From contig NZ_FZNQ01000009.1 of the NCBI RefSeq assembly GCF_900188065.1, positions 62,001 to 126,000 of the forward strand: a DNA stretch of 64,000 nucleotides. The letters run 5' to 3'. Shown here piece after piece: positions 1 to 64,000 of this stretch (the first letter of the stretch is position 1; the number at the start of each line of letters is the position of its first letter). The notes under the pieces were generated by a model that saw only the letters and a program-made list of their open reading frames with translations, did not search any database and was not told the origin of the DNA. This DNA comes from Halorubrum vacuolatum (GTDB lineage Archaea > Halobacteriota > Halobacteria > Halobacteriales > Haloferacaceae). Made by a program: the position numbers and the translations under genes.

Positions 1-66
1 CTCCACATGCTGAAGGGGAAACGGACGGACCAGCCGCCGAAGAAACACGGCAACATCCCGATCTGA
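1..66 (+). CDS. pccB: Acyl-CoA carboxylase carboxyltransferase subunit, C-terminal end (partial)
   Basis: Only the last 21 codons are in the window. They encode a basic tail ending in KKHGNIPI, the typical C-terminus of haloarchaeal propionyl/acetyl-CoA carboxylase carboxyltransferase (PccB/methylmalonyl-CoA carboxyltransferase family). The stop codon TGA overlaps the ATG of the next gene (TGATG), so the two are co-transcribed and translationally coupled. The presence of the small carboxylase subunit immediately downstream supports the assignment. The enzyme transfers carboxyl from biotin to propionyl- or acetyl-CoA in the cytoplasm. Everything upstream is outside the window. Confidence 0.75.
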
Positions 67-356
67 TGGCCGAGAACACGGAGACCGAAGGGGGTGCGCA
101 TCGGCTCCCCACCGGACTCGTCATCCCCGACGACGCCGACGACGCGGAGGCCGCCGCCATCGCGGTCGCGGTCGCCGCACACCTCCGGGATCGGGAGGCT
201 GCAGCGGCCGCCGCGCGCGACACGGAGCCCACGTGGAACGGGAAGCGGTGGGCGTTCGCGGGGCGGGTGGAGTCGCTCACGCGCCGTCGCGTTCGCGTGT
301 CCGAGGGAACGCCGACGGACGCGTGGGCGGCGGCTGGCAGGACCGATCGGTTATAA
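66..356 (+). CDS. pccX: Acyl-CoA carboxylase small subunit, PccX-like (acc operon protein)
   Basis: This 96-aa acidic, alanine-rich protein matches what I recall of the third, small subunit of haloarchaeal propionyl-CoA carboxylase (PccX of Haloferax mediterranei). The matching features are a [19 protein letters not shown] helix near residues 22-41, a [10 protein letters not shown] segment near 57-67, and a [14 protein letters not shown]-terminus. In the characterised system PccX is needed for activity of the biotin carboxylase and carboxyltransferase subunits. It starts by overlapping the stop of the carboxyltransferase gene, which fixes the start codon. No independent promoter is visible. 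It is the last gene of the operon; the next gene has its own TATA box. Confidence 0.8.
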
Positions 357-530
357 TCGACCCCCCGCTTGGTCCTGCGACCTCACCCTTCGGGTCCGAG
401 GCGTCGCCTGGAAGCCGTCGACTTTTTCGATCGCTCGTTCGTGCTCGCAGCGATCGCGTCCTCGCACGTCCGAGGGACGATGGAGCGAGTGGCGCCTGAA
501 GACAGCGACGATCGGCACGTGAAGGGTTGC

Positions 531-538
531 CTTTATCA
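531..538 (+). promoter_or_regulatory. TATA box of psmB
   Basis: The element CTTTATCA lies about 27 nt upstream of the psmB ATG at 562, which implies a leaderless or near-leaderless transcript, as is common in haloarchaea. The 205-nt gap between pccX and psmB holds no other feature I can support. Confidence 0.6.
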
Positions 539-561
539 ACGCGCCGGGCCACTATTCGGTA

Positions 562-1293
562 ATGCGAACACCGACAGGCGATCTCTCGGGAGGGCTGGCC
601 GGCGAACTGGGTCACGACCGACCCATCTTCGGGCCCGAACTCGGCGAGTTCGATGCCGCCGAACGTCGAAACGCGGCCGCGGACGATGACAAAGGCGTCA
701 AGACGGGAACGACGACCGTCGGGCTCAAGACCGACGACGGCGTCGTGCTCGCGACCGACATGCGCGCCTCGCTCGGCCGGATGGTCTCCTCGAAGGACGT
801 CCAGAAGGTCGAACAGATCCACCCGACCGGCGCGTTGACCATCGCCGGCGGCGTCTCGGCCGCACAGAACCTCATCTCGACGCTGCGTGCGGAGACGAAC
901 CTCTACGAGGCCCGCCGCGGTAAGGACATGTCGATGCAGGCGCTCTCGACGCTCACGGGCAACCTGCTTCGGACCGGCGCGTTCTTCATCGTCCAGCCGA
1001 TCCTCGGCGGCGTCGACGAGACGGGCGCGTACATCTACTCCATCGACCCGCTCGGCTCCGTCATCGAGGAGGAGTACACCGTCACCGGCTCCGGAAGCCA
1101 GTACGCACTCGGTGTGCTCGAACAGGAGTACCGCGACGACCTCACCGTCGAGGAGGCGAAGACGGCCGCCGCGAGGGCGATCAAATCCGCCGTCGAGCGC
1201 GACGTCGCCTCCGGGAACGGGATCAACGTCGCCGTCGTCACCGAAGACGGCGTCGAGATCACCCGTCACAAGGAGTTCGACGACCTCCTCTGA
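562..1293 (+). CDS. psmB: Proteasome beta subunit precursor
   Basis: This is a 243-aa N-terminal nucleophile hydrolase, the catalytic subunit of the archaeal 20S proteasome in the cytoplasm. A 49-residue propeptide ends at Gly49, and autocleavage would expose Thr50 in the sequence TGTTTVGLK. Counting from that threonine, Asp17 and Lys33 of the catalytic set are present (ATDMRAS and QKVEQ). The C-terminal half has the expected SGSQYALGVLE and NGINVAVVTEDGVE strands. Length is normal. A TATA box at 531-538 places transcription start at or next to the ATG. The alpha subunit is not in the window, which is usual in haloarchaea. Confidence 0.95.
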   Translation: MRTPTGDLSGGLAGELGHDRPIFGPELGEFDAAERRNAAADDDKGVKTGTTTVGLKTDDGVVLATDMRASLGRMVSSKDVQKVEQIHPTGALTIAGGVSAAQNLISTLRAETNLYEARRGKDMSMQALSTLTGNLLRTGAFFIVQPILGGVDETGAYIYSIDPLGSVIEEEYTVTGSGSQYALGVLEQEYRDDLTVEEAKTAAARAIKSAVERDVASGNGINVAVVTEDGVEITRHKEFDDLL

Positions 1294-1389
1294 GGGGTCC
1301 GGAAACGCGCCGGACCGATCGGGCAGCCGCCGGGAGCGGTCTGCCGGCCCGCCGGGAGCGACCCTTTTTAAGTCCCGCCACGCTCGTGA

Positions 1390-2346
1390 ATGACGTACCG
1401 ACCGATGGCGACGCCGATACTCAAATGGGCGGGCGGAAAGCGACAGCTCCTCGATGAGCTGTACGCGCGGTTTCCAGCCGCCTACGACCCCGGTGAACAC
1501 GCCTATCACGAACCGTTTCTCGGCAGCGGCGCGCTCTGTTTCGACCACGAACCACGGCGGGGGACGGTCAACGACCGAAACCCGCGGCTCGTCAACTTCT
1601 ATCGGCAGGTCCGCGACCGTCCCGAGGAGCTGATCGAGCGCTGCCGGACGTTTCCGGACCCGAACGACGAGCCCGATCCGGCACTGGCGTTCACGGAGAC
1701 GGACCGGAAGGGCCGATCGATCGACGCCGCCTACTACCAGCAACGCGCGCTGTTCAACCGCCGGCCGAACGGCGAGTCCTTCGACCCCCTCGATGAGGCC
1801 GCCCGGCTGCTGTATTTAAACCGGACGGGGTTCAACGGCCTCTATCGCGAGAACGCCGACGGCGAGTTCAACGTCCCGATCGGCCGCTACGTCGACCCCG
1901 ACTGGGTCCGTGCCGAACAGGTCCGCGGGGTGAGTCGGGTGCTCCGCGGGCTCGGCGAGGGCGCGGTTCACCACGGCGAGTACGACTACGTTCTCGACGT
2001 CGCGGAACCGGGCGACCTCGTCTATTTCGATCCGCCATACGAGCCGATGAGCCCGACGGCGGACTTCGCGGAGTACAGCGCGGGCGGGTTCGACCGCGAG
2101 GACCAACTCGCGCTGCTTTCGGTCGTCGAGACGCTGGCCGATCGCGACATCCACGTGGTCCTCTCGAACTCCGGGGTGATGTACGACCCCTACGTCGATG
2201 CCGGACTCTTCGTTGATCGCGTGGGGGCGACCCGGGCGATCAACAGCGACCCCGACGCCCGCGGGGAGGTAAACGAGGTGATCGCGACGACGGTGCCGCC
2301 CGAGCAGCGTCGTGGGGAGGATCAGCGATCGCTTACGGATTTTTAA
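1390..2346 (+). CDS. dam: DNA adenine N6-methyltransferase, Dam/DpnIIA class
   Basis: This 318-aa enzyme carries the class D12 methylase signatures: an N-terminal ILKWAGGKRQLL segment near residue 10, a SAM-binding PFLGSGAL loop near 43, and the catalytic DPPY near 217. Family members methylate adenine, commonly within GATC, using S-adenosylmethionine. A TTTTTAAG element at 1365-1372 puts the leaderless start at the ATG at 1390; a second Met five codons later is the alternative. No restriction endonuclease gene lies on either side, so it looks like an orphan methylase. It is flanked by psmB upstream and a convergent lipid gene downstream. Target specificity cannot be read from the sequence. 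Confidence 0.88.
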   Translation: MTYRPMATPILKWAGGKRQLLDELYARFPAAYDPGEHAYHEPFLGSGALCFDHEPRRGTVNDRNPRLVNFYRQVRDRPEELIERCRTFPDPNDEPDPALAFTETDRKGRSIDAAYYQQRALFNRRPNGESFDPLDEAARLLYLNRTGFNGLYRENADGEFNVPIGRYVDPDWVRAEQVRGVSRVLRGLGEGAVHHGEYDYVLDVAEPGDLVYFDPPYEPMSPTADFAEYSAGGFDREDQLALLSVVETLADRDIHVVLSNSGVMYDPYVDAGLFVDRVGATRAINSDPDARGEVNEVIATTVPPEQRRGEDQRSLTDF

Positions 2347-2428
2347 GTGTCCACAGGAGTCGCCCTCGGGGTGTCCCTCCTAAGTCGCCCTCGGAGTGCT
2401 TCCCAAGTCGCTTTCGGAGTGCTCCCGT

Positions 2429-3160
2429 TCACTTGGGGACCCCGAGGCCATCCTCGCCCCAGTAGAACCGTGGACCGAGCAGGAGATAGCCGCAGGCCAA
2501 AAACAGCAGCGCGAACGCGAACCCCTCCCCGATCCACGCGGGCAACGCCGGAACGGCGGCGCGGGCGAGCGGGGCGAGGATCACCGCGGCCTGCACGATC
2601 CCCATCACGACCGCGTCCTGTGCGTGGAGGTCGGGATAGGTGATCGTCGTCCCCATAAGCACCGCGAACGCGACCGTCGCCGCCGTGAGGACGACCGGAT
2701 CCGTATAGCCAGCCAGCACCGCGGCCGCGAGGACCGTCGCCGCGAGCGTCGTGGGGACGCCCACCGTCTCACGGCTGCCGGTGTCATAGGCCGTGTAGAG
2801 TCCGAGCCTGGCGACCGCCATCGCGACGAAGAGCGCGCCCGCGAGGACGCCGACGGCGGCGAGGCCGGGGTCGGTCGCGAACGAATGCGTATCGAGGACG
2901 ACGGCGGCGACGATGGCGGCGGGCGCGACCCCGAAGGAGGCGACGTCGGCGAGCGAGTCGAGATACGGGCCCGCGGGCGTCGAACCACGGTGACGGGCGA
3001 CGACGCCGTCGAGCCCGTCGGCGATGGCGGCGAGCAGGATCAGCCGGGCGGCAAGCTCGACATCGATCGTCGCCGCGACGACCGCGAGGAAGCCGACGGC
3101 GGCGTTCGCCACCGTCACCGCGTCGGCGAGCCCGAGTCGGCCGATCACCCGCAGGTGCAT
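2429..3160 (-). CDS. pssA: CDP-alcohol phosphatidyltransferase, archaetidylserine synthase type
   Basis: This is a 243-aa membrane enzyme with about seven hydrophobic helices. The CDP-alcohol phosphotransferase motif DGX2ARX8GX3DX3D is present near residues 48-75 (DGLDGVVARH ... GPYLDSLADVASFG), including both C-terminal aspartates used for metal binding. The family condenses a CDP-activated archaeol with an alcohol such as L-serine in polar lipid synthesis at the cytoplasmic membrane. Assignment to the serine-using subgroup rests on resemblance to haloarchaeal PssA and is less certain than the family call. It is convergent with dam. An AT-rich element at about 3183-3190 is a candidate TATA box. 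Confidence 0.82.
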   Translation of the reverse strand: MHLRVIGRLGLADAVTVANAAVGFLAVVAATIDVELAARLILLAAIADGLDGVVARHRGSTPAGPYLDSLADVASFGVAPAAIVAAVVLDTHSFATDPGLAAVGVLAGALFVAMAVARLGLYTAYDTGSRETVGVPTTLAATVLAAAVLAGYTDPVVLTAATVAFAVLMGTTITYPDLHAQDAVVMGIVQAAVILAPLARAAVPALPAWIGEGFAFALLFLACGYLLLGPRFYWGEDGLGVPK

Positions 3161-3302
3161 ACCGATCGGTCGCCGAGCCCGGTTTTAGGGTTTATCATCG
3201 GGCGACCGGGATGGCGTTCGTTGTCGGCGGGCTTGGCCATCGTCGTTCCCACCCGACGGAATCGATCGCGACGTTCAAACGACCGCGGCCCCGAGGGAAG
3301 AT

Positions 3303-3719
3303 ATGAAGCGGAGACGGTTCCTCGGGCGGCTCGGTGCCGCGAGCGTCGCGGTCGGAGCGCCCGCCGCGCTCGCCGGCTGTCTAACCGACGATCACGACAT
3401 CGCGATGACGGCAGACGGGTTCGTCCCCGAGGAGCTGACCGTCACGCCGGGGACGACGGTGGTTTGGGAGAACACCTCCAGCCGGCGCCACACCGTCACG
3501 GCCTACGAGGGCGGCATCCCGGAGGACGCCGAGTATTTCGCCTCGGGCGGCTTCGAGGACGAGGGGACCGCGCGCGCCGCGTTCTGGGACGATTTCGGCG
3601 GGGAGATCGACAACGGGGAGCGATATTCACACACCTTCGAGGTCCCCGGACGATACGACTACGTCTGTATCCCCCACGAGGACGGTGGGATGTACGCGAC
3701 CGTATTCGTCGAGGAGTGA
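3303..3719 (+). CDS. Halocyanin-like cupredoxin lipoprotein
   Basis: This 138-aa exported blue-copper-type protein begins MKRRRFLGR, a twin-arginine signal, followed by a lipobox (ALAGC, Cys near 25), so it should be Tat-exported and lipid-anchored outside the membrane. The fold is a plastocyanin/azurin-type domain. Candidate type-1 copper ligands are His in RRHTV, Cys in DYVCI, the following His in IPHED and Met in GGMYA. It probably shuttles electrons in respiration. It is monocistronic, divergent from pssA and convergent with the next membrane gene. Its redox partner is not evident. Confidence 0.88.
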   Translation: MKRRRFLGRLGAASVAVGAPAALAGCLTDDHDIAMTADGFVPEELTVTPGTTVVWENTSSRRHTVTAYEGGIPEDAEYFASGGFEDEGTARAAFWDDFGGEIDNGERYSHTFEVPGRYDYVCIPHEDGGMYATVFVEE

Positions 3720-3756
3720 ACGACGCGGAGTGACCGACCCGTCTCGCGCCTCGCCG

Positions 3757-4251
3757 CTAATATCGAAGCGTCGCATCGAGGATCCCCGCCGTCTGTCCGA
3801 CGCCGATGAGCGCGATCCCGGCGACCACCACGGTCGTCGACGGCGCGAGCGCGACAACGAGCGCGCCGACCGGGCAACAGGCCGCGCCGGCGAGATAGAT
3901 CCACCGGCCGACATCGACGCGGCCGGCGGTGTATATAAAGCCGGCCGCGGGCAGCAGCGCCCACCCGTAGAGCGCGACCGCGAGCAACGCGTCCGTCGTG
4001 AGCGACAGCCCGGCGACGCCGGCGAGCGTGATCGGCACCCCGGCGAGGATCACCGCCCGCCAGCCCGCGAGGACACCCGTCGACATCTCGCGCCAGCCCG
4101 TGAGGACGAACGCGACGAGAAAGAGACTCATCACCACGTGCATGATGAACAGGGCCTGCGTGGAGACGAGGCCGGCGACCGCGGCGGCGGCGACCGTCCA
4201 GGCGGCGGGAACGAGCAGGGCGGGGCCGTGTTCGCGGATCGATCGAAACAC
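3757..4251 (-). CDS. Polytopic membrane protein, haloarchaeal hypothetical
   Basis: This 164-aa protein is almost entirely hydrophobic, with about five transmembrane helices separated by short loops. One cytoplasmic-side loop reads GWREMS. No catalytic motif is recognisable and I cannot name a family. A TATA-like element (GTTTAAGT in the minus sense, about 4268-4277) lies at the right distance for a leaderless start at 4251. It ends 37 nt from the stop of the convergent halocyanin gene. A link to the cupredoxin is possible by proximity only. Confidence 0.65.
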   Translation of the reverse strand: MFRSIREHGPALLVPAAWTVAAAAVAGLVSTQALFIMHVVMSLFLVAFVLTGWREMSTGVLAGWRAVILAGVPITLAGVAGLSLTTDALLAVALYGWALLPAAGFIYTAGRVDVGRWIYLAGAACCPVGALVVALAPSTTVVVAGIALIGVGQTAGILDATLRY

Positions 4252-4460
4252 GACACCCGTTCACACCGCACAAACTTAAACGTCAACCAAGCCGCGGTCG
4301 GCGGATCGACGATTCGACCGAAACCGGCCATGAAACCGACCGATCCGTCGGTTCCGACGGCGAATGGATGCCTACGTGTCGAAGGATCGTGGTTTGCGTA
4401 CCCGATCCGGCTGACGAACGTCCACACAAATCCGTGGTAACTGTACACTCGCAAGTCTTA

Positions 4461-4468
4461 TCTTATAA
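4461..4468 (+). promoter_or_regulatory. TATA box of cspA-like gene
   Basis: TCTTATAA lies about 25 nt upstream of the ATG at 4490 and supports that start over an in-frame ATG 15 nt earlier. The rest of the 238-nt gap from 4252 shows no further gene. Confidence 0.6.
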
Positions 4469-4489
4469 CCACCCGTGTGTCTATTTGCA

Positions 4490-4684
4490 ATGGCAGAAGG
4501 GAAGGTTGATTTCTTCAACGACACTGGCGGCTACGGTTTCATTTCGACGGACGATGCGGACGATGACGTGTTCTTCCACATGGAAGACGTCGGCGGCCCG
4601 GACCTTGAGGAGGGACAGGAGCTCGAGTTCGAGATCCAGTCCTCGCCCAAGGGCCCGCGCGCAGCGAACGTCGTTCGGCAGTAA
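4490..4684 (+). CDS. cspA: Cold-shock domain protein
   Basis: This 64-aa single-domain OB-fold protein has both nucleic-acid-binding RNP motifs: GGYGFIST near residue 13 (RNP1-like) and DVFFHMED near 26 (RNP2-like). Such proteins bind single-stranded RNA or DNA and act as RNA chaperones. The ATG at 4490 gives the canonical MAEGKVDFF start. It is monocistronic. About 210 nt of sequence without a recognisable feature separates it from the convergent ferredoxin gene. Confidence 0.92.
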   Translation: MAEGKVDFFNDTGGYGFISTDDADDDVFFHMEDVGGPDLEEGQELEFEIQSSPKGPRAANVVRQ

Positions 4685-4893
4685 ACCCGTACCGGTACCG
4701 GGTCGGACCCGAACACGGTCTGCGGCCCACACACACTACTACAACTTCTTCTTCCGCGTCGGGGCGACCCGTGCGGCGGGAATTTTTATCCTCGTGAGCG
4801 ACGGCGATGGGTCGTCGAACGACGTATAGCGACGACGCTCACGCAGTGGGATAGGAGGGACGCCGCTCGATCCGAGTCACCGATCCGCTTCGT

Positions 4894-5208
4894 TCACACG
4901 TGCTGTCCCCAGAGCCCGCGGCCTTTCGTCACCTCGACGTCGCCCATCACGCGCGTTTGACACGAGAGGCGGACGTCGTGGCTCGGATGGTGCGGTGGGA
5001 ACCAGAGCCGTGCCTTCTCCTTTTTGCCCGGCTCGCTCACCTCGCCTTCAACCTTGACCGCACAGGTCCCACAGGACCCCATTCCGCGGCAGTTGAGCTG
5101 TTCCGATCGGCCATTATAAACAGAGAGCCCCGCCTTCCGGAGCACATCGCGCAGCACGGCACCCTCCTCACACTCGATCTCCTCGCCCTCGTAGTAGACG
5201 GTCGGCAT
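4894..5208 (-). CDS. 2Fe-2S ferredoxin
   Basis: This 104-aa plant-type ferredoxin domain has ligands in CRGMGSCGTC (a C-x5-C-x2-C arrangement near residues 43-51) plus a fourth Cys in LSCQT near 83. It is shorter than the classic haloarchaeal ferredoxin, which carries an extra acidic N-terminal domain, so it is a distinct small ferredoxin serving as an electron carrier in the cytoplasm. The start at 5208 is chosen over an upstream in-frame ATG at 5223. The TATA-like CTATAATG at about 5236-5243 is then spaced correctly for a leaderless message. Confidence 0.87.
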   Translation of the reverse strand: MPTVYYEGEEIECEEGAVLRDVLRKAGLSVYNGRSEQLNCRGMGSCGTCAVKVEGEVSEPGKKEKARLWFPPHHPSHDVRLSCQTRVMGDVEVTKGRGLWGQHV

Positions 5209-5347
5209 GTAACGACCGATCATATGTGACCGAGCATTATAGCTACTGGTGTCGGGACGATCCCACCGCGCCGACGTCGGTAACCGTACGCCGAGCGTCC
5301 GACGCCGACGGGTCGTTTTTTACGTCAGGACGCCGGAGGTGGTGATA

Positions 5348-6472
5348 ATGGGACTCAGGTGTCTGCTCGGGCACGATTTCAACGAACCCGAGGTGGAACG
5401 TGAACGCGAGGAGGACGGCAACGAGGTCGTCACCACCGTCCGGGAGGTGAAGACCTGCACACGATGCGGCGAGACACAGATCGTGAGCGAGAACACGGAG
5501 GTGACAACCATGGAGCGGCTCACCGAGGCGGCGACGTCCGCGCCGACCCCGGAGGAACCGGCCGAGCCCGAAGGTGGCGTCCATCCGGGCGGCGTCGGAG
5601 CCGCGGAGATCGACGAGGAGCCATATGAGCCGCCCGTCGACGGCGACGATGCGGTGATCATCGACGCGGAGGACGACGGCCCGGAATCGACCACGGCAGG
5701 GGCGTCGACCGACAGCGTGGAGCCGGCAGCCGACATGGAGGGAACCGCCGTGGACGGCGAGGAGGTCGCCGAAAAGACGGACGACGTGGACGTCGACGCC
5801 GAGGAACCGGACGGCGTGGTCGACGACGATGCGGAGTTCATCGAGTCGGGCCCGGGTGAGGCGGAGTTGGGACCGGACACGGCGGAGGGGCCGGCGGACT
5901 GGCCGGATCCCGGCACCGATCCGGACGGGAGCGAGGACGTGCCCGACGACGGCGAGATACTCGATGACGACGCCGGCGGCTCCTCGCCGGACCGCGAGCG
6001 GGGCGCCTGGCCGGAGCTGGATCAGGAGGAGAAAGCCGATCACGAACCGACACCGTGGCCCGACCAGCGGGGGGAAGACGAGGGGTGGAGCGCGACGGTC
6101 GACGACGGGGACGACGCGGGGCCGGGCGTCGAGTTCGGGGGCGGGCTCACGCCGGAAGCCACCGTGGACGGCGCGGACGTGGACGAGGACGTCGAGTTCA
6201 TCGACGCCCCCGAAACGTCGGCGTCGGCCGGGGACAAGGCGACGAGTGGGGGGATCGGAACGGAGACCGACGATGCCGCCGATGGCGACGTGGTGGGAAG
6301 CGGGATCGCCCGTGAGGATCCCCCAAGCCTTCAAACGTCGGCCGATGACATCGACATGGAGTACTACTGTCCGGCGTGTGAGATGACATGGGACGCCGCC
6401 GGCAACTCGATGCGCGCCGGCGACATCTGTCCGGAGTGTAAACGCGGCTACGTCAACGAGCGACCGCGCTAG
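5348..6472 (+). CDS. Acidic protein with terminal zinc-binding motifs (haloarchaeal hypothetical)
   Basis: This 374-aa protein has three parts. An N-terminal domain of about 55 residues starts GLRCLLGHDF and contains a CTRC zinc knuckle. Then comes about 280 residues of low-complexity acidic linker rich in Asp, Glu and Gly. The C-terminal zinc ribbon has two CxxC pairs (CPAC and CPEC). The ends suggest a metal-stabilised binding module pair joined by a disordered tether. From memory it resembles the DUF7093 family, unverified. The function is unknown. The start at ATG 5348 is preferred because an AT-rich TTTTTTAC element at 5315-5322 sits about 28 nt upstream. Confidence 0.7.
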   Translation: MGLRCLLGHDFNEPEVEREREEDGNEVVTTVREVKTCTRCGETQIVSENTEVTTMERLTEAATSAPTPEEPAEPEGGVHPGGVGAAEIDEEPYEPPVDGDDAVIIDAEDDGPESTTAGASTDSVEPAADMEGTAVDGEEVAEKTDDVDVDAEEPDGVVDDDAEFIESGPGEAELGPDTAEGPADWPDPGTDPDGSEDVPDDGEILDDDAGGSSPDRERGAWPELDQEEKADHEPTPWPDQRGEDEGWSATVDDGDDAGPGVEFGGGLTPEATVDGADVDEDVEFIDAPETSASAGDKATSGGIGTETDDAADGDVVGSGIAREDPPSLQTSADDIDMEYYCPACEMTWDAAGNSMRAGDICPECKRGYVNERPR

Positions 6473-6568
6473 ATCGGGCCGATCGACGCCGGCCGGATAG
6501 CCGCCGATCGATCCGTGTGGACGGCCGTGACGAAAGGGGTTTACCCCACCCTGTCAAACGGACCCGAC

Positions 6569-6952
6569 ATGAAGGAGTACAAGATGCGCCGCGGCGAGCA
6601 TCTGGAGGACCGAATGCCGGACCTGAAAGGCTCGATAGAGGAGTACTTCGGCGAGGTGACCGGCACCGAGGAGTGGAACGGTCATGAGCTCTACGTCGTC
6701 GAGGAGCCGAAAAACCCCGTCTTCGAGCGCATCGTCGCGGGCGCGGCGAGCTATAGCGGCAAGAAGGACAAACTCGCCGTCCACTTCGAGGAGCGACCCG
6801 CCGAGGAGCTCATCGCCGAGGGCAAGGTCGACGCGGCCGCCGACGCCGTCGACGTCAAGAACGCCTTCCTGTTGGAGGCGACCGGCCGCGATGCGAAGTC
6901 GCGCCGCGATTCGCTGAAACGCGAAGTCGAGGACGACGCGCCCGATTACTGA
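6569..6952 (+). CDS. DUF5611-like conserved haloarchaeal protein
   Basis: This 127-aa soluble protein begins MKEYKMRRGEHLEDR and continues with an alternating strand/helix pattern (GHELYVVEEPKNPVFERIV, KLAVHFEERPAEELIAEG). I recall the family as DUF5611, a haloarchaeal family with no known function. The start at 6569 follows a GTTTACC element at about 6540 that fits a leaderless promoter. No neighbouring gene gives a functional hint; the helicase downstream is convergent. Confidence 0.68.
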   Translation: MKEYKMRRGEHLEDRMPDLKGSIEEYFGEVTGTEEWNGHELYVVEEPKNPVFERIVAGAASYSGKKDKLAVHFEERPAEELIAEGKVDAAADAVDVKNAFLLEATGRDAKSRRDSLKREVEDDAPDY

Positions 6953-7002
6953 TCCGGCTCGTCTCGTCATCGACCGAGTATCGGCGTATCGACGGCGACG
7001 GA

Positions 7003-9054
7003 TCAGTCTTGCTCACGCAACTCGAGGTCGGCGACGATCCCGTACGGATCACGGCCCTGTCGGACCAACTCGAGGATCCGGAACGCCTCATCGGGTGCGA
7101 GAAAGTGTCGACAGATCGCCCGCCCGAGCGGCGTCGGCGAGAGCCCATCGATGAACGACCACTCCAGGAGCTTGCCGACCGCGTGGGTGGTCGGCACCTC
7201 CCCGACCATCCGGTCGTTGAGCCGCTTGGCGCCCGACCCGGCGACGACGACGTTCGCGAGCGTCTCCTCGACCGCCGCCGTCTCGTCATACCGCGGGGTG
7301 ACGTCCTCCATCTCGCCTTTGAGGAGCGTGAACGCGACCTCGTCTTCGGTACGATCCATCGAGTTGTGATAGACCCCGTCGGGCTCGACGAGGAGATAGA
7401 CCCGTCCGCGGTCGTGATAGTCGGGGCGACCCGCTCGTCCGAGCATCTGGGAGAACTCCTGGACCGACAGCCACTCGATCCCCATCGCCAGCGAGTCGAA
7501 GATCACCTGTGAGGCGGGGAAGTCGACCCCGGCGGCGAGCGCGGCCGTCGTGACCACCGCCGAGAGATCCTGGTTGCCGAAGCGTCGTTCGACCTGCTTG
7601 CGGCGGCCATAATCGAGGCCAGCGTGATACGGCGCGGAGTCGTATCGGAGCTTCCGGCTGATCTCGTGGCATCGCCGCCGGGAGTTCGTGAAGATGATCG
7701 TCTGGCCGCGGTAGCCCTTCGAGGATTTCGTGTCGAACTCGCGTTTCACGAGGGTATCGGCGATCCGCGCCTTCTCACGGCCGTCCGCGAAGGTTACGTG
7801 TCGCTCGATGGGAACGGGTCGCTCCTCGAATTCGATGAGCGTCGCTCGAAGCCTCTCGGCAAGCCATTCGGGATTGCCGACGGTCGCCGAGAGGTAGACG
7901 AACTGGATCCCGCCGTGTTCCCCGCGGTCGGCAAAGTGCTCCTCGCCGTAGTGTTTCAGCCGGGAGATGAGCCCGTCGAGACGATGGCCCCGCTCGCCCT
8001 CTTTGAGCGTATGCACCTCGTCGATAACGACCGTCCCGATCTCGCCGAGGTCCTTGCCCGTCCGGAGGGCGTGGTCGATTCCCTCATACGTGCCGACGAT
8101 GACGTCCGCGCTCGGGTCGAACCGGTTCCCGTCGTCGGTGATCCGCGAGGAGCCGACGCGAATGGAGACGTCGAGGAGGTCGCCGTAGCGGTCCTCGAAA
8201 TCCTCGTGTTTCTGGTTGGCGAGCGCGACGAGCGGCACCAAAAAGAGCAGTTTGCCCTCCCCACGGAGCGCGCGGTCGATCCCGGTGAGCTCGCCGACGA
8301 GCGTCTTGCCGGTCGCCGTCGCGCTCACCACGAGCTGGTCGTCGCCGTCGAGCAACCCGTTGCGGACCGCGAGGCTCTGGACGGGTAACAGCTCCTCGAA
8401 GCGGCCTTCGAGGTGGGCGGCGAGATCCGGGTGAAGGTCGAGGTCCGCGGTACGGACCGGCGTCACGTCGTCGACGTTCGCGGAGACCTCGTCATATTTC
8501 GTCAGGTCCGGGTCGAGTCCGCCCGAGAGCAGGTTGATGATCCGATCGAGGTCGCGTGAGTCGTACAACAGCTCCTCCAAGCGCTCCTCTGCGGCCCCGG
8601 TGAACGAGCCCGCATACGAGAGTTCACGCTCCAGTTCCCGACGGGCGCAATCGCGACAGATGTGTTCACCGTTGTGTTCGATCGCCGTGTCGGCCGTGAT
8701 CGGCCCGTATCGGCCGGCGTTCGAGCAGCGGCGACACGTGCGGACGGTGATCGCTTCCAATTGGTAGCCGTCGAGCATCGCCGTGAGCCGCTCACGGGCG
8801 GTCGGGGAGGTCTGTTGGGAGATCCGGATCCGGTCGGCGGCCCGCGCGAGGTCGACAAACTCGTCGGGCGGACGTGGGTGTTCCTCACCATCCCGGGTAA
8901 CGCGGAACTTCCCCGGTCGCGGCCCCGCCGACGTCTCCTTCAATTCGAGACGGCCCTGGAGAACACGGCTCCCTTCACGGGTGACGACGACGGTGTAGTC
9001 GCTGCGTGCCTCGTGAAGAAACAGCGTCTCGACCTCGGCCAACTGCTGTGACAC
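7003..9054 (-). CDS. Ski2-like DEAD/DEAH-box helicase with N-terminal zinc-finger extension
   Basis: This is a 683-aa superfamily 2 helicase. Residues 1-230 form an extension holding a zinc site (CRRC near 107-110 and CRDC near 133-136). Then come Walker A ATATGKT (245-251), motif II DEVH (345-348), motif III SAT (389-391) and motif VI QMLGRAGRPDY in the C-terminal RecA domain, in the Ski2/Hel308 style. A C-terminal helical region follows. I recall a haloarchaeal family of this architecture carrying a DUF5814 domain, unverified. It probably unwinds nucleic acid in repair or RNA processing. The start codon is GTG at 9054, with a GATATACC element about 27 nt upstream. Confidence 0.88.
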   Translation of the reverse strand: MSQQLAEVETLFLHEARSDYTVVVTREGSRVLQGRLELKETSAGPRPGKFRVTRDGEEHPRPPDEFVDLARAADRIRISQQTSPTARERLTAMLDGYQLEAITVRTCRRCSNAGRYGPITADTAIEHNGEHICRDCARRELERELSYAGSFTGAAEERLEELLYDSRDLDRIINLLSGGLDPDLTKYDEVSANVDDVTPVRTADLDLHPDLAAHLEGRFEELLPVQSLAVRNGLLDGDDQLVVSATATGKTLVGELTGIDRALRGEGKLLFLVPLVALANQKHEDFEDRYGDLLDVSIRVGSSRITDDGNRFDPSADVIVGTYEGIDHALRTGKDLGEIGTVVIDEVHTLKEGERGHRLDGLISRLKHYGEEHFADRGEHGGIQFVYLSATVGNPEWLAERLRATLIEFEERPVPIERHVTFADGREKARIADTLVKREFDTKSSKGYRGQTIIFTNSRRRCHEISRKLRYDSAPYHAGLDYGRRKQVERRFGNQDLSAVVTTAALAAGVDFPASQVIFDSLAMGIEWLSVQEFSQMLGRAGRPDYHDRGRVYLLVEPDGVYHNSMDRTEDEVAFTLLKGEMEDVTPRYDETAAVEETLANVVVAGSGAKRLNDRMVGEVPTTHAVGKLLEWSFIDGLSPTPLGRAICRHFLAPDEAFRILELVRQGRDPYGIVADLELREQD

Positions 9055-9132
9055 TATATAAACGATAGACCCGCGAGGGTATATCAGGGATTCGGCTCTG
9101 CGATGAGATCTGCAGCCGGTGACGGTCCCCGC

Positions 9133-9639
9133 TTATACGATCGCCCTGAACGCACCGACTGTGACGGCGACGAGCGCGGCGTGATAGATGATCGTCGAGG
9201 TGAACGCATAGACGATGAGCGGCGGGATCGGATACCGCGCGATGCCGGCCGGAATAAAAATGAGTCCACGGAGGTAGGGGACGAAGTTCGTGATGAAGAC
9301 GGCCGGGCCGCCGTATCGCTCGAAGAGCGCCTCGACCTGATCGAGCCGTTCAGCGGAGATCGAGACCCGTGGTGCCGATTCGATGGCCGACCGACCACCG
9401 CGGCGTGCCATCGAGTAGACGATCAACTGACCCGTGACGTACCCCGATGCGGAGACGGTGACGATACCCGCCATCTCGATCCGGTCCGCGCCGATGGCGA
9501 GGATGTAGCCGGGAAGGAAAATGGACGTCGGCAGCGGCTTCCCGATGAGTGCGCCTTTAAGAATGAAGAAGATGAAAAGTGCCGGGAGCCCGACGTATAA
9601 TAACAGGGCAAACGCGGCGTCGATGGTCGCATCGAGCAT
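9133..9639 (-). CDS. DedA/VTT-domain membrane protein
   Basis: This 168-aa integral membrane protein has the VTT/SNARE-associated (DedA) core: an early helix, then GKPLPTSIFLPGYILAIG, and the conserved ERYGGPAVFITNFVPYLRG segment with FIPAGIARYP. Family members are membrane transporters or lipid scramblases needed for membrane homeostasis. It is shorter than bacterial DedA (about 200 aa) but has the diagnostic motif. A GCTTTATCGG element (minus sense, about 9667-9675) is spaced for a leaderless start. It sits alone between the helicase and rpl10e. Confidence 0.8.
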   Translation of the reverse strand: MLDATIDAAFALLLYVGLPALFIFFILKGALIGKPLPTSIFLPGYILAIGADRIEMAGIVTVSASGYVTGQLIVYSMARRGGRSAIESAPRVSISAERLDQVEALFERYGGPAVFITNFVPYLRGLIFIPAGIARYPIPPLIVYAFTSTIIYHAALVAVTVGAFRAIV

Positions 9640-9738
9640 CCGTGGGGTCGCTTCGGGGGCGACACCGATAAAGCACCGATATCGACGACGGAAAAAGCGG
9701 GGAGCGCCGACCGATCGAGAGCGGCCGTGTGGCCCCGA

Positions 9739-10269
9739 TCAGGCGACGAGCAGGTCCTCGCCGCGCTCGACGGTGATCCGGCACGGCGGCGAGAGCTTGT
9801 TGTACGCGCGACGGAACGCCTCCTTCACGACGGGCGCCTGATCGACATCACAGTAGGCCGTGAAGATGACGTCGTTCGCTTGGATCCGGGCGGCCGTACC
9901 GACGGGCTTGCCGAACGCCTGTCGCATCCCGTCGGAGACACGGTCCGCACCCGCGCCGGTCGCCTGTTTGTTCTCGCGGAGGACCTGATGGGGGAACTTC
10001 CGGAGGACCATCTTGTAGTTGCCCTCGCCGAGCGTTTTGATCAGGTGGCGGTTGGCCGACAGCCGTGCGCTCTCCAGCGACCCGTGGCGGATCTGCAGCT
10101 CCTCTTCGACACGGAGGCTGATCTCGACCGGGTAGTCGTCCGGCTCCGCGGCGAGATCCCCCATGTTGTACTGGGCGATCTTCGAGCCCGGGATCCCCGT
10201 GATGTACTCTCGTCGTGTATACGACGGCTTATCGATCGTCCGATACATTGAGGCCGGTTTTTCAGACAT
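9739..10269 (-). CDS. rpl10e: 50S ribosomal protein L10e (L16 family)
   Basis: This 176-aa protein carries archaeal L10e hallmarks: the start [20 protein letters not shown], an [11 protein letters not shown] segment, [21 protein letters not shown] and the [18 protein letters not shown] loop. It is part of the large ribosomal subunit near the peptidyl-transferase and factor-binding centre. The start at 10269 is the family's normal start; a longer in-frame extension exists but is unlike the family. A CTTATG element about 30 nt upstream is the likely TATA box. Confidence 0.95.
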
Positions 10270-10375
10270 GGTTACTTGTGCGAAGTAGCCCGTGCTGCGG
10301 CCATAAGCCCTTCGATACGGTGACGTCTCGGGCGTGTGCATCGATCACTTGTCACCCGAATCGCACGAGCCGTGT

Positions 10376-11242
10376 TCACGCCGATTCATCGGGGCGGGAA
10401 CCGGACCCAGCGGTCGTGTTCGAGTCGTCCAAGTCGTCCGAGTCGTCCGAGTCGTCTGCGAGGGCGTCAACGCTCTCCCCGGCGTCGGCTGGAGGTCCGA
10501 GCGCGACATGGTCGAATCCACGGTCCGCGAGCAGGTCGGCCGCCCGATCGGTGAGGGAGGGTGCAACGAGGACGCCACGAACCGAGTCGTCCGCCGTTGC
10601 CGCCTCGTGGTCCGCGAGGAATTCCCCGTCGCCGGTCAATTCGTCACGGACCGCCGCGACGTAGCGGGCGAGCTGGCCGACCGCATCCGGCCCGACGCGC
10701 CGCCGTTTCAACTCCACGACGACCGGGTCGCCCGCGTCATCGACCCCGAAGACGTCCACGGGCCCCGCGGCGGTCTCCCGCTCGGTCGATACGGGCTCGA
10801 AGCCGGGAGCGATCAGTTCGGGTCGTTCGAGCACCCGCGTGCGGAGGTCCTCCTCGCTGCCGTGAAGCTCCAGGTCACGCCCGCCGGTGACGGACATCGC
10901 CGAGAGCTGATGGACCCGTTCGAACCGAACGAGGAGCGTCTCGGCCGGATTCGTTCGCTTCGAGCGGACCCGAAGGCGTCCCTCGCGTACCGCGGCGTGA
11001 TGTGTCGACCCCGGTGGCTGCCAGTTGACGGGCGTCCGTCCCTCATCGGTGTGGACGAGCGCCGCCCCGTCCGGCTTCAGGATGAGCAGCCGATCACCCA
11101 CCCCGAGTTCCGAGGCCGCACGGCCCGCGTACGAGACCGTACATCGGCCGAAGACGGTGATGAGGTCCCCACGCTCGAAGGCCGACTCCAGCTCCCAGAG
11201 CGCCTCGCGATGGCTCGGAGCGTGGACGCTGATGACGGTCAC
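10376..11242 (-). CDS. nucS: Mismatch-specific endonuclease EndoMS/NucS
   Basis: This 288-aa homodimeric nuclease cuts mismatched double-stranded DNA in archaeal non-canonical mismatch repair. The N-terminal DNA-binding beta-sandwich covers about residues 1-120. The C-terminal RecB-like domain has the motif GPVDVFGVDDAGDPVVVELKR near 165-185 (Asp and ExK catalytic residues) followed by VGPDAVGQLARYV. The final 40 residues are a hyper-acidic tail with SDD repeats coded by a 9-bp repeat. The start is GTG at 11242, with a T-rich TATA candidate at 11260-11270. In known systems it works with PCNA; the last residues here are not an obvious PIP box. Confidence 0.92.
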   Translation of the reverse strand: MTVISVHAPSHREALWELESAFERGDLITVFGRCTVSYAGRAASELGVGDRLLILKPDGAALVHTDEGRTPVNWQPPGSTHHAAVREGRLRVRSKRTNPAETLLVRFERVHQLSAMSVTGGRDLELHGSEEDLRTRVLERPELIAPGFEPVSTERETAAGPVDVFGVDDAGDPVVVELKRRRVGPDAVGQLARYVAAVRDELTGDGEFLADHEAATADDSVRGVLVAPSLTDRAADLLADRGFDHVALGPPADAGESVDALADDSDDSDDLDDSNTTAGSGSRPDESA

Positions 11243-11506
11243 AGCCGTGGTAGGGCACAGATAGCAAAAAAGGCGCTGACGGACGCATCGAGCGTATATT
11301 CCATCCGGAGGAGGATGTGGGTGCCCCGATCCCGACCCTTATATCCGAAGACGCGGCCAGACCGCCCGTGACGTGACGATCAGTCCACGTCGGTCGAGGC
11401 GGGTGTGCGGCGCGCCGTCGTGGGAGGGAGGAGCCGCCTGTTCGCCAAACGTCGGATCACACCGCAAGCACGAGCGGGGCCGCTCGAACGGGGCCCGCTG
11501 GCCGCC

Positions 11507-12796
11507 CTACGTCCCGTGTTCCCAGCTGTCCATGTACTCGCGCTGCGTGTCACTCAGCGTGTCGTGTGCGACGCCCTCCGCGGCGAGTTTGATCTCGGCG
11601 ACCTCGCGATCGAGGTCGTCCGGGACGTCGTGGACGCCGGGTCCGTAGGTCGCCCCGTTCGTCGCGAGTTCGCGGACACAAACTGCCTGCACGCCGAAGC
11701 TCTGGTCCATCACCTCAACTGGATGGCCGAGCGAGATGGGTGCCGCGAGGTTGACGAGCCGACCCTCGGCGAGGACGTTGAGCACACGGCCGTCCGGCAG
11801 TTCGAATCCCTCGACGCCATCACGGGCTTCGAACCGGTCGACCGCGAGGTCCACGAGGTCATCCAAGTTGACCTCGACGTCGAAGTGGCCGGCGTTCGCC
11901 AGCAGGACGCCGTCTTTCATCACCTCGAAGTGCTCGCGGGTGATCACGTCGCGGTTGCCCGTCGTCGTGATGAAAACGTCGCCCTTCTCGGCCGCCTCGA
12001 TCATCGGGAGCACCTCGTAGCCCTCCATGTGTGCCTCGAGCGCACGTCGAGGGTCGACCTCACAGACGATCACGTTCGCGTTCTGCCCGGCGGCTTTCTT
12101 CGCGACGCCCTTGCCGCACTTGCCGTAGCCGCCGACGACGACGTTCTTGCCGGCCCACGAGAGGTTCGTCGTCATCGCGATGGTCGCGAGCGAGGACTCA
12201 CCGGTCCCGTGGACGTTGTCGAAGAGCTGTTTCATCGGGGTGTCGTTGACGGCGAACACCGGATATTTCAACTCGCCGTCGGCGTCCATCGCCCGCAGCC
12301 GATGCACGCCGGTCGTCGTCTCCTCGGCCCCGCCGACGATGGAGTCGAGCAGTTCCGGGTACTCCTCGTGGACGAGTTTCACCATGTCCATCCCGTCGTC
12401 GACGGTGATCGTCGGGTCGTGGGCGATAACGGCATGCATCGCGTCGTAATAGCCCGCGTCGTCGACCCCGCGCACCGCATAGGAGGTGATCGAGTCGTGA
12501 GCGTCCAGCGCCGCGGAGACGTCATCATGTGTCGAGAGCGGGTTACAGCCCGTGATCGCCACCTCAGCGCCGCCGTCAGCGAGGAGTTCGACGAGGTTCG
12601 CGGTCTTCGCTTCGACGTGCATCGCCATCGCGATCGTCTCCCCCTCAAGCGGCCGCTCCGCCGTGAACTCCTCGCGGAGCGCCTCCAGGATGGGCATGTG
12701 CTGGAGCGCCCAGTCCATCTTTCGGCGGCCCTCCTCGCGGGCCGTCTCCGGGTCGGAGAGATGCTGTGTCACCGGTGGGTACGCGGCTTCGCTCAT
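11507..12796 (-). CDS. ahcY: Adenosylhomocysteinase
   Basis: This 429-aa cytoplasmic enzyme hydrolyses S-adenosylhomocysteine to adenosine and homocysteine with bound NAD. Visible signatures are HVEAKTANLVELL, ITGCNPLSTHDDV near the substrate site, NDTPMKQLFDN (catalytic Lys/Asp region) and the Rossmann motif VVVGGYGKCGKGVA. Length fits the archaeal form. The start at 12796 (MSEAAYPPV) is preferred to one nine codons upstream because of a GTTTTGTGG element about 27 nt before it. It removes the product of SAM-dependent methylation. A related deaminase gene lies 2.7 kb upstream on the same strand, with a secreted-protein gene and an insertion element between. Confidence 0.96.
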   Translation of the reverse strand: MSEAAYPPVTQHLSDPETAREEGRRKMDWALQHMPILEALREEFTAERPLEGETIAMAMHVEAKTANLVELLADGGAEVAITGCNPLSTHDDVSAALDAHDSITSYAVRGVDDAGYYDAMHAVIAHDPTITVDDGMDMVKLVHEEYPELLDSIVGGAEETTTGVHRLRAMDADGELKYPVFAVNDTPMKQLFDNVHGTGESSLATIAMTTNLSWAGKNVVVGGYGKCGKGVAKKAAGQNANVIVCEVDPRRALEAHMEGYEVLPMIEAAEKGDVFITTTGNRDVITREHFEVMKDGVLLANAGHFDVEVNLDDLVDLAVDRFEARDGVEGFELPDGRVLNVLAEGRLVNLAAPISLGHPVEVMDQSFGVQAVCVRELATNGATYGPGVHDVPDDLDREVAEIKLAAEGVAHDTLSDTQREYMDSWEHGT

Positions 12797-12912
12797 GGAC
12801 AGTCGTTCGCCGACCGGCCACAAAACGCTGCCGACACTGGGCGTGGGAAGCGGAACGGGGAAACCGCGATCAACAGGCGGTCACGGGCCAACCAAAGGGG
12901 AATTGCGGTCCG

Positions 12913-13683
12913 TTAGTTCCCGGAGCCGCCGCTGTTTCCGGGTGCGCCATCACTATTGCCCGGCCCGTCGTCGCTACTGTTTCCGTCGTCGGAGTCGTCC
13001 GCATCGGTGTCGTTCGAGTCGGCGTTGTCAGCGTGAGCGTGGCCGTTCGAACCGCTACCGGCGTGCTCTTGCGGGCCGACGTCGCTATGATTGCCCGCAT
13101 GGCTCGGCGGACCGGTGCGGTCGTCGGAGGCGTTCGCGGAGTCGTTGCCGGTAGCATCGCTCACGTTGTGGGGTCCGCCCGCATGGTCGGGAGCGTTACC
13201 GGGGTTGTTGTCCGTCGCGAAGTCCGAGACGGCAGGGCCGATCCCGCCACTGCGGTCTCGGAGTCCGCTGATGAACTCACGAAGCTCCTGACCGAACGGA
13301 TCGGAGGCCATCTCCGAGTCGTCCGCGTCCTCAACGGCGACGAGGTCTTCGGTCGTCGATGTCGTCCGATTGTCCGCGGACGCCGTCACGTTGACCGTGA
13401 CGTTCTCCTCGGCCGCCGGAAGCGTCACCGTACCGTTCGTATCGGTTTCATACTCGTCCTCACCGACGTAGGTGACGTTCTGGTCCGTCGCCGTCGTGAC
13501 GTTCACCGACGCGTTCTCGACGTCGGTTTCGTTCGCCGTCACCGTCACCACCGGCTCCGCATCCGTCTCCGTCACGTTGATCGCGAGATCGCTCTCCTCG
13601 GCGGCGACATCGGCCGCGCCGGCCGCGGCGAGCCCGATAGTCACCACGGCGAGGAGGAGGATCGTTTTCGTCGTTGTGTGCAT
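12913..13683 (-). CDS. Secreted Asn/Asp-rich protein (hypothetical)
   Basis: This 256-aa protein begins with a Sec-type signal peptide (MHTTTKTILLLAVVTIGLAAAGAA). A strand-rich domain follows with many N-glycosylation sequons (NVT, NAS, NRT), then a long low-complexity tail of D, S, N, G and H. It should be an extracellular or wall-associated glycoprotein. I recognise no enzymatic motif. A TATA element (CTTTTTAGA in minus sense, about 13714-13724) fits the ATG at 13683. The insertion element begins only a few bases further upstream, so the promoter is intact but tightly abutted. Confidence 0.72.
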   Translation of the reverse strand: MHTTTKTILLLAVVTIGLAAAGAADVAAEESDLAINVTETDAEPVVTVTANETDVENASVNVTTATDQNVTYVGEDEYETDTNGTVTLPAAEENVTVNVTASADNRTTSTTEDLVAVEDADDSEMASDPFGQELREFISGLRDRSGGIGPAVSDFATDNNPGNAPDHAGGPHNVSDATGNDSANASDDRTGPPSHAGNHSDVGPQEHAGSGSNGHAHADNADSNDTDADDSDDGNSSDDGPGNSDGAPGNSGGSGN

Positions 13684-13738
13684 GCTACGTTCGACCGCTG
13701 GCGGGGCATCCATCTAAAAAGGGAACTCCGGTGAACTA

Positions 13739-13788
13739 CCCCACCCTACTCGCTCACGGCTTTCGCCGTTCGCTCCTTGAGGGTGGGG
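13739..13788 (-). ncRNA. Predicted right-end hairpin of the TnpB guide RNA (omega/reRNA)
   Basis: In minus orientation the tnpB stop codon (TAG, 13748-13746) lies inside a strong stem formed by CCCCACCCT and AGGGTGGGG with a nested ACGGC/GCCGT stem. In characterised TnpB systems the guide RNA is made from the 3' end of tnpB and the right end, and it terminates in a guide copied from flanking DNA. By analogy the guide here would start at about 13730 and read into the promoter of the adjacent secreted-protein gene. This is inferred from structure and position only. Confidence 0.5.
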
Positions 13789-14975
13789 CTTCCTGTTTCC
13801 ACGACGCGCTTTGCAGATACCGAGGTATCCACAGGGAGCGCAGTCTCCACAGGCGTTGATTCGGAGTATCCCACTCCTAGTTTCGAGAGTCCGCGAGAAA
13901 GAATATTCCACGCCGCATTTGCATCCCTGTCCGCCTCAAACCCACACGAACGACACGAGTGTTCGCGCACCCACAGCGGTTTGTCCGTCGAAACGCCGCA
14001 CGCCGCGCACTCTTTGGTCGTCCCTCTCGGGTTGACCGCGACGAAGTGCGTCCCTTCTCGCTCACACTTGTATTCGAGCAACGAGAGGAACGTTCCCCAC
14101 GCTGCTCCTGCGCGGTTCCGCGAGTTCCCCGGGAGCTCGACCAACCCCTTCGCGTCGAGGTCTTCGACTGCTACGAGGTCGTACTCCCGAGCGTAGTAGT
14201 TCGAGAGCTTGTGGAGGAAGTCGCGGCGCTTTCGCTTGAGGTCAGCATGACGCTCGGCCACGACGCGGCGCTGTTTCTCCCAATTCGCGGAACCGTGTTC
14301 TTTCCGCGAGAGATCGCGTTGTGCGCGTTCGAGCCGTTCTCGTTCGTCGCTGAAGTCGGGGCTTTCGATGGCGTACCCACCGGTGTCGTGAGCGTACTTG
14401 AGAATCCCTACGTCGATACCAACGACCTTCTCGGGCGTGTCTGGTTTTTCCGGCGTGTCTTCCTCCACGTCGACCCCAAACGTGGCGAACCACTCGCCCG
14501 TGGATTCCCGTTTGACCGTGACCTGTTTGATCGTCGCGTTCTCGGGAATGTCTCGGTGGAGGTGGATCGAGATTTCACCGATCTTGCTCAACCACAGGAC
14601 AGGCCGACCACTCGTATTCTTGAGTTTGAAGCCGGACTGGTTGTAGGTGAGCGACCGATACTCCCGAGGCGGTTTCCACTTGAGCATCCCCACGGCGCGT
14701 CCGTTCTCCTTCTGTGCTTTGAGTGTAGAGAGGTTGTCGTAGACGCGCTTGACGACCATCTGCAACACTTTCGAGTGAACATCTCCGAGGTCATCCCACC
14801 ACGTCTTGAGATCGGGGAGTTGGCCCTGCACCTCGTAGCGGGCGGGAATGTCGTCTGCCTCGTTGAGCAGGTAGAGGACGTGGTTGTAGAGTTGCCTACA
14901 AGTATCGACGTGGTGCAGAAGCGTCTCGGTGAGGGCTTCTGGCGGGTCGAGTCGATACTTGTAGTTGTATTGCAT
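13746..14975 (-). CDS. tnpB: RNA-guided endonuclease TnpB
   Basis: This 409-aa protein has an intact RuvC-like nuclease: Asp188 in VGIDVG, Glu271 in VAVEDLDAKG and Asp351 in DRDANAAWN. A zinc finger is formed by C323, C326, C341 and C344 (CAAC ... CRSC). The N-terminal region holds the helical/OTF-like domain (TCRQLYNHVLYLL, KWKPPREYRSLTY). TnpB cleaves DNA under direction of a right-end-derived RNA and favours retention of its element. All catalytic residues are present, so it is probably active. It follows the DUF2080 gene by 3 nt. Composition is slightly less GC-rich than its neighbours, consistent with mobility. Confidence 0.92.
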   Translation of the reverse strand: MQYNYKYRLDPPEALTETLLHHVDTCRQLYNHVLYLLNEADDIPARYEVQGQLPDLKTWWDDLGDVHSKVLQMVVKRVYDNLSTLKAQKENGRAVGMLKWKPPREYRSLTYNQSGFKLKNTSGRPVLWLSKIGEISIHLHRDIPENATIKQVTVKRESTGEWFATFGVDVEEDTPEKPDTPEKVVGIDVGILKYAHDTGGYAIESPDFSDERERLERAQRDLSRKEHGSANWEKQRRVVAERHADLKRKRRDFLHKLSNYYAREYDLVAVEDLDAKGLVELPGNSRNRAGAAWGTFLSLLEYKCEREGTHFVAVNPRGTTKECAACGVSTDKPLWVREHSCRSCGFEADRDANAAWNILSRGLSKLGVGYSESTPVETALPVDTSVSAKRVVETGSPTLKERTAKAVSE

Positions 14976-14978
14976 GGG

Positions 14979-15128
14979 CTATTCGTCTGGGTCGGGTTCG
15001 GAAACCCGGACGACTTTCACATCAGCTCCACGCCACCGTTTCGGAACGATAACGTGGGCGCTATTACCTGACGGTTTTGCGGTTCCGTCGAGGACTTCTT
15101 CGCCTTCGATTTCAAATCTATCCATCAT
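14979..15128 (-). CDS. DUF2080-type transposon-associated small protein
   Basis: This 49-aa protein (MMDRFEIEGEEVLDGTAKP..., with a VIVPKRWRG core) has an AbrB/SpoVT-like look, as in DUF2080 proteins that accompany haloarchaeal tnpB genes. It may regulate or assist the element; its function is not established. The start at 15128 (ATG-ATG) is supported by a CTTTTATG element (minus sense, about 15150-15158). The 340 nt upstream to 15471 is the left end of the element, with two hairpins and no gene. Confidence 0.75.
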   Translation of the reverse strand: MMDRFEIEGEEVLDGTAKPSGNSAHVIVPKRWRGADVKVVRVSEPDPDE

Positions 15129-15316
15129 TTGTGTATATACCATGGATAGACATAAAAGTATCGGTGGGCCTGCGGGCCGAGCGGTGGACATGTTTGAGAA
15201 CCGTGCGGCGTTGACGAGACTCCGCGTCTCGTTCGCACACCAGAACGCGGAGCGTTCTGGGGACGCTGTATCCCCCCTACTGCACTACTCGGTCGCTTCG
15301 CTCCCAGCGTTATCGT

Positions 15317-15361
15317 CCGAAAATCGGAGATTTTCGGGATCACGAGAATCTTCTATTCTCG
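15317..15361. repeat. Paired hairpins at the left end of the tnpB element
   Basis: Two perfect inverted repeats lie back to back: CCGAAAAT/ATTTTCGG with a 5-nt loop (15317-15337) and CGAGAAT/ATTCTCG with a 5-nt loop (15343-15361). Subterminal palindromes are what the Y1 transposase of IS200/IS605 elements recognises, so these are likely the left-end recognition structures. Confidence 0.5.
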
Positions 15362-15471
15362 AACGACTCCTTGAGGAAGGGGACTTAGCGCCTAACCACA
15401 GTTAAACCGAGTTCGGCCCGAATTGTGCCCGACTTTGGGGCCGTTTGTGCCGATCGCCGCGACGGTCGGAA

Positions 15472-16782
15472 TCAGGTGTCGCCCTCGGCGCGCGCGATGA
15501 GGTCGGCGGCGGCCGCGGAGGCGCGTTCCATCACACGATCGGGGTCCAGCGTGGTAAGTTCGCGATCGCGCATGAGCACCCGACCGTTACAGATCGTGTC
15601 CCGGACGTCGCTCCCGCGGACCGCGTAGACGAGATGGGAGATCACGTCGTGGGCGGGGGTGAGGTGTGGCGCATCGAGGTCGACGACGGCGAGGTCCGCC
15701 GCCTCCCCTTCGGCGATCCGACCACCGGGGAGCCCAAGCGCGTCCGCGCCGGCGGCGGTCGCCATCCGGAGGACCGACTCGGCGGGAACCGCGGCGGCGT
15801 CGCCAGCGGCGATCTTGCCGACCATCGCCGCATCGCGCATCTCATCGAAGAGGTCGAGGTCGTTGTTCGAAGCGGCCCCGTCGGTCCCGAGCGCGACCGT
15901 GACGCCCACATCGAGTAAGTCCTGGACGGGCGCCATGCCGCTCGCGAGCTTCATGTTCGAGGCCGGACAGTGGACGATCGACGTGCCGGACTCCGCGAGC
16001 AGGTCGATCTCCGTGGCATCGAGGTGGACACCGTGTGCGAAGAAGTTCCCCTCAGCGAGCGCGCCGATCCCCTCGGCGTACTCCATGGGACGGATCCCGC
16101 GCTCCTCGACGATCGGATCGACCTCATCGACCGTCTCGTTGGCGTGGAGGTGGATCGGCACGTCGATATCGGCGGCCCCCTCAACCGCCTCGCGGAGATA
16201 CCGCTCGCCGACGGTCGTCAGTGAGTGGGGCATCACCGCCGTCCGGATCCGACCGTCCGCGGCACCGTCGAGTTCGGCCGCGACTGTGACGCTCTCCTCG
16301 ATATCGGCGCGGGCTGCGGCTTCGTCTTTGCCGATCGTGACGGCCCCATGGCCGAGCAGGGCGCGCATGCCGGCGCGGTCGACGACGCTCGCGACACGGT
16401 CCTCCGAGAAGTACATGTCCGCGAACGTGGTGGTCCCCGAGCGGATCATCTCGACGGCCCCGAGTTCGGCACCGATCTCGATATCGTCGGGGGTCAACGC
16501 CGCCTCGACCGGCCAGATCTCCTCACGAAGCCACGTCTCAAGCGGCGTGTCATCGGCATACCCACGAAGCAGCGTCATCGAGACGTGAGTGTGTGCGTTG
16601 ACCAGTCCGGGGATCACGACACACCCGGTCGTATCGATCGTCTCCGTGGCCTCGTTTACGCCGTCGATATCGCCCCCGACGGCGGCGATCGTGCCCCCCT
16701 CGCGGTCGACGAGGACGTCGGCCGTCTCAACCGTCCCGTCGGGAAGGAGCGCCTTCCCACCGGTAAGCGCGAGCGTGTCCAT
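15472..16782 (-). CDS. Amidohydrolase, 5'-deoxyadenosine / SAH / MTA deaminase type
   Basis: This 436-aa TIM-barrel metal-dependent deaminase of the TrzN/MtaD/DadD group has metal ligands in NAHTHVSMTLLRG (HxH near residue 65), a His in HLHANE, a His in FAHGVHL and an Asp in LGTDGAASNNDLDL. Archaeal homologues (DadD) deaminate 5'-deoxyadenosine and also MTA or SAH, which links to SAM-derived nucleoside salvage. ahcY lies downstream on the same strand, beyond the insertion element and one gene, suggesting a related ancestral neighbourhood. The start at 16782 follows a GTTAGGTG element. Exact substrate cannot be decided from sequence. Confidence 0.87.
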   Translation of the reverse strand: MDTLALTGGKALLPDGTVETADVLVDREGGTIAAVGGDIDGVNEATETIDTTGCVVIPGLVNAHTHVSMTLLRGYADDTPLETWLREEIWPVEAALTPDDIEIGAELGAVEMIRSGTTTFADMYFSEDRVASVVDRAGMRALLGHGAVTIGKDEAAARADIEESVTVAAELDGAADGRIRTAVMPHSLTTVGERYLREAVEGAADIDVPIHLHANETVDEVDPIVEERGIRPMEYAEGIGALAEGNFFAHGVHLDATEIDLLAESGTSIVHCPASNMKLASGMAPVQDLLDVGVTVALGTDGAASNNDLDLFDEMRDAAMVGKIAAGDAAAVPAESVLRMATAAGADALGLPGGRIAEGEAADLAVVDLDAPHLTPAHDVISHLVYAVRGSDVRDTICNGRVLMRDRELTTLDPDRVMERASAAAADLIARAEGDT

Positions 16783-16876
16783 ACCCGAGCCAACCGGCGT
16801 GGGCACCTAACGGCTTCCGTTTCGGACGCGAAAGAAGGGTGGGGAAACGGTCCGTTCGGGGTCGAACGCTCGACGA

Positions 16877-17533
16877 TCAGTAGCCGAGCTGTTCGCGGAT
16901 CAAAACGACCGTCGTCCGGTCCTCCTCGGTCTCCATCCGGTAAATGAGCTGTTTGGCGATCGCCGACTCGACGCCATAGGCGTCCTGTGCGCGCTCGTTT
17001 TCGAGCGGATACGCGACGGATTCGAGCCGATCGAGTGCGTCCTCAAGCGTCCCAACGATCTTGTTCACGCCGCTGACGATCACGACGTTGCCGGCGGCGA
17101 ACGGATACGCACCGATCCGGCTGCCCGAGAGGTCGGCGGCGACGAGCTCGCCGGTGCTCGCGATGGCGTTGATCCCGCCGAGGAAGTAGTCCGCCGTCTG
17201 TGAGCGGCGTCGTGCAGCCTGCCGCTCGGCGTCATCGTCGATCGACCAGATCTCATCGGGGAGGCTCTCCCAATCGTGATCGCCCTCGCTGAGGAGTTCG
17301 TCGAAGCCGATCTCCTCGAGGGTCGTGGAGTGACCGTTCATTACGGATGCGCCCGCGGGGATGAGCGATTCGACGGTTTCCAACGCCTCCGAAGCCGAAT
17401 CGACGACGACCACCGAAAATCCGTTTTCCTCCAGATTCGAGACGGCCTCATCGATCGTCTCATCGTCCGGCAGCCGGTCGAGTGTGGTTTCGATAGCGAC
17501 GTCGTCGATGTAATCTCCCTTTTGTTGTGACAT
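16877..17533 (-). CDS. LUD-domain protein (LutC/YkgG-like)
   Basis: This 218-aa protein has the LUD fold pattern: SVVVVDSASEALETVESLIPAGASVMNGHSTTLEEIG in the first half and the conserved GINAIASTGELVAADLSGSRIG and VVIVSGVNKIVGTLEDALDR segments in the second. In bacteria LutC is part of the iron-sulfur L-lactate oxidation complex LutABC. No lutA or lutB homologue is adjacent here, so its role may differ. The start at 17533 (MSQQKGDYID) follows the family; no strong TATA box is seen directly upstream. Confidence 0.8.
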   Translation of the reverse strand: MSQQKGDYIDDVAIETTLDRLPDDETIDEAVSNLEENGFSVVVVDSASEALETVESLIPAGASVMNGHSTTLEEIGFDELLSEGDHDWESLPDEIWSIDDDAERQAARRRSQTADYFLGGINAIASTGELVAADLSGSRIGAYPFAAGNVVIVSGVNKIVGTLEDALDRLESVAYPLENERAQDAYGVESAIAKQLIYRMETEEDRTTVVLIREQLGY

Positions 17534-17760
17534 GATGGTGGATCGAGGGTCCCCCGTGGGGGTACGGGCCAAACGAAGTGGCGGAATGACGGGGGAGCCC
17601 CGGTGAAAGGATGGACGGCAGACGATCACTTAACCGCTCGCGAACCGACGCGTCAGGGGGTGACAGCGGTGTTACCGCCGGATCCGGATGAAAAGGATCA
17701 GACGGTCGCCGGGTAGCCTCCGGACGATCGGATCGACGAGCCGCCGGCTCGAAGCGGTGG

Positions 17761-17770
17761 TGAATATAAA
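17761..17770 (-). terminator. Likely U-rich terminator after the thermosome gene
   Basis: Read on the minus strand this is a T-rich CTTTTATATTC tract about 65 nt downstream of the thermosome stop. Archaeal transcription often ends at such oligo-U tracts. The same sequence could act as a TATA box, but no credible gene follows on either strand. The rest of 17534-17835 holds only a GGGTCCCCC/GGGGGTAC inverted repeat near 17551-17570 and a possible TATA element at 17625-17634 for the LUD gene. Confidence 0.35.
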
Positions 17771-17835
17771 AGAGCGAACGTGGTGAGGTGGCGATACCGC
17801 GGCAGGTGGTGGATGGATCTCGTGTGTCCCGACGC

Positions 17836-19515
17836 TTACATCGCGCCGCCCATGCCACCCATACCGCCCATGCCGCCCATGCCACCGGCGCCGCCGGCGG
17901 GCATGTCCTCGCCGTCGTCATCGTCGCCGCTGCTGCGGAGGTCGCCGGCCGCGATGACGTCGTCGATGCGGAGGATCATGACGGCCGCCTCGGTGGCCGA
18001 CTCGATCGCCTGCGTCTTGACGCGGAGCGGCTCGACGACGCCCTCGGCCTCCATGTCGATCACGTCGCCGGTGTAGGCGTCGAGGCCCGCACCGAGCTCA
18101 CCGCCGTCGTGGCGGGCACGGAGGTCGACGAGCGAGTCGATGGGGTCGAGCCCGGCGTTCTCGGCGAGGGTGCGCGGGATGACCTCGAGGGCGTCGGCGA
18201 ACGCCTCGACCGCGAGCTGCTCGCGCCCACCGACGGAGTCGGCGAAGTCGCGGAGCTGCAGCGCGAGCTCTGCCTCCGGGGCACCGCCGCCGGGGAGGAC
18301 CTGTCCGTCCAGCAGCGTCGTGCGGACGACGCCGAGGGAGTCCTCGACGGCGCGTTCGACCTCGTCGACGACGTGCTCGGTGCCGCCGCGCAGGATGAGC
18401 GTGACCGACTTGGCCTCCTCGACGTCCTCGACGAAGATGCGCTCGTCGCCGCCGATGTCCTTCTGGGCGACGGAGCCGGCGAATCCGAGGTCGTCGCTGT
18501 CGAGATCATCGAGGTTCGAGACGACGCGGCCGCCCGTCGCGCGGGCGAGCCGCTTGAGGTCGCCGGACTTCGCACGCCGGACGGCGAGGATGCCCTCCTG
18601 TGCGAGGTAGTGCTGGGCCATGTCGTCGATGCCGTCGCCGACGAAGACGACGTCCGCGCCGACGTCGACGAGGTGGTCGACCATCTCGCGGAGCTGCTGT
18701 TCCTCTTGATCGAGGAACTGCTGGAGCTGTTCGGGGTCGGTGACGTTGACCTCGGCATCGATCTCCGTCTCTTTCACCTCGATGTCGCCGTCGAAGAGCG
18801 CGACGTTTGCGTCCTCGACCATGTAGGGCATGTTCTCGTCGACGCGCTCTTTGTCGACGATGACGCCCTCGACGAGCTCTGACTCGTCGATTGAGCCGCC
18901 GACGACCTTCTCGACGGAGACGTTCTCGGTGTCGATGTCATCCTCGTCGGCGACGGCGAGCACGGCGTCGACGACGAGTTCGGCGAGGCGGTCCTTCGCG
19001 GACTCCGCGCCCTTGCCCGTCATCGCCGTGGAGGCGATCTGCGTCAGGGTCGCGCGGTCGTCCGTGGAGACCTCGATGGCCTGCTCGTCGAGGATCTCCT
19101 TGGCCTTCTCGGCGGCCTGGCGGTACCCCTGTGCGAGCGTCGTCGCGTGGATGTCCTGATCGAGCAGCTCCTCGGCCTGATCGAGGAGTTCGCCCGCCAC
19201 GACGACCGCGCTCGTCGTCCCATCGCCGACCTCCTCCTCCTGGGTCTCGGAGACCTCGACGATCATGTTCGCCGCGGGGTGGTCGATGTCCATCTCCTTG
19301 AGGATGGTGACGCCGTCGTTGGTGACGACGACGGAGCCGCCGGAGTCGACGAGCATCTTGTCCATCCCTTTCGGTCCGAGCGTGGTGCGGACGGACTCGG
19401 CGACGGCCTTGCCAGCCGTGATGTTCATCGTCTGTGCGTCCTTTCCGGACGTTCGCTGCGATTCCTCGGAAAGTACGATCATGGGCTGGTTGCCCATACG
19501 CTGTCGCTGAGCCAT
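17836..19515 (-). CDS. thsA: Thermosome subunit (group II chaperonin)
   Basis: This 559-aa CCT/TCP1-family ATP-dependent folding chaperone forms a double-ring complex in the cytoplasm. Signatures are [16 protein letters not shown] and [17 protein letters not shown] near the N-terminus, [16 protein letters not shown], and a C-terminal GGM repeat tail ([11 protein letters not shown]). The ATG at 19515 gives the conserved [15 protein letters not shown] start; an in-frame GTG lies 6 nt earlier. A strong TATATAA element at 19541-19548 (minus strand) fits a leaderless transcript. The letter designation of the subunit cannot be fixed here. Confidence 0.96.
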
Positions 19516-19825
19516 AATCACTCACCGATTGATTGTGATTCTATATAAATGTTCTGTATATGGTTCAACGATCGGCCTACCGGGACCCGATCATACTGGT
19601 CCATGTAGACAAATACCAACCATTTAAATATCCAAACTGAACAACCGGAGTCGCGGGATCTCGATCCGGTATGAGAGTTTCTCCAAGTGAGAATTAGGCG
19701 GCTAAGCAAACAAAATCCCCCGGCTATCACTCAAAGGCCACAGCGCTCCTGCCGCCGCGTATCCATCGGCTACCTATTAGTGTTGCTGTCACATATATTA
19801 TCAGCTGAAAATGCTTTTGGCGAAT

Positions 19826-19847
19826 GTTTATACTCCAGTATTATAAT
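19826..19847 (+). promoter_or_regulatory. Promoter of the tubulin-like operon
   Basis: Two AT-rich elements, GTTTATACT (19826-19834) and ATTATAAT (19840-19847), lie upstream of the ATG at 19863. Either could position a leaderless start. The whole divergent gap 19516-19862 is unusually AT-rich for this genome and includes a further AT run at 19621-19632. No gene is recognisable in it. Confidence 0.5.
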
Positions 19848-19862
19848 AGATTGCTTGTCAAG

Positions 19863-22800
19863 ATGAATCTTCCAGGTAGAATATTCGCGGTCGGGGGCGC
19901 AGGAAAGGCGATAACGTATGAACTTCTCGCGGCCGAGTGGGTTCAAGAGGCCGTCCTTCGTCCACGTCCAAATCCTGAATCTCTCGAAGTGAGAATTATC
20001 GACACTGCAGAAGAGGAGGAGAACCGAGACCTCGAGCGGATACAGGAACTCAGACAGCAGATACAGCAAACAAAAGACCGTCTTCGACAAGAATACGACG
20101 GGCGGCCGGGGGAAATAAATATTAAATATTTGCCACTAACGAAGAACGTCCAGTTGCACGATCAGAACGACCTCATCGGTGAGTCAGTCGTTCCACGGAT
20201 CGCTTCCGGAATCGGAATGGATGAGGAGAATTGGTGGCTTCAGCCGGAATTTATCAATGAAAATCTCGATTTCGCTACCGGCGTCGTCCGGAAACGAGGA
20301 CTCGGAAAGGGGTTGTATTACAAGGCGTACGCGGAGGACGATGATGTCCGAACGGAGATCGACCTTCCTGATAGCGGAAAAGTCGCCGTAATAGCTGGCC
20401 TCGGGGGCGGTTCGGGATCTGGAATCTTTATTGACCTCGTTAGCCATTTAAAACGCACACAGCGAACAGCGGAAATAACGCTTTTTGCCGTATTGCCGAA
20501 CGACGACGAGGGTGACGCTGAGAACGCGAACGCACACGCAGCGCTTTCAGAATTGGAGTATCTCAGCCTACAAAACGAGAACTTGTTCAAAGACCGGGTG
20601 TTAATTCCGATTGATCCAACCGGATTCGGTGGGAAAAAAGCTAATATTCTACAGAGTTCGGATGCGCTCATTGAGTTCGATCGGGCGGCGATCTATCTGA
20701 TCGCGACGTACTACAACATGATGGATATGGAGGACCCCTTCGCGGATACGCCCTCCTATGCGCCATTCGTTATCGGGATCCCGCAAGTCCTCCGGTACAA
20801 CGTTGATGCGATCCAAGACGCCAAAGCCGTCACTAAGGAGATCCTCAACGCGAAACAGGACGCACTGGAAGCTGAAGAAGATGTGTACTCAGGCGTAGAT
20901 CGGTTTCTTTCGAGGGAGTGGGGTCCCGATGACATGAGTGGGGAACTACATGATTCCGACCGAACCGATCTCGAAACACGGCTCAGGAATGTCAAATCAC
21001 TTCTCGAGCTCGATCTATTCACCGAGTTGGAGTATGAATCCGTCTCGATCTACCGGGAGATCATCTCGGAGGCTGAAGCCGAAAGCGAGGAGATAACCGA
21101 ACAGATAGAGGTGATCGGTGGATCAATCCGAGCGGGGACGGCGGAAGTGAGTACGGACGGTGAACAGTTCGTCGATAGCATCGATAAACAGTTGGGGGAC
21201 GTGATCAGCGAGGAACTCAGCCGGCTCGCGCATCGCAAGGACCTACTTATTCGCCTTCGAGCGATCGAGGACAACCGGGTCGAAAGCACGATCAGCTACC
21301 TTCTCGCGCTGGAAGACGAGGGGATTAACGCGGGGGTCCGTCTTAATCAGTTGGAAGCGAAATTGGATGAGGCTGCGGACCGCCGCGACCGGCTCCAGTC
21401 GGATTACGACGAGATTGTCGACGAACTCGAACGACGGCGGCGCGAACAACAGGATGAGGTCAATCGACGTGTACAGACGTGGGAACGAACGGTCCGCCCG
21501 CTGTATGAGCGATACGACGAGTGCCGATCGATCCCGATCGACGGAATGGTCGGGGATCTCGAGGTCGCCATAGAGAACTTCTCACGGGAGGTTGAAAACG
21601 CCGAGACGGTGGATCAACTCGAGGCCACGGACGAGATGCAGGTCCGTGATGCGCTGACGGCGCTTTCGGAGGAGCTCGATGCCGTCGGGATCAGCATCAA
21701 CGAGACCGAGCGGGCGATAAACGCCTCGCTCGTGGATCTCACGGACGCAAAGAAGGCATTCCTCCAGATGAACGAGGACGAAAGCACCCTAGAGTCGCTG
21801 TTGCCATGGGAGACGTCGAGCGAGGAGGATCGAAAGCAGGCGCAACGAACCTACAAAATGAAACAGAGCCAGCTCGACGACAACGAGGTGTTCAGCCTCT
21901 CCCGGCTGGGCGATACGTTGTCCATCGAGCCGCAGTTCTCGACAGGCAGTCTGCGACGAACCGTCGATGACGAGGCCGATCGAAAACGGCGGGAGATCGT
22001 CGAGCAGACCCGCGAGGAACTCGAGGAGGACCACGGAACGGCCGTGGACGATCTCGGCCGTGACCTCGATGCCGGCGTGGACTTTACCGAGTTGAAAAGA
22101 CGGTTCGAGGACCTCGTCATGGAGGAAGCCGTCGAGACCGACGACGTTGAAAGACGTCGTGAGGAGCTGGAATCGGAGCTTGCAGACGCCGAGCGAAAGA
22201 CCGCTCTATATGAGACGACTGTCGGGATGTTCGAAGAGCTCAACCGACCGCGAGACCTCTTCACCTCCGCACAGGATCGATATCGACAGCTCAGGGAAAG
22301 CCATAACGAAAACAGAGAGACAACCGTCTCAACGGAGACCGAAGAATACAGTTACGTCAAGACGATCAAACCACATGACATCCTTCAACTCCGTGACGAC
22401 GCGGACATCGCCGAAAGCAAGCTCTTCGACGATCAGACTGAACGACAACGGCTTCGGGGATCCCTCGAGGAGTTAGCGAAGAACGCACACAATCCGAAAT
22501 ATACAGGGATCCGAAAACGACGGATCAGCAACGATCGTGCCCGATACAACGAGATGAACGTGGTCGTCGGCGTGATGAGCCGGGCGATAGACCAGATCGG
22601 TGATGTGGCCGATCTGAAGCCCGTGTTCCAGGGCGCATATAACCTCGGGGCGGGGAGCGAGAACTTCGCCTCGTTCCCGGTCGAGGCCGGAAACAGTTGG
22701 GACATCGGACTCGGAATCTTCATCGACGGCATCTTCCTCGACAATCTCCGTGCAGAGGTGGAGCCGGACGGCTACCAAACGGGATACCGCTCCCGCGAGC

Positions 22801-23018
22801 AGTCGGACGACATGGATATCCTCGTTCATCACACCTACGGCCTCGAAAATGGTGAGTACGTCCGGCGAAACGAGGTATTAAACCTTGAGAACCCGAACGA
22901 CATCGAGTTCTTTTTGCGGGATGAAGCGGAGATACGTGAGGACTTGCTCAACGACTACTGTGAGGTAGTCACGTTTAATTCGGCAAGCGTAGAGGCCGAC
23001 GGAGGGGGCGATCAGTAG
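19863..23018 (+). CDS. Giant tubulin/FtsZ-like GTPase with coiled coils
   Basis: This 1051-aa protein starts with IFAVGGAGKAI (residues 7-17). It then carries GLGGGSGSGIFIDLVSHL (179-196), matching the tubulin/FtsZ signature loop (G)GGTGTG with Ser for Thr, followed by a Rossmann-like continuation (ITLFAVLPNDD). About 440-560 and 700-850 are long charged coiled coils. The last 200 residues return to an ordered domain (YNEMNVVVGVMSRAI, FASFPVEAGNSWDIGLGIFIDG). It resembles large tubulin-like proteins of the Tubulin_2 type rather than FtsZ or CetZ. No transmembrane helix is seen. It leads a four-gene operon: its TAG stop directly abuts the ATG of the membrane GTPase. The function is unknown; a filament or scaffold role is inferred. 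Confidence 0.75.
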   Translation: MNLPGRIFAVGGAGKAITYELLAAEWVQEAVLRPRPNPESLEVRIIDTAEEEENRDLERIQELRQQIQQTKDRLRQEYDGRPGEINIKYLPLTKNVQLHDQNDLIGESVVPRIASGIGMDEENWWLQPEFINENLDFATGVVRKRGLGKGLYYKAYAEDDDVRTEIDLPDSGKVAVIAGLGGGSGSGIFIDLVSHLKRTQRTAEITLFAVLPNDDEGDAENANAHAALSELEYLSLQNENLFKDRVLIPIDPTGFGGKKANILQSSDALIEFDRAAIYLIATYYNMMDMEDPFADTPSYAPFVIGIPQVLRYNVDAIQDAKAVTKEILNAKQDALEAEEDVYSGVDRFLSREWGPDDMSGELHDSDRTDLETRLRNVKSLLELDLFTELEYESVSIYREIISEAEAESEEITEQIEVIGGSIRAGTAEVSTDGEQFVDSIDKQLGDVISEELSRLAHRKDLLIRLRAIEDNRVESTISYLLALEDEGINAGVRLNQLEAKLDEAADRRDRLQSDYDEIVDELERRRREQQDEVNRRVQTWERTVRPLYERYDECRSIPIDGMVGDLEVAIENFSREVENAETVDQLEATDEMQVRDALTALSEELDAVGISINETERAINASLVDLTDAKKAFLQMNEDESTLESLLPWETSSEEDRKQAQRTYKMKQSQLDDNEVFSLSRLGDTLSIEPQFSTGSLRRTVDDEADRKRREIVEQTREELEEDHGTAVDDLGRDLDAGVDFTELKRRFEDLVMEEAVETDDVERRREELESELADAERKTALYETTVGMFEELNRPRDLFTSAQDRYRQLRESHNENRETTVSTETEEYSYVKTIKPHDILQLRDDADIAESKLFDDQTERQRLRGSLEELAKNAHNPKYTGIRKRRISNDRARYNEMNVVVGVMSRAIDQIGDVADLKPVFQGAYNLGAGSENFASFPVEAGNSWDIGLGIFIDGIFLDNLRAEVEPDGYQTGYRSREQSDDMDILVHHTYGLENGEYVRRNEVLNLENPNDIEFFLRDEAEIREDLLNDYCEVVTFNSASVEADGGGDQ

Positions 23019-24458
23019 ATGTCGATAGGGACGTTCCTCGAGGAGAACGGCGAGAAGGTGCTTCTCGTCGTGTATTTTGTGGTGATGATCGTCGTCGCCG
23101 GACCCCTGTTTTTGGTGCTCGGTGAAGCATGGGAAGCATCCGATGTGTTTCGACCGTTAATTTTGTCTTTGAACCCGCTCATCGGGGTGAACCTGGAGCA
23201 GTTCTCCTCAGCAATGTTCGGCGGATATCTCGGACTACTGGTACTGTTAACGCTTGATCCGAAAAAGCGTATACAGGGATTGCTGTTGTGGTTGGGGACT
23301 GTTTCCGCACTGATCGGCCTCCTTTCTATCGGGCTGTTCATCCCGAACATCGACTTTACTGCCAACGTTCTCTGGATCCTGTCTGGCTTCGTGGTTGGGG
23401 CGATCGTCGGAGGGGGGCGGCAGTTATTGGAGGTCCGAACGGCAAGCGCGCTCGAATTCCGGCGGTCGGCGACGCTATTGTTTTATCTGATAAGCGTAGT
23501 CGTCGCTGTCGGATTGATCGAGTACCATGTGAACCTTCCGCAGGTTATCGAGGTCGCCAGCAACGAGGTCCACGTACAGGCCGAAAATCCGAGCGTGGAT
23601 GTCGACTGGAACGGCATCGGGAGAAACACACTCATGGCAGGGGTGTTCGTCGTGACGCTTCGTCGGTTCGTGACGTACGACGCCTCCGAGAGTTTCTTTA
23701 TCCTTGGTCCACCGGGATCCGGCAAGTCGCTGTTCCTCGTGGGAAAGTACCTCGAAGCGCTCGATGACGCCGTCGGTCGGGACACCGACACGCCGTTGAA
23801 CCCCAGCGGCGATCTTATGGAGTTGGTGAGTGCGCTCGATGCGGCCTCGAAGGACACCGGCTGGAAGTTGGATTCAACGGGTGCAACCGACATCGAGGAC
23901 CTCCGGTTTCGGTTTATAAGCGGTCGGGTGTTCCCGAAGAACATCGAACTCTCAAGTCTCGATTATGCCGGTGAATACCTCGAGGAACTGCCGACCGCAC
24001 TGATGAGCGCCGACGAGGAGATCGACAACTCGACGGTTCGGCTCCTCGCACAACGGGTGCGAGACGCGAACACGCTGGTTCTGGTTATCGATGTCGAACG
24101 GTTCCACAACAACGAGCCGTTGGATATCGAACCCTACTTCGACATCCTCAACGCGGCCTCGAACAAGGACGTGCTGCTCGTGGCGACGAAGTGTGACATC
24201 CTCGCCGAGGGGTTCCGCGACAAGCAGGCGCTCGAAGCGTACCAGTACTTTGATGAGTTCAAGGAGTTCGTCAACGATACCCTCATTCAAAACAGCCAAG
24301 CCGTTCGAACCCTCGTCCAGGACACCTCAGGCTCGGAGATTCATCCGGTATACTATCAAACCACGACGAACGAGAACGGTGAGCGGGTACCGATGCGGAA
24401 CCAGAATGGGAACGTCCAGACCGTCGGGTTCGACGAACTCCTGCAGAAGATGGGGTGA
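23019..24458 (+). CDS. Membrane-embedded P-loop GTPase
   Basis: This 479-aa protein has about five transmembrane helices in the first 215 residues (roughly 14-35, 66-79, 86-107, 114-131, 151-168, perhaps 202-214). A cytoplasmic P-loop domain follows: Walker A GPPGSGKS (230-237), a G3-like DYAGE (315-319), VLVIDVERF (354-362) and a G4-like TKCD (390-393). The DxxGE and TKxD motifs point to the Ras-like TRAFAC/double-GTPase group rather than AAA+ ATPases. It starts at the base following the tubulin-like gene's stop and ends 6 nt before the next gene, so the four proteins are made together. The nucleotide-dependent partner is probably the tubulin-like protein, by inference. Confidence 0.75.
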   Translation: MSIGTFLEENGEKVLLVVYFVVMIVVAGPLFLVLGEAWEASDVFRPLILSLNPLIGVNLEQFSSAMFGGYLGLLVLLTLDPKKRIQGLLLWLGTVSALIGLLSIGLFIPNIDFTANVLWILSGFVVGAIVGGGRQLLEVRTASALEFRRSATLLFYLISVVVAVGLIEYHVNLPQVIEVASNEVHVQAENPSVDVDWNGIGRNTLMAGVFVVTLRRFVTYDASESFFILGPPGSGKSLFLVGKYLEALDDAVGRDTDTPLNPSGDLMELVSALDAASKDTGWKLDSTGATDIEDLRFRFISGRVFPKNIELSSLDYAGEYLEELPTALMSADEEIDNSTVRLLAQRVRDANTLVLVIDVERFHNNEPLDIEPYFDILNAASNKDVLLVATKCDILAEGFRDKQALEAYQYFDEFKEFVNDTLIQNSQAVRTLVQDTSGSEIHPVYYQTTTNENGERVPMRNQNGNVQTVGFDELLQKMG

Positions 24459-24464
24459 ACACGG

Positions 24465-26393
24465 ATGTCAGCATTACGGATATACGATACGAAAGGAAAC
24501 GAGTATGCGCCGAGCGGTGGGACTGAACGAACGAACGAGCGAATAAAGGAGCTGTTTTACGCCGGCGTGCGTTTTTCGGTGGAGTCCGTCGGGGAGACGC
24601 GGATAATTGCGTTCTTTCGCGCACGCGAGACGCGAGACGCGAGAAGCGAGCAGTTCTACGCGGAGTACACCGCGGGAAGCGTCTCGAACTTACTCAGCGA
24701 GTTCGAGTCAGCCCTACGCCAGCGCGTGGAGTCCAGATGGGGATACACCATCGATGAACGTTCAAAAGAGATGGAGGTGTTCCGTGCGGTCATCCGTAAC
24801 GAAAAGACGGTCCCTGGAAGCAAGCAGGAACGCCGGATACTGCGTGAAATCATCAAATCAGGGCCGATCGCAAACATCGGGGTTCGTGATGCAAACGCCG
24901 CGGTAGGGCTCATGCAGGAGGTGCTTGACACCGGTTCGCGGTTCGCGATCACCGACTCCGAGAATACGGACGCCCTCTCGGATTACGACGTCGCGTTTGT
25001 GACGGGGAGCCGGAAAGAGATAGAACCGCTCGGGGAGACGGCGGATCGGTGGGAACAGACCGAAGAATCGTTACGTGAGCGGTTTATCAAGGAGGAGATC
25101 GACGAGATCGAAAGGGCGGTACAGTCGTTATCGCGCGATTACGGGCTCTCAAGCGGAGAGATACGAAATCGGGTAACGAGGCGTGTGCCGGCGCTGAAAC
25201 AACCGACTGTGAGCGGATCCTCCTCGTCGCTCGGAAGTTCCTCAAGCCTCAAAAAAAAGGACGGTCTCCTCCCGTCCGGGAAGGTCGGAATGTACGTCGC
25301 CATCGTTGCGCTCGCTTTAGCCGTAATCATCGGCGGGGTGTACGCCGCAGGGATGCTCGGAATGGGTCCGCTCGCCGATGGCGGTGGTGATACCATCGAG
25401 GGAACCGTATTTGACGATGAGGGCGAAGCGATATCCGATGCCGAAATACAGCTGTTGCATCAGAACAACAGCATACGCAACTCGACGGAGACTGATAACG
25501 ACGGTGAGTTCGCCTTCGTCGATCTCGAATCCGGCGGCGAATACAGATTGAGCGTTACCGCCGACGATCACAATTTCGCGGAGAAGAGCGTTACGGCCGG
25601 TGAGACCGTCGAGCTCACGCCGATCGGGGACGATGAGAGCGTGACGGGTACCGTCGTCGACGCTGTCGAGGGCGAGGCGATCAGCGAGGCAACCGTCGAC
25701 CTGTCCGACGAGGAGGGGGAGCATCTCGACAACGCGACGACCGATGAGGAAGGTGCGTTCTCCTTCCCCATCGAGGACCAAGATGCCACCTACACCCTAG
25801 AAGCGAGCGCCGACGGCTACGACCCCGGAGGCGTCGAGGAGGTCACCACCGATGAATCAGAGACGATCGAACTCGAGGAGAGCACGACCGCGTTGGAGGG
25901 AACTGTTCGGGACAGTGACGACGGTGAGCCGATCGATGGAGCGACCATTACCGCCGAGGACGACGCGGGCGATACCCAAACCACGGAAACGGATGCTAAT
26001 GGCAACTACGAACTCGAACTCGAACGCGGGCAGTACGAGGTAACCACCGACGCCGACGGCTTCATGACCGATGAGGAGTCCGTGGTGGCCGATGAGGATG
26101 TCGTCGAACAGGACTTCGAACTCGACGCACAGGCGTCATGGAGGGGGACAGTAGTTGAGGAAGGAGATGAAAGTCAGACACTGAACGGTGCGGAGATCAC
26201 CTTACTAGTCAACGGTGAGACTGTCGCAGAGGAAACATCCGATGGCGACGGTGAATTCGAGTTCACAAACCTTGATCCTGTAGAGCACACGGTTGAAGTT
26301 AGAGAAAGAGCCGGTCACGAAGACAAAGACACCACGATCGAATTCGAACCCGGCCAGGAGCGTGAGGACAACATCGAGCTAACGCCGGATTAA
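24465..26393 (+). CDS. Single-pass membrane protein with unknown cytoplasmic domain and repeat ectodomain
   Basis: This is a 642-aa protein. Residues 1-245 form a soluble domain I do not recognise (FYAGVRFSVESVGETRIIAFFRARE, SNLLSEFESALRQRVESRWGY). A Ser/Lys-rich linker (250-266) and one transmembrane helix (about 274-299) follow. Residues 308-642 contain four tandem carboxypeptidase-regulatory-like beta-sandwich repeats, each with the pattern GTVxDxxxGExIxxAxVxL...DxxGxFxF...YxLxxxADGY. The repeats should lie outside the cell. The first repeat is nearly identical in DNA to that of the next gene. Position third in the operon suggests it belongs to one complex. Confidence 0.7.
   Translation: MSALRIYDTKGNEYAPSGGTERTNERIKELFYAGVRFSVESVGETRIIAFFRARETRDARSEQFYAEYTAGSVSNLLSEFESALRQRVESRWGYTIDERSKEMEVFRAVIRNEKTVPGSKQERRILREIIKSGPIANIGVRDANAAVGLMQEVLDTGSRFAITDSENTDALSDYDVAFVTGSRKEIEPLGETADRWEQTEESLRERFIKEEIDEIERAVQSLSRDYGLSSGEIRNRVTRRVPALKQPTVSGSSSSLGSSSSLKKKDGLLPSGKVGMYVAIVALALAVIIGGVYAAGMLGMGPLADGGGDTIEGTVFDDEGEAISDAEIQLLHQNNSIRNSTETDNDGEFAFVDLESGGEYRLSVTADDHNFAEKSVTAGETVELTPIGDDESVTGTVVDAVEGEAISEATVDLSDEEGEHLDNATTDEEGAFSFPIEDQDATYTLEASADGYDPGGVEEVTTDESETIELEESTTALEGTVRDSDDGEPIDGATITAEDDAGDTQTTETDANGNYELELERGQYEVTTDADGFMTDEESVVADEDVVEQDFELDAQASWRGTVVEEGDESQTLNGAEITLLVNGETVAEETSDGDGEFEFTNLDPVEHTVEVRERAGHEDKDTTIEFEPGQEREDNIELTPD
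25425..25607 (+). repeat. Direct repeat copy 1 (ectodomain coding block)
   Basis: This 183-nt block recurs at 27779-27961, offset 2354 nt, with two mismatches (about 99% identity). Flanking repeat domains are clearly more diverged. It encodes most of the first extracellular repeat domain of the third operon gene. Confidence 0.9.
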
Positions 26394-26398
26394 ATCGG

Positions 26399-28747
26399 AT
26401 GGACATTTCAGGCGAAACGCTCGACGGCACCGGGGCGACCGTCACAGTCCGTGAGGAGGTCGGGACCGGAGTCCACTGGCGAACTCATCGCGGGGTCACC
26501 GCCGCTGGCGACCCCGTCGCCGTCAGAACGCTCCTGGGGACCGTCCCGGAGTCGGCGTATGACCGTTTTGATTCGCTCTGTCGACAGTGGCGGACGATCG
26601 CGGGACGCCAATCGGTCAGATCGATCGTCGGTTGGGGCGTCGAACCAGAGCCGTGGGTCGCCGTCGAATATGCCGGCGACGAGATCGAACGCCTCGCGAA
26701 CGGCGAGACCGTCACCTCAGCCCAAGCTTGCGACGCTGCAACCAAACTCAGCTTAGGGGACGGTATCTGTGAGGCGATACGTACGTACGGACGCTACGGA
26801 TCGACGAGGACGCACCTCGCGGTGCACCCCGAATCGGTGACGTTTCGACGGGACGGTGACGAACCCATCCCGGTGGTCGGCGACTGGGGTGTGAGTCGGC
26901 TCGTCGAGGAGCCACCGGTGACCCCGTACACGGCCCCGGAACAGATCGACGGAAGCGACGCCGCGGTCACCGAACGGACGGACGTCTACCGGATCGGCGC
27001 GCTCATGTACACCCTCATAGCCGACGAGGAGCCCTTCGCCGACGTACGCGATGCCGCGCTTCCCGAGGCGATCGGCGACGGGATCCGCTCCACCTCGGAC
27101 GGACTCGACACGCTCCCCGAACGCGTTCGGGATCCGATCGCCCGGGCGATGGCCCCGGACCCGGGTGACCGTCACGCGTCGGTATACGAGCTACAGGCGG
27201 CGCTTTCGGCGAGCGCGCCACGAACACCGGCCGATGAGCGACGGGTGCAGACGTTGGGAACGATCGATGAACCGCCGCAGGAGGGCCCGGACGGAATCGA
27301 TGACCGTGATACCGCTGCCCAAGCGGCCATGACGACGACATCGGACGGCTCGGAAGCGGCGGACGAGACGACGGCAGCAAACCACGACGACGGCGAGACG
27401 GTCGAAGGGAGCGAGGATACGGAAGCGTCGGAGGAGGTATGGGAGGATACCGACGGAGCGTCACCGGAGGAGACGAGGGAGGACACTGCGGGCTCAGACG
27501 GCGAATCGATGGCCTCGGATAGTGACACCACCGACGCTGGTGGGGGGAGGTCAGCGTCGGACGACGAACCGACCGGGTCGTCATCGGAAGGGATGACGAA
27601 CACGCGGCGATGGGCACCGGCGGTGACCTTCCTGCTGATGATGACCGTTCTCGTGTCGGTCGTCGCGTACGGCGCGGTCGCGCTCGGGATGCTCCCGCCG
27701 GTCGGCGATATCATGGGCACGGGTGAGACCGCCGACAGCATCGATGGGGTCGTCCTCGATGCGGAGGGTGAGGATGCGGAAGCGATATCCGATGCCGAAA
27801 TACAGCTGTTGGATCAGAACAACAGCATACGCAACTCGACGGAGACTAATAACGACGGTGAGTTCGCCTTCGTCGATCTCGAATCCGGCGGCGAATACAG
27901 ATTGAGCGTTACCGCCGACGATCACAATTTCGCGGAGAAGAGCGTTACGGCCGGTGAGACCGGCCTCGAACTCACGCCGATCGCCGATGATGAGGGCGTA
28001 ACCGGTACCGTCGTCGACGCTGCCGATGGCGAGGTTATCAGCGAGGCGACCGTCGATCTGTTCGACGAGGAGGGGGAGCATCTCGATAGCACGACGACCG
28101 ATGAGGAGGGTGCGTTCTCCTTCCTCGTCGAGAACCGGGAAGCCATGTATATATTGGAGGCGGACGCCGACGGCTACGACCCCGGAACCGTCGAGGAGGT
28201 CATCACCGATGAATCAGTGACGATTGAACTCGAGGAGAGCACCACGGTCGTTGAAGGGACTGTTCGGGACAATAGCGACGGTGAGCCGATCGGTGGGGCG
28301 ACCATCACCGCTGAGGACGACGCGGGCAACATCCAAACCACGGAGACGGATGTCGACGGGAACTACCAACTCGAACTCGTACATGGTCAGTACGAGTTCA
28401 CCGTCGATGCCGACGGCTTCGCCACACGGACCGAATCCGTACCCGTCGAGGGCGACACCGTAGTCCAAGACTTCGAACTCGACGCACAGGCGTCGTGGTC
28501 GGGGTCGGTATTTGAGGCAGGAAATGAGGATCAGATACTGAACGGTGCAGAGATCACTTTGTCAGTTGACGACGACGTTGTAGATGAGGAAATATCAGAT
28601 ACCAACGGTGAGTTCACATTCACGAATCTCGACCCGGTCGAGCACACGGCTGAAGTCAGAAGAGCCGGTTCCGTAGACAAAGTCAAGATGATCGAATTCG
28701 AACCCGGCGAGGAGCGTCATGAGGATATTAGATTAACACCGGAATAG
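26399..28747 (+). CDS. Membrane-anchored pseudokinase with repeat ectodomain
   Basis: This is a 782-aa protein. Residues 15-270 look like a Ser/Thr kinase fold with degraded catalytic motifs. The beta-3 VAxK lysine is Arg43 (DPVAVR), the HRDLKPxN loop reads HLAVHPES (139-146, Ala for Asp, His for Lys, Ser for Asn), and DFG is DWG (162-164). APE (179-181) and the TERTDVYRIGALMYTLI helix are kept. An acidic disordered linker covers about 280-400, a transmembrane helix 407-430, and then four carboxypeptidase-regulatory-like repeats homologous to the preceding protein. The sequence suggests an inside-out signalling receptor without phosphotransfer. It is the last gene of the operon; the next gene is convergent. 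Confidence 0.72.
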   Translation: MDISGETLDGTGATVTVREEVGTGVHWRTHRGVTAAGDPVAVRTLLGTVPESAYDRFDSLCRQWRTIAGRQSVRSIVGWGVEPEPWVAVEYAGDEIERLANGETVTSAQACDAATKLSLGDGICEAIRTYGRYGSTRTHLAVHPESVTFRRDGDEPIPVVGDWGVSRLVEEPPVTPYTAPEQIDGSDAAVTERTDVYRIGALMYTLIADEEPFADVRDAALPEAIGDGIRSTSDGLDTLPERVRDPIARAMAPDPGDRHASVYELQAALSASAPRTPADERRVQTLGTIDEPPQEGPDGIDDRDTAAQAAMTTTSDGSEAADETTAANHDDGETVEGSEDTEASEEVWEDTDGASPEETREDTAGSDGESMASDSDTTDAGGGRSASDDEPTGSSSEGMTNTRRWAPAVTFLLMMTVLVSVVAYGAVALGMLPPVGDIMGTGETADSIDGVVLDAEGEDAEAISDAEIQLLDQNNSIRNSTETNNDGEFAFVDLESGGEYRLSVTADDHNFAEKSVTAGETGLELTPIADDEGVTGTVVDAADGEVISEATVDLFDEEGEHLDSTTTDEEGAFSFLVENREAMYILEADADGYDPGTVEEVITDESVTIELEESTTVVEGTVRDNSDGEPIGGATITAEDDAGNIQTTETDVDGNYQLELVHGQYEFTVDADGFATRTESVPVEGDTVVQDFELDAQASWSGSVFEAGNEDQILNGAEITLSVDDDVVDEEISDTNGEFTFTNLDPVEHTAEVRRAGSVDKVKMIEFEPGEERHEDIRLTPE
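27779..27961 (+). repeat. Direct repeat copy 2 (ectodomain coding block)
   Basis: Partner of the block at 25425-25607. The two differences change the HQNN/DQNN and TDND/TNND residues. This points to recent duplication or gene conversion between the two neighbouring receptor-like genes. Confidence 0.9.
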
Positions 28748-28818
28748 CATTCAAAAGGGCGTACATTCGTCTGGCGCAGTCGACGTGAAACAAGATAGGC
28801 CCACGCCGACAACGACGA

Positions 28819-29361
28819 CTACCGCGGCGCGCTGAAGGAGACGTCGTCGTTCAGCTCGTTCGATTTCCGTTCGAGATATGAGTAGACCGCCCCGTGAGGC
28901 GCACCGTCGAGTAACATCCCGACGGCCCGGCGGACGACCTGCAGCTCCTCGGGGCCGCCGATCGCGCCGACGGTCGTGCCATAAATAACGACGTTCGCGC
29001 CGGAGAGCTCCTCGATCAGCTCGCGGGTGCGTCCGTTCTCGCCGATGATCCGACCCTTCTTTCGCTGGAGGTCGTTGTCGTTGCGGGTGTGTTCGGTCAG
29101 ATCGATCAGATCGAGCGTCCGGAGGTCATGATCGAGGATGGACAGGGCGGTCTCGGGGGTGAACCCGCGGCCGATCGCCCGGACGATATCGGGGGCGACG
29201 AGCGCGGCGACGGGGTCGTCAAGCTCCTCGATCGCGACGCTTCCGGACTCGGAGTCGATGTCGAGCCGCACGTTCGCCCGCGATTCGATCTCCCGCATCG
29301 TCTCGCCACCGGCACCGATGACCACGCCGATCCGGTCCTGCGGAACCGTCACGTGTTGCAT
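28819..29361 (-). CDS. Pno1/Dim2-like KH-domain protein
   Basis: This 180-aa protein has two KH modules. The first has the GxxG-type loop in VVIGAGGETMREIE (about residues 13-26). The second has GRIIGENGRTRELIEELSGANVVIYG (about 102-127), the Pno1/Krr1 signature. Archaeal homologues (aDim2) bind the 3' end of 16S rRNA and take part in small-subunit maturation with Rio kinases and translation factors. No rio gene is next to it in this window. It lies 65 nt downstream of the GGGP synthase gene and may share its transcript. Confidence 0.88.
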   Translation of the reverse strand: MQHVTVPQDRIGVVIGAGGETMREIESRANVRLDIDSESGSVAIEELDDPVAALVAPDIVRAIGRGFTPETALSILDHDLRTLDLIDLTEHTRNDNDLQRKKGRIIGENGRTRELIEELSGANVVIYGTTVGAIGGPEELQVVRRAVGMLLDGAPHGAVYSYLERKSNELNDDVSFSAPR

Positions 29362-29426
29362 AGAAGCGGATACCCGTCGGAGCCTTTTAAACGTGTTCCG
29401 CGGCGGGCGACGCGTGAGCGCCGCAG

Positions 29427-30125
29427 TCAGGCGTCTTTCGCGCCTTCAACCGTTTCACGAACCGCGTCGACACCCTCGTCGTGCAGGAGGTTTCCGACGA
29501 CGATCACGTCGGCGTGTTCGGCCATCGTCCGCGCGCTTTCGTAGTCGCAGATCCCGCCGCCATAAAAGAGACAGGCGTCGGTGAGCCCGTCGGCCGCGGC
29601 GGCGACGGTCTCGGGGTCGCCGAAGGCGCCGGAGTACTCGACGTAGACGATCTCCTGACCGAACATCCGTTCGGCGACCGTCGCGTACGCCTCCACGTCA
29701 TCGGCGTTGAGGTCGCAGTTCGCGTTCGTGAGCTGGGCGACGGAGGCGTCGGGGTTCATCACGATGTACGCCTCCGTGTGAGTTCGCTCCCAATCGAGGT
29801 CGTCGATCCGGACCCACTCTTTGTGTGCGCCGGTGATCCAGAAGGGACCGCCCGCGTTGAAGACGGTCGGAATGAGGTAGCCGTCAAGCGCCGGAGAGTC
29901 GATAACGACGCCCGGGTTCGATGGCTCCTGATACAGGGGAACGTCGTACTCGGCGGCGGCCTCGACGACACGGGCCATCTTCTCGGGCGTGATGTCGAGC
30001 GTCCCGCCGATCTCGATCGCGTCCGTTCCGGTCCGGCAGACGTCCTCGAAGGTCTCCCCCGCGAGCAGGTCCTTGTCGGGGTCGACCTTCAGTACGTGGT
30101 CCCAATCGTCCCACGGGTTGCTCAT
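29427..30125 (-). CDS. Geranylgeranylglyceryl phosphate synthase
   Basis: This 232-aa PcrB/GGGPS-family TIM barrel makes the first ether bond of archaeal lipids, joining glycerol-1-phosphate to geranylgeranyl diphosphate. Family signatures include [61 protein letters not shown] and [13 protein letters not shown]. Length fits the short haloarchaeal group. It is cytoplasmic or membrane-associated. A CTTTTTAG element (minus sense, about 30148-30157) fits a leaderless ATG at 30125. With pssA this gives two steps of polar lipid synthesis in the window. Confidence 0.95.
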
Positions 30126-30211
30126 TGGGCATCTCTCCTCCGGGGGTCACTAAAAAGGTGCGGAAGCGCCGGTACCGCCCACGGACGGCTACCGATCCGG
30201 GGGATGAGCCG

Positions 30212-31738
30212 TCAGCGGTCGTCATCGGTGGCGGAGGACATATCGGTCGTGGTCCGCCCGTCCGCAAGCCGAAGCGTGAGTTCCACCCGGCTGCCGCCGG
30301 CTTTGCTCTCGGAGATGTCGAGCGACCCGTGCCCGGCGGCGACGATCCAGTTGACGTACCAGAGGCCGAGTCCGCTCGCATGTTCGAGTTGCGTCTCCTC
30401 GCCGGTGAGCACGGCCCGCTCGGCGGCAGGGATCCCCGGCCCGTTGTCGGTGATAAAAAGCGAAACCCACGACTCGCTCGGCAGCTCGGCCGCCCGAACG
30501 GTGACACACGGCTCCGAGGAGTCGTTGTGTCGGATGGCGTTATCGACGAGTTCGGCGATCGCCTCCGGGAACCGCTCGATGACCTCCACGGTCACCGACT
30601 CCGGAACGTCGACGTCGATGGTCGCCCGCGATACCAGGGTGTCGGGGAGCGAATCGATCGCGTCCGCGACCGCCGTCGAAAGCGAAATCGAGATCGGCGT
30701 GGGGCGCTCATCGAGCAGCCGTTCGACCTTCCGGGAAGTCTCGCCGACCCGAAGCAGGCGGCCGGCCGTCGCCGCGACGCGTTCGAGCCGCGAGACCGTC
30801 GTCGGGTCGTCGATATCGGCGATCGCCTGCTCGGTGAACCCCGAGATGACGTTGAGTTCGTTCCGGAAGTTGTGCCGTAACACCCGCGTCAACACCGCGA
30901 GCCGCTCCTCACGGAGCGACGATTCCGTCAGGTCGTGTCCGATGCCGATCGCGCCGATCACGTCGCCGTCGACGGTATAAATCGGGCCAGCGGTGAGACG
31001 GTAGGGGATCCGCTCGCCGGAGCGCGTGATCAGAAGCACCTCACGTTCGACCGTGTCGCCGGCATCGTACGTATTGGTGAGTACGTCGGAGACCGGATCC
31101 TCACCGTCGATAAAGAGGTCGTGCAAGGAGCGATCCGAGAGCGTCGCGGCATCGTAACCGCTCACCGTCTCCAAACGGCGGTTCCACCGCGTGAGCGTCC
31201 CGTTTTCGCCACACTGGAACAACACGGCAGGGATGGTGGCGGCGATGGCGTCGACGAGGCGGCGCTGTGTCCGGAGGTCCCGTTCGGCACGACGCCGCTC
31301 CGTCGCGTCGCGGAAGCAGACGACGAGTCGATCCGCACCCCCTATCGACGCGACCCGTGCGCTGACCTCGACGTGACGGCGAACCTGCTCCGTCGGGGCG
31401 ATAACCCACTCGAATCGGGTCCGATCCCCGTCGACGCCCGTCGAGGTCAATCGGTCCGCCACCGGCGTCCCGTCGACCGTTCGATCGAGCTGGCCGAGGT
31501 CGATCACGCCCATCAGGGTGAGCGTGCCACGGTCGAGACCGAACAGCTCGGTTGCCGGTTCGTTGACCGCCACGATGGCGAGCGACTGCGGGTCACACAC
31601 GACCGTCGGACACGGGACCGCCTCCAGGAAGGATCGAACGACTCGAGGAGGGTCGTCCGGGAGATCCGTGGGTCCAGCGATCGTCCCGTCAGCGTGTTCG
31701 ATTTCATCGGACCGATCGTCCGTGTGTTCTTCCGACAT
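30212..31738 (-). CDS. PAS-domain sensor histidine kinase
   Basis: This 508-aa soluble kinase has an N-terminal acidic stretch and two PAS domains (about 35-150, ending VVCFRDATERRRAE, and about 160-275, ending GIGHDLTESSLREE). An H-box VLRHNFRNELNVISGF near 290 carries the phospho-accepting His, and a GHKL ATPase follows with N-box ELVDNAIRHND, G1 DNGPGIP and G2 GLGLW. No transmembrane helix or linked response regulator is present, so it senses a cytoplasmic signal and its partner is elsewhere. The H-box type is common among haloarchaeal kinases. Confidence 0.9.
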   Translation of the reverse strand: MSEEHTDDRSDEIEHADGTIAGPTDLPDDPPRVVRSFLEAVPCPTVVCDPQSLAIVAVNEPATELFGLDRGTLTLMGVIDLGQLDRTVDGTPVADRLTSTGVDGDRTRFEWVIAPTEQVRRHVEVSARVASIGGADRLVVCFRDATERRRAERDLRTQRRLVDAIAATIPAVLFQCGENGTLTRWNRRLETVSGYDAATLSDRSLHDLFIDGEDPVSDVLTNTYDAGDTVEREVLLITRSGERIPYRLTAGPIYTVDGDVIGAIGIGHDLTESSLREERLAVLTRVLRHNFRNELNVISGFTEQAIADIDDPTTVSRLERVAATAGRLLRVGETSRKVERLLDERPTPISISLSTAVADAIDSLPDTLVSRATIDVDVPESVTVEVIERFPEAIAELVDNAIRHNDSSEPCVTVRAAELPSESWVSLFITDNGPGIPAAERAVLTGEETQLEHASGLGLWYVNWIVAAGHGSLDISESKAGGSRVELTLRLADGRTTTDMSSATDDDR

Positions 31739-31893
31739 GTATTGGTTCCGCAGGTCGGCCGCGAGCGAGGGGTGACCCCGATTCCCGGTCGATAGCTAGA
31801 ATCAATTGTCCACGAGTAGATAAGTATGCATCGGTCATCCACAAGCGTTTCCGGTCGGAGCGTGGCGGGTCCTGTCAGGCGGATGCGGGGGCG

Positions 31894-34506
31894 TCAGTCC
31901 GCATTCGCCTGCCAGTCACGAACCGTGTCGGGGCCGACGCCGTCCACGTTCGCCGCGAGATCGTCCGGGTCGGCCGATTTGAGGTCCTCGACGCCGTCGA
32001 TCCCGGCACGCTGGAGCTTCTCGGCGGTTCGCTCGCCGATCCCCTCGACCGTCCGGAGTTCGGAACCATCCTCACGCGCCCGATACTCGCGGTAGTTACA
32101 GATCGGACAGCCCAATTCCCACGGGTCGTCACCGGCGTGGACGAGCAGGTGGGGGAGGTCGTGTTCGTCACAGATCGCATCGGTGACCTCGATCTCGCCG
32201 CGACGGGGGAGCGGCAGCGAGTACTCGCAGTCCGGATAGCGGGTACAGCCGACGAGCCGTGACCCGGAGCGGAGCGTCTTGATCGCCAACTCGCCGCCCG
32301 CGTCTGTCTCCGTGCCGTCGCCGCAGTCGGGACAGTCCCCGATCACCTCGTCCGCTGCCGCATCCGCCTCGTCGGCTTTGCACTGCGGACAGCCGTGGAC
32401 GAACGTCTTGCGTCCGGCGAGCATCTTGACCTGATGGAGGTCGTGTTCGGCGCAGGTCTCGTCCAAGATGAGCGGTTTGCCGGTCGAGGGAAGCGGGAGG
32501 GTGTACTCACAGTCCGGATACCCGTCACAGCCGACGAACGAGGAGCCGTATCGCGACTTTCTGACGAGCAGGTCGGACCCGCAGTCCGGACAGGGCCCGA
32601 GCGTCCGATCGGCTTTCAGCGATCGGCGGAGGTGATCGCCGACCTCCTCGCGGGAGGCGGTGAGGTCCTCGAAGACGCGGTCAAGCAGTTCACGGGAGGC
32701 TTCCGTCACCTCCTCGTACTCCCGCTCCCCGGACGCGATGGCACCCATGTCGCGTTCGAGCTGGGCGGTCATCTCCTCGCTCACGATCCGATCGGCGAAC
32801 TCCTCGGCGGCCTCGACGACCGCCTCCGCGAGCCGAGTCGGCCGTGGTGGATCGTTCTCGATGTAGCCGCGGTCATAGAGCTTCTCAAGCGTTCGGTGGC
32901 GGGTCGCCTTCGTCCCGACACCTCGGGACTCCATCTCCTCGATGAGCCGCGACTGGCCGTACCGTCTCGGGGGCTGGGTCTCCTTCGCCGCCGTGTTCCG
33001 CTCGCCGATCGAGAGGGTCTCGCCGACCTCGACATCGGGGACGATCCGCTCGTCGCTCGAGAGGTAGGGGTAGACGTCGTGATAGCCCGCTTCGAGCAGT
33101 CGCTTCCCGTTCGCCTTGAGCCGGAGCCCGCCGTCGGCCGCGAGCGACGGGGCTCCTTCGGCCGAGTCGGGCGCTCTGAGGGCGGCGAACGGGTCGACGT
33201 TGGACCCACCGAGAACCTCGGTCGCCCCGCCGTTCGCGAGCGCGACTACCTTCAGTCGCTCCCATGTCGCCGGCGGCGCGCAGGTCGCGAGGAAGCGACG
33301 GACGATCAGCTCGTAGACCCGCCACTCGTCATCGGAGAGGTCCGACGCCGACGGTAACTCGCCGGTCGGATGGATCGGCGGGTGGTCCGTCGTCTCCTCG
33401 TCGCCCTCGGTCGGGGCTAGCTCCTGTAACGCGAGCAACGAGGCGACGTCCTCGGCGAACGTGTTCGACTGCCCCAACTGCTTGAGAAGCTCCCGGGGAT
33501 CGAGGTCGTCCGGATAGACGGTGTTGTCCGTCCGCGGATAGGTGACGTAGCCGGCGGTGTAGAGGTCCTCGGCGATGGACATCGCCCGCTGGGCGGAGTA
33601 GCCGAGCGATCCCGCCGCCCGGATGTACTGGGTGGTGTTGAACGGCGCGGGTGGCTCATCCACCTGCGTCCGTCGATTCACGTCGTCGACGATCGCCTCG
33701 TCCGTCGCCGCGAGGGCGTCGGTGAGCGCCTCGGCGACCGACTCGTCCCAGACACGCTCAGCTTCGTTGCCCGCGTCATTTAAATAGAAGTAGCTGGCCT
33801 CGAACGGGTCGCCGGAGGACTTCGAGAGCGCCGCGGACAGCTCCCAGTAGGCCTCCGGGTCGAACGCCTGTATCTCGCGTTCGCGGTCGACGATCAGCTT
33901 CAGGGTCGGCCCCTGCACCCGGCCGACGGAGATGAAGTCGTCGCCGAGTTGGCGGGCCGAAAGCGAGAGGAACCGGGTGAGCGCCGCCCCCCACATCAAA
34001 TCGATCACCTGCCGGGCCTCGCCCGCCGCCGCGAGGTCGAAATCGAGCTCGTCGGGCGCGGCGAACGCCTCCTGCACCTCGTTTTCGGTGATCGAGGAGA
34101 ACCGCACGCGCTCGATGGGGACGTCCTCGTTGACCTCGCGGACGAGTTCGTAGGCCTCCTTGCCGATGAGTTCGCCCTCCCGGTCGTAGTCGGTCGCGAT
34201 GACGACACGGGAGGCGTTGCGTGCGAGTCGCCGGAGAGCGGCGACGATCCCCTCCTGTGTCGGCTGTTTCGTCACCGGGGCGTGGATCAGTTCGACCGGC
34301 TCGACGTCGCGCCAGTCGTTGTACTCGGCGGGGAAGTCCACGCCGACGACGTGGCCCGAGAGGCCGATACAGCGCTTGCCGCCCCACTTATAAACGTTGA
34401 CGTCGTTCACCCGCTCCGTGCTCGCGGAGCCGCCGCTGAGGATCTCGGCGATCCGCCGCGCGGCGTTGTCCTTCTCGGTGATGATAAGCTCCGGGCCCCG
34501 ACTCAT
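31894..34506 (-). CDS. topA: DNA topoisomerase I (type IA)
   Basis: This 870-aa enzyme relaxes negatively supercoiled DNA. The N-terminal Toprim domain shows IITEKDNAARRIAEIL (Glu11) and ATDYDREGELIG (metal-binding DxD, 106-110). The active-site tyrosine is Tyr323 in VTYPRTDN. The C-terminus has several zinc ribbons (CPDCGSDLL ... CDGYPDC and CPDCGDGTE ... CTRYPDC) and ends in a helix-hairpin-helix region (VEGIGERTAEKL, VDGVGPDTV). The HhH tail probably aids DNA binding. The full length is as expected for haloarchaea. Confidence 0.95.
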   Translation of the reverse strand: MSRGPELIITEKDNAARRIAEILSGGSASTERVNDVNVYKWGGKRCIGLSGHVVGVDFPAEYNDWRDVEPVELIHAPVTKQPTQEGIVAALRRLARNASRVVIATDYDREGELIGKEAYELVREVNEDVPIERVRFSSITENEVQEAFAAPDELDFDLAAAGEARQVIDLMWGAALTRFLSLSARQLGDDFISVGRVQGPTLKLIVDREREIQAFDPEAYWELSAALSKSSGDPFEASYFYLNDAGNEAERVWDESVAEALTDALAATDEAIVDDVNRRTQVDEPPAPFNTTQYIRAAGSLGYSAQRAMSIAEDLYTAGYVTYPRTDNTVYPDDLDPRELLKQLGQSNTFAEDVASLLALQELAPTEGDEETTDHPPIHPTGELPSASDLSDDEWRVYELIVRRFLATCAPPATWERLKVVALANGGATEVLGGSNVDPFAALRAPDSAEGAPSLAADGGLRLKANGKRLLEAGYHDVYPYLSSDERIVPDVEVGETLSIGERNTAAKETQPPRRYGQSRLIEEMESRGVGTKATRHRTLEKLYDRGYIENDPPRPTRLAEAVVEAAEEFADRIVSEEMTAQLERDMGAIASGEREYEEVTEASRELLDRVFEDLTASREEVGDHLRRSLKADRTLGPCPDCGSDLLVRKSRYGSSFVGCDGYPDCEYTLPLPSTGKPLILDETCAEHDLHQVKMLAGRKTFVHGCPQCKADEADAAADEVIGDCPDCGDGTETDAGGELAIKTLRSGSRLVGCTRYPDCEYSLPLPRRGEIEVTDAICDEHDLPHLLVHAGDDPWELGCPICNYREYRAREDGSELRTVEGIGERTAEKLQRAGIDGVEDLKSADPDDLAANVDGVGPDTVRDWQANAD

Positions 34507-34676
34507 TGCGCCGGGGTACGCCGCTGGCTCGCGTAAACCTTTCGCGATGATGGCTGGGAGAAAAACGGCCGACTCGGTCGCTTCGGATAAAAATCACGGC
34601 GAGTGACTTCGGGTCGTGAAGTGACGCGCCACCCCGTTCGCGAAGTATTTTAGCGCCCGTCCGTGACCACCAGCAC

Positions 34677-35036
34677 GTGCGACTCGTCCACCGACCTCGA
34701 TCGGCCGACGGAGACGAGGAGCGAACCCTCGCGAGCGACGTCGACCTCGCGGAGACGACGTTCGAGCAGGGACGCGGCCTCATGTTCCGACGATCGATCC
34801 CCGACGACTACGCGCTCGTCTTTCCATTTAAAAATGCAAAAGCACGGACCCTCCATATGATCGGCGTCCCGTTCGCCATCGACGCGGTCTGGATCGTTGA
34901 CGAGGAGGTGAGTCACGTCAAACGCCTCGCGCCGATGATCGGCCTTGGGCGCGGGACTGCCGACTGCATCGTCGAGCTTCCCGCGGGTGCCGCCGAGGGG
35001 GTAGCCGTGGGCGACGCGGTTCGGCTGGTCGAGTAG
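34677..35036 (+). CDS. DUF192 family protein
   Basis: This 119-aa protein has the DUF192 core GRGLMFRRSIPDDYALVFPF, TLHMIGVPFAIDAVWID-like strand and VELPAGAAEGVAVGDAVRL. The family forms a small beta-barrel of unknown function. Many members are exported, but this one has no signal peptide. The start is GTG at 34677; an AGTATTTTAG element at about 34644-34652 is spaced for a leaderless transcript. It is divergent from topA. Confidence 0.85.
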   Translation: MRLVHRPRSADGDEERTLASDVDLAETTFEQGRGLMFRRSIPDDYALVFPFKNAKARTLHMIGVPFAIDAVWIVDEEVSHVKRLAPMIGLGRGTADCIVELPAGAAEGVAVGDAVRLVE

Positions 35037-35122
35037 GTCGGTTGGTCGTCGAAGAGGCCGATCGAGGCCGCGGAACCGATCTGAGAGGCTTCTTATGATC
35101 CCGTTCACAACCCACGGATAGC

Positions 35123-36418
35123 GTGGTTTCAACCGTGGTTGGGGGGTGGCGTGACCTGTTCGGCGGGCGTTCGGGGTCGCTACTCCTGATCATCTCCGCG
35201 ATGTGGATGCTCACGATCGGAGCACGGATCGTCTACCCAGCGGTCATTCCCGGGATACAGGATGAGTTCGGCTTCGGCTACTCGACCGTCGGGATCCTCG
35301 TCGGCTTGGTATGGGGTGCGTACGGCCTCATCCAGTTCCCGGGCGGCCTGTTGGCCGATCTCCGAAGCCATCGGCTGGCCATCCTCGTCGGGATGGGCGT
35401 CACGATGATCGGACTGTCCGCGCTGCTTTTGGGCAACTCGTTCGTGCTGCTCGTCCTCGCGACGGCCGTGCTGGGTACAGGAACGGGTATTCTCGGTCCC
35501 TCCCGTGTCATCGTGCTCGCCAACGCCTTTCCCGAGGCCAGAACGACGGCCGTCTCGGTGAGCCAGGCGGCGGGAGCGCTCGGAAACAGCGTCTTTCCGG
35601 TCGTCGCCGGCGTGGTGATGGGCGTGTTGGGCTGGCGTGCGGGGATCGGGTTCCTGCTCCCGCTCTGTGTGATCGTGACCGTCGGCCTCTGGCTGCTCGT
35701 TCCGCGCCGCATCAACGGTAGATCGGTAGCCTCGGCCGACGGTGGCTCGTCGGAACCCGCCGACGGTAACTCGACGAGGTCGCCCATCGACACGCTCGTC
35801 GCGAGCGCTCGCGCGCTCACCGGACGGTCGGCCGTCCTGGGGACGATCACGATGTTGGGCGTGATGGTGGCCTTTCAGAGCGTGACGGGCTTCCTGCCGA
35901 CATACTTCAGGGACGTCGCGGCGGTCTCGCCACGGCAGGCGACGGTCCTGTTCGGGCTGTTCTTCGCGACGGGACTCGTGATGCAGCTCTCGGCGGGCGT
36001 CGTGGGCGACCGACTCGATCCGGGCCGTACCGTCGGCCTCTTCGCCGCGGTGGCGATTCCGGGACTGCTCATCGTGCTGAGTGCCGAGAGCCTGTGGCTG
36101 CTCACCGTCGGCGTCGTGTTATCGAGCGGGCTGCTCGGCTGTTTCCCACCCGGACTGACCTACCTCGCCTCGGCGTTCCCCGCGAGCATCCAAGGGACGG
36201 GGTTCGGCGTCATCCGAACGGTCTACATCGGCGGAGGCGCACTCGGGCCGGTCGCCGTCGGGGCCATCGCGGATCAGTACTCGCTGTGGATCGGCTTCCT
36301 CGCGCTGGTCGTCGTCCTCGGCGGTGTCGTGCTCGTCACGGGGCTGCTTCCGCCACTGAGCGACACACAAACCGGTGAGGACCCAACACGAGCCATGGAA
36401 TCATCTCCCGCGAGATGA
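35123..36418 (+). CDS. MFS transporter
   Basis: This 431-aa protein has about twelve transmembrane helices in two halves with a cytoplasmic Ser/Gly-rich loop (RINGRSVASADGGSSEPADG) between helices 6 and 7. The motif-A-like GGLLADLRSHR between helices 2 and 3 marks the major facilitator superfamily. Substrate is unknown. The start is GTG at 35123; a CTTCTTATG element at 35088-35097 is the likely TATA box. Confidence 0.85.
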   Translation: MVSTVVGGWRDLFGGRSGSLLLIISAMWMLTIGARIVYPAVIPGIQDEFGFGYSTVGILVGLVWGAYGLIQFPGGLLADLRSHRLAILVGMGVTMIGLSALLLGNSFVLLVLATAVLGTGTGILGPSRVIVLANAFPEARTTAVSVSQAAGALGNSVFPVVAGVVMGVLGWRAGIGFLLPLCVIVTVGLWLLVPRRINGRSVASADGGSSEPADGNSTRSPIDTLVASARALTGRSAVLGTITMLGVMVAFQSVTGFLPTYFRDVAAVSPRQATVLFGLFFATGLVMQLSAGVVGDRLDPGRTVGLFAAVAIPGLLIVLSAESLWLLTVGVVLSSGLLGCFPPGLTYLASAFPASIQGTGFGVIRTVYIGGGALGPVAVGAIADQYSLWIGFLALVVVLGGVVLVTGLLPPLSDTQTGEDPTRAMESSPAR

Positions 36419-36471
36419 TCGGCGTCGCCCACCTATTGGGCCAGCAAGAGGAATCGCTTCAGGGCCCTCTC

Positions 36472-36861
36472 TCAGTACGTTTCCACGTCGACGTCAAGCC
36501 GCTCGAAGTCATCGACGTTTCGGGTGAGAACGGGCTCTTCAATGATGTCAGCGGTTGCACCGATGATCACGTCACCGTCACCGACTGGGTTTCCGTCGTT
36601 CATCAGTTCCCCGGAGAGACGGCCGGCTTTTCGCATCACGGCGGTGTCGGCAGGATGAATCGGTTTTGAAGCGAGAACGTTCGCCACCTTCTCGTGTTCC
36701 GCATCCGACTGTTCCGAACGGGCGACGCCATAGGACAACTCGAACAGCGTCATCGCCGACAGCCGCTGCTGGACGAGGTCGGTTTCTAACTTCCGCGCTT
36801 TCTCCACCGCCTCAGCGTCGCCGTTCATGAGATCGATGAGAAACGACGTATCCAGCAACAC
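36472..36861 (-). CDS. vapC: VapC-like PIN-domain toxin
   Basis: This 129-aa PIN-domain ribonuclease has acidic residues in LLDTSFLIDL (Asp near 4), LFELSYGV (Glu), GDGDVIIGATA (Asp) and RNVDDFERL (Asp), the expected four-residue metal site. VapC toxins usually cleave tRNA or rRNA and are held in check by VapB. I choose the GTG at 36861, one base after the antitoxin stop; a TTG at 36888 inside the antitoxin gene is the alternative. It is convergent with the upstream MFS gene. Confidence 0.87.
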   Translation of the reverse strand: MLLDTSFLIDLMNGDAEAVEKARKLETDLVQQRLSAMTLFELSYGVARSEQSDAEHEKVANVLASKPIHPADTAVMRKAGRLSGELMNDGNPVGDGDVIIGATADIIEEPVLTRNVDDFERLDVDVETY

Positions 36862-36862
36862 G

Positions 36863-37099
36863 CTATCGGTCCTCCATCTCCGTTGCAATCCCCTCTAATT
36901 CCGCGCTCCGTCGGTCGCGTCGCTCAGCGATCGCGTCGCGGACGTCCGCAGCGTCGTCATCGCTGAGGATGCCTGCGATCTCCAGTAGTGAACGCTCACC
37001 GGCAAGCCGAAGGACGACGTCCGAAAACGTCTCGTCCGTCCGTTTGTGCGCTTCGAGCCGCTCGTAGGCATCGTCGGAGAGACGGATACTTTTCGACAT
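36863..37099 (-). CDS. vapB: VapB-like antitoxin
   Basis: This 78-aa protein starts MSKSIRLSDDAYERLEAHKR, with a KTDETFSDVVLRLAGER-type helix, the DUF217/VapB layout of archaeal antitoxins. The N-terminus is a ribbon-helix-helix-like DNA-binding part. The acidic/basic C-terminus (RRDRRSAELEGIATEMEDR) would wrap the toxin. It immediately precedes vapC. A perfect inverted repeat just upstream (37101-37118) is the probable autoregulatory operator. A start two codons earlier (MHMSK) is possible but would sit inside that repeat. Confidence 0.85.
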   Translation of the reverse strand: MSKSIRLSDDAYERLEAHKRTDETFSDVVLRLAGERSLLEIAGILSDDDAADVRDAIAERRDRRSAELEGIATEMEDR

Positions 37100-37100
37100 G

Positions 37101-37118
37101 TGCATACAGTTGTATGCA
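37101..37118. promoter_or_regulatory. Inverted-repeat operator of vapBC
   Basis: TGCATACA-GT-TGTATGCA is a perfect 8-bp inverted repeat with a 2-bp spacer lying 2 bp upstream of the vapB ATG. Its position over the start region fits binding of a dimeric VapB for autorepression. Confidence 0.65.
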
Positions 37119-37169
37119 GACATGCAAAGGGATTTCCCCGCGACCGGTCGTTTCCCAAGGGAGAAAGAG

Positions 37170-37177
37170 GTTATACG
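37170..37177 (+). promoter_or_regulatory. TATA box of mcm
   Basis: GTTATACG lies about 28 nt upstream of the mcm ATG at 37202 and supports that start with a leaderless transcript. Confidence 0.55.
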
Positions 37178-37201
37178 TGATGACGCCGAAGGCCTGTCGT
37201 A

Positions 37202-40200
37202 ATGGCTCAGGCCGGGAATCAGGACCTCACGGAGCGGTTCATTCAGTTCTATCGGAACTACTACCGCGACGAGATCGGCGCGCTCGCCCAGCGCTACCCG
37301 AACGAGCAGCGCTCGCTGTACGTCGATTACGACGACCTCTATCAGTTCGACCGGGACCTCGCGGAGGACTTTCAGTCCCAACCCGACCAGCTGCGCGAGT
37401 ACGCCGAGGAGGCGCTTCGGCTCTACGACCTCCCCGCCGACGTCAGCCTCGGCCGCGCACACGTCCGCATCGAGAACCTTCCCGAAAGCATCGATATCCG
37501 CGGCATCCGCGTCCACGACGACCATATCGGTAAGCTCGTCTCCATCAGAGGGATCGTCCGCAAGGCGACCGACGTCCGCCCGAAGGTGACCGAGGCCGCC
37601 TTCGAGTGTCAACGCTGCGGGACGATGACCTACATCCCGCAAGCCGACGGTGGCTTTCAGGAGCCCCACGAGTGTCAAGGCTGTGAGCGACAGGGCCCCT
37701 TCCGGGTGAACTTCGATCAGTCGGAGTTCATCGACTCACAAAAGCTCCGCATTCAGGAGTCGCCGGAGGGGCTCCGCGGCGGCGAGACCCCCCAATCGAT
37801 CGACGTCGACATCGAGGACGACATCACCGGCCACGTGAGCCCCGGCGACCACGTCACGGCCGTCGGCGTCCTCCACATCGAACAGCTCGAACAGGGCAAC
37901 GAGAAGTCGGCCATCTTCGACCTCTACATGGACGGCGTCTCCATCGCCATCGAGGACGAGGAGTTCGAGGACATGGACATCACAGCCGAGGACCAGCGCG
38001 AGATCATCGAACTCTCCGAGCGCGACGACATCTACGAGGCCATGATCGGCTCCATCGCGCCCGCCATCTACGGCTACGAGGAGGAGAAGCTCGCGATGAT
38101 CCTCCAGCTCTTCTCGGGCGTCACCAAACACCTCCCGGACGGCTCACGGATCCGCGGGGATCTGCATATGCTCCTGATCGGGGATCCGGGAACCGGAAAA
38201 TGTGTCGATGGAGACACCAGCGTTGTTCTCGGGGATGGACGAGCAGTCGAGATACGGGAGCTGGTCGAAGCAAACCTCGACGATCCTAAACCGATCGACG
38301 ACGGCGTGTGGGATACGGTTGATTTCGAGGTTCCCGCCCTGCAGAAGGACGGAACGGTCGGGATGTCGCGTGCGACGAAAGTCTGGAAGCGAGAAGCACC
38401 CGAGACGATGTATCGGATCGAGACGGCATCCGGGAGCGAGCTTACTGTGACGCCGTCACATCCGCTGTTCGTCCAGCACGACGGGCGTTTTGAGCCGACC
38501 GTCGCGGAGCAGTTAGCTGAAGGCGAATTTATCGCGACACCAGACCGACTTGAAACAGCGGTGGACGATACGTTGGATGTGGATTTCCGCCGATCGCAGT
38601 CGTGGAACGCTGCCCGGCTTGATCTCCCCGAAGAGTGGACACCGGAGCTTGCGCGACTTCTCGGGTATATCGTCGCTGAGGGCTATGCCGAGGCGCGTGA
38701 TGATGGAACGGGGTTCGTCTCGATAACCGACAATGACGAGGCCGTGTTATCCGATGCTCGGTCTGCATTTGAGACGCTTGGGCTCCGAACATCGACCCGT
38801 AAATCACGCGAGAAGAAGACGGCCCGTGAGCTATTGTGCTCCGCCAGCGAGTTTGTTAGATTCCTTGAAAACCTCGATGAAGCGCTTTTAAAGGGCTCCG
38901 CAAAGCAACGAATTCCGACCGAAATTTGCCGTGCATCACCACCGATCACGCGAGCATTTATCAAAGGATACGTCGAGGGTGAAGGTCACGTCTCGGCGAC
39001 ACAGCGGGAGATTACCGTTGCATCGATGAGCGAGCAGTTACTGAGGGACCTCCGTACGCTACTGCTTCAACATAGGATCACGACACAACTCCACGAACGG
39101 AAAAACGGAAGTCATAGGCTGCGCATCAGTGGTGCACAGTTCGATCGCTATGTGACTGAGATCGGATTCGTAACCGGTCGCAAACAACAGGCAGCTGAAG
39201 CGCATCTATCGACAGACCGGAATACGAATGTGGATGTCGTTCCCAACGTGGCACCGATCATTCGGCGGGTACGGGAGTCGCTTGGATTGACGCAATATGA
39301 CTGCGGGGTACCACGGAACACCTACCGGCACTACGAGTCAGGGACCAGAAATCCGAGCGTCGGGGCGCTTAAACGGATCGTAGAGGCATTCGAGAACGCG
39401 GCTACGAAGCGAACTGAGGATGCGAAAATAGGGAAGGCACGACCCGATGGTGGGAGGGTTGCAACCGACATCGCTGCACTCCGTCAATTAGCGGAAGGGG
39501 ACGTTAGATGGGATCGGATCGACACCATCGAACCTATCGCTCCCGAAGACGATTGGGTGTACGATCTTGAGGTTGAGGAAACGCACAACTACGTCTCGAA
39601 TGGCATCATCTCACACAACTCGCAAATGTTGTCATATATCAGACAAATAGCCCCTCGTTCCGTCTACACCTCCGGGAAGGGAAGTAGTTCCGCGGGGCTT
39701 ACGGCTGCGGCGGTACGCGATGACTTCGGCGACGGCCAACAGTGGACCCTGGAGGCCGGCGCGCTCGTGCTCGCTGATAAAGGGATCGCCGCTGTCGACG
39801 AGCTGGATAAGATGCGGTGTGTAACCGGCGAGACGCTTGTTCATCTCGGGGACGGACGAATCAGTCGCATTCGCGAGATCGCACGGGAGGCCGAGGAGGA
39901 CGGCCAGATCGAATCGCTTCCCAACGGACGAACCATCCGTGACGTCGACCTCGACGTGTGGTCTATGGCTCCGGACGGATCCCTCACGAGACGCTCTGTG
40001 ACCGCCGTCCACGAATACGCGTCTCCGGAGGAACTGACCGAGGTATCGCTTGAATCGGGAGAATCCGTGACTGCCACGGAGGATCACCCGTTCTTTGTCT
40101 TGGAGAACGGGACACGAAAGACAAAACCAGCAGGTGATCTCGAACCCGGAGATTGGACGTTCGTCCCCGATACGATCCCACGTCCGGCGAGAGACGGGGG

Positions 40201-42646
40201 CGTCGAGGCAGCGGCGAGGCCCATCGAGACGTATCGTGAGACCGCAACCGCACTTGGTGCGGTGCTCGGATATTTATCGGGAGATGGAAACGTGCACCAC
40301 GATCGGGAGCACGGGAGCTACGCGTTACGGTTCACGAACACCGAGGAAGAACTCTTAGAGGACTTCGAGCGGGCGTGTCGTACTGTGTTCGATGCGGAAT
40401 CCGTTCGTCCACCGAGCGAGCAGCACGAAGACGGAAAGGAGACGGTCAGAATCCACGGAAAGGCGTGCGTCGATCGGGTACTCAACGCCGGAATGAACCT
40501 CGAGACGTACGAGAACAAAGCGTTCCCCGCGGCCGTGTCAGAAGGGGACAGCCGGATGAAAGCCGCATTTATTCGTGCGATGGCCGACAGCGAGGGGACC
40601 GTCGACGAGAACGCGGGATTCGTCCGGATCAGCTCCGCTAGTTATGAACTGTTGATGGGTATCAAGAGTCTGTTACTCGAGTTTGGAATCACGACGCAAA
40701 TACGGGAACGGAACCGTGACCCGCCCCGGCAGACCCTTTATACATTGGCCATCACGTCAGCACCGTCGCTCGATGCGTTCAGAAAACATATCGGGTTTAC
40801 CCTTTCGAGAAAGCAGACCTCCCTAGAGACGGTATGCCGGAACAAATCCGGCGAGAGAACGATCCTCGACATCGTACCCGACTGTGGGGACATCCTGTAC
40901 CGGTTACGGCAGTCCCTTCGGCTTCACCAATCGGAATGTGGCATAAACGCCACGACGTACTGTAATTTCGAGAACGGCGACGCGAACCTCTCGTTCCTCA
41001 AAGGGCGACCGATTCTGGAAACGTTCGAAGAGCGGGTTCGAACGGCGGAAGTCGATCATCGAAGGGTCAGCACGCCGTGTTCTTGGGAGACGCTCAAGCA
41101 GATCAAAGATCGATACCACGTCTCACAGACCGAACTCGCTAATGGAACGGAATACACACAACAGGCCGTCTCACGGCTGTGGGGGAACGATGACGATCTC
41201 CAGTCGGCGATCAGAGAGAAGCTGTCGACGGTGGTTGATAGGGTTCGTTCCACCGATCTTGAGGAACTGGCATGCCTCGTACGTGGCAACATCAAGTGGC
41301 GACGGATCGAGTCGGTGGATTCCGTTCAACCGTCGATCGCTGATGATCAGATCCCGTTACTAAAACAGCAATTAACCGAACTGCTTGGTGGACCGATCTC
41401 GACGGTTGAAGAACGTGCGAAGGAGCTGCTGAACGATGAGACGGATCCGAGCACGTGGACTGAACTTCGGAAGATGATCGAGCGGTACGACATCTCCCAG
41501 CGCTCGATCGCTACCGATGTCGACGTGGATCAATCCACCATCTCACGTTGGTTCGACGGAACCGTCACGACCGACCGATTTGATGACGTCGTCGACGTCG
41601 CGCTCAAACACATACGCGCTCGTCGTAGGGCGATTCGATCGCTTCTCGAAGAGATCGAGGATCGGAGACAACCGAAGGTGTACGACTTGACGGTTGAGGG
41701 AACACACAATTTCGTCGCCAACGGAATGGTAGTCCACAACTCGGAGGATCGCTCGGCGATGCACCAGGCACTTGAACAACAACAGATCAGCGTGAACAAG
41801 GCCGGGATCAACGCGACGCTTAAATCGCGGTGTTCCTTGCTCGGCGCGGCAAATCCGAAGTACGGCCGCTTCGACCAGTACGAGCCGATCGGTGAGCAGA
41901 TCGATTTAGAGCCCGCGCTCATCTCACGGTTCGACCTCATTTTCACCGTGACCGACCAGCCGGACCCCGAACACGACTCCCGGCTGGCCCGCCACATCCT
42001 CAAGACGAACTACGCCGGCGAACTCAACACTCAGCGGGCGAACGTCCCGAGTTCGGAGTTCACCGCCGAGGAGGTCGATGCGGTCACCCAAGAGGTCGCC
42101 CCCGAGATCGACGCCGACCTCCTCCGGAAGTACATCGCACACGCGAAGCGGGACTGCTATCCGACGATGACCGAGGAGGCGATAGGGATCATCGAGGAGT
42201 TCTACGTGAACCTTCGCTCGAAGGGTGCCGACGAGGACGCCCCCGTCCCGGTGACGGCCCGGAAGTTGGAGGCGATGGTGCGGCTCTCGGAGGCGAGCGC
42301 ACGGGTTCGGCTCTCCGATGTCGTTACCCCCGAGGACGCGGAGCGGGCGACTGGGATCGTCGAGTCGTGTCTCCGGGATATCGGGGTCGACCCCGAGACC
42401 GGGCAGTTCGATGCCGACGTGGTGGAGACGGGTACCTCGAAGAGCCATCGTGACCGGATCAAAAACATCAAAGGGCTCATCGAGGAGATCGAACGCGAGT
42501 ACGAGGAGGGTGCGCCGGTCGAGGAGGTACTCGACCGCGCCGACGAGATCGGAATGGATCGGAGCAAGGCAGAAAACGAGATCGAAAAGCTCCGGACCAA
42601 AGGCGAGGTGTACGAGCCGAGCCAAGGCCACCTCCGGTTGACCTGA
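37202..42646 (+). CDS. mcm: Replicative helicase MCM interrupted by two inteins
   Basis: The 1814-codon frame encodes a 700-aa MCM after removal of two inteins (473 and 641 aa). Extein parts are an N-terminal domain with a zinc finger (CQRC ... CQGC near 138-161), the Walker A GDPGTGK up to residue 333, the Walker B VDELDKMR up to residue 872, and the arginine-finger region LISRFDLIF. A C-terminal winged helix follows. MCM forms the hexameric 3'-5' replicative helicase. Splicing of both inteins is required for function because each sits inside an ATPase motif. It starts at ATG 37202, and the next gene follows by 3 nt. The intein regions have less GC-rich codon use than the exteins. Confidence 0.96.
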   Translation: MAQAGNQDLTERFIQFYRNYYRDEIGALAQRYPNEQRSLYVDYDDLYQFDRDLAEDFQSQPDQLREYAEEALRLYDLPADVSLGRAHVRIENLPESIDIRGIRVHDDHIGKLVSIRGIVRKATDVRPKVTEAAFECQRCGTMTYIPQADGGFQEPHECQGCERQGPFRVNFDQSEFIDSQKLRIQESPEGLRGGETPQSIDVDIEDDITGHVSPGDHVTAVGVLHIEQLEQGNEKSAIFDLYMDGVSIAIEDEEFEDMDITAEDQREIIELSERDDIYEAMIGSIAPAIYGYEEEKLAMILQLFSGVTKHLPDGSRIRGDLHMLLIGDPGTGKCVDGDTSVVLGDGRAVEIRELVEANLDDPKPIDDGVWDTVDFEVPALQKDGTVGMSRATKVWKREAPETMYRIETASGSELTVTPSHPLFVQHDGRFEPTVAEQLAEGEFIATPDRLETAVDDTLDVDFRRSQSWNAARLDLPEEWTPELARLLGYIVAEGYAEARDDGTGFVSITDNDEAVLSDARSAFETLGLRTSTRKSREKKTARELLCSASEFVRFLENLDEALLKGSAKQRIPTEICRASPPITRAFIKGYVEGEGHVSATQREITVASMSEQLLRDLRTLLLQHRITTQLHERKNGSHRLRISGAQFDRYVTEIGFVTGRKQQAAEAHLSTDRNTNVDVVPNVAPIIRRVRESLGLTQYDCGVPRNTYRHYESGTRNPSVGALKRIVEAFENAATKRTEDAKIGKARPDGGRVATDIAALRQLAEGDVRWDRIDTIEPIAPEDDWVYDLEVEETHNYVSNGIISHNSQMLSYIRQIAPRSVYTSGKGSSSAGLTAAAVRDDFGDGQQWTLEAGALVLADKGIAAVDELDKMRCVTGETLVHLGDGRISRIREIAREAEEDGQIESLPNGRTIRDVDLDVWSMAPDGSLTRRSVTAVHEYASPEELTEVSLESGESVTATEDHPFFVLENGTRKTKPAGDLEPGDWTFVPDTIPRPARDGGVEAAARPIETYRETATALGAVLGYLSGDGNVHHDREHGSYALRFTNTEEELLEDFERACRTVFDAESVRPPSEQHEDGKETVRIHGKACVDRVLNAGMNLETYENKAFPAAVSEGDSRMKAAFIRAMADSEGTVDENAGFVRISSASYELLMGIKSLLLEFGITTQIRERNRDPPRQTLYTLAITSAPSLDAFRKHIGFTLSRKQTSLETVCRNKSGERTILDIVPDCGDILYRLRQSLRLHQSECGINATTYCNFENGDANLSFLKGRPILETFEERVRTAEVDHRRVSTPCSWETLKQIKDRYHVSQTELANGTEYTQQAVSRLWGNDDDLQSAIREKLSTVVDRVRSTDLEELACLVRGNIKWRRIESVDSVQPSIADDQIPLLKQQLTELLGGPISTVEERAKELLNDETDPSTWTELRKMIERYDISQRSIATDVDVDQSTISRWFDGTVTTDRFDDVVDVALKHIRARRRAIRSLLEEIEDRRQPKVYDLTVEGTHNFVANGMVVHNSEDRSAMHQALEQQQISVNKAGINATLKSRCSLLGAANPKYGRFDQYEPIGEQIDLEPALISRFDLIFTVTDQPDPEHDSRLARHILKTNYAGELNTQRANVPSSEFTAEEVDAVTQEVAPEIDADLLRKYIAHAKRDCYPTMTEEAIGIIEEFYVNLRSKGADEDAPVPVTARKLEAMVRLSEASARVRLSDVVTPEDAERATGIVESCLRDIGVDPETGQFDADVVETGTSKSHRDRIKNIKGLIEEIEREYEEGAPVEEVLDRADEIGMDRSKAENEIEKLRTKGEVYEPSQGHLRLT
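38201..39619 (+). mobile_element. MCM intein 1 (in Walker A), with LAGLIDADG endonuclease
   Basis: Residues 334-806 of the precursor, between GDPGTGK and S. It begins with Cys (CVDGDTSVVL) and ends VSNGIISHN followed by extein Ser, so all splice-junction nucleophiles are present. Dodecapeptide endonuclease motifs are LLGYIVAEGYA and FIKGYVEGEGHV. A helix-turn-helix-like stretch (PIIRRVRESLGLTQYDCGVPRN) follows the endonuclease. It is a selfish homing element that spreads into intein-free mcm alleles. Confidence 0.93.
39818..41740 (+). mobile_element. MCM intein 2 (after Walker B), with LAGLIDADG endonuclease and HTH segments
   Basis: Residues 873-1513 of the precursor, between DELDKMR and SEDRSAMH. 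It begins with Cys (CVTGETLVHL) and ends VANGMVVHN followed by Ser. Endonuclease motifs are VLGYLSGDGNV and FIRAMADSEGTV. At 641 aa it is large. The extra length contains three helix-turn-helix-like segments (RLRQSLRLHQSECGIN, RYHVSQTELANGTEYTQQAVS, RYDISQRSIATDVDVDQSTIS). It is homologous to intein 1 in the first of these. Confidence 0.93.
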
Positions 42647-42649
42647 ACG

Positions 42650-42940
42650 ATGGATCGGATCTCAGCACTGCGGAACATCGAGGAGGCCCTCAGAGCTTTC
42701 GAGGAGGGGGAGGTCGATCTGGCGGCGACGGAACGGCAGGTTGCGACGGTGTTGCGCACGTACGCCACCGATTTCGAGGGCGACGACGACGTGTTTCGGG
42801 CGGTCGGCGATCCACCCGCGGACGGCCTCGTCGTCATCGCCCCGTCGGCACCGGCCGCACGCGAGCGCGTGCAAGGATTGATCGGCGAAGAAACCGGCGA
42901 GAGAGGGACAGAAATGACGTTTGATCTCGAGCGGCTTTGA
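42650..42940 (+). CDS. Small conserved haloarchaeal protein downstream of mcm
   Basis: This 96-aa protein has an N-terminal helical pair (MDRISALRNIEEALRAFEEGEVDLAATERQV) and a short beta segment (ADGLVVIAPSAPAARERVQGLI). It starts 3 nt after the mcm stop, so it is co-transcribed with the helicase. I do not know its function. From memory it belongs to a haloarchaeal DUF found beside mcm in many genomes, unverified. The length and coupling make it a real gene and a possible replication-associated factor. Confidence 0.7.
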   Translation: MDRISALRNIEEALRAFEEGEVDLAATERQVATVLRTYATDFEGDDDVFRAVGDPPADGLVVIAPSAPAARERVQGLIGEETGERGTEMTFDLERL

Positions 42941-43054
42941 ACCGATGTCGCTCCACCGGGGTCGCCGGAGGTCACCGTCCGCGACGGATCGTTTCAGCGA
43001 CGCGAAACTGCGGGGTTCGTAAGTGCTTTTATTAGGGATCGATGACCGCGTAGC

Positions 43055-43393
43055 GTGTTGCTGGTGGTGACGTATTCGACGTCGGCACGGACCGGGCTCC
43101 GAAACACCTGCCGGGCCCACGAGGATCACGTCGTCCGCCGCTTTGGGCGGGCGGCGCTGTTCGAGGCGACGGCGTTCGGCGCGTTCCTCGCGCTGCGGTT
43201 GCAGGAGACGTACGGCGCCGACGTGCAGATCGAGCGCACCGAGCCGTTCAACGAGTTCACCGACGTCGACGAGGCGGTAGTGGACGCTGCACGAGCGTAC
43301 GCGAATCGAGAGACGAAGGCGACGCCATATGCCGCGTTCGCCGCGGGAACGGAGTACCCGGACCCGGACGAGTTGAAGGGACGGAAGTTGTGA
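43055..43393 (+). CDS. Conserved haloarchaeal hypothetical protein (mcm-parA cluster)
   Basis: This 112-aa protein begins MLLVVTYSTSARTGLRNTCRAHED and contains VVRRFGRAALFEATAFGAFLALRLQ, followed by an acidic region with FNEFTDVDE and PYAAFAAGTEYPDPDEL. There is no known motif. The start is GTG at 43055 with a CTTTTATTAG element at about 43026-43034, which begins a new transcript inside the cluster. Its stop overlaps the next gene's start. Confidence 0.7.
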   Translation: MLLVVTYSTSARTGLRNTCRAHEDHVVRRFGRAALFEATAFGAFLALRLQETYGADVQIERTEPFNEFTDVDEAVVDAARAYANRETKATPYAAFAAGTEYPDPDELKGRKL

Positions 43394-44220
43394 TGACGAG
43401 CGAGGCGATCTCGAAATCCAGAAGCGGCCCGATTCCGGATCCGCAGGAGGTGCTCGGACGGGTCCCGACCGGACGGTCGTTGTACCACGAGTTGGCCGCG
43501 GCGGCGCGCTCGCGTGGGTGCCGATCGACGGTTGCCGATGCGATCGCGGAGACACACGCCGCGCTCTCGGAGATCGACGTGCCGGCGACCGAGATGGAGC
43601 ACGCCAGACGGCGTCTCGCCGAGGCAACTGGCGAGGAGGAGCGGCTGAAAGAGCGCGTCGCGGCCGCACGGGGTGACCTTCGCGGGCGACGGGCGGTCGA
43701 CGCGCCGACCGAGGAGGCGCGTTTGGAGCTTCGGGCAGCCGCCGCGGCGCTCTCGGAAGCCCAAACGGAACGGATAGCAGCCGAACAGGCGTTCGAGCAC
43801 GAACGACGACGCGCCATGGCCGCCCGCGACGCGAGGGAGCGTCGACTCCGATTGCGTGATCGCCTCGACAACCGGCGACGGGCGGCACGGGTGCAGCTCG
43901 CACGCGAGGTGTATCCGACGTTTCGGATGGCGCTTGCGGCCGTGCCGGCGGGCGACCCGGACGAGGCGGGCACGGAGGCGGGCGAGTACGCGGGATCGGA
44001 ACTCGCCGCGTCGCTGGCGGCGGTTCGGATCGCCGAGTTGGAGGGACCGGTGACCCTCTCCGAACGTGCCGTTGCCGCCTTCGCGACGGCGTCCCCGGCT
44101 GAAGCGAGATCCGTGGTCCCCCCACAGCGATCGGGAGATGACGCGAGGATGGACGACGAGCCGATCGTGCGGGCTGAGCGGATACTCGGCGTGTCAGTCG
44201 AGATGGACGACACTTTATAA
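43393..44220 (+). CDS. Coiled-coil hypothetical protein (mcm-parA cluster)
   Basis: This 275-aa protein is dominated by a long Arg/Glu/Ala-rich coiled coil (about residues 60-165, with EEERLKERVAAARGDLRGRRA and ARERRLRLRDRLDNRRRAAR). Flanking globular parts include VLGRVPTGRSLYHELAAAARS and a C-terminal RAERILGVSVEMDDTL. The ATG overlaps the stop of the previous gene (TGATG). The TATA box of the next gene is embedded in its last codons. Function unknown; the coiled coil suggests a partner-binding or oligomerising role. Confidence 0.7.
   Translation: MTSEAISKSRSGPIPDPQEVLGRVPTGRSLYHELAAAARSRGCRSTVADAIAETHAALSEIDVPATEMEHARRRLAEATGEEERLKERVAAARGDLRGRRAVDAPTEEARLELRAAAAALSEAQTERIAAEQAFEHERRRAMAARDARERRLRLRDRLDNRRRAARVQLAREVYPTFRMALAAVPAGDPDEAGTEAGEYAGSELAASLAAVRIAELEGPVTLSERAVAAFATASPAEARSVVPPQRSGDDARMDDEPIVRAERILGVSVEMDDTL
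44213..44220 (+). promoter_or_regulatory. TATA box of the gene at 44244
   Basis: CTTTATAA overlaps the stop codon of the upstream gene and lies about 27 nt before the ATG at 44244. This indicates an internal promoter in the mcm-parA cluster. Confidence 0.6.
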
Positions 44221-44243
44221 ACAAAGGGGAGGCCAACCGGCAC

Positions 44244-45020
44244 ATGGAGCGGTCTTGGAGCGTCGACCGGGTGGACGGTATCACGCTGGTCCGCTGTCGA
44301 GTGCGCAACGACCGGAGCGTCCCCCGTCGAGTGCGGATCGAGAGCCGTCTCGACGGGCCCGTGCTTCCGCCCCGGCGTCGCGGCGTCCCGGAGAACGGAT
44401 GGGACGAGTCGGGCGTGACGCTGCGGCTTGAACCCGGGGAGCGACGAGCGCTGGGGTTCGCCTCGCCCGCCGAGCCGACCGATCCGCCGGTGACGGTGAG
44501 CGAAACCGAACCGACGACGGAAGACCGGGAAGCCGATGCATGCGAGGCCGTCAGGCGCCTCGAGACACACCGGCCGCCCGCCGACGTCGTCGAACGGATC
44601 GGCGGCGCGTTCGGGATGGATGACGACGATGAGGGCGATGACTCCGGCGATAGCGACGATGAGAGCGATGACTCCGGCGATGACGACGATGAGAGCGACG
44701 GCACAACCGGCAGTGAGGGTGGGACCACGTCCGAAGAACCACACGGGCCGGAGGGATCCTGCGGACCTGAGCGAGTCAACGAGTGGCTCGGTCGGATCGA
44801 AAAGCGGATCGAGCGGGGTGAGCGGCTCACGAACCCGGACCTCGAAACGGCGACGGAGGCACTCGTGGAGACGGGAGGACTCACGGCGCTTGCCGACCTC
44901 AACGATCGGTTGGAGGTCGATGCCGAGCAGCTCCAGCAGATAAGCGACCGCGCAGCGACGCTCGCCGAGCGCGCGGACGCGGTCGACGTACCCATCGACG
45001 CCATGGAGGAGCTTGCGTGA
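44244..45020 (+). CDS. Hypothetical protein with acidic repeat linker (mcm-parA cluster)
   Basis: This is a 258-aa protein. Residues 1-90 form a beta-rich domain (VDGITLVRCRVRNDRSVPRRV, VTLRLEPGERRALGF), which resembles the domains of archaeal surface or coat-associated proteins only in general terms. Residues 125-150 are an Asp/Ser/Glu repeat tract coded by imperfect 24-30-bp repeats. The C-terminal 80 residues are helical (VNEWLGRIEKRIERGERL). It is followed by a ParA/MinD-type ATPase whose GTG start overlaps its stop, so the two are translationally coupled and probably interact. Confidence 0.68.
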   Translation: MERSWSVDRVDGITLVRCRVRNDRSVPRRVRIESRLDGPVLPPRRRGVPENGWDESGVTLRLEPGERRALGFASPAEPTDPPVTVSETEPTTEDREADACEAVRRLETHRPPADVVERIGGAFGMDDDDEGDDSGDSDDESDDSGDDDDESDGTTGSEGGTTSEEPHGPEGSCGPERVNEWLGRIEKRIERGERLTNPDLETATEALVETGGLTALADLNDRLEVDAEQLQQISDRAATLAERADAVDVPIDAMEELA

Positions 45021-45670
45021 TACTGGCCGTCGCGGGCGGAAAGGGTGGGGTCGGCAAGACCACCATGGCGTACAACGTCGCCGCCGCGCTCGGTGCCATC
45101 GTCGTGGACGCCGACCTCGGGATGGCCGATCTCCCGGGACGGCGAGGGCCGGACCTCCACGACGTCCTCGCCGGCCGGGCCGACATCAGCGAAACCGTCC
45201 GGTGTGGGCCGGTCGATATCGTTCCCTGCGGTCGAACCCTCGCCGGGGCGAGAGCGTGCGACCTCACCGCCCTCGACGGGGCGCTTCGGCGGCTCGAACG
45301 CGAGCGTGGGACCGTTGTCGTCGACTGTCCAGCCGGTCGGCGGGCCGACGCCGGCGTTCCGCTCGCCGTGGCGGACGCCTGCCTGATCGTCGTCTCCCCG
45401 CAGGCCTTCGCGCTCGCCGACGCGATACGGACCCGCGAACTCGCCCGGGAGCTTGACGCCGGGCTGGTCGCCGGTGTGATCAACCGAACCGTCGAAAGGG
45501 CGCCGACAGAAACCATCGCGGACGCGCTCGGCGGCCCGGTGGAGGTGGTTCCCGCGGATCCGCGGGTCGGCCGCTCGATTGCCGAGGAACGCCCGATCGT
45601 CGAGGGTGCTCCCGACAGCGTCGCGGCAAAAGCGATTCGGGCGCTGGCGACGCGTGTCCCCAACGGATGA
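45017..45670 (+). CDS. ParA/MinD-type ATPase
   Basis: This 217-aa protein has the deviant Walker A GGKGGVGKTT near residues 7-16, a Walker A' region IVVDADLGMADLPG, and a Walker B VVVDCPAG. It is shorter than MinD (about 260 aa) and lacks a clear C-terminal amphipathic membrane helix. Such ATPases position or segregate DNA or protein complexes. Its placement at the end of the mcm cluster suggests a link to replication or cell-cycle events. The start is GTG at 45017, overlapping the upstream stop. Confidence 0.88.
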   Translation: MILAVAGGKGGVGKTTMAYNVAAALGAIVVDADLGMADLPGRRGPDLHDVLAGRADISETVRCGPVDIVPCGRTLAGARACDLTALDGALRRLERERGTVVVDCPAGRRADAGVPLAVADACLIVVSPQAFALADAIRTRELARELDAGLVAGVINRTVERAPTETIADALGGPVEVVPADPRVGRSIAEERPIVEGAPDSVAAKAIRALATRVPNG

Positions 45671-45707
45671 TCCGGAAGAGGAGAGCGCCTCCGAAGTCTC
45701 GCCGTCG

Positions 45708-46076
45708 CTACCCGTCCGTATTGAACGCGAGCCGATCGGTTCGGTGAGCGTCATCCCCGGGGATCGAAGGAACACCGGCGGTCGGTGATGCCCACGTCAT
45801 CGACGCGGACGACGACGCTGTCGACGGATCGAGCCCCGCCGCCGTAACGAGCAACTCCGCGAACCGCCACTCGTCGACCTCGGCGGCGGCTGCGGCCCGC
45901 TCGAAGGTGATCTCCCCCTCCGCAAACCGCTCGATCGCCCGGTCGAGACGCCACGACGCGAGGGCTTCGGCGAGCAGTCGCTCGGCCGCAACGTCGCGGT
46001 TGAGCTGTCGCCGACGCGCGTATCGCGAGAGCGAGCCCGCGAGGTCGTCGTCGAGGGTCACGGCAACCCGTTCCAT
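45708..46076 (-). CDS. UPF0175/RHH-like small protein, possible orphan antitoxin
   Basis: This 122-aa protein starts MERVAVTLDDDLAGSLSRYARRRQ, a ribbon-helix-helix-like strand-helix. It then has AIERFAEGEITFERAAAAAEVDEWRFAELL, the helix-turn-helix pattern of UPF0175-type antitoxins. The C-terminal 45 residues are low-complexity and unlike the family. A neighbouring reading frame over the same DNA gives a more protein-like sequence (VVVRVDDVGITDRRCSFD), so a frameshift is possible. No toxin gene is adjacent. The upstream gap 46077-46201 is short and featureless. Confidence 0.55.
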   Translation of the reverse strand: MERVAVTLDDDLAGSLSRYARRRQLNRDVAAERLLAEALASWRLDRAIERFAEGEITFERAAAAAEVDEWRFAELLVTAAGLDPSTASSSASMTWASPTAGVPSIPGDDAHRTDRLAFNTDG

Positions 46077-46201
46077 ATCACGAACGAATCAGGCGAGGGA
46101 CAATCAATCTTTGTCCGTCTCGGGGCAATTTCCGGCTCGTTCTCGGGCCGACGACCGACGCCCGTCGGACAGCCGGCACACGGGAGCGGGAAGCCGACGG
46201 G

Positions 46202-49162
46202 TCAGTCGTCGCTCGCGGGCGTCGCGGGCGTGCGTCGATCGCTTCGGGGGCCTTCCATGTCGACATCGGCGAGCAGGTCACGGAGGTATCGACCCGTATG
46301 TGAGTCGTCGTCGCGCGCGACCGTCTCGGGCGTGCCGCTGGCGACGACGGAGCCGCCACCCTCGCCGCCCTCGGGGCCGAGGTCGATCACGTGGTCGGCG
46401 TTCTTGACGAGGTCGAGTTCGTGTTCGATGACGACGACCGTGTTGCCCCCGTCGACGAGCCGGTGAAGCACGTCGATCAGCTTGCGTTCGTCCTCCTTGT
46501 GGAGCCCCGTCGTGGGCTCGTCGAGCAGGTAGAGCGTGTCGCCGGTCGCACGCTTGCCGAGCTCCTCGGCGAGTTTGACGCGCTGGGCCTCCCCGCCCGA
46601 GAGGGTCGTGGAGGGTTGACCGAGCTCCATGTAGCCGAGCCCGACGTCGAGCAGGAGCTTGAGGCGTCGTTTGAGCCCCTGGTGGCTCTCGAAGAAGTCG
46701 TAGGCCTCCTCGACGCTCATATCGAGGACGTCGGCGATCGTCGCGCCTTTATATGTCACATCCAGGGTCTCGTCGTTGTATCGGGCCCCACCGCACTGTT
46801 CACAGGGGACGTAGACGTCCGAGAGGAAGTTCATCTCGATCTTCACGGTTCCCTGTCCGCCACAGCCCTCACAGCGACCGCCCTTCACGTTGAACGAGAA
46901 CCGCCCCTTTTCGTAGCCGCGCCGCTTCGCGAGCTTCGTCTCCGCGAACAGATCACGAACGTGATCGAAGACGTCGGTGTAGGTCGCGGGGTTCGAGCGC
47001 GGCGTGCGGCCGATCGGCGACTGATCGATGAGCCGAACCGTCTCGATGTGTTCGATCCCCTCGATGGTGTCGTGCGCGCCGGGGTCGACGCTCGTGTTGT
47101 CGTTCATCTCCCGGACGAGCGCTTTATATAACACGTCGTGCATCAGCGTCGACTTCCCGGAACCGGAGACGCCGGTGATCGTCGTGAGCGTGCCGAGCGG
47201 GATGGTCACGTCGACATCTCGCAGGTTGTGCTGGCGGGCCCCCCGAACGACGAGTTCGCCCGCGTCCTCGGGGTCGCGGCGCTCCTCGGGGACGGGAATT
47301 TCCTTCCGACCGGCGAGATAATCCGCCGTGATCGAGTCGTCGCTCGCGACGATCGTCTCGAAGTCGCCCTGCGCGACGACCTCGCCACCGCGTTTGCCCG
47401 GCCCGGGGCCCATGTCGATGATGTGGTCGGCACGCCGCATCGTCTCCTCGTCGTGTTCGACGACGACGAGGGTGTTTCCGAGGTCACGGAGTCCCGCGAG
47501 GGTGTTGAGCAGACGATCGTTATCGCGCTGGTGGAGGCCGATCGACGGCTCATCCAGCACGTAAAGGACGCCGACGAGCCCGGAGCCGACCTGCGTGGCG
47601 AGTCGAATTCGCTGACTCTCACCGCCCGAGAGGGTCGAGGCCTCCCGGTCGAGGGTCAGATACTCCAAGCCGACCTCCTCCATGAAGCCGAGCCGGGCGC
47701 GGATCTCTTTTAAGATCTCCGTCGCGATCGTCCGTTCGCGCTCGGTGAGTTCGTCCTCCAACCCCTCGAAGTGTTCACGGGCGTCGGCGATCGAAAGGCG
47801 ATTCACCTCGTCGATGGAGGTCCCCGCGACGCGGACGTGCCGGGACTGCTCTTTTAACCGGCTGCCCGCACACTCCGGGCAGGTCGTCACGGCCATGTAC
47901 TCCTCGATGTGATCGCGGGCCCGCGAGGAGTCGGTCTCGACGTGTCGCCGCTCCAAGTTCGGGATCACCCCCTCGAAGCGCTCGGTCTTCTCCCGGGTGC
48001 CGTTGCGGGTCGTCCACTCGAAGTGAACGACGTCGTCGGTCCCGTAGAGGAACTGGCGCTGGATGGCATCGTCCAGTTGCTCGAAGGGGGTGTCGAGGTC
48101 GACGCCGAAGTGTTCGGCGACGTTGTCGAGCTGTCGGGAGTAGTAGGTCCGGTTGTAGCTCCACGGCTCGAAGACGTGTTTCAGCGGCTTCGTGGGATCG
48201 ACGACGACGAGGTCCTCGTCGATCTCCTTCGTCGAGCCGATCCCCTCACACTCCGGGCAGGCGCCGTAGGGGCTGTTGAAGGAGAACGAGCGCGTCTCGA
48301 TGGCCGAGAACTGGAACTCGGAGTTCGGGTTGCCGAGCGCCTCGGAGAACTCGACGACGAGCCGATCGTCGCCCTCGGCGTCCTCCGCGAGCGAGCCCGT
48401 CGAGCGGGTGTTCGACGCGAACGGGACGTCCTCGGGCGGATCCGGGACGATCAGCTTGAGGACGCCATCGGCCTCCTCCAGCGCGGTCTCGACGGAGTCG
48501 ACGATCCGCGAGCGGGAATCCGATGAGACCACCACGCGGTCGACGACCACGTCGATCGTGTGGTCGTAATTCTTGTCGAGTTCGGGGTCATCGAGCGTGA
48601 GGTCGAGCGGTTCGCCGTCGACCTCCACGCGGCTGTAGCCGTCAGCGACGAGCTCCTCGAAGAGGTCCTCGAAAGCACCTTTCTGGTCGCGGACGACGGG
48701 CGCGGCGATCTTCGCGCGGGTCCCATCGGGGAGTTCGAGGATCTGTTCGACCATGTCCTGTGCGGACTGCTCGCCGACCTCCTCGCCGGTGATCGGGTCG
48801 TACTGCGTGCCGATCCGCGCATAGAGGAGCCGGAGATAATCGTGCAGTTCGGTGACGGTCCCCACCGTCGAGCGGGGGTTGTTCGCGGCGTTCTTCTGAT
48901 CGATGGAGATCGCCGGCGAGAGCCCCTCGACGGCTTCGACCTGCGGTTTATCCATCTGCCCGAGGAAGTTGCGTGCGTACGCCGAGAGCGACTCGATATA
49001 TCGTCGCTGGCCCTCCGCATAGACGGTGTCGAACGCGAGCGACGACTTCCCCGACCCGGAGAGGCCGGTGACGACCGTGAACTCCTCGCGCGGAATGCGG
49101 ACGTCGAGGTCCTTGAGGTTGTGTTCCTCGGCGCCACGGACCTCGATGTAGTCCTTGCTCAT
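46202..49162 (-). CDS. uvrA: Excinuclease ABC subunit UvrA
   Basis: This 986-aa damage-recognition ATPase of nucleotide excision repair has two ABC modules, each with Walker A ([10 protein letters not shown] near residue 32 and [10 protein letters not shown] in the second half) and signature LSGGE/LSGGQ-type loops ([26 protein letters not shown]). Zinc sites are CPEC ... CPEC and the conserved [24 protein letters not shown]-type module. The start at 49162 ([17 protein letters not shown]) is the family start; the frame is open much further upstream but without homology. UvrB and UvrC are not in this window. Confidence 0.96.
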
Positions 49163-49280
49163 CTTGAAAAGCCCTTGCGGGCGCGCGCGGGAATACCCGT
49201 CGGTTTCGGCGACCAGCTGGCGGGATATACGACGTCCAGGGACGCGATCGGTTTTTGATGCTGGGAGCGAACATCCGGCC

Positions 49281-49850
49281 GTGCGTACCGTCTTACTCCT
49301 CGCGACGTGGCTCTTCATTATCACCCACATCGACACGTTCGCCGTGCTCGTCGCCTTCGGCGTCGACGAGGCGTACACGACGGCGGAGGTCGTCGTCGGC
49401 CACTACATCGGATTTACCGCCGGGCTCGTGGGGGCGGTCATCCTCGCGACGGTCGCCGGCGCGGCGTTCCGCGGGTGGACGTTCCTGCTCGGTGTCGTCC
49501 CGCTCGCGCTCGGGGTGTGGGGGCTGCTCCGCCGGCGTGACGACGAGGCGCCACCGGTCGTCAACGACGAGGAGACCCCCGGCGGGGTCGCCGTCGTCGC
49601 CGGCGCGGGCGTGGGTTTGAGCGGGGAGAACCTCGCGGTCTTTATCCCCTTTTTTAGCGGGCTCGACGCGGTGACGCTCGCAGCGATCGTTGGGTTCTAC
49701 CTCGTCGCTGCCGGCGTGCTCGTCGTCGTCGCGCTCGCGATCGCCCGTCGGACGGCCGCCGACCTACCGCCGTGGGTCGACCGCTGGCTCGTGCCGGCGA
49801 TGCTCGCGCTCGTCGGCCTCTACGTCCTCGGGGCAGGGCTGGCTTTCTGA
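49281..49850 (+). CDS. CadD-type cadmium/cation transporter
   Basis: This 189-aa membrane protein has about five or six helices. The N-terminal LLATWLFIITHIDTFAVLVAF and TAEVVVGHYIGFTAGLVGAVIL segments match the cadmium-resistance transporter (CadD) family, related to LysE. A conserved GLSGENLAVFIPFF follows the central loop. It probably exports a cation or small molecule. The GTG at 49281 is preferred because the GGTTTTTGATG element at 49249-49259 lies about 27 nt upstream. It is divergent from uvrA. Confidence 0.78.
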   Translation: MRTVLLLATWLFIITHIDTFAVLVAFGVDEAYTTAEVVVGHYIGFTAGLVGAVILATVAGAAFRGWTFLLGVVPLALGVWGLLRRRDDEAPPVVNDEETPGGVAVVAGAGVGLSGENLAVFIPFFSGLDAVTLAAIVGFYLVAAGVLVVVALAIARRTAADLPPWVDRWLVPAMLALVGLYVLGAGLAF

Positions 49851-49906
49851 GCGAAACGAGTGGGTCGGATCGACGGACCTTATCCGTCGGTCCCCGAAGA
49901 CGGGAC

Positions 49907-50251
49907 ATGGTAACCGACGCCCAGCAGGCGTGTTTCGAGGCCGGGATCAAGTTCGGCTCGTTGTACCACCAGTTCGCGGGGACGCCGGTGAGCCCGTCAA
50001 GCACGCGAAGTTTGGAGACGGCGATGGCCGAAGCGATCGAGAACCAGCCGCACTGTGAGTCGGTGACGGTGACGATCCACGACGACCGGGTCGCCGACGC
50101 GATCGACCACGAGAACGGCTACACCGAGTTGACCGGCTCGCTCATGGACGTGGAGATGGCGATCCGGTACGCCGACGTCGCCGTGTCGACCCGGATGCGG
50201 ATGGTCGACGGGTATCCGCTGATGGAACTCGTCGACGTCGACGAGAGGTGA
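49907..50251 (+). CDS. mptD: Archaeal dihydroneopterin aldolase (MptD-like)
   Basis: This 114-aa protein matches the archaeal MptD family. Signatures are CFEAGIKFGSLYHQFAGTPVSP near the N-terminus, the SLETAMAEAIENQPHCESV helix, and a DGYPLMELVDVDE end. MptD converts 7,8-dihydroneopterin to 6-hydroxymethyl-dihydropterin in pterin cofactor biosynthesis. The ATG at 49907 follows an ACCTTATCC element about 27 nt upstream. It is monocistronic. Confidence 0.85.
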   Translation: MVTDAQQACFEAGIKFGSLYHQFAGTPVSPSSTRSLETAMAEAIENQPHCESVTVTIHDDRVADAIDHENGYTELTGSLMDVEMAIRYADVAVSTRMRMVDGYPLMELVDVDER

Positions 50252-50362
50252 AGTTACTGCGGGCAGGCGGCGGCATGAAGGGATGTGAGGCGGATAGGGT
50301 GCGAACAGGATGATCCGATCCCGTCGCGCCCCTTTTAAGCGACGATGAGGTAGGGGGTGACG

Positions 50363-50788
50363 ATGAAGCTCGGGCTGTTCGATCTGATCGGGTTGGCGGC
50401 GACGCTCGTGTTCGCGATCCCGCTCGCGAACTACGCCGTGATCCAGCTGCTCGCCGGCGAGACGGCGCTCGGGGCGGGATTGCTCGTCGTCGCCGTCGCG
50501 ATGGTCGTGCTCCCGCAGTATTTCCTCGATCCGGGTCGGATCCTTCGTGGGCTTTTAAGAGGACTCCTGCCGCGTCGGTTGCGGGGTGGTGCCACCGGAT
50601 CGGAAACGGACGAGACGGCCGGTTCGGACGGTGTGGACGACCCGGACGAGACAGTCAGCGCGGCCGAGACGGATGAGACGGACGACGCGAACGGGGCGGT
50701 CGAGACGGACGAACCAATCGACGCGGGCGGAGCGGCCGGGACGGCGGACGGACCGCCGTCGGATCGACGACGGGGACGCTCACGCTGA
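50363..50788 (+). CDS. Small two-helix membrane protein with acidic tail
   Basis: This 141-aa protein has two hydrophobic helices (MKLGLFDLIGLAATLVFAIPL and LGAGLLVVAVAMVVLPQYFL) followed by an amphipathic DPGRILRGLLRGLL segment and a long acidic, disordered tail. I recall similar proteins in haloarchaea as a DUF of unknown function. The ATG at 50363 is preferred over a GTG 6 nt earlier because of CCCTTTTAAG at about 50330-50338. The last 9 nt overlap the end of the convergent MFS gene. Confidence 0.65.
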   Translation: MKLGLFDLIGLAATLVFAIPLANYAVIQLLAGETALGAGLLVVAVAMVVLPQYFLDPGRILRGLLRGLLPRRLRGGATGSETDETAGSDGVDDPDETVSAAETDETDDANGAVETDEPIDAGGAAGTADGPPSDRRRGRSR

Positions 50789-52045
50789 CCCGCCAACCTC
50801 CCGATCGTCTGGACCGGACTGCAGATGGAGCCAGACCGCACACGCGACCGCGATCACGCCACAGAGCGTCGCGATGGCGAACGCGAGCCGATATCCCGTC
50901 GCCGTGTAGACGCGCGCGCCGCCGACGACCTCGCCCGTCCAGTAGGCGTCAAGCGTCCGGCCCATCACCGTCGGCAGCAGCGCCGCGCCGAGAAACGAGG
51001 CGCCGTTGACCGACCCCAACGAGATGCCGCTCGCCCGGCTCGGATGTCGCTCCTTCACCATCGGATAGGTGAGCACGAAGGTCCCCAACAGCACGCCGTT
51101 AATAAAGAACACCAGTCCGACGACCGGCAACGGCGGATCGCCGATGACCGCGATCAGCGCGAGCCCGAGCGTGAAGACCAGACACCCGACGATGATGAAC
51201 TGCGTCCGCTCGCCGACTCGATCCGAGAGCCAACCGATCGCCGGCGGACCGAGCACGGATCCAAGTCCGCCGAGAAGCGTCACGACCGACGCCACCGTCA
51301 CCGTCGTTCCGTATGTCTGCACGACGTACGGGACCCCCCAGAGCCCGAACAGCGTGAGGTTCACCCCGCCGGTACAGAAAAGCAGCAGCGAGACCACCCA
51401 GACCGATCGGTCCGCGAGCGCCCGCCGCGTGTACGTCCGAACCTCACCCATCGTGAGCCGTGCCTGTTCGGGAACGCCTTCGATGGATCTGAGGCCCGCC
51501 CGCTCCGGCGAGTCCCGGACGAGCGCGTAGGTGAGCGCCGAGACGACGAGGCCGACCGCGCCGAGCGCGAGCAACGTTTCTCGCCAGCCGGCGGCCTCGA
51601 CCGCGAGCGCGAACGGCGTCGTCGCGAGGATCCCGCCCACGCCGCCGACGGCGAAACACACCCCGCTCATCGTCGCGAACTCCTCGGATCGGTACCAACT
51701 CGCACAGAACCGGAGCATCGAGACGAAGATCACGCTCCCGCCGAGACCGATGAGGAGCCGCGCGGCGAGCGCGCCCGTGTAGCTCCCGGTCAACGCGAAC
51801 CAGATCGCCCCGAGGTTCATCACGAACGCCCCGACGGCCGCGGTTCGACGAGGGCCGACGCGATCGACGAGGATCCCCGTGGGGATCTGCATCACGGCAT
51901 AGACGTAAAAGAACGTGGCGTGGAGCGTGCCGAGCTGCGCGCCGGTCGTATCGAAGGCAGCCATCAGCGGCTCGGCGATCACCGCCGTCGAAAGCCGGTA
52001 GACGTTGACCGCGAGAAAGACCGCCGCGAGGACGGCGAACAGCAC
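50780..52045 (-). CDS. MFS transporter, apparent N-terminal amber interruption
   Basis: This 421-aa protein has about twelve transmembrane helices and a motif-A-like GILVDRVGPRR between helices 2 and 3. From the GTG at 52045 it lacks the usual short N-terminal lead. The same frame upstream contains a TAG (52048-52046) preceded by 17 plausible codons (GTG at 52099, reading VSNRLARWWAEPTSRR), with a TATA-like element 26 nt before that GTG. The TAG aligns where a Trp (TGG) would be natural. Either translation restarts at the GTG right after the amber codon, or the gene is a pseudogene. Substrate unknown. Confidence 0.7.
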   Translation of the reverse strand: MLFAVLAAVFLAVNVYRLSTAVIAEPLMAAFDTTGAQLGTLHATFFYVYAVMQIPTGILVDRVGPRRTAAVGAFVMNLGAIWFALTGSYTGALAARLLIGLGGSVIFVSMLRFCASWYRSEEFATMSGVCFAVGGVGGILATTPFALAVEAAGWRETLLALGAVGLVVSALTYALVRDSPERAGLRSIEGVPEQARLTMGEVRTYTRRALADRSVWVVSLLLFCTGGVNLTLFGLWGVPYVVQTYGTTVTVASVVTLLGGLGSVLGPPAIGWLSDRVGERTQFIIVGCLVFTLGLALIAVIGDPPLPVVGLVFFINGVLLGTFVLTYPMVKERHPSRASGISLGSVNGASFLGAALLPTVMGRTLDAYWTGEVVGGARVYTATGYRLAFAIATLCGVIAVACAVWLHLQSGPDDREVGGSA

Positions 52046-52099
52046 CTACCGTCGCGACGTCGGCTCGGCCCACCAGCGCGCCAGTCGGTTCGATACCAC
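52046..52099 (-). other. Upstream codons of the MFS gene ending in an in-frame amber stop
   Basis: GTG at 52099, seventeen codons, then TAG at 52048-52046 directly before the GTG at 52045. A CGCTTTTTCG element (minus sense, 52121-52130) sits at the leaderless-promoter distance from 52099, so this looks like the original start of the transporter gene. Confidence 0.5.
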
Positions 52100-52233
52100 G
52101 ACGTCGGTTGGCCGGGCGACCGAAAAAGCGTGGGGAAACCGGAAGCGGAAGTCATGAGCCGAAAACGGGCGCACCGATCCGTAAGCGAAATCCATGAGCC
52201 ATCGGCGGGGGCGACGGGTCGGACCGCGGTGGA

Positions 52234-53514
52234 TCAGCCGTCAAGCAACCACAGCAGCGCGAACGACAGCGCGAGCACGACGCTCACCCCGGCGATCGCC
52301 GGGAACGCGGCGATGACGCCCCACCGACTGGAGAGGATGCCGAACACCGCCGGTCCGCTCGCGCTCCCGATCGCCGAGCCGGTCTGGATGATGCCGAAGA
52401 GGCTCCCGCTCGAACCGGCTTCCGCCTGCTGGGAGACCATCGCGTTCTTGACCGGGTAGCTGGCGTACATCCCGGCGCCGATGACCGCGAACCACACCGA
52501 GAGGATGACCGTGAGCGCGACGATCGGCAGCCCTTCAAGCACGGTCGTCGCGAGCGTCGCCGCGACGAGTGCCGCAGTCGCGAGCGAGGCGCCGATGCCG
52601 AGGGTGACCCGGTCGATCCGGTCGGCGAGGTCGCCGGCGTACAACGAGGCGAGGCTCCCCCCGACCAGCAGCGCGAAGAAGGCCACGTTTCCCGCCGCGA
52701 CGGACGCACCGGTTTCGGCGGTGACGTAGGAGGTGGTGTACGTTTGGATCGCCCGGTGCTGCATCGAGAGCACCACCGTCAAAAAGAACAGGACGACGAC
52801 GCTTCGCGTAATGTGAATATCGAACACACCCGCCGATCGGAGCCGTTCGAGCGCCGAGGGTGCACGTTCCTCGCCCGAACCGCCGTCGGTTCGTGGCCGG
52901 GATGAAGCCGCCTCATCGACGGGTTCGGGATCCTCGGCGGTGAGAAAGAGATACAGAACCAGACAGCTGACGGCGGTGCCGATGAGGACGCCCGCGAGCA
53001 GCGCGAGCCGCCAGCCGGCGATCACGGCGACGCCCCCGACGATCACCGGCGCCGACATCGTTCCGAGCGCGCCGCCGAAGCCGAACACGCCCATCGCTTT
53101 ACCCTCGGTCGACTCGGTCTCGTAGTCACTGATGAGCCCCATACCGGCCGGGTGGAACGCGCTGCCGCTGATGCCGGCGATGGCCTGCGCGACGAGCAGC
53201 GTCTCGTAGTTCGGCGACAGCGCCGCGAGGAGGATGCCCGCGGCCATGCCGAACAGGCCACCGACCAGCAGTCGCTCCTTGCCGACGACATCGGCGAGCA
53301 TCCCCGCCGGAAGCTGAAAGAGGGCGTACATGACGAAGAAGATCGTCACGAGAAAGCCCGCCTGCGCGTAGGTGATGCCGAAGTCGGCGACTAAGAGCGG
53401 AATGATCGGAGGGATAACGATCGAGAAGAACTCGTTGACGCCGTGGCCGACGGTGATCGACCCGATCGCTCGTGGATGGGCGACCTCGCGAAGCCGACGG
53501 GCGAAGCTCAACAC
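52234..53514 (-). CDS. MFS transporter
   Basis: This 426-aa protein has about twelve transmembrane helices with a central acidic loop (AEDPEPVDEAASSRPRTDGG). The sequence SITVGHGVNEFFSIVIPPIIPLLV and the motif-A-like AGMLADVVGKERL recall the fosmidomycin-resistance-like MFS branch. Substrate is unknown. The start is GTG at 53514. A CTTAGTAGG element (minus sense, about 53537-53546) may be its promoter. It is the last chromosomal gene before the integrated element, whose repeats begin 65 nt upstream. Confidence 0.84.
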   Translation of the reverse strand: MLSFARRLREVAHPRAIGSITVGHGVNEFFSIVIPPIIPLLVADFGITYAQAGFLVTIFFVMYALFQLPAGMLADVVGKERLLVGGLFGMAAGILLAALSPNYETLLVAQAIAGISGSAFHPAGMGLISDYETESTEGKAMGVFGFGGALGTMSAPVIVGGVAVIAGWRLALLAGVLIGTAVSCLVLYLFLTAEDPEPVDEAASSRPRTDGGSGEERAPSALERLRSAGVFDIHITRSVVVLFFLTVVLSMQHRAIQTYTTSYVTAETGASVAAGNVAFFALLVGGSLASLYAGDLADRIDRVTLGIGASLATAALVAATLATTVLEGLPIVALTVILSVWFAVIGAGMYASYPVKNAMVSQQAEAGSSGSLFGIIQTGSAIGSASGPAVFGILSSRWGVIAAFPAIAGVSVVLALSFALLWLLDG

Positions 53515-53578
53515 GGTGGCTCAGCGCTCGGCGTCGGACCTACTAAGGCGATCGGAACCGGGGGTCCCCGCCGGGATC

Positions 53579-53833
53579 GATCGGCTCGCGAGCATGCGCC
53601 TCGGCGAGATGGGCCTTGCCGGATGTTGAACCACGGTCGTTCCGCAGTGGTCCACTCCCTGATTCAAATCCACCGTCCAGCCTCGCGGCTCGCGAACGTG
53701 CTCGCCGCGAGAGATGGGCCTTGCCGGATGTTGAACCACGGTCGTTCCGCAGGGTCACTCCCTGATTCAAATCCGCCATCCAGCCTCGCGGCTCGCGAAC
53801 GTGCTCGCCGCGAGAGATGGGCCTTGCCGGGTG
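53579..53833. repeat. About 105-bp tandem repeats at the integrated-element edge (candidate att region)
   Basis: The core GAGATGGGCCTTGCCGG recurs starting at 53606, 53711 and 53814 (spacings 105 and 103). It is followed by TTGAACCACGGTCGTTCCG in the first two copies and by a divergent end in the third. Between cores are CTCCCTGATTCAAATCC and CCAGCCTCGCGGCTCGCGAA. The third core ends 48 nt from the integrase stop, where an attachment site is expected. No intact tRNA gene is visible. The rest of 53515-53878 contains nothing else I can name. Confidence 0.75.
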
Positions 53834-53878
53834 CGAACCACACGCTTGCTGCTAATTTTCGGTTATCGTTATTGTGAA

Positions 53879-54916
53879 TCATTCTCTCGGTAAGTAGTCG
53901 CGCCGCTGCTCAGCCTTCTCCCGTTCACCCCGCCGATCGTAGTGCCGATCGAGCACATCCTCACTCGCGTTCAATCGATCGCTCACCACCTGCCGAGGGA
54001 CATCATCACGTTTGTACGCCGTCACCCGGCCACTCCGCACATCGTGAGGCGACCGCGAGGAAGGGCACTTCGACGCATGAAGCGTCATCGTCGCCTGACA
54101 ATCCTCGATCTCACGATCATGCGGACACTTTCCAGTACGCCAACACGGGCGGGTGATCACGTACAGATCGCTGCGAAGCGTCGAAACCGCCGGTCGCCCC
54201 TTAGAGGTCGTCACCAACGGATGGCGACCAAACTTATCGACGACATTCTCACGCTCCGATTTGATGTAATCCTGAAGTACGCGGGCGACGTGGGCCGAAA
54301 TCGCGTTCCACCGCTCACCACTCGGCCCATTCTTCAGCGGAGTATCCGACTCCGGACGATGAGCAAACTTCACACCGGGCCGGTCACTATCAAGATCGCA
54401 GTCACCCACGTCGAGCGCGCGAATCCCTCCGACCCGAGCACCCGTGTGCCACAGGAGCAGCATCACGACATGCCGGCGGGAGGCGTACCGATACCGTGAA
54501 AGGTAATCCAAGATATCGACCGCCCGCTCAGGATCGAGCGTACTGTCGCTGACCCCCTCGGCGCTCGTAACCGTGGGCAGCGGAACCTTCTCCCGAAGCG
54601 CCTCCGGAACCGCGTTCACCTCGGCACAGAACCCGAGAAACGAACGAACCGTCGCCAGCTGCCCACGAAGTGTGATCGTCGTGATCGGCTCCCGATCCTC
54701 ACCATTCCCCTCACGTCGCCAAATCCGGAACTCGTACATATCCCGACCGGACAAGTCATTCAGATTCTCGACGCCCGTCTCTTCGCACCACTGTACGAAC
54801 GCATCGAGGCGGTACATATGCCCGCTGAGCGTCCGGTCGCTCAGTTCGTCCTGCCGGGCCTCCAGGTACATCTCGACCGCGCGCGCCGGATCGAGTGGCT
54901 CCAGATCGTCACTCAT
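53879..54916 (-). CDS. int: Tyrosine recombinase/integrase
   Basis: This 345-aa site-specific recombinase has an N-terminal SAM-like core-binding domain (VEMYLEARQDELSDRTLSGHMYRLDAF). The catalytic domain has Arg in HTGARVGGIRALD, the HxxR box in SPHDVRSGRV and the nucleophile Tyr in LDRHYDRR. A cysteine-rich insertion (CWRTGKCPHDREIEDCQ) may bind zinc. It integrates and excises the element. Its 3' end faces the edge repeats, the usual arrangement beside an att site. Its ATG overlaps the stop of a small upstream gene (ATGA), so both are co-expressed. Confidence 0.93.
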   Translation of the reverse strand: MSDDLEPLDPARAVEMYLEARQDELSDRTLSGHMYRLDAFVQWCEETGVENLNDLSGRDMYEFRIWRREGNGEDREPITTITLRGQLATVRSFLGFCAEVNAVPEALREKVPLPTVTSAEGVSDSTLDPERAVDILDYLSRYRYASRRHVVMLLLWHTGARVGGIRALDVGDCDLDSDRPGVKFAHRPESDTPLKNGPSGERWNAISAHVARVLQDYIKSERENVVDKFGRHPLVTTSKGRPAVSTLRSDLYVITRPCWRTGKCPHDREIEDCQATMTLHASKCPSSRSPHDVRSGRVTAYKRDDVPRQVVSDRLNASEDVLDRHYDRRGEREKAEQRRDYLPRE

Positions 54917-55155
54917 GCTGAGCCCTCCCGTTCGAGCCGCTGCTCGTACTCGTCGCTGACTGTACCGAACCGTCGTCGGGGGCTTTTAGACCCCCTCCAT
55001 TGTGTGAACACATGGCTTTCGTGCTGTCCCACGGAAGCCCACGCGGACCCGCTGTCATCAGCAGCGGGGTCCGCATCGTTCTGAGCGGACTCGTCTCCAT
55101 CCGACGAGCCCATGAGAGCGCTTCCGTAGCAACAACTAGTGAAGTGCATTGTCAT
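54913..55155 (-). CDS. Small protein co-transcribed with the integrase
   Basis: This 80-aa (or 66-aa from 55113) acidic protein contains DESAQNDADPAADDSG and a C-terminal VSDEYEQRLEREGSA. Its TGA overlaps the integrase ATG. The start at 55155 is preferred because the TTTGATATC element (minus sense, about 55177-55186) sits 26 nt upstream. It is possibly an excisionase-like or regulatory peptide; there is no recognisable domain. Confidence 0.5.
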   Translation of the reverse strand: MTMHFTSCCYGSALMGSSDGDESAQNDADPAADDSGSAWASVGQHESHVFTQWRGSKSPRRRFGTVSDEYEQRLEREGSA

Positions 55156-55175
55156 AATACTAACGACGTACATAG

Positions 55176-55198
55176 TTGATATCAAACTACGATCGTAG
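55176..55198. promoter_or_regulatory. Twin palindromes in the divergent integrase/regulator promoter
   Basis: TTGATATCAA (55176-55185) and CTACGATCGTAG (55187-55198) are perfect palindromes separated by one base, between the integrase operon and the winged-helix gene. The first overlaps the minus-strand TATA position. They are good candidates for repressor operators of a lysogeny switch. Confidence 0.55.
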
Positions 55199-55224
55199 AT
55201 CAGATTCAAGTGGTAGAAGAGACC

Positions 55225-55233
55225 TTTTTTTAT
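55225..55233 (+). promoter_or_regulatory. TATA box of the winged-helix regulator
   Basis: TTTTTTATA lies about 27 nt before the ATG at 55258, which therefore is favoured over in-frame ATG 55234 and GTG 55210. Confidence 0.5.
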
Positions 55234-55257
55234 ATGGCCACTAATGATTCTCGAAAG

Positions 55258-55530
55258 ATGGTAGAGCGAATATCGTGGTTCTCTCCCGTTGACTACGAAA
55301 TTCTCGGGTTCTTTGAGAACCATGACATCCGATCTTCGCCGCATATCATCGCACTCAACATTGACTATGACCGCCAGTACGTGAGCAAAAGATGCCGAGT
55401 ACTCTTCCAGCAAGGTATTTTGACGCAGCACACGGATGGCGTCTACGAACTCTCGGACGAAGGAAGGGCATTTATTAAAGGAGATGTGCCTCCTGAACGG
55501 TTCGAGCAGGATGTCTCTGAAAGTGATTAA
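55258..55530 (+). CDS. Winged-helix regulator, PhiH1-repressor-like
   Basis: This 90-aa protein reads VERISWFSPVDYEILGFFENHD and SPHIIALNIDYDRQYVSKRCRVL (helix-turn-helix), with a wing GILTQHTDGVYELSDEGRAFI. This is the common haloarchaeal winged-helix fold seen in phage phiH repressor-like proteins. It is divergent from the integrase operon, with palindromes between, so it probably represses integrase and/or itself. The start was chosen from the TATA spacing; the longer form would add eight or sixteen residues. Confidence 0.75.
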   Translation: MVERISWFSPVDYEILGFFENHDIRSSPHIIALNIDYDRQYVSKRCRVLFQQGILTQHTDGVYELSDEGRAFIKGDVPPERFEQDVSESD

Positions 55531-55624
55531 ATCCCGATGTGGACCGGCGTGATTGGGTGGCTTTTTAGGTTCTACCGGAGTAGCCAGCGGTATGTCGTAT
55601 CGGACTGAGGAGGTAGATGGGTGA

Positions 55625-56062
55625 ATGGCGGAACCTGCCTTCTCAGTGCTTGAGATCATTGCGATCGCCGTACCTCTGATCGCGATCGTCGTATTCCAGA
55701 TTTTCAGCTCTAATCTCGACGAACGGATGCCCGATGAGGCATTGAAAATGATCGGACGGTTGCTAATCGTTACTGGCTTTCTGTTTATTGTGGGTCTCGT
55801 TTTTACTCTCGATGCGATCCTACGGACATCGCTCGACTCAGGACTTTTAGTGGGAACAACCGTGCTCGTGTTTGGCCTGTCGTTTCTCACTATGGTCGTG
55901 CTTGTGTTTCCCATGTACCTACTGGTGAAATCCGAAGATGAAACCCAACAGACCGAACTCTCGGACCTCTCCCCGAAAACAATGGAGGAAGATTTAGAAC
56001 CCCAGAGTGATGATAACCAAGTAGAGACGGAGCCTGAACCCGAGGTCGAGGAGACGGAATGA
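55625..56062 (+). CDS. Three-helix membrane protein (provirus)
   Basis: This 145-aa protein has three hydrophobic helices (IIAIAVPLIAIVVFQIF, IGRLLIVTGFLFIVGLVFTL, VGTTVLVFGLSFLTMVVLVFP) and a strongly acidic C-terminal tail (QSDDNQVETEPEPEVEETE). I recognise no family. The next gene's ATG overlaps its stop (ATGA), so they form a two-gene operon. It could be an accessory membrane component, for example superinfection exclusion, but nothing in the sequence shows this. Confidence 0.6.
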   Translation: MAEPAFSVLEIIAIAVPLIAIVVFQIFSSNLDERMPDEALKMIGRLLIVTGFLFIVGLVFTLDAILRTSLDSGLLVGTTVLVFGLSFLTMVVLVFPMYLLVKSEDETQQTELSDLSPKTMEEDLEPQSDDNQVETEPEPEVEETE

Positions 56063-56292
56063 ATCGGGTTCGCTACCTCCAAAGAACAATGGCTACCAAG
56101 AGTTTCAATCGTCGGGACATCGACCGGTTGATGAAAGGAGGCGTGGGCGGCATCATCGCGCTCGGCATCGGGATGGCGCTCATGGTAGCTGGTTCTATTT
56201 TCGGCGTAGCTATCGCAAACTCGCTGGGCTATGTCGTGGTTTTCCTTGCATTTGCGCTGCTGATTTGGACGATCTATCCTGCCTTCAAGTAA
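56059..56292 (+). CDS. Two-helix membrane protein (provirus)
   Basis: This 77-aa protein has a basic N-terminus (MNRVRYLQRTMATKSFNRRD) followed by two hydrophobic helices (GIIALGIGMALMVAGSIFGVAI and YVVVFLAFALLIWTIYPAF). It is translationally coupled to the preceding membrane gene by a 4-nt overlap. Start at an internal Met (MATKSF) is possible. The function is unknown. Confidence 0.55.
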   Translation: MNRVRYLQRTMATKSFNRRDIDRLMKGGVGGIIALGIGMALMVAGSIFGVAIANSLGYVVVFLAFALLIWTIYPAFK

Positions 56293-56309
56293 TTCGGTCA
56301 AGTGCGTAT

Positions 56310-56630
56310 TCATCGCTGATCGATCTCTAATCGGTCACCCACGATCTCAAGAGCATCAGTCACCCAGTGTGGGAGATCTCCATCGACACCGGAGCCGTCG
56401 CGAACCGCGTAGGTCGCTTCAAGCGATCGATTGACGATCCGGGCGTCGACGCGCCAGTCTGCATACGCCTCACCAGTTTCGAGTTCAACCTGGAGCGTCC
56501 GATTCGCGTCGAGCGTGATCGTCGCCTCGACGTGTTCCGGATCGCCCGGTCGGTGGATACCTTCGGCGATGAGATCGATCGTAAGTTCGGTCGTCTGTGC
56601 GCCGCCATGGGCTGGTTTCGTTGAGACCAT
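56310..56630 (-). CDS. Small soluble hypothetical protein (provirus)
   Basis: This 106-aa acidic protein has strands VEATITLDANRTLQVELETGE and WRVDARIVNRSLEATYAVRDG. It has no recognised domain. A CTCATAAC element (minus sense, about 56652-56659) fits the ATG at 56630. It lies downstream of the orc-like gene on the same strand; the iterons at 56674-56693 fall between them. Confidence 0.55.
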   Translation of the reverse strand: MVSTKPAHGGAQTTELTIDLIAEGIHRPGDPEHVEATITLDANRTLQVELETGEAYADWRVDARIVNRSLEATYAVRDGSGVDGDLPHWVTDALEIVGDRLEIDQR

Positions 56631-56673
56631 ACTCGGCCGTGGTTGCGATTACGTTATGAGTCTGACCCGGAGT

Positions 56674-56736
56674 GTTCCGAATGGTTCCGGATGGTCAAAA
56701 TCGACAGACAGAAGCGACTTACACTTGTTCCGGATG
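56674..56736. repeat. Iterons GTTCCGRATG at the 3' side of the orc-like gene
   Basis: Two head-to-tail 10-bp units (56674-56683 GTTCCGAATG and 56684-56693 GTTCCGGATG) and a third at 56727-56736 inside the end of the orc-like gene. The same units occur on its other side at 57795-57858. Direct repeats around an initiator gene are typical of a replication origin. Confidence 0.7.
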
Positions 56737-57750
56737 CACTTCGTGATGCTCAATAGACAGGTCGTAGAACTTCTTTCCAGCCCGGTGTTCGGTCTCGATC
56801 AGGTCGTAGTGCTCAAGTTTCAAGAGGTGAGAGTCTCGGAGGTATCGGAGGGTCACGGGGTCGGCGTGCTTTCGGGTGTAGCGCTCGTATAGCTCCCGCT
56901 GGATGAGCGGGCCCTCTTCGCGCAGTATCTCGTAGATGACGCGCTGGTGCTGGTTGAGCTTCGAGTAGGTCTTTCGTGCCATTTCCCGTTTCGCCTGGGG
57001 GAGAGCATCATCCACGACTCGCACAGGGATCGTCGAGAGACCTTCATCCATCGCGAAGCGGGCCGACACACGGAGCGTCTTTATGCCGGTTCGCGCATCC
57101 CCGTCGCAGAGGCGAGCGATACGCTCGAAGACATCTGCTTCCGCCGCGTTCGGTCCGAGGCCGGATCGAGCGCGTCGTTCGAGTATCTCCGCGATCATAT
57201 CGTCGCTGTAAGAGTCGAAGCGAACACGGTAGCCGACAGAGACGCGAGAGCGTACACGGTCGTCAAGGCCAGCGAGGAGATCGATCTCGTCGTTCGCGAT
57301 GCCGATCCACGAGAGGCCACGGATCTCGTGGAGGTCATAGAGCACCTCCGTCTCTTCCAACTGGTCGACCTCGTCGAGGATGACGACACCAGGACTGTTG
57401 AGGTTCATCTTCACGCGCTTGATTAGCTCCGACGTCGAGGAAGTTCGTGACACGGCCGTCCCAACGAGATCGCGAGCGAGAATCTCAAGGACCGCGTTTC
57501 TGGTATAGTCCTGCCAGCAGTTCACGTATGCGTGGGGGACATCGAGAACTTCTCGGCGAAGGGCTCGAACCGATGCACGGGCGACCGTGGTTTTGCCAGC
57601 TCCGGACGGACCGAAGAGGAAGCAGTTCTCGGCTCGGAAGCCGTCTTCGATCGGTGAGAGGGCATCGGTAACTTCGTTCATGTGGCTGTTCCGCCCAACG
57701 ACCTCACGCGGGAGGTGATCGTCATCAAACACCGCTCCATCACGTATCAC
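56719..57750 (-). CDS. orc: Orc1/Cdc6-like AAA+ replication initiator (provirus)
   Basis: This 343-aa protein has a DDDHLPREVVGR N-terminal segment, Walker A FGPSGAGKTT near residue 48 and Walker B VVILDEVDQLEE near 122. Sensor-1 SWIGIAND, sensor-2 region GDARTGIKTLRVSA, and a C-terminal winged helix (LNQHQRVIYEILREEGPLIQRELYERY) follow. It is shorter than chromosomal Orc1 (about 400 aa), as in plasmid and viral versions. It probably binds the flanking GTTCCGRATG iterons to start replication of the element. The start is GTG at 57750 with a CTTATGTAC element 27 nt upstream. Confidence 0.88.
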   Translation of the reverse strand: MIRDGAVFDDDHLPREVVGRNSHMNEVTDALSPIEDGFRAENCFLFGPSGAGKTTVARASVRALRREVLDVPHAYVNCWQDYTRNAVLEILARDLVGTAVSRTSSTSELIKRVKMNLNSPGVVILDEVDQLEETEVLYDLHEIRGLSWIGIANDEIDLLAGLDDRVRSRVSVGYRVRFDSYSDDMIAEILERRARSGLGPNAAEADVFERIARLCDGDARTGIKTLRVSARFAMDEGLSTIPVRVVDDALPQAKREMARKTYSKLNQHQRVIYEILREEGPLIQRELYERYTRKHADPVTLRYLRDSHLLKLEHYDLIETEHRAGKKFYDLSIEHHEVHPEQV

Positions 57751-57794
57751 AGTTTAACCGACTCACTGGAGAGTACATAAGGTGAACCCCGAGT

Positions 57795-57858
57795 GTTCCG
57801 GATGGTTCCGGATGGGACAGAATCGCTATATCATGGACAGTTAGTATTGTTCCGAATG
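57795..57858. repeat. Iterons GTTCCGRATG upstream of the orc-like gene (candidate origin)
   Basis: Units at 57795-57804 and 57805-57814 are directly tandem (one helical turn apart); a third lies at 57849-57858. They sit in the 230-nt AT-richer gap between the divergent orc-like and ATPase genes. With the copies at 56674-56736 there are six units around the initiator gene. Confidence 0.7.
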
Positions 57859-57980
57859 GTTATGTGGGTGGCAATGACCTGTTATTAATCTATAATGACC
57901 GTATTCGATTGAATACTCCATTTCATCGCGACAGGCGGCTGGGACCTACTTTTTTTAATTTGCCCGCAATATTGGCAGGC

Positions 57981-59434
57981 GTGCAAAAAATAGAGATCCA
58001 AAGATTCGGTCCAATAAAACAAGCCGAAATTGATGTGTCACCACTGACTGTATTAATCGGGCCAAACGGCTCTGGAAAGAGTTATACTGCGAAGCTCTTG
58101 CATTCATATTACAGGTCTTATGGAGATGTACTTTTCCGACGTGTTACACAAAAAACAAAAAAAGAGGAACTATTATCCGAAGATCAATACGACGCCTATG
58201 AAGAAGCTCTTCAAGAATTGCAGAATGGGAATGAAGCACACGTTGATCCTTCGATAATAAACGCGATAGCAGAGTTTGTATACCAAGAAATGTCGGAAAA
58301 GTTAGACAGGGGAATCACATCAACATTTTCTAGCGAAGCACACGATCTGATTACCGAAGGACGTAGGAAGACTAGATTTGACATATCTACTGAGTTTGGT
58401 GGGACTGAAATCAGTTTTTGGCGTGAAGACGAAAACATCCAAACTAGGCAGTTTCCAGAAATAAATGATCGCGTGGTATTGGTACCAGAAGGAGGTGGAT
58501 TTGAAGAGGTAGCCACAGGTACAAAAAAAGAAGACAGAGGGTATCTATTCGAAGTTCCTGAAGATGCGTTAGCAGATATAGATTTAACCACAATATTGGC
58601 TGTTCTGACGTTGAGTGAGATTGGTATAGGCATTCGTACGGATTCTCGCTACTTACCTGCTGCAAGGTCGGGGCTACTGGAAAGCCATAAAGTCATTTCT
58701 CAAGGTGCATTTGACATGTTATCTCATGCGGGCATCGAGCCAATAGAAGTCCCGGCATTTTCTGGCGAAGTCAAAGACTATCTTAATCAGATCGTGAATA
58801 TGTCTAACAAAGACGAGGGGGAATTGAGCGATATAGCTGATGATTATGAGCAAGATCTGTTGGATGGAGAAATTAAGATAGAGCAAAAAGACGACAGACC
58901 TTACCCAGAAATAAAATTCTTACAACTTGGACGTGAATTTCCACTGCATCTCATTTCAACCGGCGTATTAGAAACAGCTCCTCTTATTTTATACACCAGA
59001 TATTTGCTGTCAAGCGATTCAACCCTTGTAATTGAAGAACCAGAAGCTCACCTCCATCCCGAGAATCAACTGAAGGTGGCACATTTTATTGTTAGGCTTT
59101 CGAACGCAGGTGTAAGGGTTATTGTTACAACTCATAGTGATTTCTTTTTACAACAATTGAGTCACTCAATCAGGCTATCACAGGTTAATGAAAAATCAAG
59201 AATGATAGCAAATTAGCTGATGTCCCTGAAATAGACCCCCAGAAGGTATCGATCCACGTTTTTGAGTCTGTAGGAGAAGGACCAGGTGACTTCCAAGAAT
59301 ATAGCGCGACAAAGCTAGACATAGACGGAGCAGAGGGTATTCCACTAGAAGAATTTGAGCGTGTAACTGACAATCTCTACGGACTTTCCTTTAAAATCAA
59401 TAGATTACTTGAAAAAACATGGGAGGTGAACTAG
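57981..59434 (+). CDS. OLD/AAA-type ATPase, frameshifted near the C-terminus
   Basis: The first frame gives 411 aa (to 59216) from the GTG at 57981, with an AT-rich TTTTTTTAAT box about 27 nt upstream. Walker A is IGPNGSGKSY (27-34), Walker B TLVIEEPEAHLHPE (351-355 region), and the following TTHSDFF holds the H-loop, as in SMC/OLD-like ATPases of defence systems. A -1 shift at the A5 run 59191-59195 restores a further 80 codons ending at 59434 (ADVPEIDPQKVSIHVFES ... LLEKTWEVN), so the original protein was about 490 aa. The frameshift may be real, programmed or a sequencing error. The gene is much more AT-rich than the chromosome. It pairs with the nuclease-like gene 4 nt downstream. Confidence 0.75.
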
Positions 59435-59438
59435 TAGA

Positions 59439-60008
59439 ATGTCCAGTAATGGTGTGAATATAACGCTTTCACAAGTGTCCAATACATTGTCCATATCAGA
59501 ATACGATTCTTGTGAGGAAAGTGGCTGCAGGATAAGATTTGATGATATTCCTGAAAGAGTCGTTGTTCGTCCTGAAGAGCTTGGTGATGATGATGAACGG
59601 GCAGATTATGCAGTGTTTTTTCCTGAACCACAGACTAACCGACCGTCTGGCATAGGGACCCCTCTGGATTCAGCTGGGAGCAGTAATAGTAATGCTGTTG
59701 ATTATGTTGCAGCTATTGAGCTTAAATCAACATTTGACGATAGAAAAAAGGTAAAATCACAAATAGAGGGGGCTATCGATTTTATAATTGACACATTGAC
59801 AAACATCTGTCAGCCATGGTGGGAAGTTAAGTGCTTATGTTTGGTTGTTCCTAGAACAAGCAATATCAATCTTAGAAAAAATCCAATAACATTTGACAAG
59901 CACTTGCGTGGAAAAAGAAAAATATTCGAGGTGGTGACTCTGAGAAACAATCAGGAGTTGGTGTCTGTTTTTGAGCGATATGGCGAAGATGTTGGAACGC
60001 CGTTGTGA
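59439..60008 (+). CDS. Nuclease-like partner of the ATPase (PD-(D/E)xK-type motif)
   Basis: This 189-aa protein has Asp57 in ADYAVFF, followed by VAAIELKSTF (Glu94, Lys96) and a basic helix KKVKSQIEGAIDFI, the order D...ExK...Q-helix seen in many restriction-endonuclease-like folds. The C-terminal half has strands EVKCLCLVVPR and KIFEVVTLRNN. It begins 4 nt after the restored end of the ATPase gene, and both share AT-rich codon use. The pair therefore probably works as one unit, perhaps an anti-virus or addiction system. The nuclease call rests only on motif spacing. Confidence 0.6.
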   Translation: MSSNGVNITLSQVSNTLSISEYDSCEESGCRIRFDDIPERVVVRPEELGDDDERADYAVFFPEPQTNRPSGIGTPLDSAGSSNSNAVDYVAAIELKSTFDDRKKVKSQIEGAIDFIIDTLTNICQPWWEVKCLCLVVPRTSNINLRKNPITFDKHLRGKRKIFEVVTLRNNQELVSVFERYGEDVGTPL

Positions 60009-60049
60009 TGATTAACTTTCGTGTAGTAGATCAGCCAGAGTAGGTCTGT

Positions 60050-60110
60050 CCTCCCAGGACCGGAAGCCCGAAGAGAAGATATTCTAGGCTCGAAGATCGT
60101 TCTCGATCGG
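60050..60110 (-). pseudogene. Decayed fragment of an orc1/cdc6-like gene
   Basis: On the plus strand this stretch aligns, with several small gaps, to the Walker A region of the intact orc-like gene (57600-57660). Shared pieces include CCGAAGAG-AAG, TTCT-GGCTCG-AAG and CTCGATCGGT. The reading frame is destroyed. It is probably the relic of a second initiator gene. The rest of the 60009-60225 gap shows nothing else recognisable. Confidence 0.5.
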
Positions 60111-60225
60111 TACGAGGACGAACTGAGGTGAACGTGGTCGTGCGTACCTATCGGACGGACCTCACGCTGACAAACTAGAGAGATAGTAGAGTAAGGTTAG
60201 TGACCTGAGACTGTTTCTACGGTCT

Positions 60226-60508
60226 ATGCCCTCCCAACAGAACTTCATAATCGGCAGTACCGCAATTGTCATCGCCACCGCGGGGTGTTCCGATCTTGCA
60301 GAATTCGACTCCACTTATTCGTCATCCGATGACAGCGGGTCAGATGATAGGCCAATATTAGACGACGAAGAAACCCGTCACGATCTTGTTGAAATCTATA
60401 ACGATGCGATCGGGACGTGAACTGGAGGAAGAGGCCAACGAACTAGAGATGAAAAACATAGACGAGCTAGCTGAGATGCTTGATGTCGAACCCGAAAGTG
60501 GATTCTAG
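60226..60508 (+). pseudogene. Small lipoprotein gene with probable frameshift
   Basis: The first frame (to 60420) gives 64 aa: a short signal with a lipobox-like ATAGC (Cys near 21), then an acidic Ser/Asp spacer and DDEETRHDLVEIYNDAIGT. The adjacent frame continues without a break as GRELEEEANELEMKNIDELAEML and stops at 60508, so a single-base shift near 60413-60420 probably truncated a protein of about 93 aa. The complete protein would be an exported lipid-anchored helical protein of unknown role. It is convergent with, and overlaps by 4 nt, the next gene. Confidence 0.5.
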
Positions 60509-60762
60509 CGCCACCGACTTTTGATCCTTGTCCGGTAGTGTAGGCCGATCACGTCAGTGTTGAACTGCTGGATCGTCACGGGGTCCAGCTCATCACGGGC
60601 GTCCCTCATGTTCTGCTCGCTCTCGATCAGATGTGCGAGCGCCGCATCGATCACAACGCTCATCGGAGGGTCGTCGTCAGAACCGCTCGCGACGATCTCA
60701 CTTGCGCGTTCGAGCTGCCGCTCGCGTTCATCCGTCAATTTGAGCGACGTTCGACGGCTCAT
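60505..60762 (-). CDS. Ribbon-helix-helix-like DNA-binding protein (provirus)
   Basis: This 85-aa protein starts MSRRTSLKLTDERERQLERASEIV, a strand-helix typical of Arc/CopG-type ribbon-helix-helix regulators. A second helix PMSVVIDAALAHLIESEQN follows, with a C-terminal extension QQFNTDVIGLHYRTRIKSRWR. I recall similar haloarchaeal proteins as DUF7386, unverified. It is probably a transcription factor of the element. The 240-nt gap upstream (60763-61003) contains no gene. Confidence 0.68.
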   Translation of the reverse strand: MSRRTSLKLTDERERQLERASEIVASGSDDDPPMSVVIDAALAHLIESEQNMRDARDELDPVTIQQFNTDVIGLHYRTRIKSRWR

Positions 60763-61003
60763 TCATATACCTCCGTATGCACCGGGGGTCGATTCCCGTC
60801 GATCTGGAGTGACTGAACCGGGCCGCGTTCATATAGGGGGGTGGGGCCACCGCCACGATCGGCGCGGGGACCCCACCCGAACCCCTCCGTTTTGATGCAC
60901 CTGTCGAGCCCATAGCCCACGGGAAAGTGCATAGATCGAGGATCGGTAATACATCCACACCGCACCCCACGGGGTCGCATCGAAAACCCCTCTCCGACGG
61001 GTT

Positions 61004-61210
61004 TCATCGGATCCCCGCTGGTAGTTCCGGAATTCGGCCGTCCGATACCGCCCGCACCACGTACACGCCGCGGTCGAGCCGCTGGACGTGCATTCGCTGG
61101 TCGTCGGGGATTTGCCCATCGTCGAGCACGCCGTCCATCCCCAGCTCGCCCTTATCGAGCGTCACGCGGGGTGTTCCATCACAATCTACGAGCTTTCGTA
61201 GCGAAGACAT
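61004..61210 (-). CDS. Small hypothetical protein (provirus)
   Basis: This 68-aa protein (MSSLRKLVDCDGTPRVTLDKGEL ... RMHVQRLDRGVYVVRAV) has the strand-rich look of a small DNA- or membrane-proximal regulator. I cannot place it in a family with confidence. A CATTTTATACC element (minus sense, 61231-61241) lies about 27 nt upstream of the ATG at 61210. It is divergent from the structural genes. Confidence 0.6.
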   Translation of the reverse strand: MSSLRKLVDCDGTPRVTLDKGELGMDGVLDDGQIPDDQRMHVQRLDRGVYVVRAVSDGRIPELPAGIR

Positions 61211-61324
61211 CGTTCCTCCGGGGCACGGTGGGGTATAAAATGATACCGGCGTATCCACCACGTATCCATAGCATATCCGCAAACCGGCGTTTAACCACGG
61301 CGCGCGTGGGCTTCACGGACGCGT

Positions 61325-61747
61325 ATGGCAACAGCATTCGGCGGTCTAAGCGAGTACACTGGTAAAGAAATCGACCTGATCGACCTTGCGGCGGTGATCG
61401 GCATCCCCTGGTTCGCGGCGACCATCTTCGGCGTGTTCAGTTTCGAACTGTCGATCTTCGGTGGCTACAACTTCTCGGATGCGATCTGGAGCGTGGGCGG
61501 GGCCGAGATCTCCTTCGCGCTGCTCGCAGTGTTGTTCCTCACCGTCTGGATCCTCGGCACGAACGAGTTGAACGGGAGCGACTACCGGCCTGAAGAGTTG
61601 GCAGCGATCGTATTCGCGCTCCTCACGCCGTTGATGTTCGTGTTCGTTCCCGCGTTCGAGAGTCTCGTACTGTGGAACGACATCAGCCAGCTGTTCTTCA
61701 CGCTGGCGGTGTCGGTGGCAACGACGTGGATCAGCTACGTCGCATAA
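61325..61747 (+). CDS. Pleolipovirus VP3-like membrane protein
   Basis: This 140-aa protein has four hydrophobic helices (IDLAAVIGIPWFAATIFGVF, GGAEISFALLAVLFLTVWIL, LAAIVFALLTPLMFVFVPAF, ISQLFFTLAVSVATTWISYV). Pleolipovirus VP3-type proteins are small four-helix proteins embedded in the virion membrane and encoded just before the spike gene, which is the arrangement here. The assignment rests on topology and gene order rather than sequence identity. Confidence 0.68.
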   Translation: MATAFGGLSEYTGKEIDLIDLAAVIGIPWFAATIFGVFSFELSIFGGYNFSDAIWSVGGAEISFALLAVLFLTVWILGTNELNGSDYRPEELAAIVFALLTPLMFVFVPAFESLVLWNDISQLFFTLAVSVATTWISYVA

Positions 61748-61773
61748 GCGGCCTTTCGAGAGCGTTCACACTT

Positions 61774-61881
61774 ATGACAGAGACACCAGCGATCGGACCT
61801 CGAAGCGCGTTGATCCTCGCGGCACTGTGGGGAGGAATCACCATCGCGGCGTACGCCGCCGTGATCGGCTCAATGCTGTAA
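61774..61881 (+). CDS. One-helix small membrane protein
   Basis: This 35-aa peptide, MTETPAIGPRS followed by a single hydrophobic helix (ALILAALWGGITIAAYAAVIG), lies between the VP3-like and spike-like genes in the same orientation. Small membrane ORFs occur at this position in related elements as I recall. Its size makes the call tentative, but the ATG, the helix and the tight spacing (14 nt to the next start) support it. Confidence 0.55.
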   Translation: MTETPAIGPRSALILAALWGGITIAAYAAVIGSML

Positions 61882-61895
61882 CAACTAACACGACA

Positions 61896-63734
61896 ATGAC
61901 AACGAAATCTGAAGATACGAGGATCAATCGACGGCGGTTCATGCAAGGAGTGGGAGCATCGGCTGGAGCGGCGATCGGGCTCGCCCATGCCCACGGTCCC
62001 GTGCAACAAGCAGACGCTATCGCCCCTGCGGTCGCCGTCGGAGCGGTCGGCGGGTCAGCCGCCTTGGGGTGGGCACTCCGTGAGTTCGAAGTAGTCGGGA
62101 GTGACAGTCCTGCTGAGGGTCTTACAGCCGATGCTCTCGAACAATCGGCTTATGAGACGATGCGAGCACGTCGGAGTAACAACTACTCCACCTTCATTGA
62201 CAACAAAAACATTCTCGATGGCGCTGAACACTCGGCATATACGGAAGCTAAGATCGCAGCGATCGAGGCGTTAAACGATCAAGAAAGCCAAGACGATGTA
62301 CAAGATGCGGCCGTTGATGCCGTCGATGAGTACCAAACAACCATAGAAAAGAACCTCCTCAAATCATGGAATGAGTCCGTTGAGGAGTTCTACGCCCTCT
62401 ATGAGACTGTCGACGAGCACGACGATCTGGGTACTAGCTCGGTTTTTCGGAACTCGTTCTACGAAAATCCTCGAAAACCCGATGATACTGAGGAGTACCA
62501 AGATGAACACACCTACGAACTTGCGAATGGTGAGGAGTTCGAACTCCACTACCTCCAGATCACCTACAACCCCTCGAACAACACCTATACTGAGAACTAC
62601 TGGTCTGCTATCTACTTCCACCAAGAGGATGGTAATAACGACCGTCAATACAGGTACTTCGTAAAGTTCGACCGCGACGGCTCCGACCGCGTCGACGAAC
62701 TCGAAGAAGAAGGCGCTGAGGGGTTCTATCTCGCATACTACACGTGGAAAAACTTGATCGACGATATTCAAGACGCATTTTCCAACGTCCGTGATGGCGT
62801 CATCACATGGGTAGATGAAGTGTACGGTGAAGTTCAGTCCGGAGACATCGACATCGAGGAGCTGATCACACCTCGTGAGCAGGCTGAAATGATGGCTGAA
62901 GATGAGGACATGGCGAAAGCCATCGCCGACCTTCAGGCACTCAATATCCCAATCGACGTTGAACGGGAGGCTGAGATCTACCTCCCTGAACCCGATGCCA
63001 CCGTACGAGGAACACTCGGAATCACACAAGATCAATCGATCGAAGCCGGCGAGGAGTACGACCCGGATGAAGACATCGACGGGTCGGTGTACCTCACGTA
63101 CGACGTATCACTCGGCGAGGGATCATGGGGTGCATATGAGGACGAGATCGATGGTGGCGAAGTCACTTTCACTGATCATCCGTTCCCAGATACCTCTTTC
63201 ACGATAACCACGATCGCCGACGAATCCGTCACTGTCACTGATGACGAGTTCACTCCTCGTGATTCCGACGGCGACGAATACGACGGCGTGAACGACGAGG
63301 ACGCCGATCACTTCACGATTGACCTTAGTGACGACCTAGACGATGCGATCACCGAAATCGAGGGTGTTCAATACTTTCCGACAGACGATGAGTCGAACTA
63401 TGAGACGATCCAGCTCTCGGATCCCTTCGAAGTCGTCTCGATCGAGACTTCAGGCGGCGAGCAAGTCGAGGAAATGAACTTCGAATCCTCCGAGCCGCAG
63501 TCCGACGATAATTACATCTCACAGGAAGAGTGGGACGAACTTGAGGAGCAAAATCAAGAACTGATCGACAAATTCAACGAGTCACAAGAGGGTGGCGGGA
63601 TCGGTGGCGGACTCCCCGACTTTGGGGACTTCGACGCCGGGATGGGAACGATAGCGGCCGGTGTCGCCGTCGGCGCGGGTGTCCTCATCGGTCTCAGAGA
63701 GATCATTTCCCTATGGCTCCCCGGCGGCCGCTAA
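61896..63734 (+). CDS. Spike-like virion surface protein, Tat-exported, C-terminal membrane anchor
   Basis: This 612-aa protein begins with a twin-arginine signal (RINRRRFMQGVGASAGAAIG). A large acidic ectodomain follows with NWS/NNT-type glycosylation sites. A short heptad stalk (EEWDELEEQNQELIDKFNE, about 560-580) precedes a Gly-rich segment and one transmembrane helix (about 583-606, GTIAAGVAVGAGVLIGLREIISLW), ending in a few residues. This is the plan of pleolipovirus VP4/VP5-type spikes that mediate attachment and fusion. The ATG at 61896 is the only start that gives the Tat signal at the N-terminus. Confidence 0.82.
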   Translation: MTTKSEDTRINRRRFMQGVGASAGAAIGLAHAHGPVQQADAIAPAVAVGAVGGSAALGWALREFEVVGSDSPAEGLTADALEQSAYETMRARRSNNYSTFIDNKNILDGAEHSAYTEAKIAAIEALNDQESQDDVQDAAVDAVDEYQTTIEKNLLKSWNESVEEFYALYETVDEHDDLGTSSVFRNSFYENPRKPDDTEEYQDEHTYELANGEEFELHYLQITYNPSNNTYTENYWSAIYFHQEDGNNDRQYRYFVKFDRDGSDRVDELEEEGAEGFYLAYYTWKNLIDDIQDAFSNVRDGVITWVDEVYGEVQSGDIDIEELITPREQAEMMAEDEDMAKAIADLQALNIPIDVEREAEIYLPEPDATVRGTLGITQDQSIEAGEEYDPDEDIDGSVYLTYDVSLGEGSWGAYEDEIDGGEVTFTDHPFPDTSFTITTIADESVTVTDDEFTPRDSDGDEYDGVNDEDADHFTIDLSDDLDDAITEIEGVQYFPTDDESNYETIQLSDPFEVVSIETSGGEQVEEMNFESSEPQSDDNYISQEEWDELEEQNQELIDKFNESQEGGGIGGGLPDFGDFDAGMGTIAAGVAVGAGVLIGLREIISLWLPGGR

Positions 63735-63746
63735 GTCACTACCATC

Positions 63747-64000
63747 ATGAACTACCTTTTGACGGTACTCACAACGGTGTTAGTGGCGCTTTTTCTTGTG
63801 GGCATGGGCGGGGGCGTAGCGGCCGAAACGCCCGATCCCGAGAACGTCTCACTCATCGAATCAGAAACGGAAGCCGACACGCTCGACAACCAAGAGGAGA
63901 TCCAACTCTCGAACAGTATCACGCTCACCGGGTGGGAATTTAGCGGGGATCGAGCGAGAATCGGCATCGAGGCTGAACGAGCCGAGCGGATCGAAGTAAG
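63747..64000 (+). CDS. Secreted protein following the spike gene (partial)
   Basis: The window ends inside this frame. The visible 84 codons encode a Sec signal (MNYLLTVLTTVLVALFLVGMGGG, likely cut after VAA) and the start of an exported strand-rich domain (ITLTGWEFSGDRARIGIEAERAERI). In pleolipovirus-like elements one or two secreted or membrane proteins follow the spike gene before the VP8-like ATPase. It starts 12 nt after the spike stop and is co-transcribed. Confidence 0.65.
   Translation, partial: MNYLLTVLTTVLVALFLVGMGGGVAAETPDPENVSLIESETEADTLDNQEEIQLSNSITLTGWEFSGDRARIGIEAERAERIEV

Follow-up and report, generated by a model that had tools for sequence, protein, structure and literature searches.

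The window, a stretch of 64,000 nucleotides from Halorubrum vacuolatum, contains four consecutive genes on the plus strand (Table 1). The sequence-only reading had placed them in one operon with gaps of 0, 6, and 5 nt, and this spacing was confirmed by the ORF coordinates. The first ORF may start at position 19824 or 19863. The start at 19863 was preferred, since relatives begin to align with the longer ORF only at about its residues 10-14.

Table 1. Coordinates of the genes, domains, and motifs of the operon, numbered from the first letter of the window.
Feature	Position	Strand	Description
Inserted cassette	19551..28815	.	Whole operon and its own upstream region; flanks continuous with relatives to ~19550 and from ~28816
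Gene 1, FtsZl1/Tubulin_2, 1051 aa	19863..23018	+	N-terminal tubulin-like GTPase domain, central coiled coils, C-terminal alpha/beta domain
T4 loop GGGSGSG, tubulin/FtsZ signature	20403..20423	+	Residues 181-183, 185, and 187 invariant in 30 homologues
Gene 2, polytopic membrane GTPase, 479 aa	23019..24458	+	4-5 predicted TM helices, then TRAFAC-like P-loop domain
P-loop GPPGSGKS	23706..23729	+	G230, S234, G235, and K236 invariant (alignment A2)
Walker B/G3 DYAGE	23961..23975	+	D315, A317, G318, and E319 invariant in A2
G4 motif TKCD	24186..24197	+	K391 and D393 invariant in A2
Gene 3, single-pass membrane protein	24465..26393	+	Cytoplasmic T1N, one TM, four beta-sandwich repeats outside
T1N cytoplasmic domain	24465..25283	+	Present in type I gene 3 proteins and also in several type II loci; without a Pfam family
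Gene 3 ectodomain	25341..26390	+	Four transthyretin/CarboxypepD_reg-like repeats; fast divergence
96-100% DNA-identical tract, gene 3 vs gene 4	25443..25622	+	Sliding nucleotide identity
Gene 4, single-pass pseudokinase receptor	26399..28747	+	Ectodomain matched to that of gene 3; accessory
Gene 4 pseudokinase domain	26516..27223	+	VAIK Lys absent, HRD Asp replaced by Ala (16 kinase-like neighbours aligned)
Gene 4 ectodomain, four repeats	27686..28744	+	Pfam CarboxypepD_reg

The gene 1 protein matched the Pfam family Tubulin_2 (PF13809) with 38.1 bits against a cut-off of 27. Its glycine loop reads GLGGGSGSG, and a T3-like segment, RKRGLGK, was also conserved in the 30-sequence alignment of the family. 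A model predicted from this alignment had a mean pLDDT of 84. Among the best 50 PDB matches listed by Foldseek, all belonged to the tubulin/FtsZ/CetZ superfamily with a probability of 1.00; Haloferax CetZ2 was first, and gamma-tubulin, OdinTubulin, and FtsZ were also among the leaders. Profile matches in the PDB were to FtsZ/TubZ/RepX. In the model, long helices extended over approximately residues 314-816, and the C-terminal part was mixed alpha/beta and not purely helical. Pfam gave Tubulin_2 and a sub-threshold match to the Tubulin GTPase domain alone, and neither FtsZ_C nor Tubulin_C was detected. These results indicate that gene 1, as modelled, has a tubulin-type fold. They agree with the tubulin signature and coiled coils claimed from the sequence alone; a match to some other fold had been named as the finding that would overturn that claim. 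Gene 1 thus shares the GTPase fold of CetZ, FtsZ, and TubZ, but differs from these proteins in its length of 1051 aa, in its coiled-coil region, in having no detected Tubulin_C/FtsZ_C domain, and in always being accompanied by the membrane GTPase family.

The T6-H7 and T7 elements of FtsZ assembly were not recognised in the gene 1 family, and polymerisation is therefore putative. Gene 1 might instead be a GTP-dependent scaffold or regulator that does not polymerise. In the main text of Makarova and Koonin (2010, PMC2875224), the elements of the FtsZ filament were not identified in the FtsZl1 family, and the large coiled-coil region of gene 1 would also suit a scaffold. However, the same text states that all characterised members of the superfamily formed filaments, and the glycine loop and the T3-like segment are conserved in gene 1. 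We consider a role as a scaffold unlikely, at roughly one chance in four.

The gene 2 protein had been read as a polytopic P-loop GTPase with DxxGE and TKxD motifs, and its comparison with 20 homologues (alignment A2, 28-80% identity) bore this out. The GxxxxGK[S/T], DxxGE, and TKxD motifs were all intact, and the G-K, D-A/P-G-E, and K-D residues were invariant or nearly so in the alignment. The homologue from Methanohalobium has DYPGE at Walker B. Searches of PDB sequences gave weak G-alpha matches only. The DO-GTPase Pfam models gave 13.1 and 11.8 bits, below the cut-off of 27, and DO-GTPase2 was matched weakly by 15 of the 20 relatives (best E 0.0014). In the type II loci, which are more distant, a member of the GTPase family without a P-loop was often found alongside an intact one, suggesting an active/inactive pair. 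A P-loop-less relative of 457-491 aa adjoins the tubulin gene in eight loci (L062, L063, L064, L065, L066, L067, L071, and L154), and most of these also have an intact GTPase. From their sequences, the P-loop-less relatives are possible pseudo-GTPase partners.

Bacterial DO-GTPase/GAP1-N2 conflict systems, described by Kaur et al. (2020), combine tubulin and beta-sandwich repeats with a GTPase whose Walker B glutamate is conserved. The present operon is similar in its membrane-linked GTPase with the Walker B glutamate (E319, invariant here), its tubulin plus coiled-coil protein, and its TM proteins with beta-sandwich repeats, and genes of the GTPase family are also paired at type II loci in haloarchaea. 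The repeats are FNIII in the bacterial systems, whereas they are CarboxypepD_reg/transthyretin-like here. In a search with the GAP1-M model (PF20014), and C. glutamicum as the positive control, none of 22 carrier genomes had a match. Since GAP1-M was absent and the GTPase fell under the curated cut-off, membership in the DO-GTPase/GAP1 systems was rejected.

Genes 3 and 4 encode the two single-pass proteins of the sequence-only reading, which had assigned them a common four-repeat ectodomain and one of them a pseudokinase. Pfam found four CarboxypepD_reg repeats in each, each protein has one TM helix, and the TM and ectodomain regions of the two are 72% identical; the loss of the VAIK and HRD residues in gene 4 supports the pseudokinase. 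The cytoplasmic domain of gene 3, designated T1N, was analysed with an alignment of 21 gene 3 homologues (A3). The A3 profile matched type I loci with E values of 1e-66 to 1e-116, four type II loci (L059, L062, L064, and L068) with 1e-20 to 2e-11, and Methanohalobium with 2.6e-31. T1N was not assigned to a known domain, as the 21 members had no convincing Pfam match and no notable PDB sequence match. The predicted T1N model (pLDDT 82) had no significant PDB match either; the best Foldseek E value was 0.095, and the scattered weak matches were longin/PAS-like. A longin-like topology is only a lead from this model. The cytoplasmic part of gene 3 was steady at about 224-362 aa, whereas the ectodomain ranged from 7 to 828 aa. 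Some gene 3 proteins (L043 and L054) have almost no ectodomain, which indicates that sensing of the outside cannot be universal in this family.

Gene 4 was found in four Halorubrum loci, including the present one, and most carriers do not have it. It is an accessory variant outside the conserved core. Instead of it, other carriers encode beta-propeller proteins that are exported by Tat, contain a TM helix, and carry a similarly degenerate kinase. Kinase-like domains are thus joined to differing outside sensors, and the outside module is therefore exchangeable. A beta-propeller pseudokinase partner was also sought in the present genome, and the search returned unlinked beta-propellers only, plus gene 4 through its kinase-like domain. 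In Halorientalis, a kinase-like neighbour of the tubulin gene (L048, 12353-14563, minus strand) retains HLDLKPDN, so the catalytic aspartate is not lost in all kinase-like neighbours.

We compared the ectodomains of genes 3 and 4 within and between genomes. In three related Halorubrum, the cytoplasmic parts of gene 3 were 78-91% identical, whereas the ectodomains were 45-55% identical. The cytoplasmic parts of gene 4 were 47-76% identical between genomes. The gene 3 and gene 4 ectodomains were mutual closest relatives in the present genome, H. alkaliphilum, and H. cibi (three of four genomes; support 100/100, 99/99, and 99/100), with H. aquaticum as the exception. The dS of the ectodomains was 0.33-0.46 within genomes versus 0.92-1.55 for orthologues between the same three genomes. 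In the window, the nearly identical tract shared by the two genes (Table 1) is likely a recent gene conversion. These comparisons indicate that the two ectodomains evolve in concert. Such a pattern would fit receptors that must recognise a common ligand or pair with one another, and gene conversion driven by the repeats without selection is an alternative cause.

The within-genome pairing and the low within-genome dS could also mean that the system serves cell-cell or self recognition, with the gene 3 and gene 4 ectodomains binding one another, or a common partner, on neighbours of the same lineage. However, conversion between adjacent repeats can homogenise them without selection, H. aquaticum does not have the pattern, and most carriers lack gene 4. 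Recognition of this kind is improbable as the role of the operon.

The chromosomal site of the operon was compared with that of other Halorubrum. The operon lies between housekeeping genes. In eight other Halorubrum genomes, only about 0.3-0.8 kb separates the flanking cpn60 and KH-domain genes, and blastn against four of the empty sites showed that homology to the window ends at about 19550 and restarts at about 28816. The operon is therefore a clean insertion of about 9.3 kb at a site that is empty in eight other Halorubrum. Three of these eight (G171, G205, and G260) have their own copy elsewhere. The GC content of the operon was 58% (55% for gene 1) versus 64-66% for the flanks. Direct repeats around the insertion were uninformative, the longest common word being 10 bases. 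Relatives of the operon are present on four plasmids. A virus-borne origin was rejected, as no relative was found in IMG/VR viral contigs.

A survey of 292 haloarchaeal genomes was then used for distribution. The tubulin-like family was clearly present in 38 genomes. Many further matches were weak (E of about 1e-5 to 1e-4 over about 70 residues around the glycine loop, in ORFs of mostly about 400 aa), and these look like ordinary FtsZ/CetZ. The family of gene 2 was present in all 38 tubulin-positive genomes (Fisher p 6e-41) and T1N in 29 of them (p 9e-29), and every genome with T1N had the GTPase family. Seven of the 45 genomes with the GTPase family had no tubulin, and three genomes had a GTPase and T1N pair without an adjoining tubulin. 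Tubulin, GTPase, and T1N were contiguous, on one strand, and in the same order in 27 haloarchaeal loci, an arrangement far beyond chance; in L034 the GTPase was masked in ORF calling and was placed by a separate search. The same contiguous genes were found on plasmid pMETEV01 of the methanogen Methanohalobium evestigatum. Homologues that were never neighbours would have spoken against the sequence-only reading; in fact they adjoin. Co-occurrence in the same order, which it had proposed as a check for the four genes, held for genes 1-3, but not for the accessory gene 4. The distance matrices of genes 1, 2, and 3N were correlated (r = 0.95-0.97), which partly reflects shared host ancestry.

The present genome has a second gene 2 homologue with no tubulin (L158, G000 contig C18, 6459-15356), which adjoins an AAA+ ATPase (406 aa) and a single-TM protein of 406 aa of no known family; a beta-propeller/coiled-coil protein lies farther away. 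This locus and the GTPase and T1N pairs without an adjoining tubulin indicate that the GTPase is the constant part of the system, and that tubulin is a usual partner but dispensable in some relatives. The comparison narrows the archaeal system to a testable core of GTPase and T1N, usually with tubulin, and related loci are carried by cultivable species of Halorubrum, Haloferax, Haloarcula, and Halorhabdus.

The FtsZl1 family was defined from Huta_2050-2056 of Halorhabdus utahensis, a locus with the 1051-aa Huta_2051, other hypothetical genes, and three kinases (main text of PMC2875224). According to that text, archaeal FtsZl1 genes neighbour a diverged membrane GTPase and protein-kinase-like genes, and a vWA-domain protein occurs in the majority of the published operons. 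In our survey, L051 had the series kinase-like gene, tubulin, GTPase, gene 3 homologue, and kinase-like gene, and is probably the H. utahensis type locus. Its tubulin-like protein and adjoining membrane GTPase are 44% and 47% identical to those of the window, and gene 3 has the same position with kinase-like genes close by. The window copy differs in its four-repeat ectodomains, in its pseudokinase receptor with a duplicated ectodomain, and in having its own chromosomal site. Gene 1 has the traits of FtsZl1, namely PF13809 above the cut-off, a loop of the GGGTG(S/T)G type, and an extended coiled coil followed by a C-terminal domain, and a diverged membrane GTPase and a kinase-like gene adjoin it. 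Pfam found no vWA gene in the operon or in the ten surrounding proteins. Based on the match of L051 to the Huta_2050-2056 locus, sequence comparison identifies the four-gene operon as the Halorubrum version of the known archaeal FtsZl1 system.

The tubulin-like family and the archaeal gene cluster were thus already described in 2010, and the earlier claim that no haloarchaeal system of this composition had been described does not stand, which rules out an undescribed system. Within the tubulin superfamily, few members have diverged as far as the FtsZl1/Tubulin_2 proteins, which are widespread and were described sixteen years ago; in the literature searched, we found no functional test or experiment on any member of the system. 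Four points are new in this study. T1N is a third core component (27 loci and a methanogen plasmid), which was not found described in the main text of PMC2875224. Tubulin never occurs without the GTPase family, whereas the GTPase family does occur without tubulin. The operon entered a site that is empty in related genomes. The ectodomains diverge fast between species and stay matched within a genome.

We propose, with a probability of about 0.5, that the operon belongs to the FtsZl1 system as an accessory unit that moves horizontally, and that it serves at the cell membrane as a receptor-gated GTP switch. Gene 3 would read a signal at the cell surface through its variable beta-sandwich ectodomain, and the gene 4 pseudokinase may be a co-receptor in the present strain. 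T1N would then act on the polytopic GTPase of gene 2, which forms the constant core; this putative contact is suggested by gene linkage and correlated divergence (r 0.95). GTP-bound gene 2 may recruit the giant tubulin-like protein and set its assembly, and through the coiled coils and C-terminal domain of gene 1, this assembly would produce a local response of the membrane or envelope. The direction from receptor to GTPase to tubulin, the polymerisation of gene 1, and the final membrane effect or biological output are presumed steps. The anatomy is best read as the earlier idea proposed, with a membrane-anchored machine that couples sensing outside the cell to a tubulin-like protein; overall, that idea is partly supported.

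Alternatively, the operon may be a membrane-remodelling or vesicle machine for housekeeping or stress, with outside domains that serve only to attach it to the S-layer or envelope. Remodelling was proposed for FtsZl1 by Makarova and Koonin (2010, main text of PMC2875224), GTPase-driven vesiculation by ArvA is known in haloarchaea, and downstream of the cluster in Methanohalobium there is a gene with an S-layer domain. The ArvA-ArvB-ArvC operon is likewise a haloarchaeal operon around a GTPase with membrane action, but its GTPase is small and Arf-like and it has no tubulin or receptors. The ArvB (DUF2073) and ArvC (DUF2072) domains were not found by Pfam in the four operon proteins. The patchy distribution, the variable sites, the plasmids, and the rapid divergence of ectodomains that are nevertheless matched within a genome are also unusual for housekeeping. 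Remodelling is accordingly a minority reading, with odds of about three to one against it.

Because the operon is patchily distributed and mobile and its ectodomains evolve fast, a role in conflict or recognition is more likely than one in housekeeping remodelling. In a conflict or immunity role of the DO-GTPase style, the ectodomains would detect an invader or foreign surface, and the assembled tubulin would damage or isolate the membrane. This would be a purpose for the receptor-gated switch and not a separate mechanism. The composition and Walker B glutamate of the systems of Kaur et al. (2020), the nature of the operon as an accessory cassette, and its varying partners (tubulin missing in some relatives, and an AAA+ neighbour in the present genome) are consistent with it. 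However, the operon has no recognisable toxic effector, no effector or defence neighbour was found for it, PADLOC gave generic kinase models and weak coiled-coil matches and nothing more, and the absence of GAP1-M and the housekeeping flanks also argue against it. A conflict role is possible, though we would not expect it. A bolder version of the receptor-gated switch, which we hold only tentatively and as somewhat less probable still, is a mobile surface-surveillance system in which two self-matched, fast-evolving receptors gate the GTPase and thereby giant tubulin assembly, in immunity or self-recognition, with tubulin as an exchangeable effector. If true, it would be a prokaryotic pathway from receptor to cytoskeleton in immunity or self-recognition.

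Several genes near these loci were also noted. On a Haloplanus rubicundus plasmid, the type II locus L154 has a downstream PQQ beta-propeller gene, and genes annotated as vWA, Hsp70, and GrpE lie immediately upstream of it. Near the type II tubulin locus L066, a gene at 5055-7019 (minus strand) encodes a Mrr-type restriction endonuclease domain and eight predicted TM helices. In the window, an IS605-type OrfB/TnpB-like gene with a Cas12f1-like TNB domain lies near the operon (13746-14975, minus strand), and an MCM helicase gene of 1814 aa (37202-42646, plus strand) is interrupted by one or more inteins, with two Intein_splicing and four LAGLIDADG_3 stretches.
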